Source: Thioalkalivibrio sp. AKL19
Lineage (GTDB): Bacteria > Pseudomonadota > Gammaproteobacteria > Ectothiorhodospirales > Ectothiorhodospiraceae
Length of the DNA stretch: 61,175 bases
Assembly: GCF_000420165.1 (NCBI RefSeq)
Contig: NZ_ATUK01000004.1
Span: 1-61,175 of the forward strand
Direction: 5' to 3'
Shown here piece by piece: positions 1 through 61,175 of this stretch (position 1 is the stretch's first letter; every line of letters begins with the position of its first letter). The notes below the pieces were generated by a model. It was not told the origin of the DNA. It searched no databases and saw only the letters and a list, made by a program, of their open reading frames with translations. Position numbers and translations under genes: made by a program.

Positions 1-175
1 GATGCAGGACGCCCTGTACCACTACCTGTACCTGTACAACCACGCCATCCAGCAAAAGGCCCTGGGCCACCGAACGCCCGTAGCAGCCCTCAAGGCGTGG
101 CAGCAAACCCACCCCGACTGCTTTCGAAAACGCGTTTATAACCAGCCGAGACCTGACAAGTACCCAAGAAACACG
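1..175 (+). mobile_element. IS481-type transposase, C-terminal remnant
   Basis: Only the last ~55 residues of a DDE transposase are present, cut by the window edge. The segment has the tail typical of IS481 transposases: an aromatic YxYNHxIxQ-like stretch, then GHRTPVAALKAWQ, and a KRVYNQP end. The reading frame then runs on to position 295 through palindromic repeat DNA, so the true stop seems lost or lies just inside the junction. The upstream part cannot be judged. It is most likely inactive or an IS edge. The repeat DNA that follows suggests an integration-prone site. Confidence 0.7.
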
Positions 176-228
176 CCCGACTGCCGCGACCCCGGCCCGC
201 TGCGCGGGCCGGAGTTTCCCTCGCTCCG

Positions 229-310
229 AGGCTTTTCGCGGGCGGCGCTGAACTCGCTACGCCTTCGGCTCCGCTCAGACATCCAGCGCCTCTGATCCCG
301 CGAAAAGCCC
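229..310. repeat. Palindromic element (long hairpin)
   Basis: A perfect 13-bp inverted repeat, GGCTTTTCGCGGG at 230-242 and its complement at 297-309, encloses about 54 nt. Inside it is a segment (about 243-290) that also occurs within the larger dispersed repeat at 500-803 and 60829-61122, which suggests a shared or nested origin. It would form a stable hairpin in RNA or single-stranded DNA. No gene is supported here. Confidence 0.75.
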
Positions 311-499
311 CTCCACTCGGCGCGACGACAACGGGGGGTCAAGGTCAAGACAACGGCGGTCCCGACGGTCTTGCCAATGGATGAAGGCTGGGTCTTCGGG
401 CATCTTGGGCACGCTCGGCCTGCGGCCGTTGCGTGCCGCGCCCGCGAGCGGGCGCCGGGGGCGTTCGGATGGCAATGCCTATTGTTGTGTCGTGGGGCT

Positions 500-803
500 G
501 GAATACCTTCTGTCTTGACCTCGCCTCCCGTATGGAGCCCCTCGTGGATGGCGTGATGGGCCGGGAGAAGGCGCTGGATGTCTGAGCGGAGCCGAAGGCG
601 TAGCGAGTTCAGCGCCGCCGGCCCAGCGCGTTCGGAGCGAGGTTCCCGGGCGGAATCCGGGTGCCCTTCTTTAGGTACTTTCCTGGGCAAGCAAGAAAGC
701 CAGTTGTTGATCAAAAACGGGCGCGGCGCGCTCGCGAGAGAGCGCCTGGCAGGCGGCGGACCGAAGGCACGTAAACACTGGATGCCGAACCAGGGCTAGC
801 CAC
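500..803 (-). repeat. Dispersed ~300-bp repeat, left copy
   Basis: Read on the minus strand, this segment matches 60829-61122 on the plus strand over nearly its whole length, with point differences and one short divergent stretch around 695-725. It holds a tttcttg-cttgcc-caggaaa hairpin, a conserved GC-rich block, and a terminal block about 500-560. Open frames across it (for example 136-714 on minus) are shadows of the repeat and should not be called genes. Apart from repeats I see nothing else in the 296-884 gene-free stretch. Confidence 0.8.
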
Positions 804-884
804 AACCGGGCAGGCAGCGGGTCGTAGGCATCGTAACCGCGGTTGGCGAACCCGGCCCGGCCAACACCTGACGGGCGGCAGGCG

Positions 885-2230
<1,346 letters not shown>

Positions 2231-2231
<1 letters not shown>

Positions 2232-3517
2232 CAGGGGGTCCGGGTCGTCGGGGCTTCCGGCAGGTCGGGCGCGACCACGCGCACGGTGCGGATGGTGTTG
2301 TTCTTGATCTGGGCGATGTCCATCACCACGCCGTTGATCTTCACGCTCACCGGCGCCTCGGGGATGCTCTCCAGGTACTCGACGATCAGGCCGCTGAGGG
2401 TCTTGGGGCCGTCCTGCGGCAGGTCCAGGCCCAGGGCCCGGTTCAGCTCGCGCAGATGGATGCCGCCGTCGACCATGGCGGAGCCGTCTTCCTGGCGCAG
2501 GACGTCGTCGCTCATCGCCGGGGAGTCGGTGGTGAATTCGCCGACGATCTCCTCCAGCAGGTCTTCCAGCGTGATCAGCCCCTCGATGTCGCCGTATTCG
2601 TCCACCACCAGGCCGATGCGCTTTTTCTGCTGCTGGAAGTTGATCAGCTGGCGGTTGAGCGCCGTGCCCTCGGGGATGAAATAGGGCGGGGTGACGACCT
2701 GGCGCAGATCGTCCGGGCCGAATTCGTCACGTTCGACCAGAGGCAGGACGTCGCGGCGGTGGATGAAGCCGACGATGTGGTCGAGCTCGCCCTCCACCAC
2801 GGGCAGGCGGGTGAAGCTGCCGTGGATCAGTTGGTCCTCGACCTCGTTCCAGGGCTCGTTCAGGTCGATCACCACGATCTCGTTGCGCGGGATCATGATG
2901 TCCTCGACCGTCGTGCGCTCCAGATCCAGCAGGTTCAGCAGCATGCGCTGGTGATTGGCGGGGATCAGCCCCCCGGCCTCGGAGACCACGCTGCGTAACT
3001 CGTCGGTATTCAGGGCGGCGCGCTGGCCGGCATTCATGTGGACGCCGAACAGGCGCAGTACACCGTTCGCCAGCAGGTTGATCAGCCAGACCACCGGCCA
3101 CATGAACTTGATCAGCCCGGAGTAGATCCAGGCAGCCGGGTAGGCGATGCGTTCGCTGTGCAGGGCCGCCAGGGTCTTGGGGGCGGTCTCGGCGAAGATC
3201 AGCAGGGTCAGGGTCAGGACCCCCGTGGCGATGGCCACCCCGGTATCACCGAACAGGCGCCAGCCGATGAAGGTGGCGATCTGGGCGATGAGGATGTTGA
3301 CAAAGTTGTTGCCCAGCAGGATCAGGCCGATCAGCCGGTCCGGCTTGTCCAGCAGGTTCGAGGCGAGCTGGGCGCCCCGGTGTCCGGTCTGCGCGCGGTG
3401 GCGCATGCGGTAGCGGTTCAGTGCCATCAGCGCCGTCTCCGAGCCGGAGAAGAACGCCGACAGCAGGAACAGCACCACCAGGGCGCCGAACAGGACGGAC
3501 AGCGGGATTTCTTGCAA
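2231..3517 (-). CDS. CorC/HlyC-type membrane protein with CBS domains
   Basis: 428 residues. Layout: an N-terminal CNNM/DUF21 membrane domain with about four hydrophobic segments (residues 1-190), a CBS pair (about 200-330), and a C-terminal CorC_HlyC domain (about 345-420). This is the YfjD/CorB-type arrangement in the inner membrane, linked in the literature to magnesium/cobalt homeostasis. The substrate is inferred from the family only. In E. coli the homologue also lies next to ypjD and ffh, and the same order is kept here. It is the first gene of a pair with radA. Confidence 0.9.
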
Positions 3518-3617
3518 GGGCGCGGCCTGCGGTCAGGGTTGAGCGAACGGGTGGGACGGCATGGTCGGGTTCATTTCAGGCAAGGGGCGCCGGGGTGTCA
3601 AGCCGGCCCCGCTGCGT

Positions 3618-4418
3618 TCAGACGCGCCCGAGGATCACTTCCAGCACCAGCTTGGAGCCGAAATAGGCCAGCACCAGCACGACGAAGCCGCCGGTGGTCC
3701 AGGCCAGCGCGCGGGTGCCGCGCCAGCCCAGCCGCCAGCGGCCAACCAGCAGGATGGAGAAGATCAGCCAGGCCAGGATCGACAGCGTGGTCTTGTGGAC
3801 CAGGTGCTGGGCGAACAGGTTGTCGACGAACACTAGTCCGGACAGGAGGCTGAGCCCGAGGAACAGCCAGCCGATGAAGATCATCCGGAACAGCCACACC
3901 TCCATCGAGAACAACGGCGGCAGGGCGCGCACGAAGCCCGAGGCGTGATGGTTGTGCAGCGCGCGATGCTGAGCGGCCATTACCGCGGCCTGTGCGGTGG
4001 ACAGCGCGAGGAACGCCCAGCCCAGTGCCGAGAACAGGATGTGCAGGTCGATCCCGGCCGAGGTGGCGTAGCGCGTATCGCCGTCACACAAAAGGGCGGT
4101 GAGGACGGCCAGCGCGGTCAGCGGCAGGATCACGACCCCGAGGATCGCCAGGGGGTGGCGCCAGCTCGTCAGCCACAGCAGTGCGGCCACCAGCCACAGC
4201 GAGGCCGAGAGGGCGTTGCCCAGGCACAGGTTGAGCCCGGCCTCGGTCAGCACCATCGGCAGCAGTGCACCCAGGTGGGCCACAAGGGCCAGCCCCCACA
4301 GGCCCAGGGCCGCTCGCGGCTGGCCGGCTGTCAGCGGCTGGCGCCGGGCGGTGACAGCCAGGTAGCCCGCGGTGGCGAGATACAGCGCGACGGCGAGGAG
4401 TCCGATGGCAATGCTCAT
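3618..4418 (-). CDS. ypjD: CcsA-type inner membrane protein YpjD
   Basis: 266 residues with about eight hydrophobic segments and the fold of the cytochrome c assembly (CcsA/CcmC) family. The tryptophan- and histidine-bearing loops include ILFSALGWAFLALS. It is divergent from ffh, as in many gammaproteobacteria, and this supports the YpjD assignment. The family name suggests heme handling, but YpjD itself lacks a proven role. The start ATG at 4418 begins with a hydrophobic helix, and no signal peptide cleavage is expected. Confidence 0.88.
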   Translation of the reverse strand: MSIAIGLLAVALYLATAGYLAVTARRQPLTAGQPRAALGLWGLALVAHLGALLPMVLTEAGLNLCLGNALSASLWLVAALLWLTSWRHPLAILGVVILPLTALAVLTALLCDGDTRYATSAGIDLHILFSALGWAFLALSTAQAAVMAAQHRALHNHHASGFVRALPPLFSMEVWLFRMIFIGWLFLGLSLLSGLVFVDNLFAQHLVHKTTLSILAWLIFSILLVGRWRLGWRGTRALAWTTGGFVVLVLAYFGSKLVLEVILGRV

Positions 4419-4593
4419 GACGCCGGATTATCGCTGCTACGCGGGCGGATTGCACATGCCGGCGGTCGTTCCGGGGCGCGCGTCGGCCGCTCTCTCCCGG
4501 GCGCCTGCATGCAAGGGTGCGAGACCGGTATACTGGTCGGTCCCGTGGCCGGTGCAGACCGCCGGTCACCGACGATCCAGACGAGGACAGACG

Positions 4594-5982
4594 ATGTTCG
4601 ACGGCCTTTCCAGCCGCCTGCAGGAGACCATGAAGCGCCTGAAGGGTCAGGCGCGGCTCACCGAGGACAATATCCAGGACGCCCTGCGCGAGGTGCGCAT
4701 GGCGCTGCTGGAGGCCGACGTGGCCCTGCCGGTGGTGCGCGAGTTCATCAAGGACGTCAAGGAAAAGGCGCTGGGCAAGGAGGTCATCGGTAGCCTGACG
4801 CCGGGCCAGGCCCTTATCAAGGTCGTCCATGATGAACTGATCGCGACCATGGGGGGCGAGAACGCCTCGCTGAATCTCGCCCATCAGCCGCCTGCGGTGG
4901 TGCTGGTGGCCGGTCTCCAGGGCGCGGGCAAGACCACCAGTATCGGCAAGCTCGCGCGCCTGCTGCGCGAACGCGAGAAGAAAAAGGTCGCGGTCGTCAG
5001 CTGTGACGTCTACCGTCCGGCTGCGATCCAGCAGCTGGAAACCCTGGCCGGTCAGGTCGAAGTCACGTTCTATCCCAGTGACACCGGCCAGAAGCCCGAG
5101 GCGATTGCCAGCGACGCGGTCGCCCGCGCCCGCCGCGAGGGCGTCGAGGTGCTGCTGGTGGATACCGCGGGCCGCCTGCATGTCGACGAGGACATGATGG
5201 CCGAGGTCAAGGCCCTGCATCAGGCGATCGACCCGATCGAGACCCTGTTCGTGGTCGATTCCATGACCGGCCAGGATGCCGCGAACACCGCGCGCGCCTT
5301 CGGCGAGGCGCTGCCACTGACCGGCGTGGTGCTGACCAAGGCGGATGGTGATGCCCGCGGGGGCGCGGCCCTCTCGGTGCGCCAGATCACCGGCGTGCCG
5401 ATCAAGTTCATCGGCATGGGCGAGCGCCCGGACGCCCTGGAGCCGTTCCACCCCGAGCGCATTGCCTCGCGTATCCTGGGCAAGGGCGACGTGCTGTCGC
5501 TGGTCGAGGAGGCCAGCCGCCAGGTCGACCAGGATCAGGCCGAGAAGCTGACCCGCAAGTTGAAGAAGGGCCGCGGGTTTGACCTGAACGACCTGCGCGA
5601 CCAACTGGGGCAGATGCAGAAGATGGGTGGCATGAGCTCCATGCTCGAGAAGCTCCCCGGTGGTGGCAAGCTGCCGGATGCGGTGAAGAATCAGGCCAGT
5701 GACAAGGAAATCGGCCGGATGATGGCCGTGATCTCGTCGATGACCGAGCACGAGCGGCGCCACCCGGACGTGATCAAGGGCTCGCGCAAGCGCCGCATTG
5801 CGGCCGGTTCCGGCACCCAGATCCAGGATGTGAATCGCCTGCTCAAGCAGCATACCCAGATGAGCAAGGCAATGAAGAAATTCTCCAAGGGCGGTGCGTC
5901 GAAGATGATGCGGGCCCTGGGAGGCAAGATGGGCGGCATGGGGGGCATGGGTGGTCCCGGCGGTGGAATGCCGTTCCGCTAG
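4594..5982 (+). CDS. ffh: Signal recognition particle protein Ffh
   Basis: 462 residues. This is the GTPase of SRP; with 4.5S RNA it delivers nascent inner-membrane proteins to FtsY. It has the N helical bundle, then the G domain with GLQGAGKTT at 107-115, DTAGR near 190 and TKADGDARGG near 247. The M domain ends in a methionine/glycine-rich tail. The frame is open further upstream, but ATG 4594 matches the family N-terminus (MFDGLSSRLQ) and has GAGG 5' of it. A TATACT hexamer at 4529-4534 could be the -10 box, but the -35 is weak. Confidence 0.97.
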   Translation: MFDGLSSRLQETMKRLKGQARLTEDNIQDALREVRMALLEADVALPVVREFIKDVKEKALGKEVIGSLTPGQALIKVVHDELIATMGGENASLNLAHQPPAVVLVAGLQGAGKTTSIGKLARLLREREKKKVAVVSCDVYRPAAIQQLETLAGQVEVTFYPSDTGQKPEAIASDAVARARREGVEVLLVDTAGRLHVDEDMMAEVKALHQAIDPIETLFVVDSMTGQDAANTARAFGEALPLTGVVLTKADGDARGGAALSVRQITGVPIKFIGMGERPDALEPFHPERIASRILGKGDVLSLVEEASRQVDQDQAEKLTRKLKKGRGFDLNDLRDQLGQMQKMGGMSSMLEKLPGGGKLPDAVKNQASDKEIGRMMAVISSMTEHERRHPDVIKGSRKRRIAAGSGTQIQDVNRLLKQHTQMSKAMKKFSKGGASKMMRALGGKMGGMGGMGGPGGGMPFR

Positions 5983-6038
5983 TGATTAATGTTCGCGCGA
6001 ACGAACGCCCGTCGCAGGATGGAGGCCCGGGGCTTCCC

Positions 6039-6066
6039 TTGTGTTACTGGCCGGATTCGTTATAAT
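6039..6066 (+). promoter_or_regulatory. Sigma-70-type promoter of the rpsP operon
   Basis: TTGTGT at 6039-6044, a 16-nt spacer, and a perfect TATAAT at 6061-6066 lie 45 bp before the rpsP start. The position and quality suit a highly expressed ribosomal operon. Confidence 0.8.
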
Positions 6067-6070
6067 CGCG

Positions 6071-6088
6071 CGTTTTCTCGAGAAAACG
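6071..6088. promoter_or_regulatory. Perfect palindrome in the rpsP leader
   Basis: An 18-bp perfect palindrome (CGTTTTCTC followed by its complement) begins 4 bp after the -10 box. It would sit at the very 5' end of the rpsP mRNA, or serve as an operator at the start site. No known regulator is identified. Confidence 0.55.
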
Positions 6089-6110
6089 GACTCACGGGGT
6101 TCAACACTAC

Positions 6111-6371
6111 ATGCTTACGATTCGCCTGCTACGCCGCGGTGCCAAGAAGCGCCCGTTTTATTCGATCGTGGTCACCGATTCCCGCGCTCGTCGCGATAGC
6201 GGCTACAAGGAACAGATCGGTTTCTTTAACCCGGTGGCCCGCGGTCAGGAAGAACCGCTGCGCATCGACCTTGAGCGCGTGGACTACTGGCTGGGTCACG
6301 GCGCCGGCATGTCCGAGCGCGTGAACCACCTGGTCAAGGGTTACCGCAAGCAGCAGTCCGCGGCGGCCTGA
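6111..6371 (+). CDS. rpsP: 30S ribosomal protein S16
   Basis: 86 residues, the normal size for bS16. It begins [20 protein letters not shown], the conserved N-terminal strand and loop of the family, followed by the FNP motif (IGFFNPVA). It is the first gene of the standard rpsP-rimM-trmD-rplS operon, behind a good promoter at 6039-6066. It binds 16S rRNA during early 30S assembly. Confidence 0.98.
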
Positions 6372-6408
6372 GGTCGTCCGGTCGCTGTACTGACGCTTGG
6401 CTGCGGTC

Positions 6409-6918
6409 ATGAACGAGGCGGGTGAGCGCATCCGCGTCGGGCGTGTCTCCGGGGTCTATGGCGTCAAGGGCTGGGTCCGGGTCTTTTCCGAGACCGAGCC
6501 CCGCGCCGCGATCACCGAGTTCCCGCAGTTGTGGATGCACTACGGGAACGACTGGCGCCTGGTGGAGATCGAGGATGGGCGCGCCCACGGTCAAGGGGTC
6601 GTGATGAAGTTCCGCGAGGCCGCGGATCGCGATGCGGCCTACGGTCTGATCGGCTCCGAGCTCGCGATCGAACGCGACTGGCTGCCGCCGGCCGAGGACG
6701 GAGCCTATTACTGGGCCGACCTGCTGGGCATGGCGGTGGAGAATCAGGACGGCACGCCGCTGGGGACCATCTCGGGCTTCATCGAGACCGGTGCCAACGA
6801 TGTGCTGGTGGTCCGGGGCGATCGCGAACGCCTGGTTCCGTGGGTACGCGGGCAGTACGTGCTGGATGTGGATCTGGAGGCCCGCCGCGTGCGGGTCGAC
6901 TGGGATCCGGACTTTTGA
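6409..6918 (+). CDS. rimM: Ribosome maturation factor RimM
   Basis: 169 residues. An N-terminal RimM barrel begins with the conserved VGRVSGVYGVKGWVRV, and a C-terminal PRC-barrel includes YYWADLLG and VPWV. It helps 30S maturation and binds S19. ATG 6409 is chosen; an in-frame TTG four codons upstream is possible, and neither has a strong Shine-Dalgarno. The gene lies 37 nt after rpsP and 10 nt before trmD, in the usual operon. Confidence 0.96.
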   Translation: MNEAGERIRVGRVSGVYGVKGWVRVFSETEPRAAITEFPQLWMHYGNDWRLVEIEDGRAHGQGVVMKFREAADRDAAYGLIGSELAIERDWLPPAEDGAYYWADLLGMAVENQDGTPLGTISGFIETGANDVLVVRGDRERLVPWVRGQYVLDVDLEARRVRVDWDPDF

Positions 6919-6928
6919 AGCGGCGCCG

Positions 6929-7696
6929 GTGCGTTTCGACGTCATCTCGCTGTTCCCGGAACTGGTCGCGGCGGTTGGCGAATCCGGCGTGACCGGGCGG
7001 GCCGTTGAGCGCGGCCGCCTGGAGCTGAAATCCTGGAACCCGCGCGCCTGGGGCGCCGGTTTCCACCAGGCCGTGGACGACCGCCCTTATGGCGGCGGGC
7101 CGGGCATGGTGATGCAATATGCGCCGCTGGCGGCCGCTCTGGATGCGGCTCGGGCAGATGCGGCGACGCCGCTGCACGTGATCGCTCTGACCCCGCAGGG
7201 GCGGCCGATCCGGCAGGCGATGCTGCGGGAGCTGGCCGCGCAGCCACGGGTCGCGCTGGTTTGCGGGCGTTACGAGGGTATCGACGAGCGCTTTATCGAG
7301 GCGCAGGTCGACGAGGAATGGTCGCTGGGGGACTTCGTGCTCTCGGGTGGCGAACTGGCGGCGATGGCCGTGATTGACGGCTGCGCCCGCCTGCTTCCGG
7401 AGGTCCTGGGGCATGCGGACTCGGCCGAGCAGGATTCCTTCAGTGCGGGGTTGCTGGATTGCCCGCACTACACCCGCCCGGAGACGGTTGCCGGACGGTC
7501 GGTACCGCCGGTACTGCTGGGGGGGGACCACGGCGCCATTCGGCGCTGGCGCCGCCGCGAGGCGCTGGGCAGGACCTGGAGCCGGCGGCCGGACCTGCTG
7601 GCCCGGCTGGAACTCGGGGCCGAGGATGCGGCCCTGTTGGACGAATACCGTGTGAGTGGCCATAACGGCGGCTCGCGCACCGAAAGCGATGATTGA
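6929..7696 (+). CDS. trmD: tRNA (guanine37-N1)-methyltransferase TrmD
   Basis: 255 residues. SPOUT-family enzyme that uses SAM to make m1G37 in tRNAs and so prevents frameshifting. The conserved blocks are all present: MRFDVISLFPEL at the start, YGGGPGMVM, the knot region LVCGRYEGIDERFIE, and GDFVLSGGELAAM. The GTG at 6929 is chosen because the family N-terminus starts exactly there, 10 nt after rimM. The open frame continues upstream only as a shadow of rimM. Confidence 0.97.
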   Translation: MRFDVISLFPELVAAVGESGVTGRAVERGRLELKSWNPRAWGAGFHQAVDDRPYGGGPGMVMQYAPLAAALDAARADAATPLHVIALTPQGRPIRQAMLRELAAQPRVALVCGRYEGIDERFIEAQVDEEWSLGDFVLSGGELAAMAVIDGCARLLPEVLGHADSAEQDSFSAGLLDCPHYTRPETVAGRSVPPVLLGGDHGAIRRWRRREALGRTWSRRPDLLARLELGAEDAALLDEYRVSGHNGGSRTESDD

Positions 7697-7705
7697 GGTC
7701 GAGCA

Positions 7706-8062
7706 ATGAATAACGTCATTCAGGAACTGGAAGCCGAGCAGATGAAGTCGGATGTGCCCGCCTTCGGGCCCGGCGATACCGTGGTGGTGCAGGTGAAGGT
7801 GCGCGAAGGCGAGCGCGAGCGTCTGCAGGCCTTCGAGGGTGCGGTGATCGCCGTGCGCAACCGCGGCCTCAACTCCGCCTTCACCCTGCGCAAGGTCTCC
7901 TACGGCAACGGGGTGGAGCGCACGTTCCAGACCCACAGCCCGCAGATCGCCGAGATCAAGGTGAAGCGCCGCGGCAAGGTGCGTCGCTCCAAGCTGTACT
8001 ACCTGCGCGACCGTACCGGCAAGGCCGCCCGCATCAAGGAAGACGTCAAGGCCGCGAAGTAA
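7706..8062 (+). CDS. rplS: 50S ribosomal protein L19
   Basis: 118 residues, normal bL19 length. It contains the conserved [18 protein letters not shown] and the basic C-terminal [17 protein letters not shown]. It is the last gene of the rpsP operon, 9 nt after trmD. A GC-rich inverted repeat (GACCCGGC at 8066-8073, complement at 8089-8096) lies just past the stop, but it has no T-run and overlaps the possible start of the next gene. Confidence 0.98.
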
Positions 8063-8085
8063 CGCGACCCGGCGGGGCGCGGCGA

Positions 8086-8652
8086 ATGGCCGGGTCCCCG
8101 TCCGCCCTGGCGTTTCGCTATTCGATGTCGGCTGGATCGACGACCCGCAGCCAGCGCTGCCTCCTCCCCGGAGTCGCGCTGGCTTTTGTGTGGCTGGAAT
8201 CCGCCAATGGCGAACTCCTGGCCTGCGACTGGCAGGACCCGGACGCGCCCGAGGATCTGGTCCCGCTGGCGGATATTCCGGGGGCCGACCTGCAGCCGCC
8301 CGGCTTTGACCCGGATGCCTATGGCGAGGATGCAGCGGCCTGGCGTCCGACGGCCGCGGTGCCACCCGGAAGCGCCCATGCGCGCCGGGTGTGGGCCGCG
8401 TTGTCGGAGATCCCGGTCGGCGAGGTGCGCACCTACTCCGAGATTGCCGCGCGCGTGGGCTCCGCCCCCCGTGCGGTCGGGCAGGCCTGTCGCGCCAACC
8501 CCTGGCCTCTGTTTATCCCCTGTCACCGGGTGGTGTCCTCCCGCTTTCGGACCACCCGGGATGTCGGCGGCTATGCCGGCGACCAGGTGGGCGAGCTGGC
8601 CCAGGTGAAACGCCTGCTGCTCGCGCACGAGGGCGTCCTCGGCCGCGATTGA
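8086..8652 (+). CDS. ogt: Methylated-DNA--protein-cysteine methyltransferase (Ogt/MGMT family)
   Basis: 188 residues. The C-terminal alkyltransferase domain is clear: a winged-helix stretch VGEVRTYSEIAARVGSAPRAVGQA, then the active-site PCHRV (145-149, nucleophile Cys146), then a GG motif (VGGYAG). The family transfers O6-alkyl groups from guanine to its own cysteine, a one-shot repair. The N-terminal domain is short and poorly conserved. The start is unsure: ATG 8125 is also possible, since the first codons overlap a hairpin after rplS. I cannot tell true Ogt/Ada-C from a diverged alkyltransferase-like protein, but the cysteine is present. Confidence 0.88.
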   Translation: MAGSPSALAFRYSMSAGSTTRSQRCLLPGVALAFVWLESANGELLACDWQDPDAPEDLVPLADIPGADLQPPGFDPDAYGEDAAAWRPTAAVPPGSAHARRVWAALSEIPVGEVRTYSEIAARVGSAPRAVGQACRANPWPLFIPCHRVVSSRFRTTRDVGGYAGDQVGELAQVKRLLLAHEGVLGRD

Positions 8653-9031
8653 GTCAACGCCGCCGCCGTGTGCGCGTCCCGCCCGTTTTTCTTCCCTTCG
8701 CCCGATCCTGCAGAACCTGCGGAAATGGGGCATGTTCGCTCTCTCCCTTGCGCACCCGAATATTCACTACCGGGATCAAGTGGTTGTGGTCCCGGGCGAA
8801 CCTGAATGGTCCCTGAAAAAAAGTTCCCCATAAACGGGAATAGAATTGGGGGTATCTCCGTCTGCCCCACGGTGTTGATGCCCAAGAACCTTTCAAAAAC
8901 AGACTTTTAGGAAACGCTAATATAGTCTTTTGTGTTGACAGCACGGACTCGGGTTCAGCACTCTGCTACACAGGTCCGGGCCAGATCAGTCCCGGGCTCA
9001 ATCGAAAAAAACCCGTGTGATGGAGGTTTCC
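8653..9031 (+). other. Gene-free leader upstream of soxA
   Basis: 379 bp with no credible gene. It is less GC-rich than the flanks from about 8800 on. It holds a perfect TTGACA (8935-8940) without a good -10 at the right distance, and an AT-rich TAATATAGT (8918-8926) that could be a -10 with a poor -35. The sox promoter is probably in 8890-8970 but cannot be fixed by eye. Confidence 0.5.
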
Positions 9032-9877
9032 ATGTTCAAGAAAGCATTGCTTGCGTTGCCCGTAGCAATGGCTGTTGGGGCTGCGGCTCAGGCCGGCGAA
9101 TGGCAGGACCCCAACGATGTCCTGCAGCAGTTCCTGCAGGAAAACCCCGATTCGGCCTACCTGCATCAGAGTGAGATGAACATCATGATGATGCCGGACA
9201 ACCCCGCCCTGTGGCTGGTGGATGAAGGCGAAGAGCTGTTCTATGCCAAGCGCGGCCCGAACAACGTCTCCCTGGAAGGCTGCGACTTCGGCAAAGGCCC
9301 GGGCGAGCTGGACGGTGCGTACGTCGAGCTGCCGCGCTACTTCGAAGACACCGGCAAGGTGATGGACTTCGAAATGCGTCTGGTGCACTGCATGAAGGAA
9401 CTGCAGGGCTTCACCAGCGATGACGCCGCCGTTGGCCAGCGTCACGGCAACGGCTCCGACATCATGAAGCTGACCACCTTTATCGCCCACCAGTCCTCCG
9501 GCATGGCGTGGAACCCGCCGCTGGATCATCCGCAGGAGCAGGCCATGCGCGATGCAGGCGAGAAGCTGTTCTATCGCCGCGGTGGCGCGATGGACTTCAA
9601 CTGCGCCTCCTGCCACGGCGATGTCGGAAAGCAGATCCGTGCTTCCGTGCTCCCTCATGTGGGCACCGGTCCCGAGTGGTCCAAGGCTGTCTCCTGGCCC
9701 GCACATCGTGCCGGTCACGACAACGTGCGCAGCCAGAATCACCGTATCCGTGGTTGCGTGTGGCAGATGCGTCACGCCGGCATCAAGGCCGATACCCCGG
9801 TCAACACCGCCCTGATCTCGTACTGGAATGATCAAGCGCGTGGCGAACCGGCCATCCTGCCTGACCTGAAGCGGTAA
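9032..9877 (+). CDS. soxA: Sulfur oxidation c-type cytochrome SoxA
   Basis: 281 residues with a Sec signal peptide (cleavage about residue 21, AAAQA-GEW). SoxA with SoxX catalyses oxidative linkage of thiosulfate to the SoxYZ carrier in the periplasm. One CxxCH heme site is seen, CASCH at 191-195, and the active-site cysteine that is modified to persulfide is in RIRGCVWQMRH (Cys242). The N-terminal heme motif of diheme SoxA is replaced by isolated Cys84 and Cys120, likely a disulfide, so this is a monoheme type. ATG 9032 has GGAGG 5 nt upstream; the earlier in-frame GTG and ATG do not fit. Confidence 0.95.
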   Translation: MFKKALLALPVAMAVGAAAQAGEWQDPNDVLQQFLQENPDSAYLHQSEMNIMMMPDNPALWLVDEGEELFYAKRGPNNVSLEGCDFGKGPGELDGAYVELPRYFEDTGKVMDFEMRLVHCMKELQGFTSDDAAVGQRHGNGSDIMKLTTFIAHQSSGMAWNPPLDHPQEQAMRDAGEKLFYRRGGAMDFNCASCHGDVGKQIRASVLPHVGTGPEWSKAVSWPAHRAGHDNVRSQNHRIRGCVWQMRHAGIKADTPVNTALISYWNDQARGEPAILPDLKR

Positions 9878-9905
9878 CCTACGGACGCAATAGGAGACAC
9901 CAAGT

Positions 9906-10595
9906 ATGTTTAAAAAGAATGCTGTTGCGGCCGGCATGGCCGCGTTCGCATCCGTCGCCCTGACCGCAGGTTGCGCCGTCGCCGACGGGAGCAAGGGTTC
10001 GGATGTCGACATCACTGCGATGAGCGCCGATGAACTCGCCGAACACCTCATTTTCGAGACGGACAGCTTCCGTGATCAGGAGATGCAGGAAGGCGGTGAC
10101 TGGCGTGACCGCATGACCCAAGACGATCTGCAGAAGGCCTGTTCGATGAAGGGCGATCCGGATGGCGAAACCGCTGGCCAGGTCGTCGCGATGGCCCGTG
10201 CCTCCTATGAGGCGCCGGAGAGCATCGAGCTGGGTGACTGGCGCAAGGGGGCCGAGCTGGCAGATTCCGGCTATGGCTACCGCCAGGGTCATCGTACGGA
10301 CGACCACGGTCAGCGCGAGCCGGGTGGCAACTGCTACAACTGCCACGTGTTCGACCCGCGGGTGTCCGACCAGGGCACCATTGGCCCGAGCCTGCAGAAC
10401 TACGGTGCCAACCGTGGCACCAGCGAAGCGGTTCTGCGCTATGTGCACGAGGTGATTTCCAATCCTCACCAGTACTTCCCGTGCACGCAGATGCCGCGCT
10501 TCAACTCCGACCGTCACCAACTTCTGAGCGACGAGCAGATCAGCCATATCATGGCCTACCTGCTGGATCCGGAGTCGCCGGTCAACAACCAGTAA
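9906..10595 (+). CDS. soxX: SoxX cytochrome c, lipoprotein form, copy 1
   Basis: 229 residues. It has a lipoprotein signal with lipobox LTAGC (Cys23; Ala at +2, which would favour sorting to the outer membrane). An acidic domain of about 80 residues follows (ITAMSADELAEHL...). The SoxX cytochrome domain has CYNCH at 143-147 and a Met heme ligand in CTQMPRF (Met196). It partners SoxA, whose gene ends 28 nt upstream. AGGAGA precedes the ATG. SoxX is usually a soluble ~15-20 kDa periplasmic protein, so the lipid anchor and N-terminal extension are unusual. A strong terminator follows. Confidence 0.93.
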   Translation: MFKKNAVAAGMAAFASVALTAGCAVADGSKGSDVDITAMSADELAEHLIFETDSFRDQEMQEGGDWRDRMTQDDLQKACSMKGDPDGETAGQVVAMARASYEAPESIELGDWRKGAELADSGYGYRQGHRTDDHGQREPGGNCYNCHVFDPRVSDQGTIGPSLQNYGANRGTSEAVLRYVHEVISNPHQYFPCTQMPRFNSDRHQLLSDEQISHIMAYLLDPESPVNNQ

Positions 10596-10613
10596 GCGAT
10601 TCGCTTGTTAGGG

Positions 10614-10642
10614 AGGGCAGTCCTTTTGGGCTGCCCTTTTTT
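10614..10642 (+). terminator. Rho-independent terminator after soxX copy 1
   Basis: Stem AGGGCAG (10614-10620) and CTGCCCT (10631-10637), followed by a run of T to 10642. This separates soxA-soxX1 from the second soxX, unless readthrough occurs. Confidence 0.9.
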
Positions 10643-10677
10643 GAATCACCGCAAGCCCGCGGTTCGCGGTGATTCAA
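10641..10677. terminator. Second inverted repeat after soxX copy 1
   Basis: TTGAATCACCGC (10641-10652) pairs with GCGGTGATTCAA (10666-10677), flanked by T and A tracts. It could terminate transcription in either direction. The same two-hairpin arrangement, partly decayed, follows soxX copy 2. Confidence 0.75.
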
Positions 10678-10686
10678 AAAAGGTTT

Positions 10687-10830
10687 CCCGGGCGCCAGTC
10701 TGGCGGATGCCGGCCACCTGACCCGGGTGGGAGAGGGAAGCCAACAAGGCCCGACGGCTAACGGGCCGGAAAACCTTGAGGGCGCCGGTGTGCCAGCCGG
10801 CAAGAAGCGGCGACAACCGACGCAAGAGGA
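10687..10830 (+). promoter_or_regulatory. Structured leader of soxX copy 2, identity unknown
   Basis: This ~150-nt leader can fold into several GC-rich hairpins. GCCAG/CTGGC lies near 10695-10704, AAGGCCCG at 10746-10753 pairs with CGGGCC (10762-10767) and CCTT (10774-10777), and GCCGG/CCGGC lies at 10783-10801. It does not match a riboswitch class that I recognise. It could be an RNA regulator or just GC-rich pairing. Confidence 0.35.
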
Positions 10831-10840
10831 GACATCAGGG

Positions 10841-11527
10841 ATGCTCGGAAACAAGACAGGCGGGGCGGGCTTGGTCGTTCTGGCGTCCACCGTGCTGATC
10901 GCGGGCTGCGACGGCTGGATGGGCGAGACGAGTGGCGAAGTCGACATTACGGCGATGAACGCCGACGAATTGGCAGAATACCTCGTGCTGGAAACGGACA
11001 GTTACCGTTTCGAGCAGGAGGCGCAGGAAGGGGGCTCGGCCCGCGAGCGCATGAAGCAAGATGGCATTCAGGCCGCTTGTTCGCTCGAGGGTGACCCGGA
11101 TGCGGATACCGCCGGCGAGGTGATCGCCATGGCGCGGGAGAGTTACGAGGAGCCGCCGGGTGGCCCGCGCCTGGGTAACTGGCGTCGGGGCGCGGAACTG
11201 GCGCGTTCCGGCTATGGGTACCGGATCGGTCATCGTAATGACGACCATGGCTCGCGCGAGCCGGGTGGCAACTGTTATGCCTGCCACCAGATGGACCCGG
11301 CCGAGGAGCTCTATGGCACGCTGGGGCCCAGCCTGGCGGGCTACGGGGCGACCCGAGGGAACGACAGTTCGGTGGTGAATTACGTGCATCAGGTGGTGTC
11401 GAACCCGCATCAGTATTTCCCGTGCACCAAGATGCCGCGCTTCGGGCATAACAACTTCCTGACCGAGGAACAGATCGCGCATATCATGGCGTACCTGCTG
11501 GACCCGGAATCCCCGGTCAATCAGTAA
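10841..11527 (+). CDS. soxX: SoxX cytochrome c, lipoprotein form, copy 2
   Basis: 228 residues and plainly a tandem duplicate of the preceding soxX: same acidic N-terminal domain (ITAMNADELAEYL), same heme site (CYACH, 145-149), same Met ligand (CTKMPRF, Met198) and near-identical C-terminus (IMAYLLDPESPVN). The lipobox is LIAGC with Cys23. Here +2 is Asp, the residue that in E. coli retains lipoproteins in the inner membrane, whereas copy 1 has Ala. ATG 10841 is preceded by AAGAGGAG. The long in-frame extension upstream is leader RNA, not protein. The paralogue may serve a different partner or membrane. Confidence 0.9.
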   Translation: MLGNKTGGAGLVVLASTVLIAGCDGWMGETSGEVDITAMNADELAEYLVLETDSYRFEQEAQEGGSARERMKQDGIQAACSLEGDPDADTAGEVIAMARESYEEPPGGPRLGNWRRGAELARSGYGYRIGHRNDDHGSREPGGNCYACHQMDPAEELYGTLGPSLAGYGATRGNDSSVVNYVHQVVSNPHQYFPCTKMPRFGHNNFLTEEQIAHIMAYLLDPESPVNQ

Positions 11528-11572
11528 ACCGGTCACACGGTCGAGGGCGGTCCCGCTGGGCTGTCCTTCTTG

Positions 11573-11604
11573 AGCCACCGCGGCTACGCTCGCGGTGGCT
11601 TTTT
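11573..11604 (+). terminator. Terminator after soxX copy 2
   Basis: A perfect 10-bp stem, AGCCACCGCG (11573-11582) and CGCGGTGGCT (11591-11600), is followed by TTTT. It lies 14 bp before the rlmJ start. Confidence 0.88.
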
Positions 11605-11617
11605 GTTTGAGGGACGC

Positions 11618-12526
11618 ATGCTCAGCTACCAACATGATTACCACGCGGGCAATTTCGCCGATGTGCACAAGCACCTGGTTCTGTGGCAGGTGCTGGAAGC
11701 CCTGCGTGGGCGTGACAAGCCCTTCGTGGCGCTGGATCTGCATGCCGGTGCCGGCGGGTACGACCTGACGGGCGCACGGGCGCGCAAGACCGACGAGGCC
11801 ACCAGCGGAATCGGACGCCTCTGGGCGGCGGAGTCGACCCTGCCGGTCGCGGTCCGGGACTTCCTGGGCACGATGCTGGCGATGCAACCGAGGGCGCCCC
11901 GCCTGACGGAGTATCCGGGCTCGCCGTTGCTGATCCAGGCGCGGTTGCGCGAGCGCGACCGCCTGGTCGCATGCGAGCTGCACCCCGAGGCCTACGAACG
12001 GCTGCAGGCTCGCCTTGGCGGCGACGCCCGCTGCCACGTGCACAAGCGCGACGCGCGCGAGGCGGCGCGGGCTCTGTTCCCGCCGGAGCCGCGCCGCGGC
12101 CTCGCGCTGCTCGACCCGTCCTATGAACGCAAGGCGGAATACCGCGAAGTGGCCGGGATGGTGGCCACCATCCGCCGGCGCTGGAACACGGGGATCATTC
12201 TGGTCTGGTACCCGATCCTCGCAGGGCGACCGGATCACGCCATGCGCGAGCAGTTGCGGGCGGAGCTCGACGATCCGTGGCTGGTCAGCGAGCTGCGCAT
12301 TGCCCCCGACCCCGAGCGCCATTTTGGGCTGGCGGGTTCGGGGATGCTGGTGCTGCGTCCGCCGTGGCAACTGGAGGCGCGTCTGCCCGAGGTGCTGGCG
12401 CCTGTGTGGCAGCTGCTGGACCCGGAAGGCGGGGGCGGGCTGTATCAGGCCGCGGTCCTTGAAAACGGCGTGGGTGACCCTACCTTGCGACGTGTCGACA
12501 TCAAACAAGGGACGAGCAGGCCATGA
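11618..12526 (+). CDS. rlmJ: 23S rRNA (adenine2030-N6)-methyltransferase RlmJ
   Basis: 302 residues. It begins [19 protein letters not shown], the distinctive RlmJ N-terminus. The DxHAGxGGYDL stretch is the SAM-binding motif, and LLDPSYE is the catalytic motif (DPPY in most homologues, here DPSY). The family methylates A2030 in 23S rRNA with SAM. ATG 11618 is chosen; the upstream in-frame codons belong to the terminator. The stop overlaps the htpG start (ATGA). Confidence 0.94.
12458..12485 (+). promoter_or_regulatory. Probable sigma-32 promoter for htpG
   Basis: CTTGAAA (12458-12464), a 13-nt spacer, and CCCTACCT (12478-12485) resemble the heat-shock promoter CTTGAAA-N13-CCCCATnT. It lies inside the end of rlmJ, 37 bp before htpG. 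The -35 is perfect and the -10 is partial. The spacer equals that of the grpE and dnaK promoters in this window. Confidence 0.65.
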
Positions 12527-14433
12527 GCGAAACCCAGACCGAACCGAAACCCGAGACCCGCCGCTTCGAAACCGAGGTCAGCCAGCTTCTGCAGCTGATG
12601 ATCCACTCGCTTTATTCCAACCGCGAGATCTTCCTGCGCGAGCTGATTTCCAATGGTGCCGATGCCTGCGACAAGCTGCGCTTCGAGGCCCTCGCGCAGC
12701 CGGATGCGATCCCGCAGCCGGCCGAGCTGGCGATTGATGTCGAGGTGGACCCGGAGGCCCGCACGGTTACCGTGCGCGACAACGGTATCGGCATGTCGCG
12801 CGACGAGGTGGTGGAGCATATCGGGACCATTGCACGCTCGGGCACCAAGGCGTTTCTGGAAAAGCTGACCGGTGACCAGAAGAAAGACTCCCAGCTGATC
12901 GGGCAGTTCGGCGTGGGCTTCTATTCCTCGTTCATCGTGGCCGACCGGGTGCGCCTGGAGACGCGCCGGGCCGGTAGCGAGCCTAGCGAGGGGACACGCT
13001 GGGAGTCGGCCGGCGATGGCGAATACACGCTGGCGCCGTGCGAGCGGGCCGAGGCCGGTACCGAGATCACGCTGACGCTGAAGGAAGACGCCCACGAGTT
13101 TCTCGAACCCATGCGCCTGCGCCACATCATCGGGCGCTATTCGGATCATGTGGCGTTCCCGATCCGCATGCGCAAGCAGGATGACGAGGGCAAACCCACC
13201 GACGAATGGGAGACGGTCAACCGCGCCAGCGCGCTGTGGACCCGTTCGAAGGCCGAGATCAGCGACGAGGAATACCGCGAGTTCTACAAGCACGTCGCCC
13301 ACGACTTCGAGGACCCCATCGCCTGGACCCACAACCACGTGGAGGGACGGCAGGAATACACCACGCTGTTCTACATCCCGAAGCGCGCGCCCTTCGACCT
13401 GTGGGACCGTGACGCCCGCCACGGGGTCAAGCTCTACGTGAAGCGCGTGTTCATCATGGACGACGCGGAGAAGCTGCTGCCCAACTACCTGCGCTTCGTG
13501 CGCGGGGTGGTGGATTCGGCCGACCTGCCGCTGAACGTCTCGCGCGAGATCCTGCAGGACAACCGCCTGGTGGACTCGATCCGCTCCGGCTCGGTGAAGA
13601 AGATCCTCGGCCTGCTGCAGTCGATCGCCGACAACGAACCCGAGAAGTACGCCGAGATCTGGAAGAACTTCGGGCGGGTGCTGAAGGAGGGCCCGGGCGA
13701 GGACTTCGCCAACCAGGAGGCCATTGCGAAGCTGCTGCGCTTTGCCAGCACGCATAACGGCGATGACACCCAGAACGTGGCGCTGGCGGACTACGTCGAG
13801 CGCATGAAGGAAGGCCAGGAAGCGATCTACGTGATTACCGCCGACAACGCCTCCGCCGCGCGCAACAGCCCCCACCTGGAGGTCTTCCGCAAGCACGGGA
13901 TCGAGGTCCTGCTGCTGTCCGACCGGGTCGACGAGTGGCTGCTGTCGCACCTGCGAGAGTTCGATGGCAAGCCGATCAAGAACGTCGCCAAGGGTGATCT
14001 GGATCTGGACAAGATCATCGGCGAGGACACCGAACAGAAGGACGACACCGGCGAACAAGCCGCCGAGGGAGACCTGGGCGATCTGCCGGAACGGCTGCAG
14101 CAGGCCCTGGGCGACCGCGTGGAGAGCGTCCGGCCCTCGCGGCGGTTGGTGGAGTCCCCGGCCTGTATCGTGCTCGGCGAGCACGAGATGGCCCTGTACC
14201 TGCAGGAACTGCTCAAGCAGGCCGGCCAGGAGACCTTCTCCGGCAAGCCGGTGCTGGAGGTCAATCCGGGGCACCCGCTGGTGGAACGCCTCAAGGCCGC
14301 CGAGGGCGACGACTTCAACGATCTCGCCTCGCTGCTGTTCGAGCAGTCCCTGCTGGCCGAGGGCGGGCAGCTGGAGGACCCGACCGGGTTCGTCGCGCGG
14401 CTCAACCGGCTCCTGCTGCAAAAGGCCGCCTGA
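12523..14433 (+). CDS. htpG: Molecular chaperone HtpG (Hsp90)
   Basis: 636 residues, full length. The N-terminal GHKL ATPase has the usual motifs: [29 protein letters not shown] and [11 protein letters not shown]. The middle domain (WTRSK... [14 protein letters not shown]) and C-terminal dimerisation domain follow. It is a cytosolic homodimeric chaperone. ATG 12523 overlaps the rlmJ stop by 4 nt. A heat-shock promoter inside rlmJ can drive it separately. An imperfect hairpin (about 14443-14475) follows the stop. Confidence 0.98.
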
Positions 14434-14538
14434 CGCGGTCCGCCACCCGTCGGAAACCGCATGTCCGGCGGGTGGACCTGACGCGGGGCCGTGTTCCACG
14501 TTACCCTTACAAGTTCATGTATTAAGAGGGCAAAGCCC

Positions 14539-15021
14539 ATGCAAGTCGCGCAGAACGCCGTGGTGGCCATCCACTACACCCTGACCAACGATGCTGGCGA
14601 GAAGATCGACAGCTCCGAAGGCCGCGAGCCGCTGGCCTACCTGCACGGGCAGGGCCAGATTGTCCCGGGCCTGGAAAAGGAGCTGGAGGGCAAGGCCGCC
14701 GGTGACAAGGTCCAGGCGAAGGTCTCCCCGGAAGAAGGCTATGGCGAGAAGATCGATGCCATGGTCCAGGAGATCCCGATGGATGCCTTCCAGGGCGTCG
14801 AATCCGTCGAGCCGGGAATGCAGTTCCAGGCGCAGACCGAGAACGGGCCGCTGACCGTCACCGTGACCAAGGTCGAGGGTGATACGGCCACGGTCGACGG
14901 GAACCACCCGCTGGCCGGCGAGACCCTGAACTTCGACGTCGAGATCGTCGAGGTCCGCGAGGCCTCCGCGGAAGAGCTGGAACACGGCCACGCTCACGGC
15001 GAGGGCGGTCACCAGCACTGA
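14539..15021 (+). CDS. slyD: FKBP-type peptidyl-prolyl isomerase, SlyD family
   Basis: 160 residues. FKBP core around an inserted flap: YTLTNDAGEKIDSS, YLHGQGQIVPGLEKEL, PEEGYGEK, then a middle IF-type chaperone domain and the return strand LNFDVEIVEVREA. The C-terminus is short and His-rich (HGHAHGEGGHQH), as in metal-binding SlyD. The start ATG 14539 follows AAGAGGG; the frame upstream is not conserved. It is a cytoplasmic folding helper beside htpG. Confidence 0.92.
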   Translation: MQVAQNAVVAIHYTLTNDAGEKIDSSEGREPLAYLHGQGQIVPGLEKELEGKAAGDKVQAKVSPEEGYGEKIDAMVQEIPMDAFQGVESVEPGMQFQAQTENGPLTVTVTKVEGDTATVDGNHPLAGETLNFDVEIVEVREASAEELEHGHAHGEGGHQH

Positions 15022-15065
15022 TCGCGCCGGGCCGGCGATACCGCCGGCCTAGCCGCCTTTTTCGA

Positions 15066-15094
15066 CCCGCCCCGGTGCCGCCGGGGCGGGTTTT
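15066..15094 (+). terminator. Terminator after slyD
   Basis: A perfect 10-bp stem, CCCGCCCCGG (15066-15075) and CCGGGGCGGG (15081-15090), is followed by TTTTA. Confidence 0.9.
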
Positions 15095-15159
15095 ATCGTT
15101 TGGACCCGAGGAAAGTTGACCCGGGCTGCCGCGTATCGATCCGGAGCGAATGGCGCCAT

Positions 15160-15200
15160 ATGCGATTGGTATTGCAAACCATTCGCATTAAGGGTAGTGT
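15160..15200 (+). promoter_or_regulatory. Fur-like operator over a promoter of the tonB unit
   Basis: ATGCGATTGGT (15160-15170) and ACCATTCGCAT (15178-15188) form an 11-bp inverted repeat with one mismatch and a 7-nt spacer. Its arms resemble GCGAATGG-type Fur half-sites. TTGCAA (15172-15177), N17 and TAGTGT (15195-15200) give a plausible promoter under it. The location before tonB-exbBD-hemP-receptor supports iron control. The rest of the 15022-15360 gap holds the slyD terminator and a TATACA at 15326-15331. Confidence 0.6.
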
Positions 15201-15360
15201 GCGCTCTGTTCGTGGGCAGAGCGCTTGGCAATCCGCCGGCCAGCCGCGATAGTCGGATTCCGGGAGATGCGTGACCCATACGCGCCGATGTGCGAGCGGG
15301 TTAGCTTCTCTTCGGTCAAGGCGTCTATACATTCGTGTCCTGCGGCGAGCTAGCTCATCC

Positions 15361-16218
<858 letters not shown>

Positions 16219-16260
16219 AAAGGCGACTTCCGGAAAGGGTGCGCCGCCGAGGGTGATTGC

Positions 16261-17010
16261 ATGAACGAGTTCGATGTTTTCTACGTGTTTCGCCATGGCG
16301 ACCCGGTGCTGGTCGCGGTCTTCGCCGTCTTGTTGCTGATGTCGGGTGCGACCTGGGCGATTGCCGCGAGCAAGCTGTTCACGCTGCTGGGCGTGCGCCG
16401 GGACAACCGCGCCACGCTGGCGGCCTTCGATGCCAGCCAGACGGCCCCGGCCTTCCACGACGCGATCCACGACCAGCGCGGCCCGCTGGCGGTGATCGGT
16501 CAGGAGGCGTTTGCCGCGTTCGACGACTACCGCGGTGTGCGCGACGGCTCGGACAAGGCCGAACAGCGTCTGGACGACCACGTGGTGCGCCGGATTCGCC
16601 AGGCCATGGACCGGCAGCTGCTGCGCATGCAGGCCGGCAACATCGTGTTCGCGTCGGTCGGGGCGCTGGCGCCCTTTGTCGGACTCCTCGGTACCGTCTG
16701 GGGTATCCATGGCGCCCTGATCGACATTTCACGGGAGTCGTCGGTGTCCATGGATCTGGTGGCGGGTCCGCTCGGCGAGGCCCTGGTGGCGACCGCCGCC
16801 GGTCTGGCCGCGGCGATCCCGGCGGTGGCCTTTTTCAATATCTTCAATCGCGCCCAGCGCCTGCTGCACCAGGACTTCGAGGCCTTCGCACACGATGTGC
16901 ATGCGCTGCTGATGCACTCTGACCTGAAGCCCGGCAATGCGCGCGAGGCGCGTGACCGCCGCACCGATCCGCATGCACTGCCGGACGACGGCCTGCACCA
17001 GGAGGGCTAA
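16261..17010 (+). CDS. exbB: ExbB/TolQ-type proton channel protein
   Basis: 249 residues with three hydrophobic segments, near 15-40, about 130-160 (VFASVGALAPFVGLLGTVWGI) and 175-200 (LVATAAGLAAAIPAVAFF). This is the MotA/TolQ/ExbB fold, including the conserved small-residue TM2-TM3 motif. Together with ExbD it forms the inner-membrane proton channel that energises TonB. It is the second gene of the unit, 42 nt after tonB. Confidence 0.93.
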   Translation: MNEFDVFYVFRHGDPVLVAVFAVLLLMSGATWAIAASKLFTLLGVRRDNRATLAAFDASQTAPAFHDAIHDQRGPLAVIGQEAFAAFDDYRGVRDGSDKAEQRLDDHVVRRIRQAMDRQLLRMQAGNIVFASVGALAPFVGLLGTVWGIHGALIDISRESSVSMDLVAGPLGEALVATAAGLAAAIPAVAFFNIFNRAQRLLHQDFEAFAHDVHALLMHSDLKPGNAREARDRRTDPHALPDDGLHQEG

Positions 17011-17013
17011 GCC

Positions 17014-17430
17014 ATGGCCTTCGGACGCATGGGCGACACCAGCGAGCCAATGTCGGACATGAACGTGATCCCGCTGGTGGATGTGATGCTGGTGCTGCTG
17101 GTGATCTTCATCATCACTGCACCGGTGATTAGCCACTCGGTGGATCTGGATCTGCCCCAGGCCACCAGCGAGCCGGTGGACGAGCTCCCGGACAGCGTGA
17201 CGCTGTCCCTGGACGGAAGCGGCGATCTGTACTGGAACAACGAGTCGGTCTCGCTGGAACGCCTACCGGCGCGCCTGCGCGACGCGCTGGAGGCACAACC
17301 CGACATCGCGATCTATCTGCGCGCGGATCGTGACACGCGTTACGAACGCCTGGCCCGGGTGATGGCCGAGGTGCGCCAGTCCGGGGTGAGCCGCATGGCC
17401 TTCGTCTCCGAACCGGAGGGGGAACAATGA
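17014..17430 (+). CDS. exbD: ExbD/TolR-type protein
   Basis: 138 residues. A short cytoplasmic tail (including MSDMNVIP) leads to one TM helix with the essential aspartate, PLVDVMLVLLVIFIITAPV. A small periplasmic domain follows, ending in VRQSGVSRMAFVSE. It lies 3 nt after exbB. Its stop overlaps the start of hemP (ATGA). Confidence 0.94.
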   Translation: MAFGRMGDTSEPMSDMNVIPLVDVMLVLLVIFIITAPVISHSVDLDLPQATSEPVDELPDSVTLSLDGSGDLYWNNESVSLERLPARLRDALEAQPDIAIYLRADRDTRYERLARVMAEVRQSGVSRMAFVSEPEGEQ

Positions 17431-17600
17431 ATTCCGGAACGCATCCACCCGGCAAGCCGGCTGTCCGCCAGGATCCGGGCCCGCGCGAGATCGCCAGCGA
17501 GCAGCTGCTGGGCTCCGCGCGGCAGATCCGCATCTGCCACCGCGGCGAGTGGTACACCCTGCGCCGGACCGCCAACGACAAGCTGATCCTGACCAAGTAA
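17427..17600 (+). CDS. hemP: Hemin uptake protein HemP
   Basis: 57 residues. The conserved HemP core is present: SEQLLGSARQIRI, HRGEWYTLRRT and the terminal DKLILTK. HemP is a small cytoplasmic protein of heme-uptake loci, reported in some bacteria as a regulator or activator of heme-transport genes. The ATG overlaps the exbD stop by 4 nt, so it is cotranscribed and coupled. It strengthens the view that the receptor downstream handles heme or an iron chelate. Confidence 0.88.
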   Translation: MNSGTHPPGKPAVRQDPGPREIASEQLLGSARQIRICHRGEWYTLRRTANDKLILTK

Positions 17601-17747
17601 ACCCCGTGAAACACCGGCCACGGTCCACACCGTGGCACCTGCCAGCCAGGGGAGCCTCTCCCTCAGCCAGCCTCCAATCCGTCACCGATCCGCGGCGCCC
17701 CGGCGTCCGTGGCGGTGTTGATGCTGGCCAACTCAAGGGAGACAACC

Positions 17748-19973
17748 ATGGCTCGAAACCATCTGGCAAGCCGCCGAATCGCACGACCCGCCGACCACTC
17801 GCGCAACTCCGGGGTATGGAGGCGACGTGCCGTCGTACTCGCAATTGCCGGGGCCGTGGGGATTCCCGCGCTGCATGCCGACGAGGCCGCCCCGACCGCC
17901 GAGTCCGGAACCGAGGCCCGGCTGGCGCCGGTGCAGATCCTCGGAGACGTGACCGCGACGCAGCGCCTGCCCGGCTCGGCGGCCGTGGTGGGTCGCGAAC
18001 AGCTGGAAACCGAAGGGACCACGGACATCCACCAGGCGCTCAAGACCGTGCCCGGCGTGTACGTGCAGGAGGAAGACGGGGCGGGTCTGCGCCCCAATAT
18101 CGGGATCCGTGCGGCGCCTCCGGGCCGCAGCAGCAAGGTGACCCTGATGGAGGACAACGTGCTGATCGCCCCGGCACCGTATTCCAACCCGGCGGCCTAC
18201 TATTTCCCGACCACGATGCGGGTCAGCGAGATCGAAGTGCTCAAGGGGGCCCCGCTGTTGCGCCACGGGCCGCAGACCACCGGGGGCGTGATCAATCTGG
18301 TATCCACGCCCATCCCCCGGGAACGCGGAGGCTCCATCGAGACGGTGGTGAACGATCGGGGCGGCACCGACGTGCACGCGATGTTCGGGGATCGCTCCGG
18401 TGACTGGAGCTACATGGTCGAGACCGTCCAGCGCAACGGGGCCGGCTTCAAGGACATCGATCGCAGCAACCGCGATACCGGCTACGACATCCAGGACTAT
18501 GTCGGCAAGCTGCGCTGGGATGGCGAGCGCCAGAGCATCGAGGCCAAGGTCCAGTACTCGGAGGAAACGTCCAACGAGACCTATCTTGGCCTGACCGACG
18601 CGGATTTCGCGCGTGACCCCAATCGGCGCTATGGCCTGTCCGAGATCGATCAGATGGAGAACGACCACCTCGGTCTGAGCGTCACGCATGACATCGATTG
18701 GTCCGAGCGCGTGCGCATGACCACCACGTTGTACCGCAACGAATTCGCCCGAAACTGGTTCAAGCTGGGCGGGGGCGGCTCGTTCATTGACGACGCCAAT
18801 CGGGGCGACGCGACCGCGCAACGAATCCTCCGGGGCGAGGACGATGTGGCGGGGCTGACCTACCGCAACAACAACCGTGAGTATGTGTCCGAGGGCATCC
18901 AGACCGAACTGGGCATGGACTTCGGGGACCACTGGCTGCGTGCGGGTGCCCGCTATCACCAGGACGAGATGGACCGCTTCCAGCCGGACGACATCTACGA
19001 TCAGGTCAACGGTTCCCTGGTCTACCAGGAGACCATCCAGCCGACGGGCAGCAACAACCGGTTCGAGGATGCGCAGGCCCGGAGCTTCTGGCTCGCCGAC
19101 GAGTGGTACGTCAGTGACCGGCTGACCGCCAACCTGCTGCTGCGCTACGAGGATGTCGAGACCTCGCGGACTCAGTATGCCGACACGCAGCGTAACGTCG
19201 TGGATTCGCGGCGCTCCAACTCCAGCAGCGTCTGGCTGCCGGGGGCCTCGCTAACTTACGACTTCACGGATCGCTGGCAACTGCTGGCCGGGGTTCATCG
19301 TGGGTTTGCTCCCCTGGGGGGCGGCGCGACCGAAGAACAGGATCCAGAAACCAGTACCAACTGGGAACTGGGCGCGCGGTATCAGGGCGACCATGCGTTT
19401 GTCGAGGCGATTGGTTTCTACAGCGATTTCTCCGACTTTGTGCAGAACTGCTCGGTGGCGACGCCCTGCTCGGACGGTTCCACCTCCGGGACCTTCACGA
19501 CCGGGGAGGCGGTCATCTCCGGACTGGAGTTGCGGGCCTCCACGGGGATGGATCTGGGATCCTTCCACGCGCCCCTGGAGGCCAGCTACACCTACACCCG
19601 TGCCGAGGCCAGCGCGGACAACCCGGCCTCGGGGCAGCAAGAAGGCGATCGCTTGCAGGGGGTCCCGCGCCACCAGTTCAGCCTTCGAGGGGGCCTCGAG
19701 CACGCGAGTGGCTGGAACCACTACGCGGTCGTGAAGTACATCGACGCGACCTGCAACAGCGATGGCTGTAACCGGAGCGCGGGCGCATTCGACCGCACCG
19801 AGTCGCTGACCACGATCGACCTGGTGAGCCAGTATCCCCTGGGCAGGAACACCGACCTCTATGCCCGGGTGAGCAACGTGCTGGATGAGCAAAGGATCAT
19901 CTCCCGTTCCCCGGACGGTGCCCGGCCCAACGAACCGCGTACGTTCTCGGTCGGGTTAACGCACCGGTTCTGA
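17748..19973 (+). CDS. TonB-dependent outer-membrane receptor, FecA-like
   Basis: 741 residues with an Arg-rich, long signal peptide ending near LHA-DEA. The plug domain (about 60-190) contains NIGIRAAPPGRSSKVTLMEDN, EIEVLKGAPLLRHGPQTTGGVINLV, as in FecA-type ferric-citrate/siderophore receptors. The rest is the 22-strand barrel, ending in an aromatic GLTHRF typical of Bam-inserted porins. ATG 17748 has AAGGGAGA upstream; the in-frame GTG 13 codons earlier lacks one. Substrate is not determinable: ferric carboxylates by similarity, heme by its hemP neighbour. It likely depends on the tonB-exbBD genes just upstream. Confidence 0.9.
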   Translation: MARNHLASRRIARPADHSRNSGVWRRRAVVLAIAGAVGIPALHADEAAPTAESGTEARLAPVQILGDVTATQRLPGSAAVVGREQLETEGTTDIHQALKTVPGVYVQEEDGAGLRPNIGIRAAPPGRSSKVTLMEDNVLIAPAPYSNPAAYYFPTTMRVSEIEVLKGAPLLRHGPQTTGGVINLVSTPIPRERGGSIETVVNDRGGTDVHAMFGDRSGDWSYMVETVQRNGAGFKDIDRSNRDTGYDIQDYVGKLRWDGERQSIEAKVQYSEETSNETYLGLTDADFARDPNRRYGLSEIDQMENDHLGLSVTHDIDWSERVRMTTTLYRNEFARNWFKLGGGGSFIDDANRGDATAQRILRGEDDVAGLTYRNNNREYVSEGIQTELGMDFGDHWLRAGARYHQDEMDRFQPDDIYDQVNGSLVYQETIQPTGSNNRFEDAQARSFWLADEWYVSDRLTANLLLRYEDVETSRTQYADTQRNVVDSRRSNSSSVWLPGASLTYDFTDRWQLLAGVHRGFAPLGGGATEEQDPETSTNWELGARYQGDHAFVEAIGFYSDFSDFVQNCSVATPCSDGSTSGTFTTGEAVISGLELRASTGMDLGSFHAPLEASYTYTRAEASADNPASGQQEGDRLQGVPRHQFSLRGGLEHASGWNHYAVVKYIDATCNSDGCNRSAGAFDRTESLTTIDLVSQYPLGRNTDLYARVSNVLDEQRIISRSPDGARPNEPRTFSVGLTHRF

Positions 19974-20182
19974 GTCGGTGTCCCTTGAATTGCAGACTGC
20001 GGTCTTCTTGTACGGGGTAAGCGGATCCGGCAGCTCGTCACAGTCTGGACGGCAGGGTTTCGGGAAGATGGATCGTATAGTGCGTTTCCGGGTCGAAAGC
20101 CCCGAGTGTCCCCTCCTCGACGGGTAACTGTCGGGTGCTGGGGAGGAAGCGAGAAAGGACCTTGACGGTAAAGGAGAACACC

Positions 20183-20371
20183 ATGTGGAAATCACGACTG
20201 ACGATCCTGATGCTCGCCCTGATGATGGCCCTGGGCAGTGCCACCCTCGCGGGTTGTGACAATCAGGGCCCGGCGGAAGAAGCGGGCGAGAACATTGATG
20301 ACGCCATGGACGACGCCGGCGATGCGATGGAGGATGCCGGCGACGAGATGGAAGACACCTTCAGCGACTGA
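20183..20371 (+). CDS. Small acidic lipoprotein with DDAGDAMED repeats
   Basis: 62 residues. Lipoprotein signal with lipobox LAGC, Asp at +2. The mature part is very acidic and built of short heptad-like units (DDAMDDAGDAMEDAGDEMED). AAGGAG precedes ATG 20183. Function unknown; such proteins are common in halophilic and alkaliphilic gammaproteobacteria. Followed by a terminator. Confidence 0.75.
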   Translation: MWKSRLTILMLALMMALGSATLAGCDNQGPAEEAGENIDDAMDDAGDAMEDAGDEMEDTFSD

Positions 20372-20390
20372 TTCACTGTCCTGCAGGATG

Positions 20391-20430
20391 CAGAAGCCCC
20401 GGCACGCGCGGCGTATCGGGGCTTCTTTGT
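20391..20430 (+). terminator. Terminator between two convergent lipoprotein genes
   Basis: AGAAGCCCCG (20392-20401) pairs with CGGGGCTTCT (20417-20426), followed by TTGT. It serves the upstream plus-strand gene and possibly the minus-strand one. Confidence 0.75.
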
Positions 20431-20449
20431 GTCCACCCTGGTTTGGGCG

Positions 20450-20725
20450 TCAGCGGTTGCCATCGCCCTCGGGTGCGAGGGAGCCGCCCTGTTCGTCCAT
20501 GCCGTCGTCCGTCGGCGGCTGTTGCTGCATCCCGCCTTCCGGTGGCTGCTGCATGTCGTCCTCGGGCGGCGGGGCGCTCTGCATGCCGCCTTCACCGGTT
20601 CCGGGCTGTTCCTGCATCTGTTGCTCCTCGAACTCCTCCATGCCCATGTCGCCGTCGGAGCAGCCCATCAGGAAGACGAAGGGTGCGATGGCCGTGGCCG
20701 CCAGGATCTTGGTGGAATGCTTCAT
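20450..20725 (-). CDS. Small Met/Gln/Pro-rich lipoprotein
   Basis: 91 residues. Signal MKHSTKILAATAIAPFVFLMGC, lipid Cys22, Ser at +2. The mature part is low complexity (EEQQMQEQPG, PPPEDDMQQPPEGGMQQQPP) with no domain that I recognise. AGGAG lies before ATG 20725. It is convergent with the small acidic lipoprotein gene, with 78 bp between them. Confidence 0.7.
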   Translation of the reverse strand: MKHSTKILAATAIAPFVFLMGCSDGDMGMEEFEEQQMQEQPGTGEGGMQSAPPPEDDMQQPPEGGMQQQPPTDDGMDEQGGSLAPEGDGNR

Positions 20726-20933
20726 GGAAACTCCTGTCCATTGGGGTGAATGCGAACGAAAGACTGCGTTCATCCCTCGTGACCATCACGCCCCCTGCTA
20801 TGTTTCCGGAAATGCGTCACAGAATCAGGCCTCGTCGGGCCGTCGTGGCGCTCGTCACGTATCCCCGTGCGGTTTGTCGACGCCCCGGCGAGCGGCCGCT
20901 AAAGTGGTGACCAGACAATTCCGGATCGCAGTG

Positions 20934-21611
20934 ATGACCCAACCTTCCCAGCTCGAAGTCCTTCTCGACCAGGCCCGCAACGCCTGGGCCCGGGGTGAGC
21001 ATGACGCCGCGATGGCCCTCTGGCGCGAGGGAGCCGAGGCCGGTGAGCCCCAGTGCGCCTTCAATCTCGGGGTGCTGCTGGACGAGGGGCGGTACCTGCC
21101 GCGGGATCCGCTCGAGGCTGCGCAGTGGTACCAGCGTTCGGCCGAGGCCGGTTTCCCGGATGCGGCCTTCAATCTGGCGGTTCTGTTCGAGCAGGGAGAC
21201 GGGCTGGAGGCGAACCCCAACGAGGCGGCGCGCTGGTTCCATATCGCGGCGGAGCGTGGAAACGCCCAGGCCATGTTCAATCTGGGGCTCAAGTTCGACG
21301 AGGGTCGGGGCCTGCCGCAGGATCCGGAGCAGGCGGCCCAATGGTACCTGCTGGCGGCCGAGGCCGGCGAAGGTCGCGGCGCCGCCAATCTCGCGCGCCT
21401 GTTCGCCATGGGCGAGGGGATGGAGCGTTCCGACGTGTCGGCGTTCAAGTGGTATGCGATTGCGGCGGAGATGGGGGTCGCGAGCGCGGCGCGTCACCGA
21501 GAGCGTGTGGCACGGGAGCTCAGTCCCGACGAGCGTCTGCACGCGGGCGAACGCGCCCAGGAGTGGCTGCGGAATCAGGCACAGGCCAAGGCAGCGCCGC
21601 GCCTGCAGTAG
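20934..21611 (+). CDS. Sel1-repeat (SLR) protein
   Basis: 225 residues, no signal peptide, so probably cytoplasmic. Four to five Sel1-type helical repeats are visible (for example ALWREGAEAGEPQCAFNLGVLLDEG, AQWYQRSAEAGFPDAAFNLAVLFEQG). Such scaffolds mediate protein-protein contacts; no partner is known. The start is ATG 20934 (or GTG 20931); the frame is open far upstream only because of GC content. It ends in a convergent junction holding a partial repeat. Confidence 0.85.
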   Translation: MTQPSQLEVLLDQARNAWARGEHDAAMALWREGAEAGEPQCAFNLGVLLDEGRYLPRDPLEAAQWYQRSAEAGFPDAAFNLAVLFEQGDGLEANPNEAARWFHIAAERGNAQAMFNLGLKFDEGRGLPQDPEQAAQWYLLAAEAGEGRGAANLARLFAMGEGMERSDVSAFKWYAIAAEMGVASAARHRERVARELSPDERLHAGERAQEWLRNQAQAKAAPRLQ

Positions 21612-21779
21612 CCGGCACGGCCGCCTGTCAGGGAAGTGCGGATTGGCGGGGTTGCTCTCGCCTGCCGATCGCCACGGCGCCGCGCGATGACGGGTGATCG
21701 GTGCGGCGGGGTGTTCGGGATGATGAAAGCGTGGGATATGGCATATCACGCAGGGATTCAGGTCACTGCGCAGGACCCA

Positions 21780-21835
21780 AACGCGCCTCTTCCGATCTTC
21801 CAGCCTTCCTGTGAAGCGCTGTGGATCTTTTTCGT
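21780..21835. repeat. Half copy of the convergent-junction repeat family
   Basis: The segment with CTTCCGATCTTCCAGCCTTCCTG matches the right arm of the elements at 42484-42512 and 44522-44554. A clear left arm is missing. It lies between convergent genes, like the other members. Confidence 0.6.
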
Positions 21836-21850
21836 GCGCTTCGCGGAGGG

Positions 21851-22282
21851 CTAAATCACCACGTTCAGTTCGCGGCGCGGTTCCTCGGCCGGGCCGGCCA
21901 GGCTGACCGCGAGCTCCACACGACGGCGCAGCGCCTCGACCCCGCCGCCGCCCAGCGGGCCGCCGTCGGCCGGGGCGTCGGTGGCATCGTTACCGCTGCG
22001 GAAGGCCTCGATCTGGGCCGCCACGCGGGCGCGCGAGGCCATTTCCTGCTCCGAGCGCGGCGGGAAGGCCAGGCCCTGATCCTGCTCGGCATCGCCGCGG
22101 CGATTCTCGTCCTGTTCCGTGCGATCCTCGATCGGCCGGCGGGCCTCGCCGGCCTCGGGGTCGTTCAGTGGGCGATCGAAGTCGGCCGGCGTGGAGAGCT
22201 GCCCCAGGCCCAGCCGGTCACTGCCGGTCGGGCGTGTGCCGACCGGTACCGCAGCCGAAGGATTGGTGACCGGGACTTCCAT
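21851..22282 (-). CDS. Conserved-type hypothetical protein, 143 aa
   Basis: 143 residues, hydrophilic, no membrane segment or signal. The first half is Pro/Arg/Asp-rich and low in structure. The C-terminal third (VAAQIEAFRSG... ALRRRVELAVSLAG) could be helical. Not recognised. It lies 53 nt downstream of a small flagellar-rod-like gene on the same strand and may be cotranscribed. No catalytic motif. Confidence 0.55.
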   Translation of the reverse strand: MEVPVTNPSAAVPVGTRPTGSDRLGLGQLSTPADFDRPLNDPEAGEARRPIEDRTEQDENRRGDAEQDQGLAFPPRSEQEMASRARVAAQIEAFRSGNDATDAPADGGPLGGGGVEALRRRVELAVSLAGPAEEPRRELNVVI

Positions 22283-22335
22283 CGCGTTACTCGGCGAGCC
22301 TCCTGATCGTTCGGTGTGTCAATCGTTGTCCGGGG

Positions 22336-22551
22336 TCAGGCACGTACGTCCAGCAGCGCGCCAACCATCTGATCTTCGGCCTGCAGGGTCTTCACCGAGG
22401 CCTCGACCTGGTTCTGGCTGGCGATCATGCCGACCTGGGCACCCGTGCTCTCGCGGCTGCCGGCATTCTCGGTGGCCACCGTGTGGGCCTGCTGGCGCAT
22501 GTTGGTGATGCCCTTCTGGATGCCCGCGAGGGAGGCGCTTGCGTCGATCAT
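22336..22551 (-). CDS. Small flagellar-rod-like protein (FlgE/FlgB type)
   Basis: 71 residues. The sequence (GIQKGITNMRQQAHTVAT... MIASQNQVEASVKTLQAEDQMVGALLDVRA) resembles short orphan proteins that look like the terminal heptad helices of flagellar rod/hook proteins, often annotated as flagellar basal-body-like in proteobacteria. No flagellar genes are nearby, so a role in flagella is only suggested. ATG 22551 is the sole good start; the Shine-Dalgarno is weak. Confidence 0.5.
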   Translation of the reverse strand: MIDASASLAGIQKGITNMRQQAHTVATENAGSRESTGAQVGMIASQNQVEASVKTLQAEDQMVGALLDVRA

Positions 22552-22643
22552 GGTTTCGAGCCTGTTGTGCTTGCGGTTGCAACGGTATGACCCGATTATA
22601 GATCAATTAGTTGCACTTCACCTCCCGGCGGCCCAGGCGGCGG

Positions 22644-23774
22644 TCAGGCGGTGTCCAGGAGGGCCTGCAGACGGGCTTGCACGATATCGCGCGCGCCCGC
22701 CTGGCGGGCCTGCCATTCCACGAGGCGTTCCCGGCGGGCCTGTGGGTCGATCCCTTCCGCGAGACGCGCGAGGAGTTCGTCGGCCACCTGCTCGGGGTCC
22801 TCGCCACGGGCAACCAGTCCGGTGTGTTCGGCGGCCATGCGCAGGCGGGTGGCGGCATCCGGGTGGCGTTCGTTTTCCGCCGGACCGCAGATCACCGCGC
22901 TGCCGCAGGCCAAGGGCAGACCCAGGTCCGGGGGTGTCTCGCTGGCGGCCAGGGTGCCGCCTGGCAGGGTCACGTCGGCGCAGGCGTAGGCCGCGTGCAG
23001 GGTCTCCGGGTCCTCGATGTAGTAGACCCGGTTCTTGCGCGGCACGAAGGACGTCATGAAGCGGTTGTGGCGGATGATCGGCAGCGAGTACTTGATCGCG
23101 TCACGGTAGACCGGCTCGTGGCGCGCCGGGTCGGCCGGTGCCAGCAGCAGGATGGCGGCGCTCTTGCGCAGCATCGCGAACAGCACGGCGAAGGCGAAGG
23201 CCTCCTCGCCGGGGCCGGTATTGGGCGCGAGCAGGATCGGGTGACCCTTCTCGTGGTACTCGCGGAAGCGCTCGCAGAACACGCCGTCTCCGGACGGGGC
23301 CGGGGGTAGTTCCACGGCGCCGGCGATTGGGTCGCCGATCACCTCGGCGCCTTCATGGGCGCCCTCGCGCGCGGCGAACCGTGCGTTCCACTGCGTGCCG
23401 GTCGCGCCGTCGCCCTCGGCATTGACCCAGATACGGGGCACCGCAAGCGTGTCGAGGGCTGGCCCCAGGTCGCCGTGGCCGGCATGCAGGGTACCGATGA
23501 CCACGACGGCGCGCGGTTGCAGGCGGCCCAGGCGTGTCGCGGCCAGCTCGGGGTGCAAGGCCAGCGCCGGGACGCCATCCATCAGGCCCTCGGCCTCGCG
23601 ATCCTGACGGCAGTCGGTGACGCCCAGTGCGATGGGTCCGTTCCTGCCGGCGAGCTCCTGCAGCCAGTCCGCTGCGGCCTCGAGGGTGGCCCGCGGGCCC
23701 AGGATCAGGATCCGCCCGCTGCTTTCCCCGGGGACAGAACGGGCGGTGATCCAGGCAGACAAACGTGCGAACAT
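22644..23774 (-). CDS. KdtA-like glycosyltransferase
   Basis: 376 residues. The layout resembles the two Rossmann domains of 3-deoxy-D-manno-octulosonate transferase (WaaA/KdtA). The second domain has a nucleotide-sugar-type tail: GGTLAASETPPDLGLPLACGSAVICGP, like the acceptor/donor loop of KdtA. The N-terminal basic segment that anchors WaaA is short. It lacks several landmark motifs, so the donor is uncertain and it may be a divergent paralogue rather than the core enzyme. It is divergent from the plus-strand gene at 23877. Confidence 0.5.
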   Translation of the reverse strand: MFARLSAWITARSVPGESSGRILILGPRATLEAAADWLQELAGRNGPIALGVTDCRQDREAEGLMDGVPALALHPELAATRLGRLQPRAVVVIGTLHAGHGDLGPALDTLAVPRIWVNAEGDGATGTQWNARFAAREGAHEGAEVIGDPIAGAVELPPAPSGDGVFCERFREYHEKGHPILLAPNTGPGEEAFAFAVLFAMLRKSAAILLLAPADPARHEPVYRDAIKYSLPIIRHNRFMTSFVPRKNRVYYIEDPETLHAAYACADVTLPGGTLAASETPPDLGLPLACGSAVICGPAENERHPDAATRLRMAAEHTGLVARGEDPEQVADELLARLAEGIDPQARRERLVEWQARQAGARDIVQARLQALLDTA

Positions 23775-23876
23775 GGCGGGCTGTTATCCGGTGGTCGGGC
23801 GAGCGTCGCATTATACGAGGCGGCGCGCAGTGCCCGCCACGGGCGGGCCTTACGTTGTCTCGAGGGGAATCGCGGT

Positions 23877-24578
23877 ATGGGCGTGCGCTGGATTGTCGGG
23901 CTGGTGGTGATGGGAGTGATCCTGGCCCTGGCCATGTGGGTCTATTCCAACCCGGGCGGGATGCGCAGCCAGCATTTCTCCGATCTGCCCTGGCAGATCG
24001 AGGTCGGGGATCGTCAACGCACGCGGGTGCTGGGGGTCGTGCTGGGCGAGACCACCATGGCCGACCTGATGCACCGCCTGCCGGTACCGGACATCCGCCT
24101 GTTCGTGGATGCCGATGGCTCGCGCTCGCTGGAGGCCTATTACGTGAACGCGCGCATCCCGCCGTTCGAGGCCAACCTGATCCTGCGCCCGGATCTGGAC
24201 GACGCCGCGCTGGACCGGATCGAATCCGAGACGACCTCCGAGCGTCCGATGCCCAGCGGGGCCCGGCGCTACGGGCTGAGCGACGATGCCCTGACCTCGC
24301 TGGGCAACGTGCCGATCGTCGAGATGAGCTACATCCCGCGCGCGCGCTGGACCGAGGATCTGATCGCCGAGCGTTTCGGCGAGCCGCGCGAGCGGATGCG
24401 TATCGACTCCGATCACAGTTACTGGCTCTACCCCGAGGACGGACTCGCGATCCTCGTCCCGCGCCGCGGCCGCGTGCTGATGCATTACGTTACCCAGGAA
24501 CGCTGGGGGCAGACGGTGGAACGCCTGCGCGACGAGGGGCGTCGTCGCCTGGGCGAGGATCACGGGGATCATGAGTGA
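23877..24578 (+). CDS. Conserved membrane-anchored protein, unknown function
   Basis: 233 residues. One N-terminal TM helix (about 5-23) leaves most of the protein outside the cytoplasm. The body has no motif that I know, but it looks folded (LGVVLGETTMADLMHRLPVPDIRLFVDADGSRSLEAYYV). The first reasonable start is ATG 23877. Its end overlaps the YcgN gene by 8 nt, a tight pair. Confidence 0.65.
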   Translation: MGVRWIVGLVVMGVILALAMWVYSNPGGMRSQHFSDLPWQIEVGDRQRTRVLGVVLGETTMADLMHRLPVPDIRLFVDADGSRSLEAYYVNARIPPFEANLILRPDLDDAALDRIESETTSERPMPSGARRYGLSDDALTSLGNVPIVEMSYIPRARWTEDLIAERFGEPRERMRIDSDHSYWLYPEDGLAILVPRRGRVLMHYVTQERWGQTVERLRDEGRRRLGEDHGDHE

Positions 24579-25083
24579 GTCGAGCCCGACGGATGACCGC
24601 CCGTTCTGGGAGCGCCCGCTCGAGAGCCTGACCCATGCCGAGTGGGAAGCCCTGTGCGATGGCTGCGGCCGCTGCTGCCTGCACAAGCTGGAAGACGAGG
24701 ACTCCGGCGAGCTCGCCTTCACCTGGCTGGCCTGCGACCTGCTCGACTGCGAGACCGGCTACTGCTCGGACTATGCGAACCGCCGCGACTTCGTGCCGGA
24801 CTGTATCCAGCTGACACGACAGGATCTGCCGCACTACCAATGGCTGCCGCCGACCTGTGCCTATCGGTTGCGCTTCGAGGGCCATCCGCTGCCGACCTGG
24901 CACCCGCTTCTGAGCGGTGACCCGCAGACGGTCCGCCGTGCCCGGGTGTCGGTGGCCGGGCGCGTGATCCGCGAGCAGGACGCGCCGGACCTGCCGCTGA
25001 TCGACTACGTGGTGGACTGGCCCGGCGAGGTGCCCGAGTCCGCGCGCCTGTGGCGCCCGGTGGTCCGTCTGCCGCGGGAGTAG
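24571..25083 (+). CDS. ycgN: YcgN-family cysteine-cluster protein (UPF0260)
   Basis: 170 residues. The family core is clear: WEALCDGCGRCCLHKLED, LACDLLD, CSDYANRRDFVPDCIQL, PPTCAYR and PLPTWHPL. The spaced cysteines suggest a metal site (zinc or Fe-S). Function is not established. It overlaps its upstream neighbour by 8 nt and is followed 2 nt later by the GGCT-like gene, so three genes form one unit. Confidence 0.9.
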   Translation: MSESSPTDDRPFWERPLESLTHAEWEALCDGCGRCCLHKLEDEDSGELAFTWLACDLLDCETGYCSDYANRRDFVPDCIQLTRQDLPHYQWLPPTCAYRLRFEGHPLPTWHPLLSGDPQTVRRARVSVAGRVIREQDAPDLPLIDYVVDWPGEVPESARLWRPVVRLPRE

Positions 25084-25085
25084 CC

Positions 25086-25571
25086 ATGCCGGCAGTGGTG
25101 GACCTGTTCGTCTACGGGACGCTCAAGCGCGGCTTCGCCAACCACCGTGCGTTCTGCGAGCGCGCGACCAAGATACGCACCGCGTCGATCGCCGGAACGA
25201 TGTTTGATCTGTCCGTGGGCTATCCGGCCGTACAGATCCCCGGCGACAGCATCCTGCTGGAGGCGGGCCCCGATCCCGTGCGCGATGCAGGGCGCCAGCG
25301 GCTCGTCCGGAACCCGGTGCCACCCGGGCGGGCCGGGGATGCCTGCGGCCGCGTCCAGGGCGAATGGATCCGCCTGCCCGACCCGGCCTGCACCCTGCCG
25401 CCAGTGGACGCCCTCGAAGGCCTGCGTCGCGACCGCCGCGGGGAATATCGCCGCGCACTGGTTCCCGCCTGGACGGAGGAGGGACCCCGGGCCCTGTGGG
25501 TGTACTGGATGCCGCAGTTGCCGCCCGATGCGCGCTACTTGCCGGATGGGGCCTGGCCGGCGCGGTCCTGA
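25086..25571 (+). CDS. Gamma-glutamylcyclotransferase-fold protein
   Basis: 161 residues. VDLFVYGTLKRGFANHRAF at the start is the GGCT/AIG2 signature (YGTLKxG). The fold includes enzymes that release 5-oxoproline from gamma-glutamyl peptides, but many members have unknown substrates. The ATG at 25086 comes 2 nt after the ycgN stop. The middle of the protein is unusual and Pro/Gly-rich. Confidence 0.75.
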   Translation: MPAVVDLFVYGTLKRGFANHRAFCERATKIRTASIAGTMFDLSVGYPAVQIPGDSILLEAGPDPVRDAGRQRLVRNPVPPGRAGDACGRVQGEWIRLPDPACTLPPVDALEGLRRDRRGEYRRALVPAWTEEGPRALWVYWMPQLPPDARYLPDGAWPARS

Positions 25572-25626
25572 TCCGGACAGCGCGTTCATTGTGGTCCCGA
25601 AACGCCGACGGCCCGGTCCGAAAGCG

Positions 25627-25723
25627 GTAGGATGCCGATGAGTGCAGCGAATCGCATCGGGTGGCCCATGGGGTGAGTGCCACGTCTTGAACGATGCGAT
25701 TCGCTGCGCTCATCGCATCCTAC
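25627..25723. repeat. Long palindrome, REP-like, at a convergent junction
   Basis: Left arm 25627-25659 and right arm 25692-25723 are complementary over about 32 nt with two differences, around a 32-nt loop. The arm core (GTAGGATGC...GCAGCGAA..CGCATCG) recurs with small changes at 61118-61150. It lies between convergent genes (GGCT-like and recN) and would form a strong hairpin in either transcript. Confidence 0.85.
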
Positions 25724-25756
25724 GGTTTCCCTGGTATTCGTGGTTCCGGGGAGGCG

Positions 25757-27418
25757 CTAGCCGGCGGAGGCGAGGAGTTCGCGGGCGTGGGTGCGGGTGG
25801 TCTCGGTGAGCTGGGTCCCGCCGATCAGGCGGGCCAGGGCCTCCACGCGGCGTTCGTCGTCCAGCGGCTGGATCGCGGTGCGGGTGCCGTCCTCGGCGTG
25901 CGACTTCTGCACCTCCAGCTGCTGGTGCGCCTGGGCGGCGACCTGGGCGAGGTGGGTCACGCACAGGACCTGATGGCGCTCGCCCAGGGTGCGCAGCTTG
26001 CGCCCGACGACCTCGGCGACCGCGCCGCTGATGCCGCTGTCGACCTCGTCGAAGATCAGCGTGGGTACGGTCTCCTGCTGGCTGGCCAGTACCTGCAGCG
26101 CGAGCCCGATGCGCGAGAGTTCGCCGCCGGAGGCGACCTTGGCCATCGGCTGCGGCGTGGCGCCGGGGTTCGCGGCCACGCGAAATTCGATGTGGTCCAC
26201 GCCGTGTGCCTGCGGCTTGTCGGCGGGCTCGACCCCGATCTCGAAGTGGCCGCCGGCCATGCCCAGTTCCTGCATGGTCTCGGTGACCGCCTGCCCGATG
26301 CGTTCTGCCGTCTGCTGGCGGGCCTGGGTAAGCGCGGCGGCGGCGGCATCGAACTGCGCGCGGGTCTCCTGCTCGCGGGCCTCCAGGGCCTCGACCGTCT
26401 GGTCGCCGTTCTCCAGGGCGTCCAGCTCCGTTTGCAGGTCGTCGTACAGCCCGGGCAGGGCTTCGGGCTCGATTCGGTGCTTGCGCGCCAGACGGAGGTA
26501 TTCGCTGACGCGGGTATCCAGTTCGGCGAGGCGCTCCGGGTCCAGCTCGATGCCATCGGCCAGGCGGCGCAGGGTGTCGCCGGCCTCGTCGATCTGGATG
26601 CGCGCGGATTCCAGCAGCTCGATCGCCGGGTTGACCCGTTCGTCGTGCTGCGCGGCGTCCTGCAGGGCGTGCAGGACCTGGCCCAGCTGCGTGTCCAGCC
26701 CACTGTCGTCCTCGATCTGCTGGCTGGCGGTTTGCAGGGCGGTGAGGACCTCGGTGCCGTGGGCGAGCTGGTTCTGCTCGGTCAGCAGTTGCGGGTATTC
26801 GTCCGCGACTGGCGCCAGTTCGGCCAGCTCGCCGGTCTGGAAGCGCAGCAGGTCCAGGCGGTCGGAGGTGTCGGCCTGGGCCTCGCGCGCCTGTTCCAGG
26901 GTGCGCGCCGCTTCGCGCCAGGCGCGGTAGGCCCCGCGGACATCGGCGACCGGGTGGCCGTCGAGAAAGCCGTCCAGCCAGTGGCGCTGGGTGTCGCGCT
27001 GCAGCAGTTGCTGGTGCGCGTGCTGGCCGTGGATGTCCACCAGCCACTCGCCCAGGGCGCGCAGCTGCCCGACGGCGACCGGACGGCCGTTGATCCAGGC
27101 GCGGCTCTTGCCCTGACGGGTCAGTACGCGGCGCAGCAGTACGTGATCGTCGTCATCGTCGCCCAGCTCCTGTTCGGCCAGCCAGTGGGTGGCCGGGCCG
27201 TGTTCCGGCAGGGCGAACTCGGCGGACAGGTCGGCCTGTTCGGCGCCCTCGCGCACCATGCCGGCGTCGGCGCGGTCGCCCAGCAGCTGGCCGATCACGT
27301 CGATCAGGATGGACTTGCCGGCCCCGGTCTCGCCGGTCAGGGCGCTCAGGCCGGTGTCCAGCTCCAGCTCCAGCCGGTCGATGATCGCGAAATCGCGGAT
27401 GCTGATCAGTCGCAGCAT
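25757..27418 (-). CDS. recN: DNA repair protein RecN
   Basis: 553 residues. SMC-like ATPase for recombinational double-strand-break repair. It has MLRLISIRDFAIIDRLELE, Walker A GETGAGKSI, long coiled coils in the middle (about 160-360), and the C-terminal ABC half with FDEVDSGISGAVAEVVGRKL. Homologues commonly lie next to nadK, as here (7 nt between). SOS control is expected from the family; no LexA box was recognised in the short spacer. Confidence 0.96.
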   Translation of the reverse strand: MLRLISIRDFAIIDRLELELDTGLSALTGETGAGKSILIDVIGQLLGDRADAGMVREGAEQADLSAEFALPEHGPATHWLAEQELGDDDDDHVLLRRVLTRQGKSRAWINGRPVAVGQLRALGEWLVDIHGQHAHQQLLQRDTQRHWLDGFLDGHPVADVRGAYRAWREAARTLEQAREAQADTSDRLDLLRFQTGELAELAPVADEYPQLLTEQNQLAHGTEVLTALQTASQQIEDDSGLDTQLGQVLHALQDAAQHDERVNPAIELLESARIQIDEAGDTLRRLADGIELDPERLAELDTRVSEYLRLARKHRIEPEALPGLYDDLQTELDALENGDQTVEALEAREQETRAQFDAAAAALTQARQQTAERIGQAVTETMQELGMAGGHFEIGVEPADKPQAHGVDHIEFRVAANPGATPQPMAKVASGGELSRIGLALQVLASQQETVPTLIFDEVDSGISGAVAEVVGRKLRTLGERHQVLCVTHLAQVAAQAHQQLEVQKSHAEDGTRTAIQPLDDERRVEALARLIGGTQLTETTRTHARELLASAG

Positions 27419-27425
27419 GGCGGGA

Positions 27426-28304
27426 TCAGGGCTGCTCGCCCCAGCGCAGCTTGGTGCGGAGCACGCGCAGGAAGTGGTGTTCGCGGGGATGGATCAGGGT
27501 CAGGGCCTGTTCGCGGCGGTGGATGCGCAGCAGGTCGCCGGGGGCGAAGTCCACGTTCTCCTGGCCGTCCAGCGCGATCTGGGCCGGCGAACGGCTGCCA
27601 CTGGACAGGCGGATCTCGATGGTGGAACGGCCGCTGACCACCAGCGGCCGGTGATTCAGGCTGTGCGGGCAGACCGGCACCAGCACCATCGCGTCCAGCT
27701 GGGGGGTCAGGATCGGCCCGCCGGCGGACAGCGCGTAGGCGGTGGAGCCGGTGGGGGTGGCGACGACCAGCCCGTCGGCGCGCAGGCGTCCGACATCCAT
27801 GCCGTCGATCGCGGTGTCGAACTCGATGATGCGTACGACGCTCAGCACGTGCAGGACCACGTCGTTCAGGGCGATGCCGCGATGGATGGTCACGCCGTCG
27901 CGGATCAGCTCGGCCTCCAGCATGGCGCGCGGTTCGCGTTCGAAGGCCCCGTCCAGCACCTCGCCCAGTTCCTCCGGGGCGGTATCCGGCGAGACATCCA
28001 CCAGGAAGCCGAGGCGGCCCAGGTTGATGCCCAGCAGGGGCGTGTCGGCATCGGCCACCTCGCGTGCCGTGGCCAGCAGGGTCCCGTCGCCGCCGATCAC
28101 GATCAGCAGGTCGACCTCGCGCGCCAGCTCGTTCAGTGCCAGGAGCCCGACACTGTCGGGACGCTCGTAGCCGTCGATCTCCTGTTCCATGAAGACCTGG
28201 CGCCCGCGTTCCTGGAGCAGACCGACGAGCGTCGCGACCAGCGGGGCGGTGCGCGAGTCGCTGGTTTTGCCGACCAGCCCGACCTTGTTGAAGTCTGGCA
28301 TCAT
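27426..28304 (-). CDS. nadK: NAD kinase
   Basis: 292 residues. It phosphorylates NAD to NADP using ATP or polyphosphate. Motifs: IGGDGTLLATAR (GGDG), LGFL, NDVVLH and the glycine-rich TPTGSTAYALSAGGPI. The start is ATG 28304 (or 28301, the next codon). The longer open frame contains no family-like sequence. It precedes recN on the same strand and is divergent from hrcA. Confidence 0.95.
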   Translation of the reverse strand: MMPDFNKVGLVGKTSDSRTAPLVATLVGLLQERGRQVFMEQEIDGYERPDSVGLLALNELAREVDLLIVIGGDGTLLATAREVADADTPLLGINLGRLGFLVDVSPDTAPEELGEVLDGAFEREPRAMLEAELIRDGVTIHRGIALNDVVLHVLSVVRIIEFDTAIDGMDVGRLRADGLVVATPTGSTAYALSAGGPILTPQLDAMVLVPVCPHSLNHRPLVVSGRSTIEIRLSSGSRSPAQIALDGQENVDFAPGDLLRIHRREQALTLIHPREHHFLRVLRTKLRWGEQP

Positions 28305-28419
28305 GCCGGCATTATCCGGAAAAGGGACCGCGACTGCACCCGGGGTTTCTTGACCTGATACCGGCACGATCCAAGACTGTAGTTCCCAGGCACTCGACCG
28401 AGTGGAGCGCTGACGACCC

Positions 28420-29478
28420 ATGGAAAACGCTTTCATCAATCTGGACGCCAGGGCCCGTACCCTGCTGCGGACCCTGATCGAGAGCTATATCCGGGACGGC
28501 CAGCCCGTCGGTTCGCGCACCCTGGCCCGGACCTCGGGGCTCAGCGTGAGTGCCGCCACCGTGCGCAACGTGATGGCGGATCTCGAGGACATGGGCCTGA
28601 TCCAGGCGCCGCATACCTCGGCCGGGCGCATCCCGACCCCCGCCGGCTACCGGCTGTTCGTCGACAGCCTGCTGGAGGTGCGCAACCCCTCGCCGGAGGA
28701 GATCCGCGCCATCCAGTCCGGGTTCGACCCGAACGCCAGCACCCAGGACCTGATGGATACCACCAGCAACCTGCTGTCGCGCGTCACGCGCATGGCCGGG
28801 ATGGTGCGCCTGCCACGCCACCGCAATGTGGCGCTGAGCCAGATCGAGTTCCTGCGTCTGGGCGAGGGCCGCATCCTCGCGATCCTGGTGATCGACGGCA
28901 AGGAAGTGCAGAACCGCGTGCTGGAGCTGGAGCGCGACTTCGGCCAGGACGAGCTTCAGCGCATGGCGAACTACCTCAATGCGCACCTGGCCGGAAAGAG
29001 CCTGCATGCGGTGCGCGCCGAACTGCTGCGCGAGATGCGTGACGTGCGCGACGACCTGGACGCGATGATGCTGGCGGCGATCGACCTCGGCGAGCAGGCG
29101 GTCGGCGACGAGGACCCGGACGACGTGGTCGTGGCCGGCCAGACCCACCTGCTCGGCTACGAGGAGTTGGCGGACATGGAACGCCTGCGCCAGCTGCTGG
29201 AGGCCTTCAACGAGAAGCAGGAGATCCTGGGCATCCTCGACCAGTGTATCCGCAGCGACCGGGTGCAGATCTTTATCGGTCGCGAGTCCGGGCTGGACTG
29301 GTTCGAGAACTGCTCGGTGGTGACCGCGCCCTACAGTGTCGACGGCGAGGTGGTGGGCGTCCTCGGCGTGATCGGCCCCACGCGCATGTCCTACGACCGG
29401 GTGATCCCGATCGTGGACGTGACCGCGCGCCTGCTGGGTTCGGCGCTGGGCGATCACCCGGCGAACGACCCGAAATAG
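28420..29478 (+). CDS. hrcA: Heat-inducible repressor HrcA
   Basis: 352 residues. A winged-helix N-terminus is followed by the ligand/dimer domain. The helix-turn-helix stretch VSAATVRNVMADLEDMGLIQAPHTSAGRIPT is diagnostic. HrcA represses groESL and related operons through CIRCE. No intact CIRCE is present near the dnaK-region genes here; a shorter CACTCG palindrome occurs at 28391-28404. The neighbours grpE, dnaK, dnaJ make a classical heat-shock locus. Confidence 0.95.
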   Translation: MENAFINLDARARTLLRTLIESYIRDGQPVGSRTLARTSGLSVSAATVRNVMADLEDMGLIQAPHTSAGRIPTPAGYRLFVDSLLEVRNPSPEEIRAIQSGFDPNASTQDLMDTTSNLLSRVTRMAGMVRLPRHRNVALSQIEFLRLGEGRILAILVIDGKEVQNRVLELERDFGQDELQRMANYLNAHLAGKSLHAVRAELLREMRDVRDDLDAMMLAAIDLGEQAVGDEDPDDVVVAGQTHLLGYEELADMERLRQLLEAFNEKQEILGILDQCIRSDRVQIFIGRESGLDWFENCSVVTAPYSVDGEVVGVLGVIGPTRMSYDRVIPIVDVTARLLGSALGDHPANDPK

Positions 29479-29517
29479 CGGACGGCGCGCGAAAATCACA
29501 ACGCCGGTCGCGCCGCC

Positions 29518-29545
29518 CTTGAAACCCGGGCAGGTGCCCCCACTC
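29518..29545 (+). promoter_or_regulatory. Sigma-32 heat-shock promoter of grpE
   Basis: CTTGAAA (29518-29524), 13-nt spacer, CCCCACTC (29538-29545): a near match to the RpoH consensus, 87 bp before grpE. Confidence 0.82.
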
Positions 29546-29631
29546 TCCACGTAGTCAAGCCGAATTCACCCTGCCGGCCGGTTGGCGAGCCGGCGGGCGG
29601 TTTCATTTTTCATTCGATTCGCGAGGCCGAC

Positions 29632-30219
29632 ATGTCCGAACAGCGGGAACCACAGGAACAACCGGAAGAGCTCGAGACCCGGAACGAAGAGGCCGGCGCG
29701 GCCGCCGAGGCGGGGAACGAGGGCGCGGACGCCACGGAAGACCGGTTGCAGGAGCTCGAGGCCCTGGCCGAGGAGCGCCGCGACCAGGCCCTGCGTGCCC
29801 AGGCGGAACTGGAGAACCAGCGCCGGCGCTTTGAGCGCGAGCTGGAAAACGCCCACAAGTACGCGATGGAGAAGTTTGCCTCCGAGATGCTGGAGGTCAG
29901 CGACTCGCTGGAGATGGGCCTGAAGGCCGCGCGCGAGACCCAGGATGTCGAGCGCATCATCGAGGGTGCCGAGCTGACCCTGAAGAATCTGAACAAGGTC
30001 TTCGAGAAGTTCGGCATCCAGGCCGAGGACCCGACCGGCCAGCGTTTCGATCCGGAGCGTCACCAGGCGATGTCCATGCAGGAGGACCCGGAGAATCCGC
30101 CGAACACCGTGGTGGCCACCATGCAGAAGGGATTCCTGCTGCAGGGACGCGTGCTCCGCCCGGCCATGGTCGTGGTTTCCAAGGCACCGACCTCCCCGAA
30201 TATCGACGAAAGCGCCTGA
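29632..30219 (+). CDS. grpE: Nucleotide exchange factor GrpE
   Basis: 195 residues. Acidic N-terminal tail ([18 protein letters not shown]), long coiled coil (about 35-100, [18 protein letters not shown]), and a C-terminal beta domain with [38 protein letters not shown]. It releases ADP from DnaK. It has its own heat-shock promoter at 29518-29545. Confidence 0.97.
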
Positions 30220-30264
30220 CGCGGTCTTTCGGGGCCGGTTTTCGGGCGGGGTGACACCCCGGCC

Positions 30265-30292
30265 CTTGAAAACCCGGCCCGGGGCCCCAGAT
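30265..30292 (+). promoter_or_regulatory. Sigma-32 heat-shock promoter of dnaK
   Basis: CTTGAAA (30265-30271), 13-nt spacer, CCCCAGAT (30285-30292), 66 bp before dnaK. Perfect -35, near-perfect -10, same spacer as the grpE promoter. Confidence 0.88.
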
Positions 30293-30358
30293 TCCCGTAC
30301 AAGTTGGCAGAGAACGAAGCTCTGCAGCGCCACTTTTTCGCATCAGGAGATTTTAATC

Positions 30359-32290
<1,932 letters not shown>

Positions 32291-32300
32291 TGCCACACTC

Positions 32301-32413
32301 GGTGGGGCCTGGTGCCCCACCGCCAGGGAGACCTGCGTTTCCCTGTCGTTTTAACGCCGCGCCCGGGGTACCCTCCGGGCGTTTGCGTGAAGGCGCTCCG
32401 CGTTCACGCAAAC
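32301..32413 (+). promoter_or_regulatory. Three hairpins in the dnaK-dnaJ spacer
   Basis: GGTGGGGC (32301-32308) pairs with GCCCCACC (32314-32321). CGCCCGG (32360-32366) pairs with CCGGGCG (32375-32381). GTTTGCGTGAA (32381-32391) pairs perfectly with TTCACGCAAAC (32403-32413), 23 bp before dnaJ. None has a proper T-run, so attenuation, mRNA processing or stability is possible. Confidence 0.55.
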
Positions 32414-32436
32414 ATTCGGGCTAGATGGGAATGACC

Positions 32437-33579
32437 ATGTCACAACGCGACTACTACGAGGTGCTGGGTGTCTCCAAGGACGCCTCGGCCGCCGATATCA
32501 AGAAGGCCTTTCGCCGCCTGGCGATGAAGTACCACCCGGATCGCAATCCGGGGGACGAGGAGGCCGAGGCCAAGTTCAAGGAGGCCCGTGCCGCTTACGA
32601 CGTCCTCAGCGACGACCAGAAGCGCGCCGCCTACGATCGCTATGGCCATGCCGGCGTCGATGGCTCGGCCGGCGGCTTTGGCGGCGGTGCCGGGGCCTCC
32701 AACTTCAGCGACATCTTCGAGGATATCTTTGGCGATATCTTCGGGGGTGGCGGGGGCGGCCGCGGGCAACGGGCCTATCGCGGCTCCGACCTGCAATACA
32801 ACCTGGACCTCACGCTGGAAGAGGCGGTGTTCGGCACCGAGGTGAAGATCCGCATTCCGACCACGGTGAGCTGCGAGGCCTGCGACGGATCGGGCGCCGA
32901 GCCGGGTACCTCCCCGGAGACCTGCCCGACCTGCAACGGTGTGGGCCAGGTGCGCATCCAGCAGGGCTTCTTCTCGGTGCAGCAGACCTGCCCGCGCTGC
33001 GAGGGCTCCGGCAAGATCGTCTCCAGCCCCTGCAAGTCCTGCCATGGCAAGGGCCGGGTGCAGGAACAGAACACGCTGGACGTGAAGATTCCGGCCGGGG
33101 TCGATTCGGGCGACCGTATCCGCCTGGCCGGGCAGGGCGAGGCGGGCATGAACGGCGGCCCGCCCGGCGACCTCTACGTGCAGGTGCGGGTCAAGCCGCA
33201 CAAGCTGTTCCGCCGCGACGGTTCGGACCTGCACTGCGAGGTGCCGGTGTCGTTCGCGACCGCCGCCCTCGGGGGCGAGCTGGAGGTCCCGTCCCTGGAC
33301 GGCCGGGTCAAGCTCAAGGTCCCCGCGGAGACCCAGACCGGCAAGCAGTTCCGGGTCAGCGGCAAGGGCGTGAAGTCGGTGCATGGCGGCGGCGTCGGCG
33401 ACCTGATCTGCCGCGTCGTGGTGGAGACGCCGATCAACCTGACCAAGGAGCAGAAGCAGCTCCTGCGCCAGTTCGAGGAATCCACCCAGGCCGGCGGGAC
33501 CAAGCACAGCCCGCAGGCACACTCCTGGCTGGACGGGGTGAAGGGCTTTTTCGAGGACCTGAACTTCTGGTCCAAATAG
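32437..33579 (+). CDS. dnaJ: Chaperone DnaJ (Hsp40)
   Basis: 380 residues. J domain (about 1-70) with HPD in [10 protein letters not shown]. Gly/Phe linker (about 75-105). Zinc domain with four CxxCxGxG-type repeats ([32 protein letters not shown]). C-terminal substrate domains follow. ATG 32437 is chosen because it gives the standard [12 protein letters not shown] start with GGGA upstream; ATG 32425 is possible. Confidence 0.97.
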
Positions 33580-33599
33580 CCCCGCCTCACTCGTGCCTG

Positions 33600-33815
33600 T
33601 GGCCACTCGTGTTTGTTGCGCCACAGAAAAAAGCGATTCACAGGAAGACGGGAAGATTGGAAGGGGATAATGTGGCCGGCCGCACAGGCACGGTCAGCGT
33701 TGGCTTCGCGACGGCCACTGTTCCCGTCCCTTCACCCCAAAAAATCTTCCTGTCTTCCAAACTTCCTGTAAATCGCCCTTGGCCCGCCTTTTTCTGTGCG
33801 CTTTGTGGCGAAAAA
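33600..33815. repeat. Convergent-junction inverted repeat, copy 1
   Basis: Left arm about 33633-33664 (CACAGGAAGACGGGAAG...) and right arm about 33743-33776 (CTTCCTGTCTTCC...CTTCCTGTAAATCGC). The pairing extends outwards to CGCCACAGAAAAA (33619-33631) and TTTTTCTGTGCG (33789-33800). It lies between dnaJ and the FimX-like gene, which are convergent. No gene is supported in this gap. Confidence 0.8.
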
Positions 33816-33836
33816 TGGAGCGCTGAGCGTTACGGC

Positions 33837-35909
33837 TCAGGTTGAGGAGAAGTCGAAGGTGGGGGCGGGCATCGGGGCCTGCAGGAAGTAGCCCTGGACG
33901 AGGTTTACGTTCAGGCTGTAGAGCACGGCCAGGACGCTGGCGTCCTCCACGAAGGGCACGATCACCTGCTTGCCCTTCGCGTGCGCCGCATCGGTGTGCT
34001 CGCGGATCATCTGCTGGTTCTCCTCGCTTTCGGCCAGGTTCTTCACGTAGGACGGATCCAGCTTGATGTGGTCCGCCTCCAGGTGCTGCAGCAGCTGGAA
34101 CGGGTTCAGCCCGTTGCCGAAGTCGTCGATGCACAGGTGGCCGTGCATCTCCTGCAGCCCCCGGGCGACGTGGATCGCCGGTTTGAGGTGGGTGACCACG
34201 GTCGGTTCCTTCAGCTCCACCACCACATTGTCCGCCGGGATGCGCAGGGCGTGCAGGTCGTCGTGCAGCCAGGTGACCACCGAGGGGTCGCCCAGCGAGC
34301 CGTTGGTCAGCTTGAGGAAGAACTGGGTGCCGGGGGTCTTCTTCAGCTGTTCCGCCAGCACGCCCAGGGCGGTCTTCAGGACCCAGCGGTCGATGGGCGT
34401 GGCCATCCCGGTACGCTCGGCGCTGGCCATGAAGACATCCGGTTCATGCACGTGACCCTCGGCATCGCGCAGGCGTACAAACACCGAATAGCGTGGCCGG
34501 TCGGCACCGTGCAGGTTCACGATCGGCTGGTACCGCAGTTCCAGGCGGTCGTGCTCCAGGGCGTCCTGGATGCGCGTTTTCCATTGCTGGTCGGCCTGCG
34601 CCTGGGTCATTTCGCCCTCGGCCGGGCGGAAGAAACGGTGGGTTCCGCCACCGGCTTCCACTGCCTCCTTCACGGCCCGGTCAGCCTGCGAGAGCAGTTC
34701 CTCGGTGCCCACCGCGGTCTCGTCGGCGATCACGATGCCGGCGGACAGGGTGCAGTTGGTCGAGGCATTGCCGAGTTCGAACACGCGTCCGGTGACGGCC
34801 TCCATGAGCCCGTGGATACGCGTCTCCACCTCATTGCGGCGGGTGTCGGGCACGACGATGCCGAAGTGTTCGGCCTCCAGGCGCGCGGTGATGGCCGGTT
34901 CGGGGAACTGGTCCTCGATCAGCTTGCCGATGTCGGCCAGCAGCAAGTCGCTGGCGGACATGCCGACGTTGGCGCGGATCTCGGCAAAGCGATCCACCGC
35001 AAGGGTAATCAGGGCAAACGGCTTTTCCGACTGCGCGGCCTGGCTCTGCGCGGTCTCGATCATGCCGGTGAAGTGCTGGCGGTTGTACAGCCCGGTGACC
35101 AGGTCGCGCTGCGAGAGGTAGTCGATCTTTTCGGCCAGCTCCGGGTCTTCCTCGGCCGAGTCCAGCAGTACCTGGGTGCAGGCCTCGCCCTCCACGCTGG
35201 CGGTGGACAGGCGCAGGTTGGCCTCGAACGGGGTGCCGTCGAACGACTGCAACTGGAAGGCCTGATGCGTGTGGTCGCCTTCCTCGCCGTTCTGAAAGCG
35301 GCGCAGCAGGCCCTTCAGCTTGTCGCGGCTTTCCGGGGCCACCAGGTCCATCAGCGGCAGCCCTTCGACGTCCTCGGGATCGGCGATGCCGAAGCGCTCG
35401 CGCCAGGAGGCGTTGGCGTAGATATGCATGCCTTCATGCACGTAGGCGATGGCGTCGCGCGAGTTGTCCAGCAGCAGCTGGCAGCGGCGTTCGGACTCCT
35501 GCAGCGACGCGTCCATGCGCCCCAGGCGCTGGCGCAACTGGAACTGTTCGGCGGCCCGTACCGTGAAGATCCCGGCAAGTTCGTGCAGCTCGTGATCCAC
35601 CAGGGCGTAGGCCCCTGCCTCGTAATCCGCCAGGCGTTCCGCCTCCGGCCGTTCGGTCAGGATGACCACCGGGGTGCGCCGGCCGGAGGCATGCAGGGCC
35701 TCGTCCAGGTGCTCGCGGGTCAGGCCCAGGCCAGGCTCGATCAGGACGATTACGTCGAAGCGCCGGTTTTCGAGGGCTTCCGACAGGGCGTCCGTGGTCG
35801 CAACCTGCTCCGGCCGGATCGCGTTCCCGCGGGTACGGATGCTGCTGATCACCTCTTCAGCCAGGTTGGGGTTGCTGGTGACGAAGAGGGTGCGAATGGT
35901 CTCGTTCAT
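33837..35909 (-). CDS. fimX: FimX-like protein: REC-like, PAS, degenerate GGDEF and EAL
   Basis: 690 residues, almost the same length as Pseudomonas FimX (691). Order: N-terminal receiver-like domain (about 1-130), PAS (about 140-260), GGDEF-type (about 275-425), EAL-type (about 450-685). The GGDEF signature is replaced (RLEAEHFGIV). The EAL site is also lost (YSVFVRL where YEALLR is expected), although the C-terminal IDDFGNGL and DHIKLDPSYV parts remain. It should bind c-di-GMP rather than make or cut it. In FimX this links c-di-GMP to type IV pilus assembly. It overlaps its upstream gene (ATGA). Confidence 0.8.
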   Translation of the reverse strand: MNETIRTLFVTSNPNLAEEVISSIRTRGNAIRPEQVATTDALSEALENRRFDVIVLIEPGLGLTREHLDEALHASGRRTPVVILTERPEAERLADYEAGAYALVDHELHELAGIFTVRAAEQFQLRQRLGRMDASLQESERRCQLLLDNSRDAIAYVHEGMHIYANASWRERFGIADPEDVEGLPLMDLVAPESRDKLKGLLRRFQNGEEGDHTHQAFQLQSFDGTPFEANLRLSTASVEGEACTQVLLDSAEEDPELAEKIDYLSQRDLVTGLYNRQHFTGMIETAQSQAAQSEKPFALITLAVDRFAEIRANVGMSASDLLLADIGKLIEDQFPEPAITARLEAEHFGIVVPDTRRNEVETRIHGLMEAVTGRVFELGNASTNCTLSAGIVIADETAVGTEELLSQADRAVKEAVEAGGGTHRFFRPAEGEMTQAQADQQWKTRIQDALEHDRLELRYQPIVNLHGADRPRYSVFVRLRDAEGHVHEPDVFMASAERTGMATPIDRWVLKTALGVLAEQLKKTPGTQFFLKLTNGSLGDPSVVTWLHDDLHALRIPADNVVVELKEPTVVTHLKPAIHVARGLQEMHGHLCIDDFGNGLNPFQLLQHLEADHIKLDPSYVKNLAESEENQQMIREHTDAAHAKGKQVIVPFVEDASVLAVLYSLNVNLVQGYFLQAPMPAPTFDFSST

Positions 35910-37798
35910 GAGGCTTGATCGTCGCGGTTGCGGGAAGTGAAGGACAGTCCGTCGTCGTTCGCAAGGGCGGGGGCCGTCTCGGTGCCGACCGTTTCCCCGG
36001 CCGGTGTGCTGACCTCGAGGGCGGTCATGCGGCAGCCGACCTCGGTGAACAGCGTAGTGCCCGTGCGCTCACTGTCCAGTTCAAGCACGCGGGCACGCCC
36101 GTTCAGCCAGCAGACAACCCGTTTTTCATGATCGAAGACCTGTGCCGGAAGGAACAGGGCCGCCCCGTCGGCATCCGTCCGCTGGGGAGCGAACAGGCCC
36201 GGCTGCGGAACGCCGGCGGCGATGCCGTTGCGAAAATCCTGGATCTGCATTGGCAGGCAGCGGTTGGCGAGGAATTCCACCCCGATGCTGATGCGGTCGC
36301 CGGCCTGGTCGTCGAAGCGGATCCAGCGTAGCACTCCGACCGTCCAGCGGTGGCCGTCGATGGCACGCAGCCCCACCAGGTCACCGATCAGCAGGGGTTG
36401 CTGGGGCGCATCCAGGCACAGGCGCATGCCCCCGGCGCCGATGTCGTCCACCTGCCAGTGTTCCGGAGGGCTGCGCTTGGTGATGGGCCCCGTCGGTTCC
36501 TCGTGGCTGGCAATCTCGAGGCCGCGGCCAACATCCTCCCAGGCGGTCGCGGTGGTCCCGGGTGCGTCGTCCGCAAGCGGCCGGAGGTCGCTGTCGCGCT
36601 TGGTCCCGGGGGGGCTGTCGACCAGCGCGAGATCCGAACCTCGCAGGCCGGATGGCGACATCTCGAAGATGCTGACGCCACGGTCGCGTTGTTGCAGGGG
36701 CTTGAGGCCGTTGGTTGTCGTCTTGTCAGCACCGGAAGCCGTGTTCGCCGCGGTGCGGCGGCTTTCCATCTCCGCGAGCAGGAAGTCGTGGATGCGTTCC
36801 AGGCCCATGATGCAGACCTGTTGCTGGTCGCCCCCGTGCTCGCGACTGTGGCGCCGGGTGGGCAGGTGCGACCACAGGCGCAGCAGGTGCTCGGCGAGTG
36901 GCTGGGCATCGCCGTGGCGGGTCGGCTCCAGGTCTTCCGGGCGTTCGCGCAGCGCCTCCAGAGCGGGCGCGAGCTCCACGAAGCAGGCGGGCTCGATGGT
37001 GGTCTTGTCTCTCAGGATCAGCCCCGGGGCATGGTCGCGTTCGAGATCGCAGCGCAATACGGGCAGATCGGGGTGCTGGTCCGCATCGGGCGTGGCGGTG
37101 CATGCCACAGCAATCGAGTTGACCCAGCGGACCAGCAAGTCCATCTCACCCATCTTGAGGGCGTTCGGGTCGGTGCTCCCGAGCACCATGATGCGGGCGC
37201 TCATGGTCTCGATGCGGTCCAGATCGATCGGGCCGAAGCGTTTGTCGATGGCGGGGCCACGGTCGGCGATATCCTGGGCGCGTGCCAGTCGCAGCAGGTC
37301 GTAGAGTTGCTGCCAGTGGCCGGGCGGTACGCCCTGATACAGCCGCCAGTGGTGCACGCCGAGCGCGCCCAGCAGCGCGACGGCTGCCTGCAGGGGAGGC
37401 GTCAGGCGTTCCGCATGCTGGGCGGTGTGTTGGTCAATGCGTTCGCGCACCACCAGCAACTCGGCGGCGAGCAGGGCTCGCAGGGTGGCACCGAGGGTGT
37501 CCGCCCGATCACGGCTGCGCCGGCCGAGCGGAAGGGGGCGCTGGCGCAGCAGGCGCTCCATGGGCGGGAGCAGAGGCAGGAGGTGGTCTTCCACGATCCC
37601 CACCAGCGTCGCGCGCATTCCGGGCCGCAACGCGACGGTGTTGAGTCCTTCCAGGGCTTCGCCGAGCTGCCGGATACCCAGTTCGGGCTCGCTGCCCGGC
37701 CGTTCGGCGCACCACGCCCGCAAGGCCTGCGGCGTCAGGTGGGGAAAACTTCCGGGCCCGGCCGGCTGGCCGGGCAGTTCGGGCAGGGCTTGCAGCAT
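35906..37798 (-). CDS. PilZ-like domain protein paired with FimX-like gene
   Basis: 630 residues, not membrane-bound. The C-terminal half (about 430-560) resembles a PilZ barrel: DDIGAGGMRLCLD in the position of DxSxxG, then VGVLRWIRFDD...ISIGVEFLA. A leading RxxxR box is not obvious, so c-di-GMP binding is uncertain. The N-terminal half is helical and unlike known domains. Its stop overlaps the FimX-like start, so the two are coupled; a shared c-di-GMP/pilus role is inference. Confidence 0.55.
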   Translation of the reverse strand: MLQALPELPGQPAGPGSFPHLTPQALRAWCAERPGSEPELGIRQLGEALEGLNTVALRPGMRATLVGIVEDHLLPLLPPMERLLRQRPLPLGRRSRDRADTLGATLRALLAAELLVVRERIDQHTAQHAERLTPPLQAAVALLGALGVHHWRLYQGVPPGHWQQLYDLLRLARAQDIADRGPAIDKRFGPIDLDRIETMSARIMVLGSTDPNALKMGEMDLLVRWVNSIAVACTATPDADQHPDLPVLRCDLERDHAPGLILRDKTTIEPACFVELAPALEALRERPEDLEPTRHGDAQPLAEHLLRLWSHLPTRRHSREHGGDQQQVCIMGLERIHDFLLAEMESRRTAANTASGADKTTTNGLKPLQQRDRGVSIFEMSPSGLRGSDLALVDSPPGTKRDSDLRPLADDAPGTTATAWEDVGRGLEIASHEEPTGPITKRSPPEHWQVDDIGAGGMRLCLDAPQQPLLIGDLVGLRAIDGHRWTVGVLRWIRFDDQAGDRISIGVEFLANRCLPMQIQDFRNGIAAGVPQPGLFAPQRTDADGAALFLPAQVFDHEKRVVCWLNGRARVLELDSERTGTTLFTEVGCRMTALEVSTPAGETVGTETAPALANDDGLSFTSRNRDDQAS

Positions 37799-37920
37799 GG
37801 GCGTGTCCAGTGGTCGCTGAGCCGGTTGCGTGGGACACCTCGGGACAGGTTCCGTGTTATCCCAGGATCTGGCGGTACTTTAGCAGCAAACCGTGCATTT
37901 GGTGTGGTGACACAGGCGGC

Positions 37921-38982
37921 TCAGTCGTGCGCGGAGGACGGTGCCTGGAGGGTCTTGCCGGGTTCCCCGGGGATCTCGCGTGCGAGGCGCGGGACCAGGT
38001 ATCCCGGAAGGCGGGCGTGCAGGGCTCGGTAGAGTTCGCGGGCGCGGGCGTCCGGTACCTCGAAGTGGGCCGTGCCGCGGGTGCGGTCGAGCTGGTGCAG
38101 GTAGTAGGGCATTACCCCGAGGCGGAAGCCGGCCTCCTGCAGTTCGATCAGGGTCTCGGCAGCGTCGTTGATGCCGGCCAGCAGGACGGCCTGGTTGAGC
38201 AGGGTAATGCCGGTGCCGCGCAGGCGCTCGAGCGCCGCGTCGGCGGGGGTGGAGAGCTCGCGCGGGTGGTTCGCGTGCAGCACCAGGATGTGTTGCAGGC
38301 GCCCCTGGCCGAGCCAGGCCAGCAGGCGGTCGTCGACCCGTTCCGGCAGGACCACCGGCAGGCGTGTGTGGATGCGCAGGCGCTCGACGTGCGGGATGCC
38401 CGCGAGCCGCTCCGCCAGCCGCGCCAGCCGTGTATCCGAGAGGCTCAGCGGATCACCGCCGCTGAGGATGACCTCGCGGATGTCCGGGTGCGCCGCGATG
38501 TAGTCCAGCGCCGGTCCCCAGTCATCCCGGGCCGGGTTGTGGTCGGCATAGTCGAATTCGCGGCGGAAGCAGTAACGGCAGTGGATGGCGCAGGCCCCGG
38601 TGGTCAACAGCAGGACGCGGCCGTGGTACTTGTGCACGACACCGGGGGCGGCCAGGGCGTCGTGGTCGCCGACCGGGTCACTGACAAACCCCGGGGATTC
38701 CAGCGCCTCGCGCGCGTCCGGCAGGGCCTGCAACAGCAGGGGATCCTGTGGGTCGCCGGGCTGGATGCGCGCCAGGTAGCTCTCCGGGATGCGGGTGCGA
38801 AACATCCGGTGCGCGGACTGCATGCCCGGCAACGCCTCCGGTGACAGTCCCAGGCGTGTGGCGAGGGTCTCGGGATCGGCGATCGCGCGGGCCAGCGCCT
38901 GCTGCCAGGCCGGCGTGGCGCGCGCTGTGGGTGGCTGGGTTCCGCGCGACTCGCGCGTTATCATGACGGGCTTTGTGGGCAT
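37921..38982 (-). CDS. epmB: EF-P lysine aminomutase EpmB (YjeK)
   Basis: About 353 residues. Radical SAM enzyme with CAIHCRYCF, the three-cysteine Fe-S motif. [11 protein letters not shown] and [12 protein letters not shown] are typical of the lysine 2,3-aminomutase family. EpmB converts (S)-alpha-lysine to (R)-beta-lysine for EF-P modification, and divergence from efp and epmA here supports that role over general lysine mutase. The start is either 38982 (a weak GGAA upstream) or 38964. Confidence 0.93.
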
Positions 38983-39041
38983 GGGTCGTTTCCGGACGGG
39001 GCGGCATGTCCGCGCCACGAATCATCGAGGAACAGCGCGCA

Positions 39042-39605
39042 ATGGCAACCTACAGTACCAACGAATTCAAGGCCGGTCTCAAGCTCCTGCTGGACGGCGA
39101 CCCGCAGGCCATCGTGGAGAACGAGTTCGTCAAGCCGGGCAAGGGCCAGGCCTTCAACCGGGTCAAGCTGCGCAATCTGCGCACGGGCCGGGTGCTGGAA
39201 AAGACCTTCAAGTCCGGCGAGTCGGTGGAGGCCGCCGACGTGATGGATACCGAGATGCAGTATCTCTACAACGACGGCGAGTTCTGGCACTTCATGGTCC
39301 CGGACACCTTCGAGCAGTACGCCGTCGGGGAGGCCGCGCTGGGTGACGCTGGCCAGTGGCTGAAGGAGCAGGATGTCTGCACCGTGACCCTGTGGAATGG
39401 CGAGCCGCTGTCGGTGGTGCCGCCGTCCTTCGTGGAGATGAAGATCACCGAATGCGACCCCGGCGTGCGCGGCGATACCGCGCAGGGCGGTACCAAGCCG
39501 GCCACGCTGGAGAGCGGTGCGGTGGTCAAGGTCCCGCTGTTCGTCGAGGAAGGCGAGACGGTGCGGGTGGATACCCGCAACGGCGAATACGTCTCGCGCG
39601 TCTGA
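39042..39605 (+). CDS. efp: Translation elongation factor P
   Basis: 187 residues. It frees ribosomes stalled at polyproline. The N-terminal loop [11 protein letters not shown] places a lysine exactly at residue 34, the site of beta-lysylation in E. coli. Two OB domains follow. epmB is divergent upstream and epmA follows 25 nt downstream, so the whole modification route is linked. Start ATG 39042 gives the standard [10 protein letters not shown]. Confidence 0.98.
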
Positions 39606-39630
39606 GCCCGGCCCCGGTGGATTCCGGCCG

Positions 39631-40596
39631 ATGAGCGACTGGCGGCCGGGGGCGGCGCCGGCCCGCCCGGCGCGGGCCCGTCTGCTGGCCGGCTTGCGCG
39701 CATTCTTCGCGGCGCGCGGGGTGCTCGAGGTCGAGACACCAGTCCTTGGCCGCGGCGCACCGCAGGACCCGATGCTGGAGAGCTGGGAGGCGCAGGCCCC
39801 CGGCGGCGAGCGCGGTTTCCTGCAGACCTCGCCGGAATACCCGATGAAGCGCCTGCTGGCGGACGGCGCCCCGGATATCTACCAGATCGCCCGGGTGTTC
39901 CGCGGCGGTGAATTCGGCCCGCGGCACAATCCCGAGTTCACGCTGCTGGAGTGGTACCGCCTGGGGCTGGATCACCGGGCACTGGCGCGCGAGGTGGTCG
40001 CCCTGATCGCGGACCAGGCGGCGCTGTTCCCCGAGTGGCGCACGTCGCGGGGTTGCGAGGAGATCGCCTACGCGGACCTGTTTCAAGCCACCCTGGGGGT
40101 GGATCCGCTCGCGGCGGATGCCGCGGCGCTGGAGCGGGTCGCGGCGGCGCACGGGCTCACGATAGGCGGCGAGCTGGATCGGGACGGCTGGCTGGACGCC
40201 CTGATCAGCCTGGTGATCGCGCCCGGCTTCCCGCCGGACCGGCTGACCATCCTCCATGACTATCCCGAGAGCCAGGCCGTACTCGCGCGCCCCTGTGCCG
40301 GGCGCCCGGGCTATGCCGCCCGCTTCGAGCTCTACTGGGGTGACCTGGAGCTGGCCAACGGCTATCACGAACTGACCGACCCCGACCTGTTTCGCCAGCG
40401 CCGCGAGCGGGACATCGCCCAGCGCCGCGCGCGCGGCCAGCCGCTCCCGCCGGTGGACGTTCACCTGGAGGCGGCGCTGGAGTCCGGCCTGCCGGACTGC
40501 GCCGGTGTGGCCCTGGGGGTGGACCGTTTGCTGATGCGACTGCTTGGGGTGTCGCGCATCGATCAGGTGATCGATTTCCCCTGGCCCAGGGCGTGA
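39631..40596 (+). CDS. epmA: EF-P lysyltransferase EpmA (GenX/PoxA)
   Basis: 321 residues, a truncated class II lysyl-tRNA synthetase without the anticodon-binding domain. Motif 2 is FRGGEFGPRHNPEFTLLEWY, and motif 3 is GVALGVDRLLMRLLG. It attaches beta-lysine to EF-P. It follows efp directly, an arrangement also seen in other gammaproteobacteria. Confidence 0.95.
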   Translation: MSDWRPGAAPARPARARLLAGLRAFFAARGVLEVETPVLGRGAPQDPMLESWEAQAPGGERGFLQTSPEYPMKRLLADGAPDIYQIARVFRGGEFGPRHNPEFTLLEWYRLGLDHRALAREVVALIADQAALFPEWRTSRGCEEIAYADLFQATLGVDPLAADAAALERVAAAHGLTIGGELDRDGWLDALISLVIAPGFPPDRLTILHDYPESQAVLARPCAGRPGYAARFELYWGDLELANGYHELTDPDLFRQRRERDIAQRRARGQPLPPVDVHLEAALESGLPDCAGVALGVDRLLMRLLGVSRIDQVIDFPWPRA

Positions 40597-40861
40597 CACG
40601 GACCGCGCGAAGGGCTTGTCCCGGCGGGGGCGCCGGCACACTATAGGGGCTGTTGCCCAGCACCTTCGCAGGATATCCGGACCCATGTCCCCAAGGGAAA
40701 CACTGACGAATGCCCGCAAACGCGTTCGCGTCGCTTTTGCGTGCGTACAAGGCGCGGTGACTGCCACGCAGTCACTCTGCACAAGGGAGCCGCAACGCCG
40801 TGCGCGCGCCCGTTTTCGCCAACAACGGGCGGCCGAGCCCCTCCGGGGTATCAACCCGGGC

Positions 40862-42361
40862 GTGTGCATTCGTCAGTGTTCCCCGGATCTCTTTTCGCCC
40901 CGCTTCGGTCGCCCCTCGGTTGGCTTTGGGTGGGCCGGCTCTTTTTTCGTCCTGATGCTGCTGTGGCTTGTGCCACTGGCTGCACAGGCGCAGTTCGAAC
41001 ATCTGCCGGGGCCGCTGCAGCGCGCGATCGAGAGCCAGCGGCTGCCCCCGGGGAACGTCGGGCTCTGGATCCAGCGGATGTCCGATGGCGCGGTGCTCGC
41101 GCGCCTGAACGCCGATCAGCCGTACAACCCGGCCTCCACCATGAAGCTGGCGACCTCGCTGGCGGCCCTGCACGAGCTGGGGCCGGACTACACCTGGACC
41201 ACCGAGGTGTGGGCGACGCGGCCGGTGCGCAACGGCGTGCTGCGGGGGGACCTGGTCATTCGCGGCACTGGGGATCCGGGCATGGTCAGCGAGGAGCACT
41301 GGCGCATGCTGGGGCAGCTGCGTCAGACCGGGCTGCAGCGCATCGAGGGCAACGTGATCCTCGACGCCTCGCATTTCGAACTGCCGACGGGGGATCCGGC
41401 CGGGTTCAACGACCAGCCGCTGCGGGCCTACAACCAGCTGCCCTATGCCCTGCACGTGAATGCCAACGCCCAGCGCTTCCGCGTGCGGCCGGAGCGGCAT
41501 GGAGACGGGATTGACGTGACGGTGGATCCGCCGCTGCCGGGGCTGGATATCGTGAACCGCCTGCAGCCGACGCGTGGCAGCTGCGGCGGCTGGCAACGTG
41601 GAATCCGCTTCGACGCCGATCCTGGGGCCCAGCGCGTGACCCTGGCGGGGGAGTACCCGGTCAACTGTGGCGACTACGAGCTGCTGCGCTCGGTCCTGAC
41701 CCCGGAGGCGAACCATGCCGAGATGTTCCGCCTGCACTGGTCGCAGTGGGGCGGCGAGCTGACCGGGGACATCCGCCCCGGCGTGCTGCCGGTGCTGTAC
41801 GACGAACCGATCCTGCGCCATAGCTCGCGGCCGCTGTCGGATCTGATCCGGGTCTCCAACAAGTGGAGTTCCAACGTGATGACCCGCCACCTGCTGCTTA
41901 CCCTGGGCGCGCGTCATTTCACCCCGCCGGCCACGCTGGAAAAGGGGCAGCAGGCCCTGCTGGAGTCCCTGCGCGGCCTGGGGGTGGATGTCGGCGGCAT
42001 GGTGGTCGATAACGGCTCCGGTCTCAGCCGCGATACCCGGATGACCTCGCGCCAGCTGGGTCGCATCCTGGAGGCGGGCTGGCAGCACCCGCACCGTCCG
42101 GAGTTCCAGTCCTCGCTGGCCCTGGCCGGCCTGGACGGGACCCTGCGCAACCGCTTCCGCAATGGCAGCCAGCGTGACCTGCGCGGGCAGATGCACCTGA
42201 AGACCGGGCACCTGAACGAGGTCTCCGCTGTCGCCGGCTATGTGCGCACACAAGGCGGAGACGACCTGGCCGTGGTGGTGCTGGTCAACGATCCCCGGGC
42301 CCACCGTGGCATGGGCCGCAACCTGCAGGATGCCGTCCTGGAATGGGCCTACGGCCTCTGA
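40862..42361 (+). CDS. dacB: D-Ala-D-Ala carboxypeptidase/endopeptidase (PBP4)
   Basis: About 499 residues. Peptidase S13: STMK (SxxK nucleophile), VSNKWSSN (SxN-type) and LKTGHLN (KTG) are all present, with the large domain I insertion typical of PBP4. It trims or cleaves peptidoglycan cross-links in the periplasm. The start is uncertain: the frame is open from 40616. GTG 40862 would give a plausible signal peptide ending VPLAAQA-QFE, while ATG 40685 would add a long charged leader. Confidence 0.88.
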   Translation: MCIRQCSPDLFSPRFGRPSVGFGWAGSFFVLMLLWLVPLAAQAQFEHLPGPLQRAIESQRLPPGNVGLWIQRMSDGAVLARLNADQPYNPASTMKLATSLAALHELGPDYTWTTEVWATRPVRNGVLRGDLVIRGTGDPGMVSEEHWRMLGQLRQTGLQRIEGNVILDASHFELPTGDPAGFNDQPLRAYNQLPYALHVNANAQRFRVRPERHGDGIDVTVDPPLPGLDIVNRLQPTRGSCGGWQRGIRFDADPGAQRVTLAGEYPVNCGDYELLRSVLTPEANHAEMFRLHWSQWGGELTGDIRPGVLPVLYDEPILRHSSRPLSDLIRVSNKWSSNVMTRHLLLTLGARHFTPPATLEKGQQALLESLRGLGVDVGGMVVDNGSGLSRDTRMTSRQLGRILEAGWQHPHRPEFQSSLALAGLDGTLRNRFRNGSQRDLRGQMHLKTGHLNEVSAVAGYVRTQGGDDLAVVVLVNDPRAHRGMGRNLQDAVLEWAYGL

Positions 42362-42379
42362 CGCCCCGCTTTTCCACAA

Positions 42380-42540
42380 CGACGCGCACGAAAAAAACCT
42401 GAAAAGCGTTAACAGAAAGACGCGAAGGCTGGAAGATGGGTTAAGGCGCTAACCAAGCCATACGGTTTGCGCCCGTTTGCATTCCTTCCGATCTTCCCAT
42501 CTTCCTGTAGATGTTCTTTACGGGTTTTTCGTGGTTTCCC
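42380..42540. repeat. Convergent-junction inverted repeat, copy 2
   Basis: Left arm 42401-42436 (GAAAAGCGTTAACAGAAAGA...GGCTGGAAG) and right arm 42484-42512 (CTTCCGATCTTCCCATCTTC) are imperfect complements with a roughly 48-nt variable centre. It lies between dacB and the convergent lipoprotein gene. Closest relative is copy 3. Confidence 0.85.
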
Positions 42541-42544
42541 GCGC

Positions 42545-43174
42545 TCAGGGGGAGTCGACCTGCCAGTTGGACAGGATCGGGGCGCGTGATACCTCCACGT
42601 CCAGGGCCATCAGCCAGCGCGCGACCATGCGATTGGAATTATTGCGCAGGGTGTAGGCCTCGGGGTGCTCGACGAAGGCCATGTCCCAGGCGCTGGACTC
42701 CGCCCGCTCGTCGTAGCCGGCCTGCCAGATGCCTTCGAGTTCCTCGCGCAGCGCCGCGGCCCGTTCATGGGTGACGACCAGCGGAAACCATTCTTCCAGC
42801 GGAACCCGCAGTTGGTGCTCCGCCGCATCCGCCAGTTCGGGACCGGTCAGGACCTGGCGACCGAGGGCTCCCTTGGTGGGCAGGAAGAGCCCGGCAAACC
42901 CCATGAGCGGATTCGTGCGGCGCTCGACGTAAAACGCCCAGTCACCGTAGGAATAGCGCAGCCAGGCGTCCGGGGCCTCGGCAGGCAGCACCAGGCTGGA
43001 GTGATGGCCATGGTCCAGCAACGCCACCATGACCGGGTCCTCCGGCCCCTCCGGGGGGTGCAGCGCGACCGCGGCGCAGCCCTGCAGGAACCACAGGGAA
43101 ACCACCACCAATACCCAGTTCCGGGGTTGGAATGTGCCACGGTTGCGGGCCGTACAGTCACCGGGATCGCGCAT
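42545..43174 (-). CDS. Lipoprotein, DUF2459-like
   Basis: 209 residues. Signal-like hydrophobic stretch and a lipobox-like LQGC at about residues 30-33 after a hydrophilic lead. The body has DHGHHSSLVLP, YSYGDWAFYVE and a C-terminal SNRMVARWL, reminiscent of the TIGR02117/DUF2459 family. Function unknown. The start may lie further in, because a lipoprotein signal normally begins nearer the Cys. Confidence 0.5.
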   Translation of the reverse strand: MRDPGDCTARNRGTFQPRNWVLVVVSLWFLQGCAAVALHPPEGPEDPVMVALLDHGHHSSLVLPAEAPDAWLRYSYGDWAFYVERRTNPLMGFAGLFLPTKGALGRQVLTGPELADAAEHQLRVPLEEWFPLVVTHERAAALREELEGIWQAGYDERAESSAWDMAFVEHPEAYTLRNNSNRMVARWLMALDVEVSRAPILSNWQVDSP

Positions 43175-43180
43175 GGCGGG

Positions 43181-43732
43181 TCAGTGGTGCTCGAGCTTGC
43201 CCAGTTCCGCAAGGATGGACAGCACCAGCGACTCGCCCTGCGAACCCATGCCGCGGCACAGCACGTCGGGGTCGCGCTCGCCGTCCACGAGGCGCTTGGT
43301 GATGCCGCCGAGGCGCGCCATGTCGCCTCCCGCGCGGCTCATCTGTTCGGCCATCTGGGACAGCCAGTGCAGTGACTGGGCATCGCCGCGTGCGGCCCCG
43401 TGGATCATCTGTGCCAGCCCCGGCGCGGCCTGGGCCGGATCGCCACTTTGTTCCGGGTCGGGCAGGCTGGACGGGTCCTGCAGCCCGGACAGGATCGCCG
43501 TGAGGATCACCGTGTCCTCGTCGTCCAGGCCCTGCAGCAGCGACGTGTCACGCTCGCCTTCGAGTACGCGGCGGATGCGCTGGATCAGTTCGCCCCAGCC
43601 GGCCTCGTGCGCCTGGTTAAGAACTGGCTCCAGTTCGCGGCGGGTCTCCGGATTCTGGGTGGCCTGTACCACCAGGTTGATCAGGCCGGCCTGGGCCTGG
43701 CGGATCTGCTGGGCGTGTTGTGGGTCGATCAT
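43181..43732 (-). CDS. Conserved helical protein, unknown function
   Basis: 183 residues, acidic, no membrane segment. MIDPQHAQQIRQAQAGLINLVV begins a likely helical fold. ATG 43732 replaces a longer open frame whose extra N-terminus is basic and not gene-like. It lies 6 nt upstream of the DUF2459-like gene on the same strand, so cotranscription is likely. Not recognised. Confidence 0.6.
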   Translation of the reverse strand: MIDPQHAQQIRQAQAGLINLVVQATQNPETRRELEPVLNQAHEAGWGELIQRIRRVLEGERDTSLLQGLDDEDTVILTAILSGLQDPSSLPDPEQSGDPAQAAPGLAQMIHGAARGDAQSLHWLSQMAEQMSRAGGDMARLGGITKRLVDGERDPDVLCRGMGSQGESLVLSILAELGKLEHH

Positions 43733-43890
43733 CGTTGGTCGAACTCTTGCTTGGACGGTGGGCTGGACTGGATGCGGTAGGCATGCGTGTCGCGCCCGGC
43801 ATCCTCGTTCTTGTGGCGAGATTAGCATGCCCGGCAGTGCGTTCGGCGAAGGCCTGCGGCACAATGGCGGCTCCATTTGCAGAGGATGTC

Positions 43891-44367
43891 GTGGTGGAAG
43901 AACAGACAGCAGTGGGGCTGTGGGTGGCCCTCGGGATCCTGGCCATCGTGGTCGCCGCCCTGGTGGGCTTCTGGGTGGGGCGCGTCACCAGTGACGAGCG
44001 CAAGCTGATCCGCGAACTGGAAGAGGAACTGGACCGGCGGATGCAGGAGCTGACCCGCTACCGCAGTCAGGTCAACGACCATTTCGATCGCACGGCCACG
44101 CTGTTCGCGACCATGGCGGGTTCCTATCGGGATCTCTACCACCACCTGGCCCAGAGCGCGGAGGAACTGGCCGACAAGCCGACCCGCGATCGCCTCGAGG
44201 ACCGGGCCGGGCAGTTGCTGTCGCACATGACGCGCAGCGATTACGGCACGGGTCCCGGCGAGGCGGCCGGTGGTGCCAACGAGTCGGACACCCAGGATGA
44301 CGAGCCGTCCGGCAAGGGTTCCGGGGGCGAGTCCCGCAAGCCGGACGAACGCCCGCGCCCCGACTGA
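43891..44367 (+). CDS. zapG: ZapG/YhcB-type membrane protein (DUF1043)
   Basis: 158 residues. One N-terminal TM helix (about 8-30, VALGILAIVVAALVGFWVG) is followed by a coiled coil (LIRELEEELDRRMQELTRYRSQVNDHFDRTATLF), the DUF1043 pattern. The tail is acidic and disordered. In E. coli the protein links the cell-division and wall-elongation machineries. GTG 43891 is chosen, with AGAGG 5 nt before it. Confidence 0.82.
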   Translation: MVEEQTAVGLWVALGILAIVVAALVGFWVGRVTSDERKLIRELEEELDRRMQELTRYRSQVNDHFDRTATLFATMAGSYRDLYHHLAQSAEELADKPTRDRLEDRAGQLLSHMTRSDYGTGPGEAAGGANESDTQDDEPSGKGSGGESRKPDERPRPD

Positions 44368-44399
44368 CCCGCCGCTGTGTGCCGTGTGGGTTGAGTCTG

Positions 44400-44570
44400 T
44401 TTTAACCACGAACCCCATGCAGGCCCGTAGAAAACGTCAAAAGTGTTAACAGGAAGACGCGAAGGCTGGAAGTTGGCTTGTAGCGCTGGGCAAGCCATCC
44501 GCATTGCGCCCTACCTGAGGCATTCCTTCCGATCTTCCCATCTTCCTGTAGATGCTTATTGCGGGGTGGG
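44400..44570. repeat. Convergent-junction inverted repeat, copy 3
   Basis: Left arm about 44440-44472 (AACAGGAAGACGCGAAGGCT) and right arm 44522-44554 (CTTCCGATCTTCCCATCTTC). It lies between convergent genes (44367 and 44572). Together with copy 2 it shows the family is defined by conserved arms and a variable centre. Confidence 0.85.
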
Positions 44571-44571
44571 C

Positions 44572-44967
44572 TCAGAGGGAGGAGATCTGGGCCCGGATCT
44601 GGTTGTCCAGATTCTGGATCCAGTTGTTGTAGTTCGGGTGGATGTTGCCGTCCGCGTAGTTCAGGTTCGCGCTGTCCTTGTAGCGGATGCTGTATTCCCC
44701 GGCAGCAAACGGGATCTCGACCACGGCGACGTGGTCACGCAGGTGGAGTCGCCCCTCCAGCAGTCCCGGTTCGGCCTCTTCCATGCGCCAGCCCAGCGAG
44801 GAACCCGCGGTGCGGATGGCGCGTTCCATCTGTTCGGCGCTGGGCCGCTCGCCATCGACATTGGTGACCGTGGTATCGCTGATGTCCTGCACGGGGACCG
44901 TGCCGCGGCAGCCGGCCAGCGCGAACAGAGCGGCGAAGAGGATGACCAGCAACGTCCTGGACTTCAT
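44572..44967 (-). CDS. Small lipoprotein of unknown function
   Basis: 131 residues. Signal MKSRTLLVILFAALFALAGC with the lipid Cys at residue 20. The mature region has a short folded part (SLGWRMEEAEPGLLEGRLHLRDHVAVVEIPF) and ends with an acidic/Asn-rich stretch. GGGAGAAA lies before ATG 44967. It is separated from the polyene operon by about 80 nt and could be its last gene or independent. Confidence 0.65.
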   Translation of the reverse strand: MKSRTLLVILFAALFALAGCRGTVPVQDISDTTVTNVDGERPSAEQMERAIRTAGSSLGWRMEEAEPGLLEGRLHLRDHVAVVEIPFAAGEYSIRYKDSANLNYADGNIHPNYNNWIQNLDNQIRAQISSL

Positions 44968-45049
44968 GGTGCTTTCTCCCTTGGTGGATCCGCCGGGAGT
45001 GTAGACATGCGGGCCCCGCATTTCCAAGGGTGTCGGCCCGGCTCCCTTC

Positions 45050-45778
45050 CTACCGCGGGATCACGCCCAGTGAACGCAGGAGCCCCAGCGGGCGCATCCC
45101 GCGGCGCAGCAGATGGCCGGCGACCATGGCGATGATGCGCAGGGTGTCCGCGGTGGGCCGGTAATGGCTGGGGCGGTGGTTCTCCGGGTAGATGCAGCGC
45201 ACTGGCACCACCCGCGCCGGGAAGCCCAGGCGTTCGGCGACGATCAGCGCCTCGCTCTCGAACACGAAACCGCGCGCGCGGTGGTGGCGCAGCTCCAGGC
45301 GCCGTAACAGGGGTGCCGGGTACAGCCGGAACCCCGACTGTGAATCCTGCAGCGGCTGTCCGGAGGCCCACGCGATCCAGAAGTCCGCCATGCGGTTGCC
45401 GAACAGCCGCAGCGGCGGGGTGTGCTCGCGGCCCTTGAGCCGGGCACCCAGGACGAGTCGCTCCGGCGTCTCGCGCCAGGCGGCGATCAGCGCGGGGATC
45501 TCCGAGGTGTCGTGCTGGCCATCGGCGTCCAGGGTCACCACGGCGTCGGCGCCGGTGGCCAGGGCATGCTGCATCCCGGCCCACAGGGCCGCCGCCTTGC
45601 CGCCGTTCGCGGGCTGGCGCAAGACCTCGGCCTGGTCCTCGACCAGGCGGGCGGTCGCGTCCTCCGAACCGTCGTCCACCACGATGACCCGCTCCACATG
45701 CGCCCGTGCGCCGGCGACCACCGCCTCGATGGTGGCGGCCTCGTTGTGCGCGGGGATCAGGGCAACAACGGCGTTCAT
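45050..45778 (-). CDS. Family 2 glycosyltransferase, polyene operon
   Basis: 242 residues. GT2 fold of the dolichol-phosphate-mannose-synthase type: ALIPAHNEAATIE, VIVVDDGSEDAT, TLDADGQHD (DxD) and GNRMADFWIAWASGQPLQDSQSGFRLY. There is no transmembrane tail. It is the twelfth and last gene of the operon starting at 55484. It probably adds a sugar or lipid-linked sugar to the polyene product; the exact acceptor is inference. Confidence 0.8.
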   Translation of the reverse strand: MNAVVALIPAHNEAATIEAVVAGARAHVERVIVVDDGSEDATARLVEDQAEVLRQPANGGKAAALWAGMQHALATGADAVVTLDADGQHDTSEIPALIAAWRETPERLVLGARLKGREHTPPLRLFGNRMADFWIAWASGQPLQDSQSGFRLYPAPLLRRLELRHHRARGFVFESEALIVAERLGFPARVVPVRCIYPENHRPSHYRPTADTLRIIAMVAGHLLRRGMRPLGLLRSLGVIPR

Positions 45779-45785
45779 GCGGGCG

Positions 45786-46508
45786 TCAGGCGAGCGCGCC
45801 GTTGACGCCGATCACCTGGCCGGATACATAGCTGGCGGCCTCGCTGGCAAGGAAGCCGACTACGCCCGCGACCTCCTCGGGCCGGCCCGCACGGCGCATC
45901 GGGACCATGTTGCGAATGGTCTCGGCATCGAAGCTGTCGTCGCTCATCGGGCTCTCGATGATCCCGGGGGCGACCGCATTGGCGGTGATGCCGCGCGAGG
46001 CGACTTCCTGGGCCAGCGAGCGGATCGCTCCATGCAGGCCGGCCTTCGCGGCGGCGTAATTGGTCTGGCCGCGATTGCCAATCTGTCCGGCCACCGAGGA
46101 GATGGCGATCACCCGGCCCCAGCGGGTCGTGATCATGGGCAGCAGCAGGGGCTGGGTCACGTTGTAGAACCCGTTGAGCCCGACATCGATCGGGCGGTCC
46201 CACTGTTCGCGGCGCATCCCGGCCAGCGGGGCGTCGTCGTGGACCCCCGCGTTGTGCACCAGGACCTGCACCGGCTGCTCGGCCACCAGGGGCTCCAGGC
46301 TCTCGCGGCAGGCTGCCTCGTCGGTGATGTCGAACACCCGCACCCGGGCCTGGCCGCCAGTCTCGCGGATGGCCGCGGCCGTGGCCTCGGCCGCGTCGGC
46401 ATTGCGGTGGGCGTGCAGGATGACCTCGTGGCCGGCCGCGGCCAGCGCGTGGGCGATCGCGGCGCCGATGGCGCCGGAGCCGCCGGTGATCAGGGCGCGT
46501 GTGGTCAA
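45786..46508 (-). CDS. 3-ketoacyl-ACP reductase (FabG/ApeQ-like)
   Basis: 240 residues. SDR: TGGSGAIG at residues 8-15, NAG motif (VHNAGVHDD), catalytic SSVAGQ...YAAAK. Its role would be reducing the beta-keto group during polyene chain extension. The start codon is TTG at 46508, with GGAGGAG upstream and a TTGA overlap with the dehydratase stop. Confidence 0.87.
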   Translation of the reverse strand: MTTRALITGGSGAIGAAIAHALAAAGHEVILHAHRNADAAEATAAAIRETGGQARVRVFDITDEAACRESLEPLVAEQPVQVLVHNAGVHDDAPLAGMRREQWDRPIDVGLNGFYNVTQPLLLPMITTRWGRVIAISSVAGQIGNRGQTNYAAAKAGLHGAIRSLAQEVASRGITANAVAPGIIESPMSDDSFDAETIRNMVPMRRAGRPEEVAGVVGFLASEAASYVSGQVIGVNGALA

Positions 46509-46966
46509 GGGGTCTCCTCCTCGTCGGCTGGTTGCAGGATCACCGTCGCCCGGGCGCTCAGCACTGGCTGGTCGCCGGCGCTTACGCGCAGGTCGTAGAT
46601 GGAACTGTTGCTGTCCGAGAGGATGCGTTCGGCGTGGATTTCCAGCGTGGCCTCAAGGGCGTCGAGGCGACGGGTCTGCAGTTGCAGATCCCGTACCGCT
46701 GCCAGGTAGCCGGCGCGCGCCGGTCCGGCGCCGGCCAGCAGGGCCCCGTGCACCGCCATGCCCTGGGCGCCGTACTCCAGCGCGGCCAGGGCGTGCAGGC
46801 CGGCCTCCCCGCGCAGCGGGTTGGCCGGATCCCGGTGGTTTCCAGCCCGGCAGTGGATCGAGGCGTCGGACCAGGCCTCCACCGAATCCAGCAGGCACAT
46901 TGCGCCGGCATGCGGCAGCAGCCGGCAGATGGCGTCGTGATCCAGGGTCTCGGTTCGGGATGACAT
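46505..46966 (-). CDS. 3-hydroxyacyl-ACP dehydratase, ApeP-like
   Basis: 153 residues. Hotdog fold with LPHAGAMCLLDSV, like ApeP of aryl-polyene clusters. In that system ApeP forms a heteromer with the ApeI-type dehydratase, here at 52906-53241. It supplies the trans double bonds of the polyene. The cluster holds both partners. Confidence 0.82.
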   Translation of the reverse strand: MSSRTETLDHDAICRLLPHAGAMCLLDSVEAWSDASIHCRAGNHRDPANPLRGEAGLHALAALEYGAQGMAVHGALLAGAGPARAGYLAAVRDLQLQTRRLDALEATLEIHAERILSDSNSSIYDLRVSAGDQPVLSARATVILQPADEEETP

Positions 46967-46997
46967 GCGCGGGATCTTCCTGATCCGGGCGGATGAT

Positions 46998-47777
46998 TCA
47001 GGGCTCGATCCGGATGTTCAGTGACCGGCCCAGCGGAGCCGCCAGCGTAACATTTCCGGGCGTGCCCCGGACCAGCCGTTCCAGCAGGGGCAGGGCGCGG
47101 GCCGCCGGATTGCTCCCGCGCAGGGCCTCGAGGTCGGCGCTGATGCAGCGGTCGGCCGTGGCCGGTCCCCCGAGATCGAGTTGCAGCCTCCAGGGGGCCT
47201 TGTCCACCGGGCCCAGACGCAGCGCGACTGCAAAGGGATGGTGGATGGGGCGCACGTGGATGAAGCTCTCCATGGACGGCACGTCGTAGCAGGCCAGCAG
47301 GACGTCGCCGCCCTCGGCCAGCTGCAGCGTAGCCGCCTCCAGCAGCCCCGCGGCCAGGCTGGCGTTGTAGCCCGACAGGGCGGTCGCCGGGGCCGGGTTG
47401 CGGGTCGCGATCGACCAGTTGCCGGCCGGAGCGTTATGTACCGAGTTGTGGAACTGGACCGGCGAGACCACCGGCTCCGGCCGGGTGAGCGCATCGCAGA
47501 TGCGGTCGATGATATCCATGTCGCCGGAGGATGACGCAAACACGCTGCGCAGCTGGCCGCGGTCGGCGTCCCGGGTCGCCTCTTCCGCGACCTTCAGCGC
47601 CAGGCGGATGGTGGCGGTGGTGCGCCGGCGTTCGTTGGCCGGGAGCAGGCCGGGCGGTGGGACCTGAACCTCGCGGCTTGTCAGCGGCGCGTCGCCGGCC
47701 AGGATCGGCCGGGCGCTGTCGAAGTCGTCCAGCCCCGGGCCCAGCAGGCCCACCGCATGCAGTCCGATGGCGTTCAT
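46998..47777 (-). CDS. Ketosynthase chain-length-factor-like partner
   Basis: 259 residues, shorter than a full ketosynthase. VHNAPAGNWSIAT is present, but I see no catalytic Cys in the expected context, as in ApeC-type partners. ATG 47777 overlaps the ketosynthase stop (ATGA). It would form a heterodimer with the gene just upstream and set polyene chain length. Longer open frames upstream are shadows of that gene. Confidence 0.78.
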   Translation of the reverse strand: MNAIGLHAVGLLGPGLDDFDSARPILAGDAPLTSREVQVPPPGLLPANERRRTTATIRLALKVAEEATRDADRGQLRSVFASSSGDMDIIDRICDALTRPEPVVSPVQFHNSVHNAPAGNWSIATRNPAPATALSGYNASLAAGLLEAATLQLAEGGDVLLACYDVPSMESFIHVRPIHHPFAVALRLGPVDKAPWRLQLDLGGPATADRCISADLEALRGSNPAARALPLLERLVRGTPGNVTLAAPLGRSLNIRIEP

Positions 47778-49009
47778 GGCGCGGCCTCCAGCAGCAGGCT
47801 GCAATTGTTGCCGCCAAACCCGAAGGCATTCACCAGCACCCGCTGCACCGCGCGGGGTTCCGCCTCGCTCCGGGCGTCGAGGCCCAGGTCCGGGTCCAGG
47901 GTATTGAGCCCGGCGGTGGGGGGTACGAAGCCGCCGTCCAGGCTGGCGAGGGCCTGGGCCACGCCAACCGCGCCGGCGGCCCCGAGGGTGTGCCCGGTCA
48001 GGCCCTTGGTACCGACCGCGCGCGGGTTCGGGCCCAGGCTGCGCACCAGGGCCCGTGCCTCGGATCCGTCGTTGGCCGGTGTCGCGGTGGCGTGCATCAG
48101 CACGTAGTCGATCGCGTCGCCGCGTCGCCCGGCCCGCACCAGGGCCTGCTGCAGCGCGGTTGCGGCCCCCAGGCCTTCGGGGTGCGGGGCGGACATGTGA
48201 TGGGCGTCGCTGGATTCGCCATGGCCGGTCAGCAGCGGCCCCGTGGCATCCGCCGAGGGCCGCTCCAGCAGGAAGAAGCCGGCGGCCTCGCCGATGGAGA
48301 TGCCGGCGCGGTCGCGATCCAGGGGGGTGCAGGGCCGCGCGGCGACCAGCTGCAGCGCGTTGAAGCCGTACAGCGTCATGCCGCACAGGCTGTCGACGCC
48401 GCCGACCACGGCCGCGTCGCAAAGCCCCGCCGCGATGTAGCGCCGGGCGTCGGCGAAGACCTTGGCGCTGGACGAGCAGGCGGTGGAGACCACCATCGCC
48501 GGGCCGGAGAGGCCGAAGCGGGTGGCCACGAAGTCGGCCAGCGAGAACATGTTCTGGGTGTGCCGATAGTCGTAGTCCGGGGGCAGGGCCCCGGTCTGCG
48601 GGTCCCGGCGGTGGTAGGCGGCCTCGGTGGCGGCGATGCCGGAGGTGCTGGTGCCCAGCAGCACGGCCACCCGGTCGGCCCCATGGCGCTCCACTGCGGC
48701 CGCCACGGCATCGGCGAAGCCGTCCTGGCGCAGGCCCAGCTCGGCGAGCTGGTTATTGCGGCACTGGAACGGGGCGAGGGCGCCCTCCAGGGTGATGGCC
48801 TCCACGCCGGGCACGCGGCCGATATGGGTGTCCAGGATGACACTCTCGAGGTCGCAGGGGCGCAGGCCGCTGGTGCCACTGCGCAAGGCCTCGGCATTGG
48901 CGGCAATCCCGGTGCCGGCGGCACTCGTCAGGGTATGGGCGGTAATGACCAGGGGGTCCATGGACGCGCTGCGGGTTGTGGCCGGAGGGTTCCCCGGGTG
49001 AGTTGGCAT
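47774..49009 (-). CDS. Beta-ketoacyl-ACP synthase (FabF/ApeO-like)
   Basis: 411 residues. Full ketosynthase: nucleophile Cys in STACSSSAKV, His in MHATATPANDGSE, second His region LTGHTLGAAGAV, and the C-terminal FGFGGNN. It performs decarboxylative chain extension with malonyl-ACP. ATG 49009 overlaps the exporter stop (TGATG); the conserved part begins 16 residues later (MDPLVITAHTL). Confidence 0.88.
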   Translation of the reverse strand: MPTHPGNPPATTRSASMDPLVITAHTLTSAAGTGIAANAEALRSGTSGLRPCDLESVILDTHIGRVPGVEAITLEGALAPFQCRNNQLAELGLRQDGFADAVAAAVERHGADRVAVLLGTSTSGIAATEAAYHRRDPQTGALPPDYDYRHTQNMFSLADFVATRFGLSGPAMVVSTACSSSAKVFADARRYIAAGLCDAAVVGGVDSLCGMTLYGFNALQLVAARPCTPLDRDRAGISIGEAAGFFLLERPSADATGPLLTGHGESSDAHHMSAPHPEGLGAATALQQALVRAGRRGDAIDYVLMHATATPANDGSEARALVRSLGPNPRAVGTKGLTGHTLGAAGAVGVAQALASLDGGFVPPTAGLNTLDPDLGLDARSEAEPRAVQRVLVNAFGFGGNNCSLLLEAAP

Positions 49010-51399
49010 CAGGCGGTATCTCGGCGTATGACCTCGGGGGCCAGCAGGGCCGCCGCGAGGAAGGAAAATACCACGCCCAGCACCACGGTGAGGCCAATCG
49101 CCTGCAAGACCGGAAGGCTGGAAAGGGATAACAACCCGAACACCACCAGGGTCGACAACGCGCACACGCTGACCGAGCGCAGGTTGCGCAGGCGTGCGGC
49201 GGCGTCCCGCAGCGGGCGGCTGAAGAACACTGCGTAATCCAGGCACAGCCCGGTGATCAGCAGCAGCGCGATCAGGTGGAAGAGCGATAGCTGGATACCC
49301 AGCAGGATCAGGGCGGCAAGGGTCAGCAGGAGGCCCGTGCCAACGGCCGTGAGGATACGCAGGCTGCGCCCGGGCGCCCGGGTGGCGGCGAGCAGCAGCA
49401 GCGCGACTGCGACCAGCCCCAGCGCCAGGCGCTGCAGGGCCTCGTCGCGAAAGCCGCTTACCAGGTCCTCGGACGCGCGGAAGAAGTCGATATGGCGCAC
49501 GCCGACGGCGTCGAACCCGGGCGTAGCGGCCAGGGGGGCGGCCGCGGCCCAGCGGGCCAGGGCCTCGGCGTCGTGAACGCCTTGCAGACGTACCCAGGCG
49601 ATCCAGCCCGCGCCCCCGTCACGCGGCTGGAGCAGGGGATTCAGGGCGTGGCGCAGCGGCCCGTCGGGCAGGGTCTCGGGTGTCAGCCGTTCCTGCTGGC
49701 GCGCTGTTTCGATGTCGCGGAGGAAGGGCTCGAAGGCCCCGTCGCGGAACCCCAGTCTCGCGCGCGCCGCCTCCAGGCGTTCGCGCAGTAGCCCGGGTTC
49801 CGGGAGGGCGGCCTGGCGCTCGCGCTGCACGGCCTGGCTCGGCAGCACGTCCGCCGCGTGCGCGAAGCCGCCCAGGGCCCCGGCCTCGCGCAGACTCTCG
49901 AGTCCCGGGGTCAGGGCCTCGCTGGCGCGCAGCACCTGCTCCGGGGAGGCGCCGGTGATCAGCAGGGCGTGGCGGACATCCGGCAGCCCCAGGGCGCTGC
50001 GCAGCTGCTGGTCGAGCGCCACCTGCTCCTCCGGGACGGGATGCAGGGCGGACAGGCGATCCTCCCACGGGAAGGGGGCGGTGTTTGCCACCACGACCAT
50101 TGCGGCCAGGGCGAGCAGGGCCACGCCCCAGCGCGTGATGGCAGGAGGCCGGGCGAGGCCAGCCGGCAGGGGCAGGCGCAGCGGCGGCAGGCCCTCGCGT
50201 TGCAACCGGGTCGGGATCAGCAATGGCAGGATCCAGCGGGTGGTCACGGCCGCCACGGCCACGCCGGTCAGCACGAACAGCCCGAGTTGGGCCATGCCGG
50301 AGAACCCGGTCATCGCCATCAGCGCAAAGACCAGCACGGTGCTACCGGCCCCCAGGGCGATGGCGGGCCACAGCTCGCGAGCAATCTGCGAGAGGTCGCC
50401 GCCGTCGGGCCTTTCGCCACCGGCGCGCTGCGCGTGGGCAAACAGGTGCAGCGGATAGTCCAGGGCGATGCCCAGCACGGTAATGCCGAAAGCCAGCGCG
50501 ATCCCGTGCAGGTGCCCGAAGACCAGAGTGACGACGGCCGCCGCGATCAGGATGCCGCTGGCCAGCGGCACGGCCGCCAGCCAGACCGGGTGGGGATGCC
50601 GGAATACCGCAAGCAGCAGGACGGCCAGCGCGAGGCTGGCGCCGGCGGTGATCCAGGTCACCTCGCCGCGGATGGTGGCGCGGGACTCCACCGCGATTAC
50701 CGCCGGGCCGGCGATCTGCAGGCGCAGACCGGTGTCGGCGTGCTCGGAAAAGCTCGCGCGGGTATGTTCGATCAGGGCGGCCTGGGCATCCAGGTCCATC
50801 CCCTCGGCCGCGCTGCGCAGGATCAGCAGCGCCCGGTCCCGGTCGGGGGAGACCCAGACGCCCTCGGGGCCGGTCGTGGCGTGGCCGCTGCCGGCGGCGA
50901 GCCGTTCCAGCACAGCCCGGGTCTCGGCGGTGGGGTCGCGAGGGATCAGTTCCCGCGGCAGTTCGGGTACGGCGCTGGCGAGGTCGTCGCGGCGGTCCTT
51001 CAGGTGTTCGCGCAGGCGGCCTTCGCTGAAGTGTTCCGCGTCGACCCGGGGGCTCAGCAGGTAGCGATGCTCGATCAGGAAATCCAGCGCCGGGTCGTCG
51101 GGGTCGAGGCGGCCGTTCTGGATGCCGGCGACCTCCGGGGCCTCCTTCAGGGCGGCGACCAGGGCATCGCTAGCCGCCGCGCGCTCGCGCGAATCGCCCC
51201 CCTCGATCGCCAGCAGCAGCATGCGGCCGGCCGGCCCGGCCCCGGGGTCCAGCGCGACCCCGTCGGCGCTGATCGGGTCCGGGGCAAAGCCCTGCAGGTC
51301 GGTGACCAGCTCACCGCGCAGGGCCAACGTCAGCGTGGCGAGCAGCAGGGCTGCCAGCCAGAGGGCCAGGGCCGCGCGGGAGGAATACGGGCGCCGCAA
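49009..51399 (-). CDS. MMPL/RND-superfamily exporter, polyene operon
   Basis: 796 residues with about 12 hydrophobic segments in two RND-like halves and large extracytoplasmic loops after TM1 and TM7. It looks like the exporter (COG4258 type) found in aryl-polyene and xanthomonadin clusters, thought to pass the pigment to the outer membrane. A TTG at 51399 is the only start with the family N-terminus; its Shine-Dalgarno is poor, so coupling to the gene 3 nt upstream probably helps. Confidence 0.85.
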   Translation of the reverse strand: MRRPYSSRAALALWLAALLLATLTLALRGELVTDLQGFAPDPISADGVALDPGAGPAGRMLLLAIEGGDSRERAAASDALVAALKEAPEVAGIQNGRLDPDDPALDFLIEHRYLLSPRVDAEHFSEGRLREHLKDRRDDLASAVPELPRELIPRDPTAETRAVLERLAAGSGHATTGPEGVWVSPDRDRALLILRSAAEGMDLDAQAALIEHTRASFSEHADTGLRLQIAGPAVIAVESRATIRGEVTWITAGASLALAVLLLAVFRHPHPVWLAAVPLASGILIAAAVVTLVFGHLHGIALAFGITVLGIALDYPLHLFAHAQRAGGERPDGGDLSQIARELWPAIALGAGSTVLVFALMAMTGFSGMAQLGLFVLTGVAVAAVTTRWILPLLIPTRLQREGLPPLRLPLPAGLARPPAITRWGVALLALAAMVVVANTAPFPWEDRLSALHPVPEEQVALDQQLRSALGLPDVRHALLITGASPEQVLRASEALTPGLESLREAGALGGFAHAADVLPSQAVQRERQAALPEPGLLRERLEAARARLGFRDGAFEPFLRDIETARQQERLTPETLPDGPLRHALNPLLQPRDGGAGWIAWVRLQGVHDAEALARWAAAAPLAATPGFDAVGVRHIDFFRASEDLVSGFRDEALQRLALGLVAVALLLLAATRAPGRSLRILTAVGTGLLLTLAALILLGIQLSLFHLIALLLITGLCLDYAVFFSRPLRDAAARLRNLRSVSVCALSTLVVFGLLSLSSLPVLQAIGLTVVLGVVFSFLAAALLAPEVIRRDTA

Positions 51400-51402
51400 G
51401 GG

Positions 51403-52023
51403 CTAGTCCGTGTACTGCGGGGGATCGAAGCGCATATGGCTCTGGTGCCCGCCGGCCTCGATGGTGACCAGTTCGCGCAGTTCGTCCCCGGCGCCCTTCA
51501 GGGTCAGCTCGGGGACCATGCGCCGCAGCGCGCGGTCGCGCGGGACGAGTTCCAGGGTCCAGGCGTCCATGTCGCCCGTGATGTCGATCTCGAAGTCGGT
51601 CTCCAGCGTCTCCCGGTCGCCGGTCAGCAGGGCGCGGAACAGCCCGGTAAGGGTGGCCAGGGCCGGCTGTTCGTTCAGGTCGATCTCGCGGCTGGAGCCA
51701 CGACGCTCCAGGGTCAGGGTGTCGCCCTCGATGTGTACGGTCTCGCCCCGCGGGCCGTCGACCTTGCGGACCAGGGTATCCGGCGGCTCGAAGGCGAGGG
51801 AGCCGGACTGGATCTCGGGGAATTCCAGCATCGGGTCGTCGCGGCGTTCCTCGAACGCGAGGGTCGTGGCGCGTTCGGTTGCCAGGGCGTCAAGGAGGGC
51901 CCCCAGGGTGTCGTCGCCCGGGGCCGCCAGCGGGGCGAGGAGGAGCCCCGCCATCAGCATCAGCGCCTTTGCGGCCCGACGGGCGGTCGGGCCCGGTCGC
52001 GGGCTTGCTCTATGGGGATGCAT
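51403..52023 (-). CDS. LolA-like periplasmic lipid/lipoprotein carrier
   Basis: 206 residues. Arg-rich N-terminus, then a hydrophobic core (ALMLMAGLLLAPLAAP), so it is exported. The body is a LolA-type strand-rich fold (TLAFEERRDDPMLEFPEIQSGSLAFEPPDTLVRKVDG). It is the usual partner of the MMPL exporter in polyene clusters. ATG 52023 overlaps the acyltransferase gene by 14 nt; the earlier in-frame start belongs to that gene's shadow. Confidence 0.75.
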   Translation of the reverse strand: MHPHRASPRPGPTARRAAKALMLMAGLLLAPLAAPGDDTLGALLDALATERATTLAFEERRDDPMLEFPEIQSGSLAFEPPDTLVRKVDGPRGETVHIEGDTLTLERRGSSREIDLNEQPALATLTGLFRALLTGDRETLETDFEIDITGDMDAWTLELVPRDRALRRMVPELTLKGAGDELRELVTIEAGGHQSHMRFDPPQYTD

Positions 52024-52909
52024 CGTCCCAGAAGTCATAGAAGTTGAACCAGTTGTAGGGGGCCTCGCGCACCCGGGCCTCGAGGCGGTCGGCATAGCGT
52101 TGTACCCACTGCGCGAGGGCCTCGTCGCGCTGCCCGCGCGGGGCCTCGATGGTTTCGGCGAAGCGTTCGAAGACAATATCGTAGCGGTTGCCGCCGCGAT
52201 AGAGGCCGAAGCACAGGATGACCGGGACCTTCAGTACCGTGGCCAGCAGCAAGGGCCCTTGCGGGAACAGCGCGGTGTCACCGAGGAAGTTGCATGCGAC
52301 CATCTTGTCGCTCTCGGCGACGCGGTCGCCCAGGGTTGCGATCAGCTCGCCGCGATCCAGGCACTCGCGGGCCTGGATCAGGGTCTCGGTGCGCCCCAGC
52401 GGGATCACGGAGGCGGCGACCTCGGGATTCAGCGCTTCCAGGACCTGCGTGATGCTCCGGTTGTGGTCGTTGTACATCAGGACCCGCACGGGGAAGTCGT
52501 ACTTGCCCACTGCCAGTGCGCGCAGGGCCTCGAAGCTGCCCAGGTGCGCGCCCAGCAGGATGGCACCTTGGCCGCTGTCGACGTGTTCCAGGAAGATCTC
52601 GCGGTTGTGTACGCGGATGTCCAGGCAGGCATCCTTGCCGGCGAGCAGGAAGACTCGGTCGAGGATCACCGCGGCAAAGCTGTGCAGATGTCGCGCCACG
52701 TCCGTCAGACGTGGCTCGCGCGCGAGGACCCGGCGCAGGTAATTGCGGCTGTGGCGCCGCGATTGCGGGGCGAACAGCAGGAAGTAGGCGGTAATCGGGT
52801 AGAGCAGGGTCCGGCTCGCGCGCCGGCCCAGGTTCAGGGCGACCCACAGGATGATGCGCAGGGCCAGTGGCGAACCCCGTTCCTCCTGCTGGAACCAGCT
52901 GCGGCTCAT
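52010..52909 (-). CDS. LpxL/HtrB-type acyltransferase, polyene operon
   Basis: 299 residues. An N-terminal membrane-anchoring helix (IILWVALNLGRR...LYPITAYFLLF) and the HX4E motif in AHLGSFE, as in lipid A late acyltransferases. Within this operon it probably esterifies the polyene to a glycerol- or lipid-type acceptor. Its start overlaps the upstream dehydratase stop (ATGA). Confidence 0.82.
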   Translation of the reverse strand: MSRSWFQQEERGSPLALRIILWVALNLGRRASRTLLYPITAYFLLFAPQSRRHSRNYLRRVLAREPRLTDVARHLHSFAAVILDRVFLLAGKDACLDIRVHNREIFLEHVDSGQGAILLGAHLGSFEALRALAVGKYDFPVRVLMYNDHNRSITQVLEALNPEVAASVIPLGRTETLIQARECLDRGELIATLGDRVAESDKMVACNFLGDTALFPQGPLLLATVLKVPVILCFGLYRGGNRYDIVFERFAETIEAPRGQRDEALAQWVQRYADRLEARVREAPYNWFNFYDFWDDASP

Positions 52910-53241
52910 GCGTCCGGGCTGTCGTGGATCGTGACCAGTTGCCCGGTGCAGTAGGTGACCGGTGCCTCGCTGTCGTCGGCGACTACGCGGAAGGCCTGAC
53001 GGCCACCGCGCCCGGGCGGATCGATCTCGATGCGGAATGCCGTTTCGGGCCCCAGGGGCGCGAGGAACTTGACCTGGGGAAGGGCCGCGACCGGCCCGAG
53101 ACCGTGGGCACGGGCCACCGCCGCGACCTGGTCGAGGATGACCACCCCGGGCACCACCGGGTGTCCGGGGAAGTGCCCGGGCAGGGACGGATGCTCGGCC
53201 CCGATGCGACGGACGGCGGACTGGACGCGGGGTGGCTGCAT
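52906..53241 (-). CDS. Hotdog 3-hydroxyacyl-ACP dehydratase, ApeI/FabZ-like
   Basis: 111 residues, shorter than FabZ. HPSLPGHFPGHPVVPGVV contains the catalytic His and the Gly-Pro loop. It is the second dehydratase subunit, expected to pair with the ApeP-like protein. 13 nt separate it from the adenylation gene. Confidence 0.84.
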   Translation of the reverse strand: MQPPRVQSAVRRIGAEHPSLPGHFPGHPVVPGVVILDQVAAVARAHGLGPVAALPQVKFLAPLGPETAFRIEIDPPGRGGRQAFRVVADDSEAPVTYCTGQLVTIHDSPDA

Positions 53242-53254
53242 CGCGGCCGGCGGC

Positions 53255-54604
53255 TCAGGCGCACTGGCCGTGGTGGGCGAGCAGGTCCAGCAGTACCTGG
53301 CGCGGCAGCTTCCCCGTGGCCGAGCGCGGCAGGTGCCCGACCCGGACCAGCGGGCGTGGCAGGAACAACGGGTCCATGCATTCGGACAGGGCGGCCTGGA
53401 TCTCGGTCTCGCTGAGATCCGGCGCGACCACCAGCGCGGCCAGACGGGTTACACCACGCGCGTCGGCGTCGGGTTCCGGCGGGATGAAGACCCCGTCGAG
53501 GACCCCGGGGATCGCGTTCAGCCGGCGGTTGAGATCGGCCAGCGACGCGCGTTTTCCGGCGATGTTCAACTGGTCCGCCAGGCGCCCCTCCATGCGGAAA
53601 TGGCCCGCGCCGCGGACCTCGATATGGTCCGGAAGCGGCACTGGTTCGGGGTGCTGTGGGCCCCGAACCCGGGCACGACCGTCGTCCCCGGCGTGGATGC
53701 CTACCCCGGGGTAAGTGGTCCAGTCGGCCGCGCGCGTGGTCCGGCGTGTCGCGATGGCACCCGCCTCGGTGCAGCCGTAGATCTCGTCGAGGCGGCAGCC
53801 GAACACACGCTCGGCCTGGCCGGCGGCTTCCGGGTCCAGCGGCGCGGTGGCACACAGGATGCGGGCCGGTGACGGCCATTCGAGACCGGCGCGCAGGCAG
53901 GCCTTCAGGTGGAAGGGTGTGGTCACCAGCACGGCCGGGGCGCAGGCGGTCAGTGCCGCGCGTACGTCCTCGGGGTAGAACGGGCGTCCGGCGAGCAGGG
54001 TGGTGGGGCCCAGCAGGGCATACAGGACAGTCGACTCCAGGCCGTACATATGCTGCGGCGGCACTGTGCCGACCAGGGTGGGGGCGGGGTCGCCCTCCGG
54101 AGCAAGCGCCTCCAGCGCCTGGGCGGTCACGGCATGCAGGGCCTCCCAGCTGCGCGCGTGTGCGGTGGGGGCCCCGGTGCTGCCGGAGGAGAACGCCAGC
54201 ACGGCAGTCTGCCCGCCGGGGATCTCCGGGATCGGCCCCGTGACCTCGCCCGCCTTGCCGTGCGCGGTGACCCGTAATATCGGGATCGCGATTTCGGTGT
54301 CCGGTCCGTCCACCAGGGCAACCGCATCCGGATGCTGGCTGGCGATCTCGGCCAGGGTCGTGCGCCCGCGGTTTGGCGGGAGCAGGTTGATCTGGCCGCG
54401 CAGCAGGATCGCGGCAAAGGCCACCGCGAAGTGGTAGCGGTCCTGGCACAGGTTGAAGGCCGCCCGGGCTGGCGGCAGGCGTTCGGCCAGCGCCTGCACG
54501 TCGGCGAGAAAGGCGGCGCGCGAGACCAGGTGGTCGCCGATGCGTGCCAGTGGGGCGGGCGTATCGGCGATCAGCGGACGGGTGTCGGGCGTGGCGTCCG
54601 TCAC
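53255..54604 (-). CDS. Acyl-adenylating ligase, polyene starter activation
   Basis: 449 residues. ANL-family AMP ligase: SSGSTGAPTAHARSWEAL (P-loop), EIYGCTEAGAIA (A5-like), and a C-terminal GKLPR. It activates a carboxylic acid, by analogy a 4-hydroxybenzoate-type aryl starter, and loads it on ACP. The GTG at 54604 overlaps the upstream stop (GTGA). The aryl-acid-forming enzyme is not in the window. Confidence 0.8.
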   Translation of the reverse strand: MTDATPDTRPLIADTPAPLARIGDHLVSRAAFLADVQALAERLPPARAAFNLCQDRYHFAVAFAAILLRGQINLLPPNRGRTTLAEIASQHPDAVALVDGPDTEIAIPILRVTAHGKAGEVTGPIPEIPGGQTAVLAFSSGSTGAPTAHARSWEALHAVTAQALEALAPEGDPAPTLVGTVPPQHMYGLESTVLYALLGPTTLLAGRPFYPEDVRAALTACAPAVLVTTPFHLKACLRAGLEWPSPARILCATAPLDPEAAGQAERVFGCRLDEIYGCTEAGAIATRRTTRAADWTTYPGVGIHAGDDGRARVRGPQHPEPVPLPDHIEVRGAGHFRMEGRLADQLNIAGKRASLADLNRRLNAIPGVLDGVFIPPEPDADARGVTRLAALVVAPDLSETEIQAALSECMDPLFLPRPLVRVGHLPRSATGKLPRQVLLDLLAHHGQCA

Positions 54605-55215
54605 GGGTGCCTCAGCATCCGGTGATGGTCGACCCGGGCAAGCGCCATGAGGTAGGCGAAGAAGCCGTCGCGGGCCTCGTCGCGCAGCAGCCAGCGGCGC
54701 AGCGGATACTCCAGCAGGAACAGGCCGGCCAGCAGCAGGTAGTTGATCCCGTTGGCGAACAGTGCCCAGGTGGTCGCGGAGGCGAACAGCGCGAGCCATG
54801 CGGATGCGAGGGCCAGGGCACCGCACAGGAGCGCCCAGGTGATGGTCAGGCTGCGGGTGTAGCGATGCACCGCGGGCGTGTCGGAGGCCCCCATGGCCAG
54901 GGCATAGCGCGTGATCAGCGGGGTGGAATCGGGGCGTAGCGAACGCGCGAACAGGAGCGACAGCAGCCCCATGATCAGCACCGGCAAGGTGTACAGCACC
55001 CAGGTCGCCACCCCGCCAAGCAACGCCGTGGCGATGCCCAGGGTCAGGGCGGCGGCGAGCACACCGCGACCGGTGACCGCCAGCGAGGTCCAGGCGGCTA
55101 CCAGGATCAGGGTCGCGAGGATGACCAGGGGCAACAGCGGCACCCCGAAGGTCACGCCGAGAACGACCGCGACCGGGTAGCTCAGGGCCACACTGGCGGC
55201 GAGCGGGGTGTTCAC
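54601..55215 (-). CDS. COG4648-type inner-membrane protein, polyene operon
   Basis: 204 residues with about six hydrophobic segments (SVALSYPVAVVLGVTFGVPLL, LILVAAWTSLAVT, LLGGVATWVLYTLPVL, ITWALLCGALALAS and others). It is the membrane gene that usually sits beside the AMP ligase in aryl-polyene clusters; role unknown. GTG 55215 overlaps the ACP stop (GTGA). Confidence 0.75.
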   Translation of the reverse strand: MNTPLAASVALSYPVAVVLGVTFGVPLLPLVILATLILVAAWTSLAVTGRGVLAAALTLGIATALLGGVATWVLYTLPVLIMGLLSLLFARSLRPDSTPLITRYALAMGASDTPAVHRYTRSLTITWALLCGALALASAWLALFASATTWALFANGINYLLLAGLFLLEYPLRRWLLRDEARDGFFAYLMALARVDHHRMLRHP

Positions 55216-55484
55216 GATGCCGCTCGGTTGGCCTCGATATGGGTGCTCAGGGCGCGCAGGGACGCGAAGATCTGGCGGTTGTTCTCGTCGTCCGAGCGGA
55301 TCTGTACGCCATAGGCGCGCGAGATCGCGAGCGCCAGTTCCAGGGCGTCGATCGAGTCGAGGCCCAGTCCCTCCCGGAACAGCGCAGCCTCGGGCTCGAT
55401 GTCCTCCGGCGCGACGTCTTCCAGGTTGAGGCTGTCGACGATCAGCCGTGCGACTTCCTGTTCGAACGCTGTTTGCGATGCCAC
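55212..55484 (-). CDS. Acyl carrier protein, polyene operon
   Basis: 90 residues. DSID in GLGLDSIDALELALAI contains the phosphopantetheine serine. It is the first gene of the operon, behind GTG 55484 with GGGGGA upstream. Aryl-polyene clusters often carry two ACPs; only one is seen here. The divergent halogenase-like gene begins 175 bp away. Confidence 0.88.
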   Translation of the reverse strand: MASQTAFEQEVARLIVDSLNLEDVAPEDIEPEAALFREGLGLDSIDALELALAISRAYGVQIRSDDENNRQIFASLRALSTHIEANRAAS

Positions 55485-55659
55485 GTGGTTTCCCCCAAAA
55501 GAGTATGAGTGCAGTTTTGTGACCGCGCGCGAACTTCCGGTTTGCGCCGCGGTCCTTCTGCCTGGCGCCGATGATACCCACACCAGGGGGCCCGTGGTAC
55601 CCTCGCGACCAGCTCGGGGCGTCGTTCTGGGGCTGCGGTCGGGCAAGTGGAGACGTGAC

Positions 55660-57018
55660 TTGAGACAACCGGGACAGGAAGCCGCAACCGACGGTCGCTG
55701 CCAGGTGCTGGTGATTGGAGGCGGGCCCGCCGGTTCCACCGTGGCGGCCCGGCTGGCGCAACAGGGCCGCGATGTGGTGTTGCTGGAAAAGGCCCGGCAT
55801 CCGCGTTTCCACATCGGCGAGTCCCTGCTGCCGATGAACATGCCGCTGTTCGAGGAGCTGGGCGTGGCCGAGGCAGTACAGGCGATCGGCATCCCCAAAC
55901 ACGGAGCTGAATTCACCATCCCCGAGGCGCCCGACGCGCCGCGTACCTATTACTTCGAGCGTGCCCTGAACGACGACACCCCCGCCTCCGCCCTCGAGGT
56001 TCGCCGCTCCGAGTTCGATCACCTGCTACTGGAGAACAGCGCACGGCTGGGCGTGCGGGTCCTGGAGGAGGTCACGGTCTCCGATGTCGCCCTGGCCGAC
56101 CCCGCAAAGGGCGAAACCCAACAGGTTACCGCGCGCGACGCATCCGGCAACACGCTGGAGTTCGAGGCCGATTTCGTGGTCGATGCCTCTGGTCGCGACA
56201 CCTTCCTGGCGCGCCGCCTGGACCTGAAGGCGCGCAACCCGGAACACAACAGCGCCGCGATCTTCGGGCACTTCAACAACGTGCCCCGTCGCCCCGGGCG
56301 CGATGCCGGCAACATCAGCATTTACTGGTTCCAGCATGGCTGGATCTGGATGATTCCGCTGCGCGACGGAGCGATGAGCGTGGGGGCCGTCTGCTTCCCG
56401 GAATACCTGAAGACCCGGAGGACCAAGCCGGAGATCTTCCTGTGGGAGACGCTGAAGCTTTGCCCGCCGGCCTTCGAGCGCATGCAGGAGGCGGAACTGG
56501 CGGGGCCGGTCAATGCCACCGGCAACTTTTCCTATCGCTCCAGCCGGTCCCACGGCCCGGGCTATCTGCTGGTAGGCGATGCCTTCACCTTCGTCGACCC
56601 GGTGTTCTCCAGCGGCGTTTATATCGCGATGTCGGGCGCCTTCCGTGCCGCCGACGCGGTGGACCGGAGCCTGGCGCATCCGGCGCGCTCCGCCAGGTAC
56701 CTGCGCGCCTTCGAGCGTGACGTGCGCCGTGGCGTACGCCGCTTCTCCTGGTTGATCTACCGCTTCAACAGCCCGGTTATGCGCAAGCTGTTCATGGGGC
56801 CGCGCAATACCCTCGGCATGGAGCAGGCGGTGATCTCGCTGCTGGCCGGGGATGTCTACCGCAATACCCGGGTGCAGTGGTCCCTGCGCGCCTTCAAGAC
56901 GGTGTACTACGTGCAGATGGCGCTGAACCTGCCGCGGGCCCTGGGCTTCTGGGCGCGCCGCCGGCGTAACGCCCGGCTGCACTTCACCGGCGGCACCACG
57001 CCCGAAGACGAGGCCTGA
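55660..57018 (+). CDS. Flavin-dependent halogenase-like FAD protein
   Basis: 452 residues. Rossmann FAD site VLVIGGGPAGSTVAARL, then KARHPRFHIGESLLP, then WIWMIP near residue 225, which matches the WxWxIP signature of flavin-dependent halogenases. GDAFTFVDPVFSSGV is the second FAD motif. Its position opposite the polyene operon fits chlorination of an aryl polyene. Related non-halogenating oxidoreductases (for example geranylgeranyl-reductase types) share the fold, but they usually lack WxWxIP. The start is TTG 55660, with GGAG 7 nt upstream; an upstream open frame is unlikely. Confidence 0.72.
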   Translation: MRQPGQEAATDGRCQVLVIGGGPAGSTVAARLAQQGRDVVLLEKARHPRFHIGESLLPMNMPLFEELGVAEAVQAIGIPKHGAEFTIPEAPDAPRTYYFERALNDDTPASALEVRRSEFDHLLLENSARLGVRVLEEVTVSDVALADPAKGETQQVTARDASGNTLEFEADFVVDASGRDTFLARRLDLKARNPEHNSAAIFGHFNNVPRRPGRDAGNISIYWFQHGWIWMIPLRDGAMSVGAVCFPEYLKTRRTKPEIFLWETLKLCPPAFERMQEAELAGPVNATGNFSYRSSRSHGPGYLLVGDAFTFVDPVFSSGVYIAMSGAFRAADAVDRSLAHPARSARYLRAFERDVRRGVRRFSWLIYRFNSPVMRKLFMGPRNTLGMEQAVISLLAGDVYRNTRVQWSLRAFKTVYYVQMALNLPRALGFWARRRRNARLHFTGGTTPEDEA

Positions 57019-57029
57019 GCGGGATTCCC

Positions 57030-57713
57030 GTGGGCGCGGCGCGCATCAAATTGAGTGGCATCGGGCCGGACGGCCTGGCGACCTTTGCCCTGTCCAATCT
57101 GATCATCCTCGCCACCGGCGGCCTTTCCTGGCTGGTGCTGTGGCTCTACACCCTGTATTGGTCGCGGCAGCTGCGCTGCCCCGGGAGTGGAGACTGCATC
57201 CTGGTCCTGGGACAGCAGCTGGAAGCGGGCGCGCCCGGCCCGGGCTATCGCCTGCGCCTGTTGCGCGCGGTGCGTCTGGCGCGGCGGAATCCCGCTGCCC
57301 GGATCCTGGTGCTGGGCGGGCAGACCTCCGCCGGGGCGCCTAGCGAAGCCGCCGCGGGTGCGGCATTCCTGCAACGCCACGGGGTCGCGGCTGCGCGCAT
57401 CCGCACCGAAGACGCCTCGCGGCATACGCTGGAGAATCTGCGCAACGCGCGCGATCTGCTGACGGAGACGCCGGAGACGCCGGAGGCGAGTGATGCACCG
57501 ATGGTGCTGGTGACCAGCCGCTTTCACCTGGCCCGGGCGGTGGCCATGGCGCGGGGCATGGGGTTGCAAGTCTGCCCCTGCCCGGCGGAGCCGGGCTCCA
57601 CCGTGTCGGCGGCGCGACTGGCGCGCGAATGCTGGATGCTGCACTGGTATCACACCGGCCGCACGCTGGCGCGCCTGATCCGCCACCGCGGCATGCTCGA
57701 ACGCATCACCTGA
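57030..57713 (+). CDS. YdcF-type DUF218 protein
   Basis: 227 residues. One or two N-terminal TM helices, then the DUF218 core: CILVLGQQLEAG, RILVLGGQTSAGAPSEA, EDASRHTLENLRNA, LVTSRFHLARAVAMARG. Its function is not known; family members are linked to envelope metabolism. GTG 57030 lies 11 nt after the halogenase-like gene, so the two form one unit. Confidence 0.82.
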   Translation: MGAARIKLSGIGPDGLATFALSNLIILATGGLSWLVLWLYTLYWSRQLRCPGSGDCILVLGQQLEAGAPGPGYRLRLLRAVRLARRNPAARILVLGGQTSAGAPSEAAAGAAFLQRHGVAAARIRTEDASRHTLENLRNARDLLTETPETPEASDAPMVLVTSRFHLARAVAMARGMGLQVCPCPAEPGSTVSAARLARECWMLHWYHTGRTLARLIRHRGMLERIT

Positions 57714-57739
57714 TTGCTCACCTCAAAGCACCCGAAGTG

Positions 57740-57925
57740 GCGCCGAAGGTCAAAGGCGATCAACAGGAAGACGCGAAGATCGGAAGATAAACAGGGATTG
57801 ATGGGCGCTGACCAGAGGAAACCGCCTTGGGCATAGCCCGGCGCTCAGTCAGGCTCGACACCCAAACCCTTCCTGTCTTCCCATCTTCCTGCAGATGCTT
57901 TTCGGGTCTTTTCCGCGCGCCCTGT
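57740..57925. repeat. Convergent-junction inverted repeat, copy 4
   Basis: Left arm about 57755-57787 (AACAGGAAGACGCGAAGATCGGAAG) and right arm about 57866-57900 (CTTCCTGTCTTCCCATCTTCCTGCAGATGC). It lies between the YdcF-type gene and valS, which are convergent. The centre is longer than in copies 2 and 3. Confidence 0.83.
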
Positions 57926-57940
57926 GGTGAACACAGGTCC

Positions 57941-60718
57941 CTACATCGCGTGGATGCGTTCGCGCTGGGCGGCGAGCTGGTCGCGGGTGGCGTGCATCTC
58001 GGCGACGCGGTCGCGCTCCTTCTGCACCACCTCGGCCGGGGCGCGGTCGACGAAGCTCGCGTTGGCAAGGCGCTTCTCGCTCTGCTCGAGGTTCTTGTCG
58101 AGCTTGCCGATCTCCTTGTCCAGGCGTGCCAGTTCGGCGTCCTTGTCGATCAGCCCGGCCAGCGGGATCAGCAGCTGCATGTCGTCGACCAGGGCCATCG
58201 CGGATTCCGGCGCCTCGTCGGCCGCGTCCAGCCAGGTGACGCTCTCGGGCTTGGCGAGGAACTCCAGCAGGCCGCGGTGGCGGGTGTAGCGCTCCTGGTC
58301 GGCGTCGGTCCAGTTCTTCACCAGCACCGGCAGCGGTTTGCCCGGGGCGATGTCCATCTCCGCGCGGATGCGGCGAAGCCCGGTGATGAAGTCCTTGACC
58401 CAGTCGAGCTCGGCGGTGGCGGTCGCATCGTTCGGGAAGCCGTCGTGCGCCGGCCAGGGGCGCTGCACCAGGAACTCGATGTCATCCGTGATGCCGGCGT
58501 GCGGCTTGACGCTGGTCCAGATGGCCTCGGTGATGAACGGGGTCACCGGGTGCAGCAGGCGCAACAGGGCCTCGAGCACGGTCACCAGGGTATTGCGCGT
58601 GGCGCGCTTGACCGCCTCCGGTGTGGCCGCGTCGTTCAGGACCGGCTTGGTCAGTTCCAGGTACCAGTCGCAGTAGTCGTGCCAGGTGAACTCGTAGAGT
58701 GTCTGTGCAGCGAGGTCGAAGCGGTAGGCATCGAATTGTGCCGTAGCGGTCTCGGCGGTGGCGGCCAGGCGGTCGAGGATCCAGCGATCGGCCAGCGTGC
58801 GGTATTCCGCGGTATCCGCGGCCGCCGAGCAGTCCTGGCCCTCGACGTTCATCAGCACGAAGCGCGAGGCGTTCCACAGCTTGTTGCAGAAGTTGCGGTA
58901 GCCCTCGATGCGGCCGAGGTCGAACTTGATATCGCGCCCGGTGGTGGCCAGTGCCGCCAGGGTGAAGCGCAGGGCATCGGTGCCGAAGGCGGGGAAGCCA
59001 TCGGGGAAGGCCTTGCGGGTGGACTTCTCGATCTTCTTGGCCATTTGCGGCTGCATCAGGCCCTGGGTGCGCTTGGCCACCAGGTCGTCGGCGCTGATGC
59101 CGTCGATCAGATCGATCGGGTCGATCACGTTGCCCTTGGACTTGGACATCTTCTGGCCTTCCGAGTCGCGGATCAGGCCGGTGACGTAGACCTCGCGGAA
59201 GGGCACATCCCCCATGAAGTGCTCGCCCATCATGATCATGCGGGCGACCCAGAAGAAGATGATGTCGAAGCCGGTGACCAGCACGCTGGTCGGGTAGAAG
59301 TCCTGGAGCTCCTGCGTATTCTCCGGCCAGCCGAGGGTGGAGAACGGCCACAGCGCGGAGGAGAACCAGGTGTCGAGCACGTCCTCGTCTTGTTCCAGGG
59401 CCACGTCCGCGCCCAGGCCGTGCTTCTCGCGCACTTCGGCCTCGTCGCGGCCCACATACACGTTGCCATTCGTGTCGTACCAGGCCGGGATGCGGTGGCC
59501 CCACCAGATCTGGCGCGAGATGCACCAGTCCTCGATGTTGCGCATCCATTCGAAGTAGGTCTTCGACCAGTTTTCCGGCACGAAGCGGATGCGGCCGTCC
59601 TCGACTGCCTTGATCGCCGGCTCGGCCAGCGGGCCGGCCTTCACGTACCACTGGTCGGTCAGGTAGGGCTCGACCACGGTGCCGGAACGGTCGCCACGCG
59701 GGACCATCAGCTTGTGGTCGTCGATCTTCTCCAGCAGGCCTTCGGCCTCGAGATCCGCGACCACTCGCTTGCGTGCCTCATAGCGGTCGAGCCCCTGATA
59801 GGCCTCCGGTACGTTCTCGTTCAGGCAGGCGTCGATGGTCAGGATGTTGATCACCGGCAGGTCGTGGCGCTGGCCCATCGCGTAATCGTTGAAGTCGTGC
59901 GCCGGGGTGATCTTCACGCAGCCGGAGCCGAACTCGGCCTCGACATAGTCATCGGCGATAATCGGGATCTCGCGCCCGACCAGCGGCAGCCGGATGGTCT
60001 TGCCGATCAGGTGCTGGTAGCGCTCGTCCTCCGGATGCACCGCGACGGCGGTGTCGCCGAGCATGGTCTCCGGGCGGGTGGTCGCGACGGTCAGGTGCCC
60101 GGAGCCGTCCGCCAGCGGGTAGCGGAAGTGCCACAGGTGGCCGGCCTCTTCCTCCGACAGCACCTCCAGGTCGGACAGCGCGGTGTGCAGCACCGGGTCC
60201 CAGTTGACCAGGCGCTTGCCGCGATAGATCAGGCCCTCGTCATGCAGGCGTACGAAGACCTCGCGCACCGCGTGGGACAGGCCATCGTCCATGGTGAAGC
60301 GTTCGCGCGACCAGTCCACCGAGTCGCCGAGGCGGCGCATCTGGCGGGTGATGGTGCCGCCGGATTCGTGTTTCCACTCCCACACGGCCTTCAGGAAGTT
60401 CTCGCGCCCGAGGTCGTGGCGGCTCTTGCCGTCGGCACCCAGCTGGCGCTCCACCACCATCTGCGTGGCGATCCCGGCATGGTCGGTGCCGCCTTGCCAC
60501 AGGGTCCGGTCGCCGTGCATCCGGCGGTAGCGGATCAGGGTGTCCATCAGGGTGTGCTGGAAGGCGTGCCCCATGTGCAGGGTGCCGGTGACGTTCGGGG
60601 GCGGCAGCAAGATGCAGTAGTTGGCGTCGCCCGTCGCCGGTGGCGCGAAGATATTCGCGGCCTCCCAGCGGTCGTACTGGGTCTGCTCGATGCTCTTGGG
60701 GTCGAAGCTCTTGTCCAT
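57941..60718 (-). CDS. valS: Valyl-tRNA synthetase
   Basis: 925 residues. HIGH-class site [15 protein letters not shown] near 38-52, editing domain, KMSKSKGN, anticodon domain, and C-terminal coiled coil (about 860-920: [27 protein letters not shown]). It charges tRNA-Val. The long open frame on the opposite strand (57827-61000) is a shadow. ATG 60718; the leader 60719-60828 holds no feature I can name. Confidence 0.98.
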
Positions 60719-60828
60719 GATCGCGGGCGCGCTCGGGTCGGAGTGTGGGGAAAGCCGCGCATTATAACGGCGCGGCGCGCTGGCCGCCCGGGGGATATGC
60801 CGTTGTCCGGCTACTGCCGTGGAGGCTG

Positions 60829-61122
60829 GCCCTGGTTCGTCATCCGGTGTTTACGGTGCCTCCGGTCCGCCGCCTGCCACGCGCTCTCTCGCGAGCGCAC
60901 TGCGAGGTACTTTCTTGCTTGCCCAAGAAAGTACCCGAAGAAGGGCACCCGGATTCCGCCCGGGAACCTCGCTCCGGACGTGCTGGGCCGGCGGCGCTGA
61001 ACTCGCTACGCCTGCGGCTTCGCTCAGACATCCAGCGCCCCATGTCTATTGTTAACTGGCCGGCCCATCACGCCCTCCGCGAGGGGCTTCATACGGGAGG
61101 AGAAGGTCACAACAGACGGTAT
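60829..61122 (+). repeat. Dispersed ~300-bp repeat, right copy
   Basis: Inverted partner of 500-803. It starts at GCTGGCCCTGGTTCG and includes the perfect hairpin GTACTTTCTTG (60907-60917), CTTGCC loop, CAAGAAAGTAC (60924-60934). Then come the conserved GC-rich block and, to about 61122, CATCACGCCCTCCGC...GACGGTATC. The repeat has no gene of its own that I can support. It lies in the leader-side intergenic region of valS. Confidence 0.85.
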
Positions 61123-61175
61123 CCCGTAGGGTGCGGTTGAGCGCAGCGAAACGCACCGTTCCCCACGTCGTGCGA
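61118..61175. repeat. REP-like palindrome, half copy at the window edge
   Basis: GTAGGGTGCGGTTGAGCGCAGC... (61118-61150) resembles the left arm of the palindrome at 25627-25723. The window ends before a right arm could appear. Confidence 0.65.

What the first reader, a model, noticed from the sequence alone, without database searches (positions are those of the whole stretch)
45050..57713. Aryl-polyene pigment operon with a divergent halogenase-like gene: candidate natronochrome/chloronatronochrome pathway
Twelve minus-strand genes with overlaps of up to 14 nt or short gaps (longest 31 nt) encode ACP, membrane protein, AMP ligase, two hotdog dehydratases, acyltransferase, LolA-like carrier, MMPL exporter, ketosynthase, chain-length-factor partner, ketoreductase and GT2. 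This is the aryl-polyene/xanthomonadin set. The divergent FAD gene has the WxWxIP motif of halogenases. Thialkalivibrio versutus is known to make natronochrome and a chlorinated form; this locus would explain both. Genus and product are inference.
Basis: partly seen in the sequence, partly recalled or inferred. Interest (0 to 1): 0.9.

Follow-up and report, generated by a model that had tools for sequence, protein, structure and literature searches.

The report
Yellow polyene pigment operon with halogenase
A soda-lake sulfur bacterium carries the genes for a yellow aryl-polyene pigment, probably natronochrome, next to a halogenase gene that only some species of the genus keep and that the known chlorinated-pigment producer may lack.

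Summary
The twelve-gene minus-strand operon (45050-55484) and the divergent halogenase-like gene (55660-57018) are real and correctly described. The operon is a xanthomonadin-type type II aryl-polyene set in a Thioalkalivibrio. Strain K90mix, stated in its genome paper to make natronochrome by genes that "remain to be identified", has the same operon, so natronochrome is the likely product, untested. An unlinked pair, an FkbO/Hyg5-family chorismatase and a UbiE-like methyltransferase, tracks the operon: the methyltransferase is in 14 of 15 operon-positive and 0 of 15 operon-negative genomes of the genus. It probably supplies and methylates the aryl starter. The divergent gene is a convincing flavin-dependent halogenase (PltA/CndH group) with conserved motifs. 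It is missing from 7 of the 15 operon-positive genomes, K90mix included, in otherwise collinear loci. Strain ALJ15, source of chloronatronochrome, has been reassigned in print from T. versutus to T. nitratis, and published T. nitratis markers fit only halogenase-negative genomes among those held. So the locus probably explains natronochrome, but perhaps not the chlorine of ALJ15; halogenase-positive species are predicted to make a halogenated form. A search of the ALJ15 genome for this gene would decide.

The parts
55212..55484 (-). acyl carrier protein (DSI motif), first gene of operon
   Evidence: PP-binding 4.5e-9; 84-96% identical in the 14 other operon-positive genomes of the genus
54601..55215 (-). 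membrane protein of the pigment operon, no Pfam or NCBIfam hit
   Evidence: at the same place in congeners and found in many distant pigment loci
53255..54604 (-). AMP-forming ligase, predicted to load the aryl acid on the ACP
   Evidence: AMP-binding 2.9e-19; best NCBIfam 4-coumarate-CoA ligase 3e-23, below cut-off
52906..53241 (-). hotdog dehydratase, ApeI-like
   Evidence: FabA-like 2e-5, just over the cut-off
52010..52909 (-). lipid A-type acyltransferase
   Evidence: Lip_A_acyltrans 2.5e-13
51403..52023 (-). LolA-like periplasmic carrier
   Evidence: LolA_3 3.3e-26
49009..51399 (-). MMPL exporter
   Evidence: MMPL 6.4e-16
47774..48961 (-). ketosynthase with ACSSS active site (possible start at 49009)
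   Evidence: NCBIfam NF006618 beta-ketoacyl-ACP synthase, 484 bits, above cut-off
46998..47777 (-). truncated chain-length-factor-like partner
   Evidence: Ketoacyl-synt_2 6.2e-28 on 46998-47729; no NCBIfam hit; found beside KS in 80 of 80 named KS loci
46505..46966 (-). second hotdog dehydratase, ApeP-like (by position and homologues)
   Evidence: no Pfam hit; homologues at the same place in distant loci
45786..46508 (-). ketoreductase (SDR)
   Evidence: adh_short_C2 5e-51
45050..45778 (-). family 2 glycosyltransferase
   Evidence: Glycos_transf_2 1.1e-21
55660..57018 (+). divergent flavin-dependent halogenase (PltA/CndH group), accessory gene present in 8 of 15 operon-positive genomes of the genus
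   Evidence: Trp_halogenase 3.3e-27; PltA 1.3e-51; motifs; fold
57030..57713 (+). DUF218 protein, 11 nt after the halogenase; present in all 7 halogenase-negative operon loci
   Evidence: DUF218 4.3e-27
55485..55659 (.). 175-nt divergent intergenic region; about 46 nt (about 55560-55605) is 80-85% alike in 5 of the 7 halogenase-negative loci

Best explanation
The operon is a xanthomonadin-type aryl-polyene pathway that makes natronochrome. Proposed steps: an unlinked FkbO/Hyg5-family (probably XanB2-like) chorismatase makes hydroxybenzoate from chorismate; the AMP ligase loads it on the ACP; KS/CLF, KR and the two hotdog dehydratases extend it with malonate units to a conjugated polyene; a UbiE-like methyltransferase adds a ring methyl; acyltransferase, GT2, LolA-like carrier and MMPL exporter attach the polyene to lipid and move it to the outer membrane. 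The divergent flavin halogenase halogenates the phenolic ring, probably while it is carrier-bound, in the species that keep the gene. It is a removable tailoring step: about half of the operon-carrying species lack it and should make only the unhalogenated pigment. Shown by computation: gene content, synteny, motifs, fold, co-occurrence. Inferred: product identity, order of steps, halide, substrate.
For: Families of the operon genes. KS in 15 of 30 genomes of the genus, own included, one match each at E <= 1e-40. K90mix, stated to make natronochrome (PMC3368412), is genome G029 (2,744,800 + 240,256 = 2,985,056 bp) and has the operon. Methyltransferase (75% identity or more) in 14 of 15 KS+ and 0 of 15 KS- genomes; two chorismatases in 12 of 15 KS+ and 0 of 15 KS-; the two genes adjacent in G000 and in the six other genomes looked at. 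Homologues at E <= 1e-10 lie in the held flanks of pigment loci elsewhere: chorismatase 25 of 80, methyltransferase 22 of 80 named KS loci. G026, nested in the halogenase-positive clade by rpoB, lacks KS, halogenase, methyltransferase and second chorismatase, and its valS locus has lost operon and DUF218. Halogenase: PltA 1.3e-51, CndH, ChlB4, Mpy16, CmlS; Foldseek PltA TMq 0.81; in 42 homologues (39 distinct) GESLLP 42, Lys80 42, WxWxIP 41 and FxDPxFSxG 41, the missing one being a truncated frame. Orthologue in 25 of 80 named KS loci, and beside at least 3 operon-type genes in 8 of 9 strong-hit genomes outside the genus, the ninth being a 4.8-kb contig.
Against: No experiment. The K90mix paper states that it makes natronochrome but cites the ALJ15 pigment paper for it, and I saw no K90mix pigment data; confidence was lowered from 0.75 to 0.72 when I rechecked this. 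The natronochrome structure is recalled, not read. The operon-positive genomes form one clade apart from G026, so the co-occurrence counts are not independent. G007 and G012 have operon and methyltransferase but one chorismatase, lying on another contig; G018 (66% complete) has neither unlinked gene and no GT2 match. The chorismatase hits TIGR04444 below its cut-off, so its type is open. 55 of 80 named KS loci show no such halogenase in the flank held, and T. paradoxus (G011) has a distant PF04820 homologue without the ketosynthase. No thioesterase was seen in the operon, and none was searched for elsewhere. Halide and substrate cannot be read from sequence. The pigment of the window's own strain is unknown.
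Confidence: 0.72

Rival explanations
1. One reading: this halogenase makes chloronatronochrome in the published producer (ALJ15), so one locus explains both pigments.
For: Halogenase motifs and fold; divergent position beside the pigment ACP; present in eight genomes of the genus. The pair G002/G009, which I take for T. versutus/T. jannaschii, is halogenase-positive. Strains of one species can differ in gene content.
Against: ALJ15 is T. nitratis (PMC5345834). T. nitratis strains fall in sulfur-gene groups with aprBA (PMC6382920), strain ALJ2 lacks desA/desC (PMC8092127), and the species sits in an ANIm-94% trio. Of the operon-positive genomes only G001, G025 and G029 fit all three, and these lack the halogenase and any PF04820 hit at E <= 1e-5.
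Confidence: 0.25
2. The divergent gene is a flavin monooxygenase that hydroxylates the aryl ring, not a halogenase.
For: FAD_binding_3 1.6e-21; hydroxybenzoate hydroxylases appear among weaker matches; the second-best NCBIfam model is the monooxygenase QhpG (1.3e-46), and both it and the best, halogenase CmlS (1.8e-59), are far below their cut-offs; 3nix, a flavoprotein of unknown function, is among the best structural matches.
Against: WxWxIP, suggested to prevent monooxygenase action (PMC5945002), in 41 of 42 homologues; Lys80 in 42 of 42; the best solved relatives are mostly halogenases.
Confidence: 0.12
3. The operon makes another aryl polyene (for example a lipid or dialkylresorcinol ester as in arcuflavin) and natronochrome is only its extracted methyl ester.
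For: LolA, MMPL, acyltransferase and GT2 point to a membrane-anchored product; xanthomonadin I was isolated as an isobutyl ester (PMC3691225).
Against: Refines rather than contradicts the assignment; dialkylresorcinol genes were not searched for.
Confidence: 0.35

Closest known systems
Xanthomonadin (xan/pig) clusters of Xanthomonas and the Lysobacter enzymogenes pigment cluster
   Same: One KS with a CLF-like partner resembling half a CLF, AT, ACP, KR, two DH, LolA-type carrier, exporters, GT2-type gene; XanB2-type starter enzyme; a halogenase in the Xanthomonas clusters and none in Lysobacter (PMC3691225, passages)
   Different: Chorismatase and methyltransferase are unlinked in Thioalkalivibrio; the halogenase is divergent from the ACP and present in only part of the genus
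Arcuflavin (arc) clusters of Azoarcus sp. BH72
   Same: Halogenase arcA, XanB2-type arcB, methyltransferase arcM, AMP ligase, LolA, exporter (PMC3949708, passages); a different Azoarcus, sp. L1K30 (L082), carries an orthologue of this halogenase at 54%
   Different: BH72 has two pigment loci and a dialkylresorcinol ester; no such ester is known here
Aryl/pyrrole halogenases PltA, Mpy16, Bmp2, ChlB4 and the variant CndH
   Same: Fold, FAD motif, WxWxIP region, lysine region
   Different: About 26-32% identity; substrate and halide untested
E. coli/Vibrio aryl-polyene (ape) clusters
   Same: Shared core logic (recalled)
   Different: Those have two ACPs and a second KS (recalled); this operon has one of each, like the xanthomonadin type

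Membership tests
Xanthomonadin-type type II aryl-polyene cluster | KS immediately beside a truncated CLF-like protein | tested here: met
   pairing described in PMC3691225; pair present in 80 of 80 named KS loci
Xanthomonadin-type type II aryl-polyene cluster | ACP, AMP ligase, KR, two hotdog DH, acyltransferase, LolA, MMPL exporter in one operon | tested here: met
   one DH by position only, the other by a weak hit
Xanthomonadin-type type II aryl-polyene cluster | XanB2-type chorismatase for the starter | tested here: inconclusive
   none in the operon; unlinked second FkbO/Hyg5-family copy in G000 (PF21168 5e-30; TIGR04444 2.4e-68 but below cut-off); chorismatase type not resolved
Xanthomonadin-type type II aryl-polyene cluster | makes a yellow aryl polyene | not testable with these tools
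   needs mutants and mass spectrometry
Flavin-dependent halogenase | GxGxxG FAD motif | tested here: met
   GGGPAGS; 42 of 42 keep GGGPxGx
Flavin-dependent halogenase | WxWxIP | tested here: met
   WIWMIP; 41 of 42 homologues, one truncated
Flavin-dependent halogenase | conserved catalytic lysine | tested here: met
   Lys80 in 42 of 42; aligns within one position of the corresponding Lys of PltA and CndH
Flavin-dependent halogenase | halogenase activity | not testable with these tools
   needs enzyme assay
Natronochrome pathway | present in a reported natronochrome producer | tested here: met
   K90mix, so reported in PMC3368412 (statement with a citation, no data seen), = G029, carries the operon
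Chloronatronochrome pathway | halogenase present in the producer ALJ15 | tested here: inconclusive
   ALJ15 genome not available; its species T. nitratis inferred to be halogenase-negative

The most novel reading that the evidence does not exclude
Thioalkalivibrio holds two or three pigment chemotypes. The halogenase-positive clade, which probably includes true T. versutus and T. jannaschii, makes a halogenated aryl polyene that has not been described. The chlorine of chloronatronochrome in ALJ15 (T. nitratis, halogenase-negative clade) would then come from an enzyme outside PF04820, or from chance chlorination in brine or work-up.
Probability: 0.35. Interest if true: 0.65.

Novelty: new member of a known kind. 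Interest (0 to 1): 0.55.

Why it matters
Natronochrome is a yellow, highly unsaturated membrane pigment of soda-lake sulfur oxidisers, thought to protect against oxygen radicals and UV (PMC3368412, PMC5345834, passages). The K90mix genome paper left its genes unidentified. Searches of the open-licence library for natronochrome (3 papers), chloronatronochrome (the same 3) and Thioalkalivibrio with polyene (3 papers seen as a listing only) showed no paper that names them; most subscription papers are not in that library. This work gives a specific gene set (operon plus two unlinked genes), a clean natural presence/absence contrast for the halogenase, and a concrete reason to recheck which enzyme chlorinates the pigment in ALJ15.

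Tried and rejected
Ammonia-lyase starter route: PF00221 matched 1 of 30 genomes, a 50-position fragment in G012, so rejected. Two-haplotype idea (pigment loci exchanged as divergent alleles between close species), suggested by the valS tree: rejected, because an unlinked region and rpoB show the same split; valS is the outlier. Halogenase relic in halogenase-negative loci: the 170-285 bp between the ACP and DUF218 matches hold no coding remnant; protein search up to E = 10 gave only two stray hits elsewhere in the stretches, and in 5 of 7 a stretch of about 46 nt of upstream DNA is shared. A perfect sigma-70 consensus pattern had no match in the window. The ORF list by GC phase chose wrong-strand frames in parts of the operon and was used only to pick window ORFs.

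Flanks of many named loci are cut, so '25 of 80' is a floor. L073-L077 are the same strains as G004, G024, G022, G020 and G005; the 42-sequence motif count holds 39 distinct sequences. No tree of the halogenase family was made. The operon protein tree is rooted at its midpoint.
Full report
Observation. The operon and the divergent gene are present as described. Twelve minus-strand frames run from ACP (55212-55484) to GT2 (45050-45778) with 4- or 14-nt overlaps and short gaps. The one doubt is the ketosynthase start: ATG at 48961 leaves a 47-nt gap, an in-frame ATG at 49009 overlaps the exporter stop by 1 nt. Pfam supports GT2, KR, CLF, KS, MMPL, LolA, acyltransferase, AMP ligase and ACP, and weakly the ApeI-like dehydratase. 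The second dehydratase and the membrane protein have no family hit and rest on position and homologues. The divergent gene hits Trp_halogenase and has WIWMIP. It starts at a TTG preceded by GGAGA; DUF218 follows after 11 nt.

Organism. The window lies in a 2.88-Mb genome of 18 contigs. A scan of named genomes with the ketosynthase returned Thioalkalivibrio ALE31, ALJ7, ALJ16, T. thiocyanoxidans ARh2 and ALJ3 as nearest (78-93%), then a drop to 59%. The genus is settled; species and strain are not. Handles were matched to strains by exact contig length: G004 = ALE31 (509302), G024 = ALJ7 (914487), G022 = ALJ16 (60798), G020 = ARh2 (24871), G005 = ALJ3 (883197). G029 = K90mix, since 2,744,800 + 240,256 = 2,985,056, the size given in PMC3368412. 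G011 = T. paradoxus (3,756,729; abstract, contig length).

Distribution in the genus. Thirty genomes were examined, the window's own included. The ketosynthase is in 15, one match each at E <= 1e-40. A halogenase orthologue (82-95% identical) is in 8 of those 15 and in none of the other 15; T. paradoxus has only a distant homologue (36%). In the 7 operon-positive, halogenase-negative genomes (G001, G005, G007, G012, G020, G025, G029) the order is the same and ACP and DUF218 lie 170-285 bp apart. None of the 7 has a PF04820 match at E <= 1e-5; the 9 of 30 that do are the 8 positives and T. paradoxus. An rpoB tree of 18 genomes gives a halogenase-positive clade (7 genomes plus the operon-less G026), a halogenase-negative clade of 5 with K90mix and ARh2, and a basal pair G007/G012; G018 has no rpoB match and is not in it. 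In a midpoint-rooted tree of five operon proteins G018 (halogenase-positive, long branch) falls outside both clades with moderate support (88/92). Outside the genus the halogenase also lies divergent from the ACP in L062, L063, L064 and L101. Ancestral presence with clean losses is the more economical reading, not a proven one.

Unlinked partners. Two FkbO/Hyg5-family chorismatases are found in 12 of 15 operon-positive and 0 of 15 operon-negative genomes; 25 of 30 have at least one. In G000 the second copy is followed by a UbiE-family methyltransferase, and the pair is adjacent in the six other genomes looked at. That methyltransferase (at least 75% identical) is in 14 of 15 operon-positive and 0 of 15 operon-negative genomes, the exception being G018 at 66% completeness; the true UbiE is a separate copy about 30% identical. 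Homologues of the two genes at E <= 1e-10 sit within the held flanks of pigment loci elsewhere: chorismatase in 25 of 80, methyltransferase in 22 of 80, some of them partial at contig ends. G026 is the best natural test: by rpoB it falls inside the halogenase-positive clade, yet it lacks ketosynthase, methyltransferase and second chorismatase, and at its valS locus operon, halogenase and DUF218 are gone while flanking genes remain. Against this, the operon-positive genomes belong to one clade, so the counts are not independent, and G007/G012 have a single chorismatase that lies away from their methyltransferase. From memory, and from no call, natronochrome has a hydroxy-methyl-phenyl end group and a methyl ester; a chorismatase plus a C-methyltransferase would fit that ring.

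The halogenase. Nearest solved sequences are PltA (1.3e-51), CndH (2.5e-51), ChlB4, Mpy16 (5buk), FasV and CmlS. The AlphaFold model (pLDDT 83.8, pTM 0.85) matches FasV, PltA, Bmp2, ChlB4, the Cytophaga flavoprotein 3nix and CndH best (TMq 0.74-0.81). Across 42 homologues (39 distinct) GESLLP and Lys80 are in 42, WxWxIP and FxDPxFSxG in 41, the last being a truncated frame. PMC5945002 (passages) used GxGxxG, the lysine and WxWxIP to identify such enzymes. Against: NCBIfam's best models, the halogenase CmlS and the monooxygenase QhpG, are both hit far below cut-off. PltA acts on a carrier-bound ring (reference title; others of the group recalled), so a carrier-bound hydroxyaryl substrate is the natural guess. 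The orthologue is in 25 of 80 named pigment loci, 18 of the 48 with at least 20 kb held, including Azoarcus, Nitrospira and Thiobacillus. A halogenase in such clusters is known from Xanthomonas and Azoarcus (PMC3691225, PMC3949708, passages), so the association itself is not new.

Does it explain chloronatronochrome? The strain from which both pigments were reported, ALJ15, is T. nitratis according to PMC5345834 (passage). T. nitratis strains fall in sulfur-gene groups with aprBA (PMC6382920, passages); the species forms an ANIm-94% cluster with two others (PMC5345834); its strain ALJ2 lacks desA and desC (PMC8092127, passages). Among operon-positive genomes G000, G002, G004, G007, G009, G021 and G024 have fatty acid desaturases, and G022, G007 and G012 lack aprA. 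G018 is a fragmentary 66% genome. ARh2 and ALJ3 are other named groups. G001, G025 and G029 have aprA, have no desaturase and form the only trio (91.9-93.8% over the 20-kb stretches). All three lack the halogenase. The pair G002/G009 (93.3%, no aprA, desaturases) fits T. versutus/T. jannaschii and is halogenase-positive. So the published chlorinated pigment probably comes from a species without this gene, unless ALJ15 differs from its species, T. nitratis is not among the genomes held, or the published assignment is wrong for the strain used. This is inference from markers.

Verdict. The operon is an ordinary member of the xanthomonadin family, not assigned in any paper I found, and the best candidate for natronochrome synthesis. 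The halogenase is an accessory, lineage-specific tailoring gene. The claim that it accounts for chloronatronochrome in ALJ15 is doubtful and easily tested.

Noticed in passing
window 57941-60718 (valS) and L184-L198: valS is unusually uniform across the clade (90.8-97.5% nt among 15 genomes) although the pigment region beside it is only about 69-77% alike between clades, and its tree conflicts with rpoB; it may have been exchanged by recombination.
   Followed up: partly
window 44572-44967: Small predicted lipoprotein without family hit, next to GT2; homologues in 21 of 80 named pigment loci (5 of them Thioalkalivibrio), yet G026 keeps it after losing the operon.
   Followed up: partly
window 57030-57713: DUF218 protein recurs in 13 of 80 named pigment loci (5 of them Thioalkalivibrio) and is gone from the G026 locus together with the operon.
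   Followed up: no
L177, L178, L213, L214 (G007, G012): These two operon-positive genomes keep the methyltransferase but not a chorismatase beside it; their single chorismatase is on another contig, so their starter may come from that copy.
   Followed up: partly
window 55560-55605: About 46 nt in the divergent intergenic region is 80-85% conserved in 5 of 7 halogenase-negative loci; possibly the operon promoter or a regulator site.
   Followed up: no
window 885-42361: Ten further ORFs scanned look ordinary (RadA-like ATPase, CNNM/CorC transporter, SRP54, TonB receptor, DnaK, DnaJ, GGDEF-EAL protein, class II tRNA synthetase-like protein, S13 carboxypeptidase), one of the ten without a hit at E <= 1e-10 (some names recalled from the Pfam labels).
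   Followed up: no
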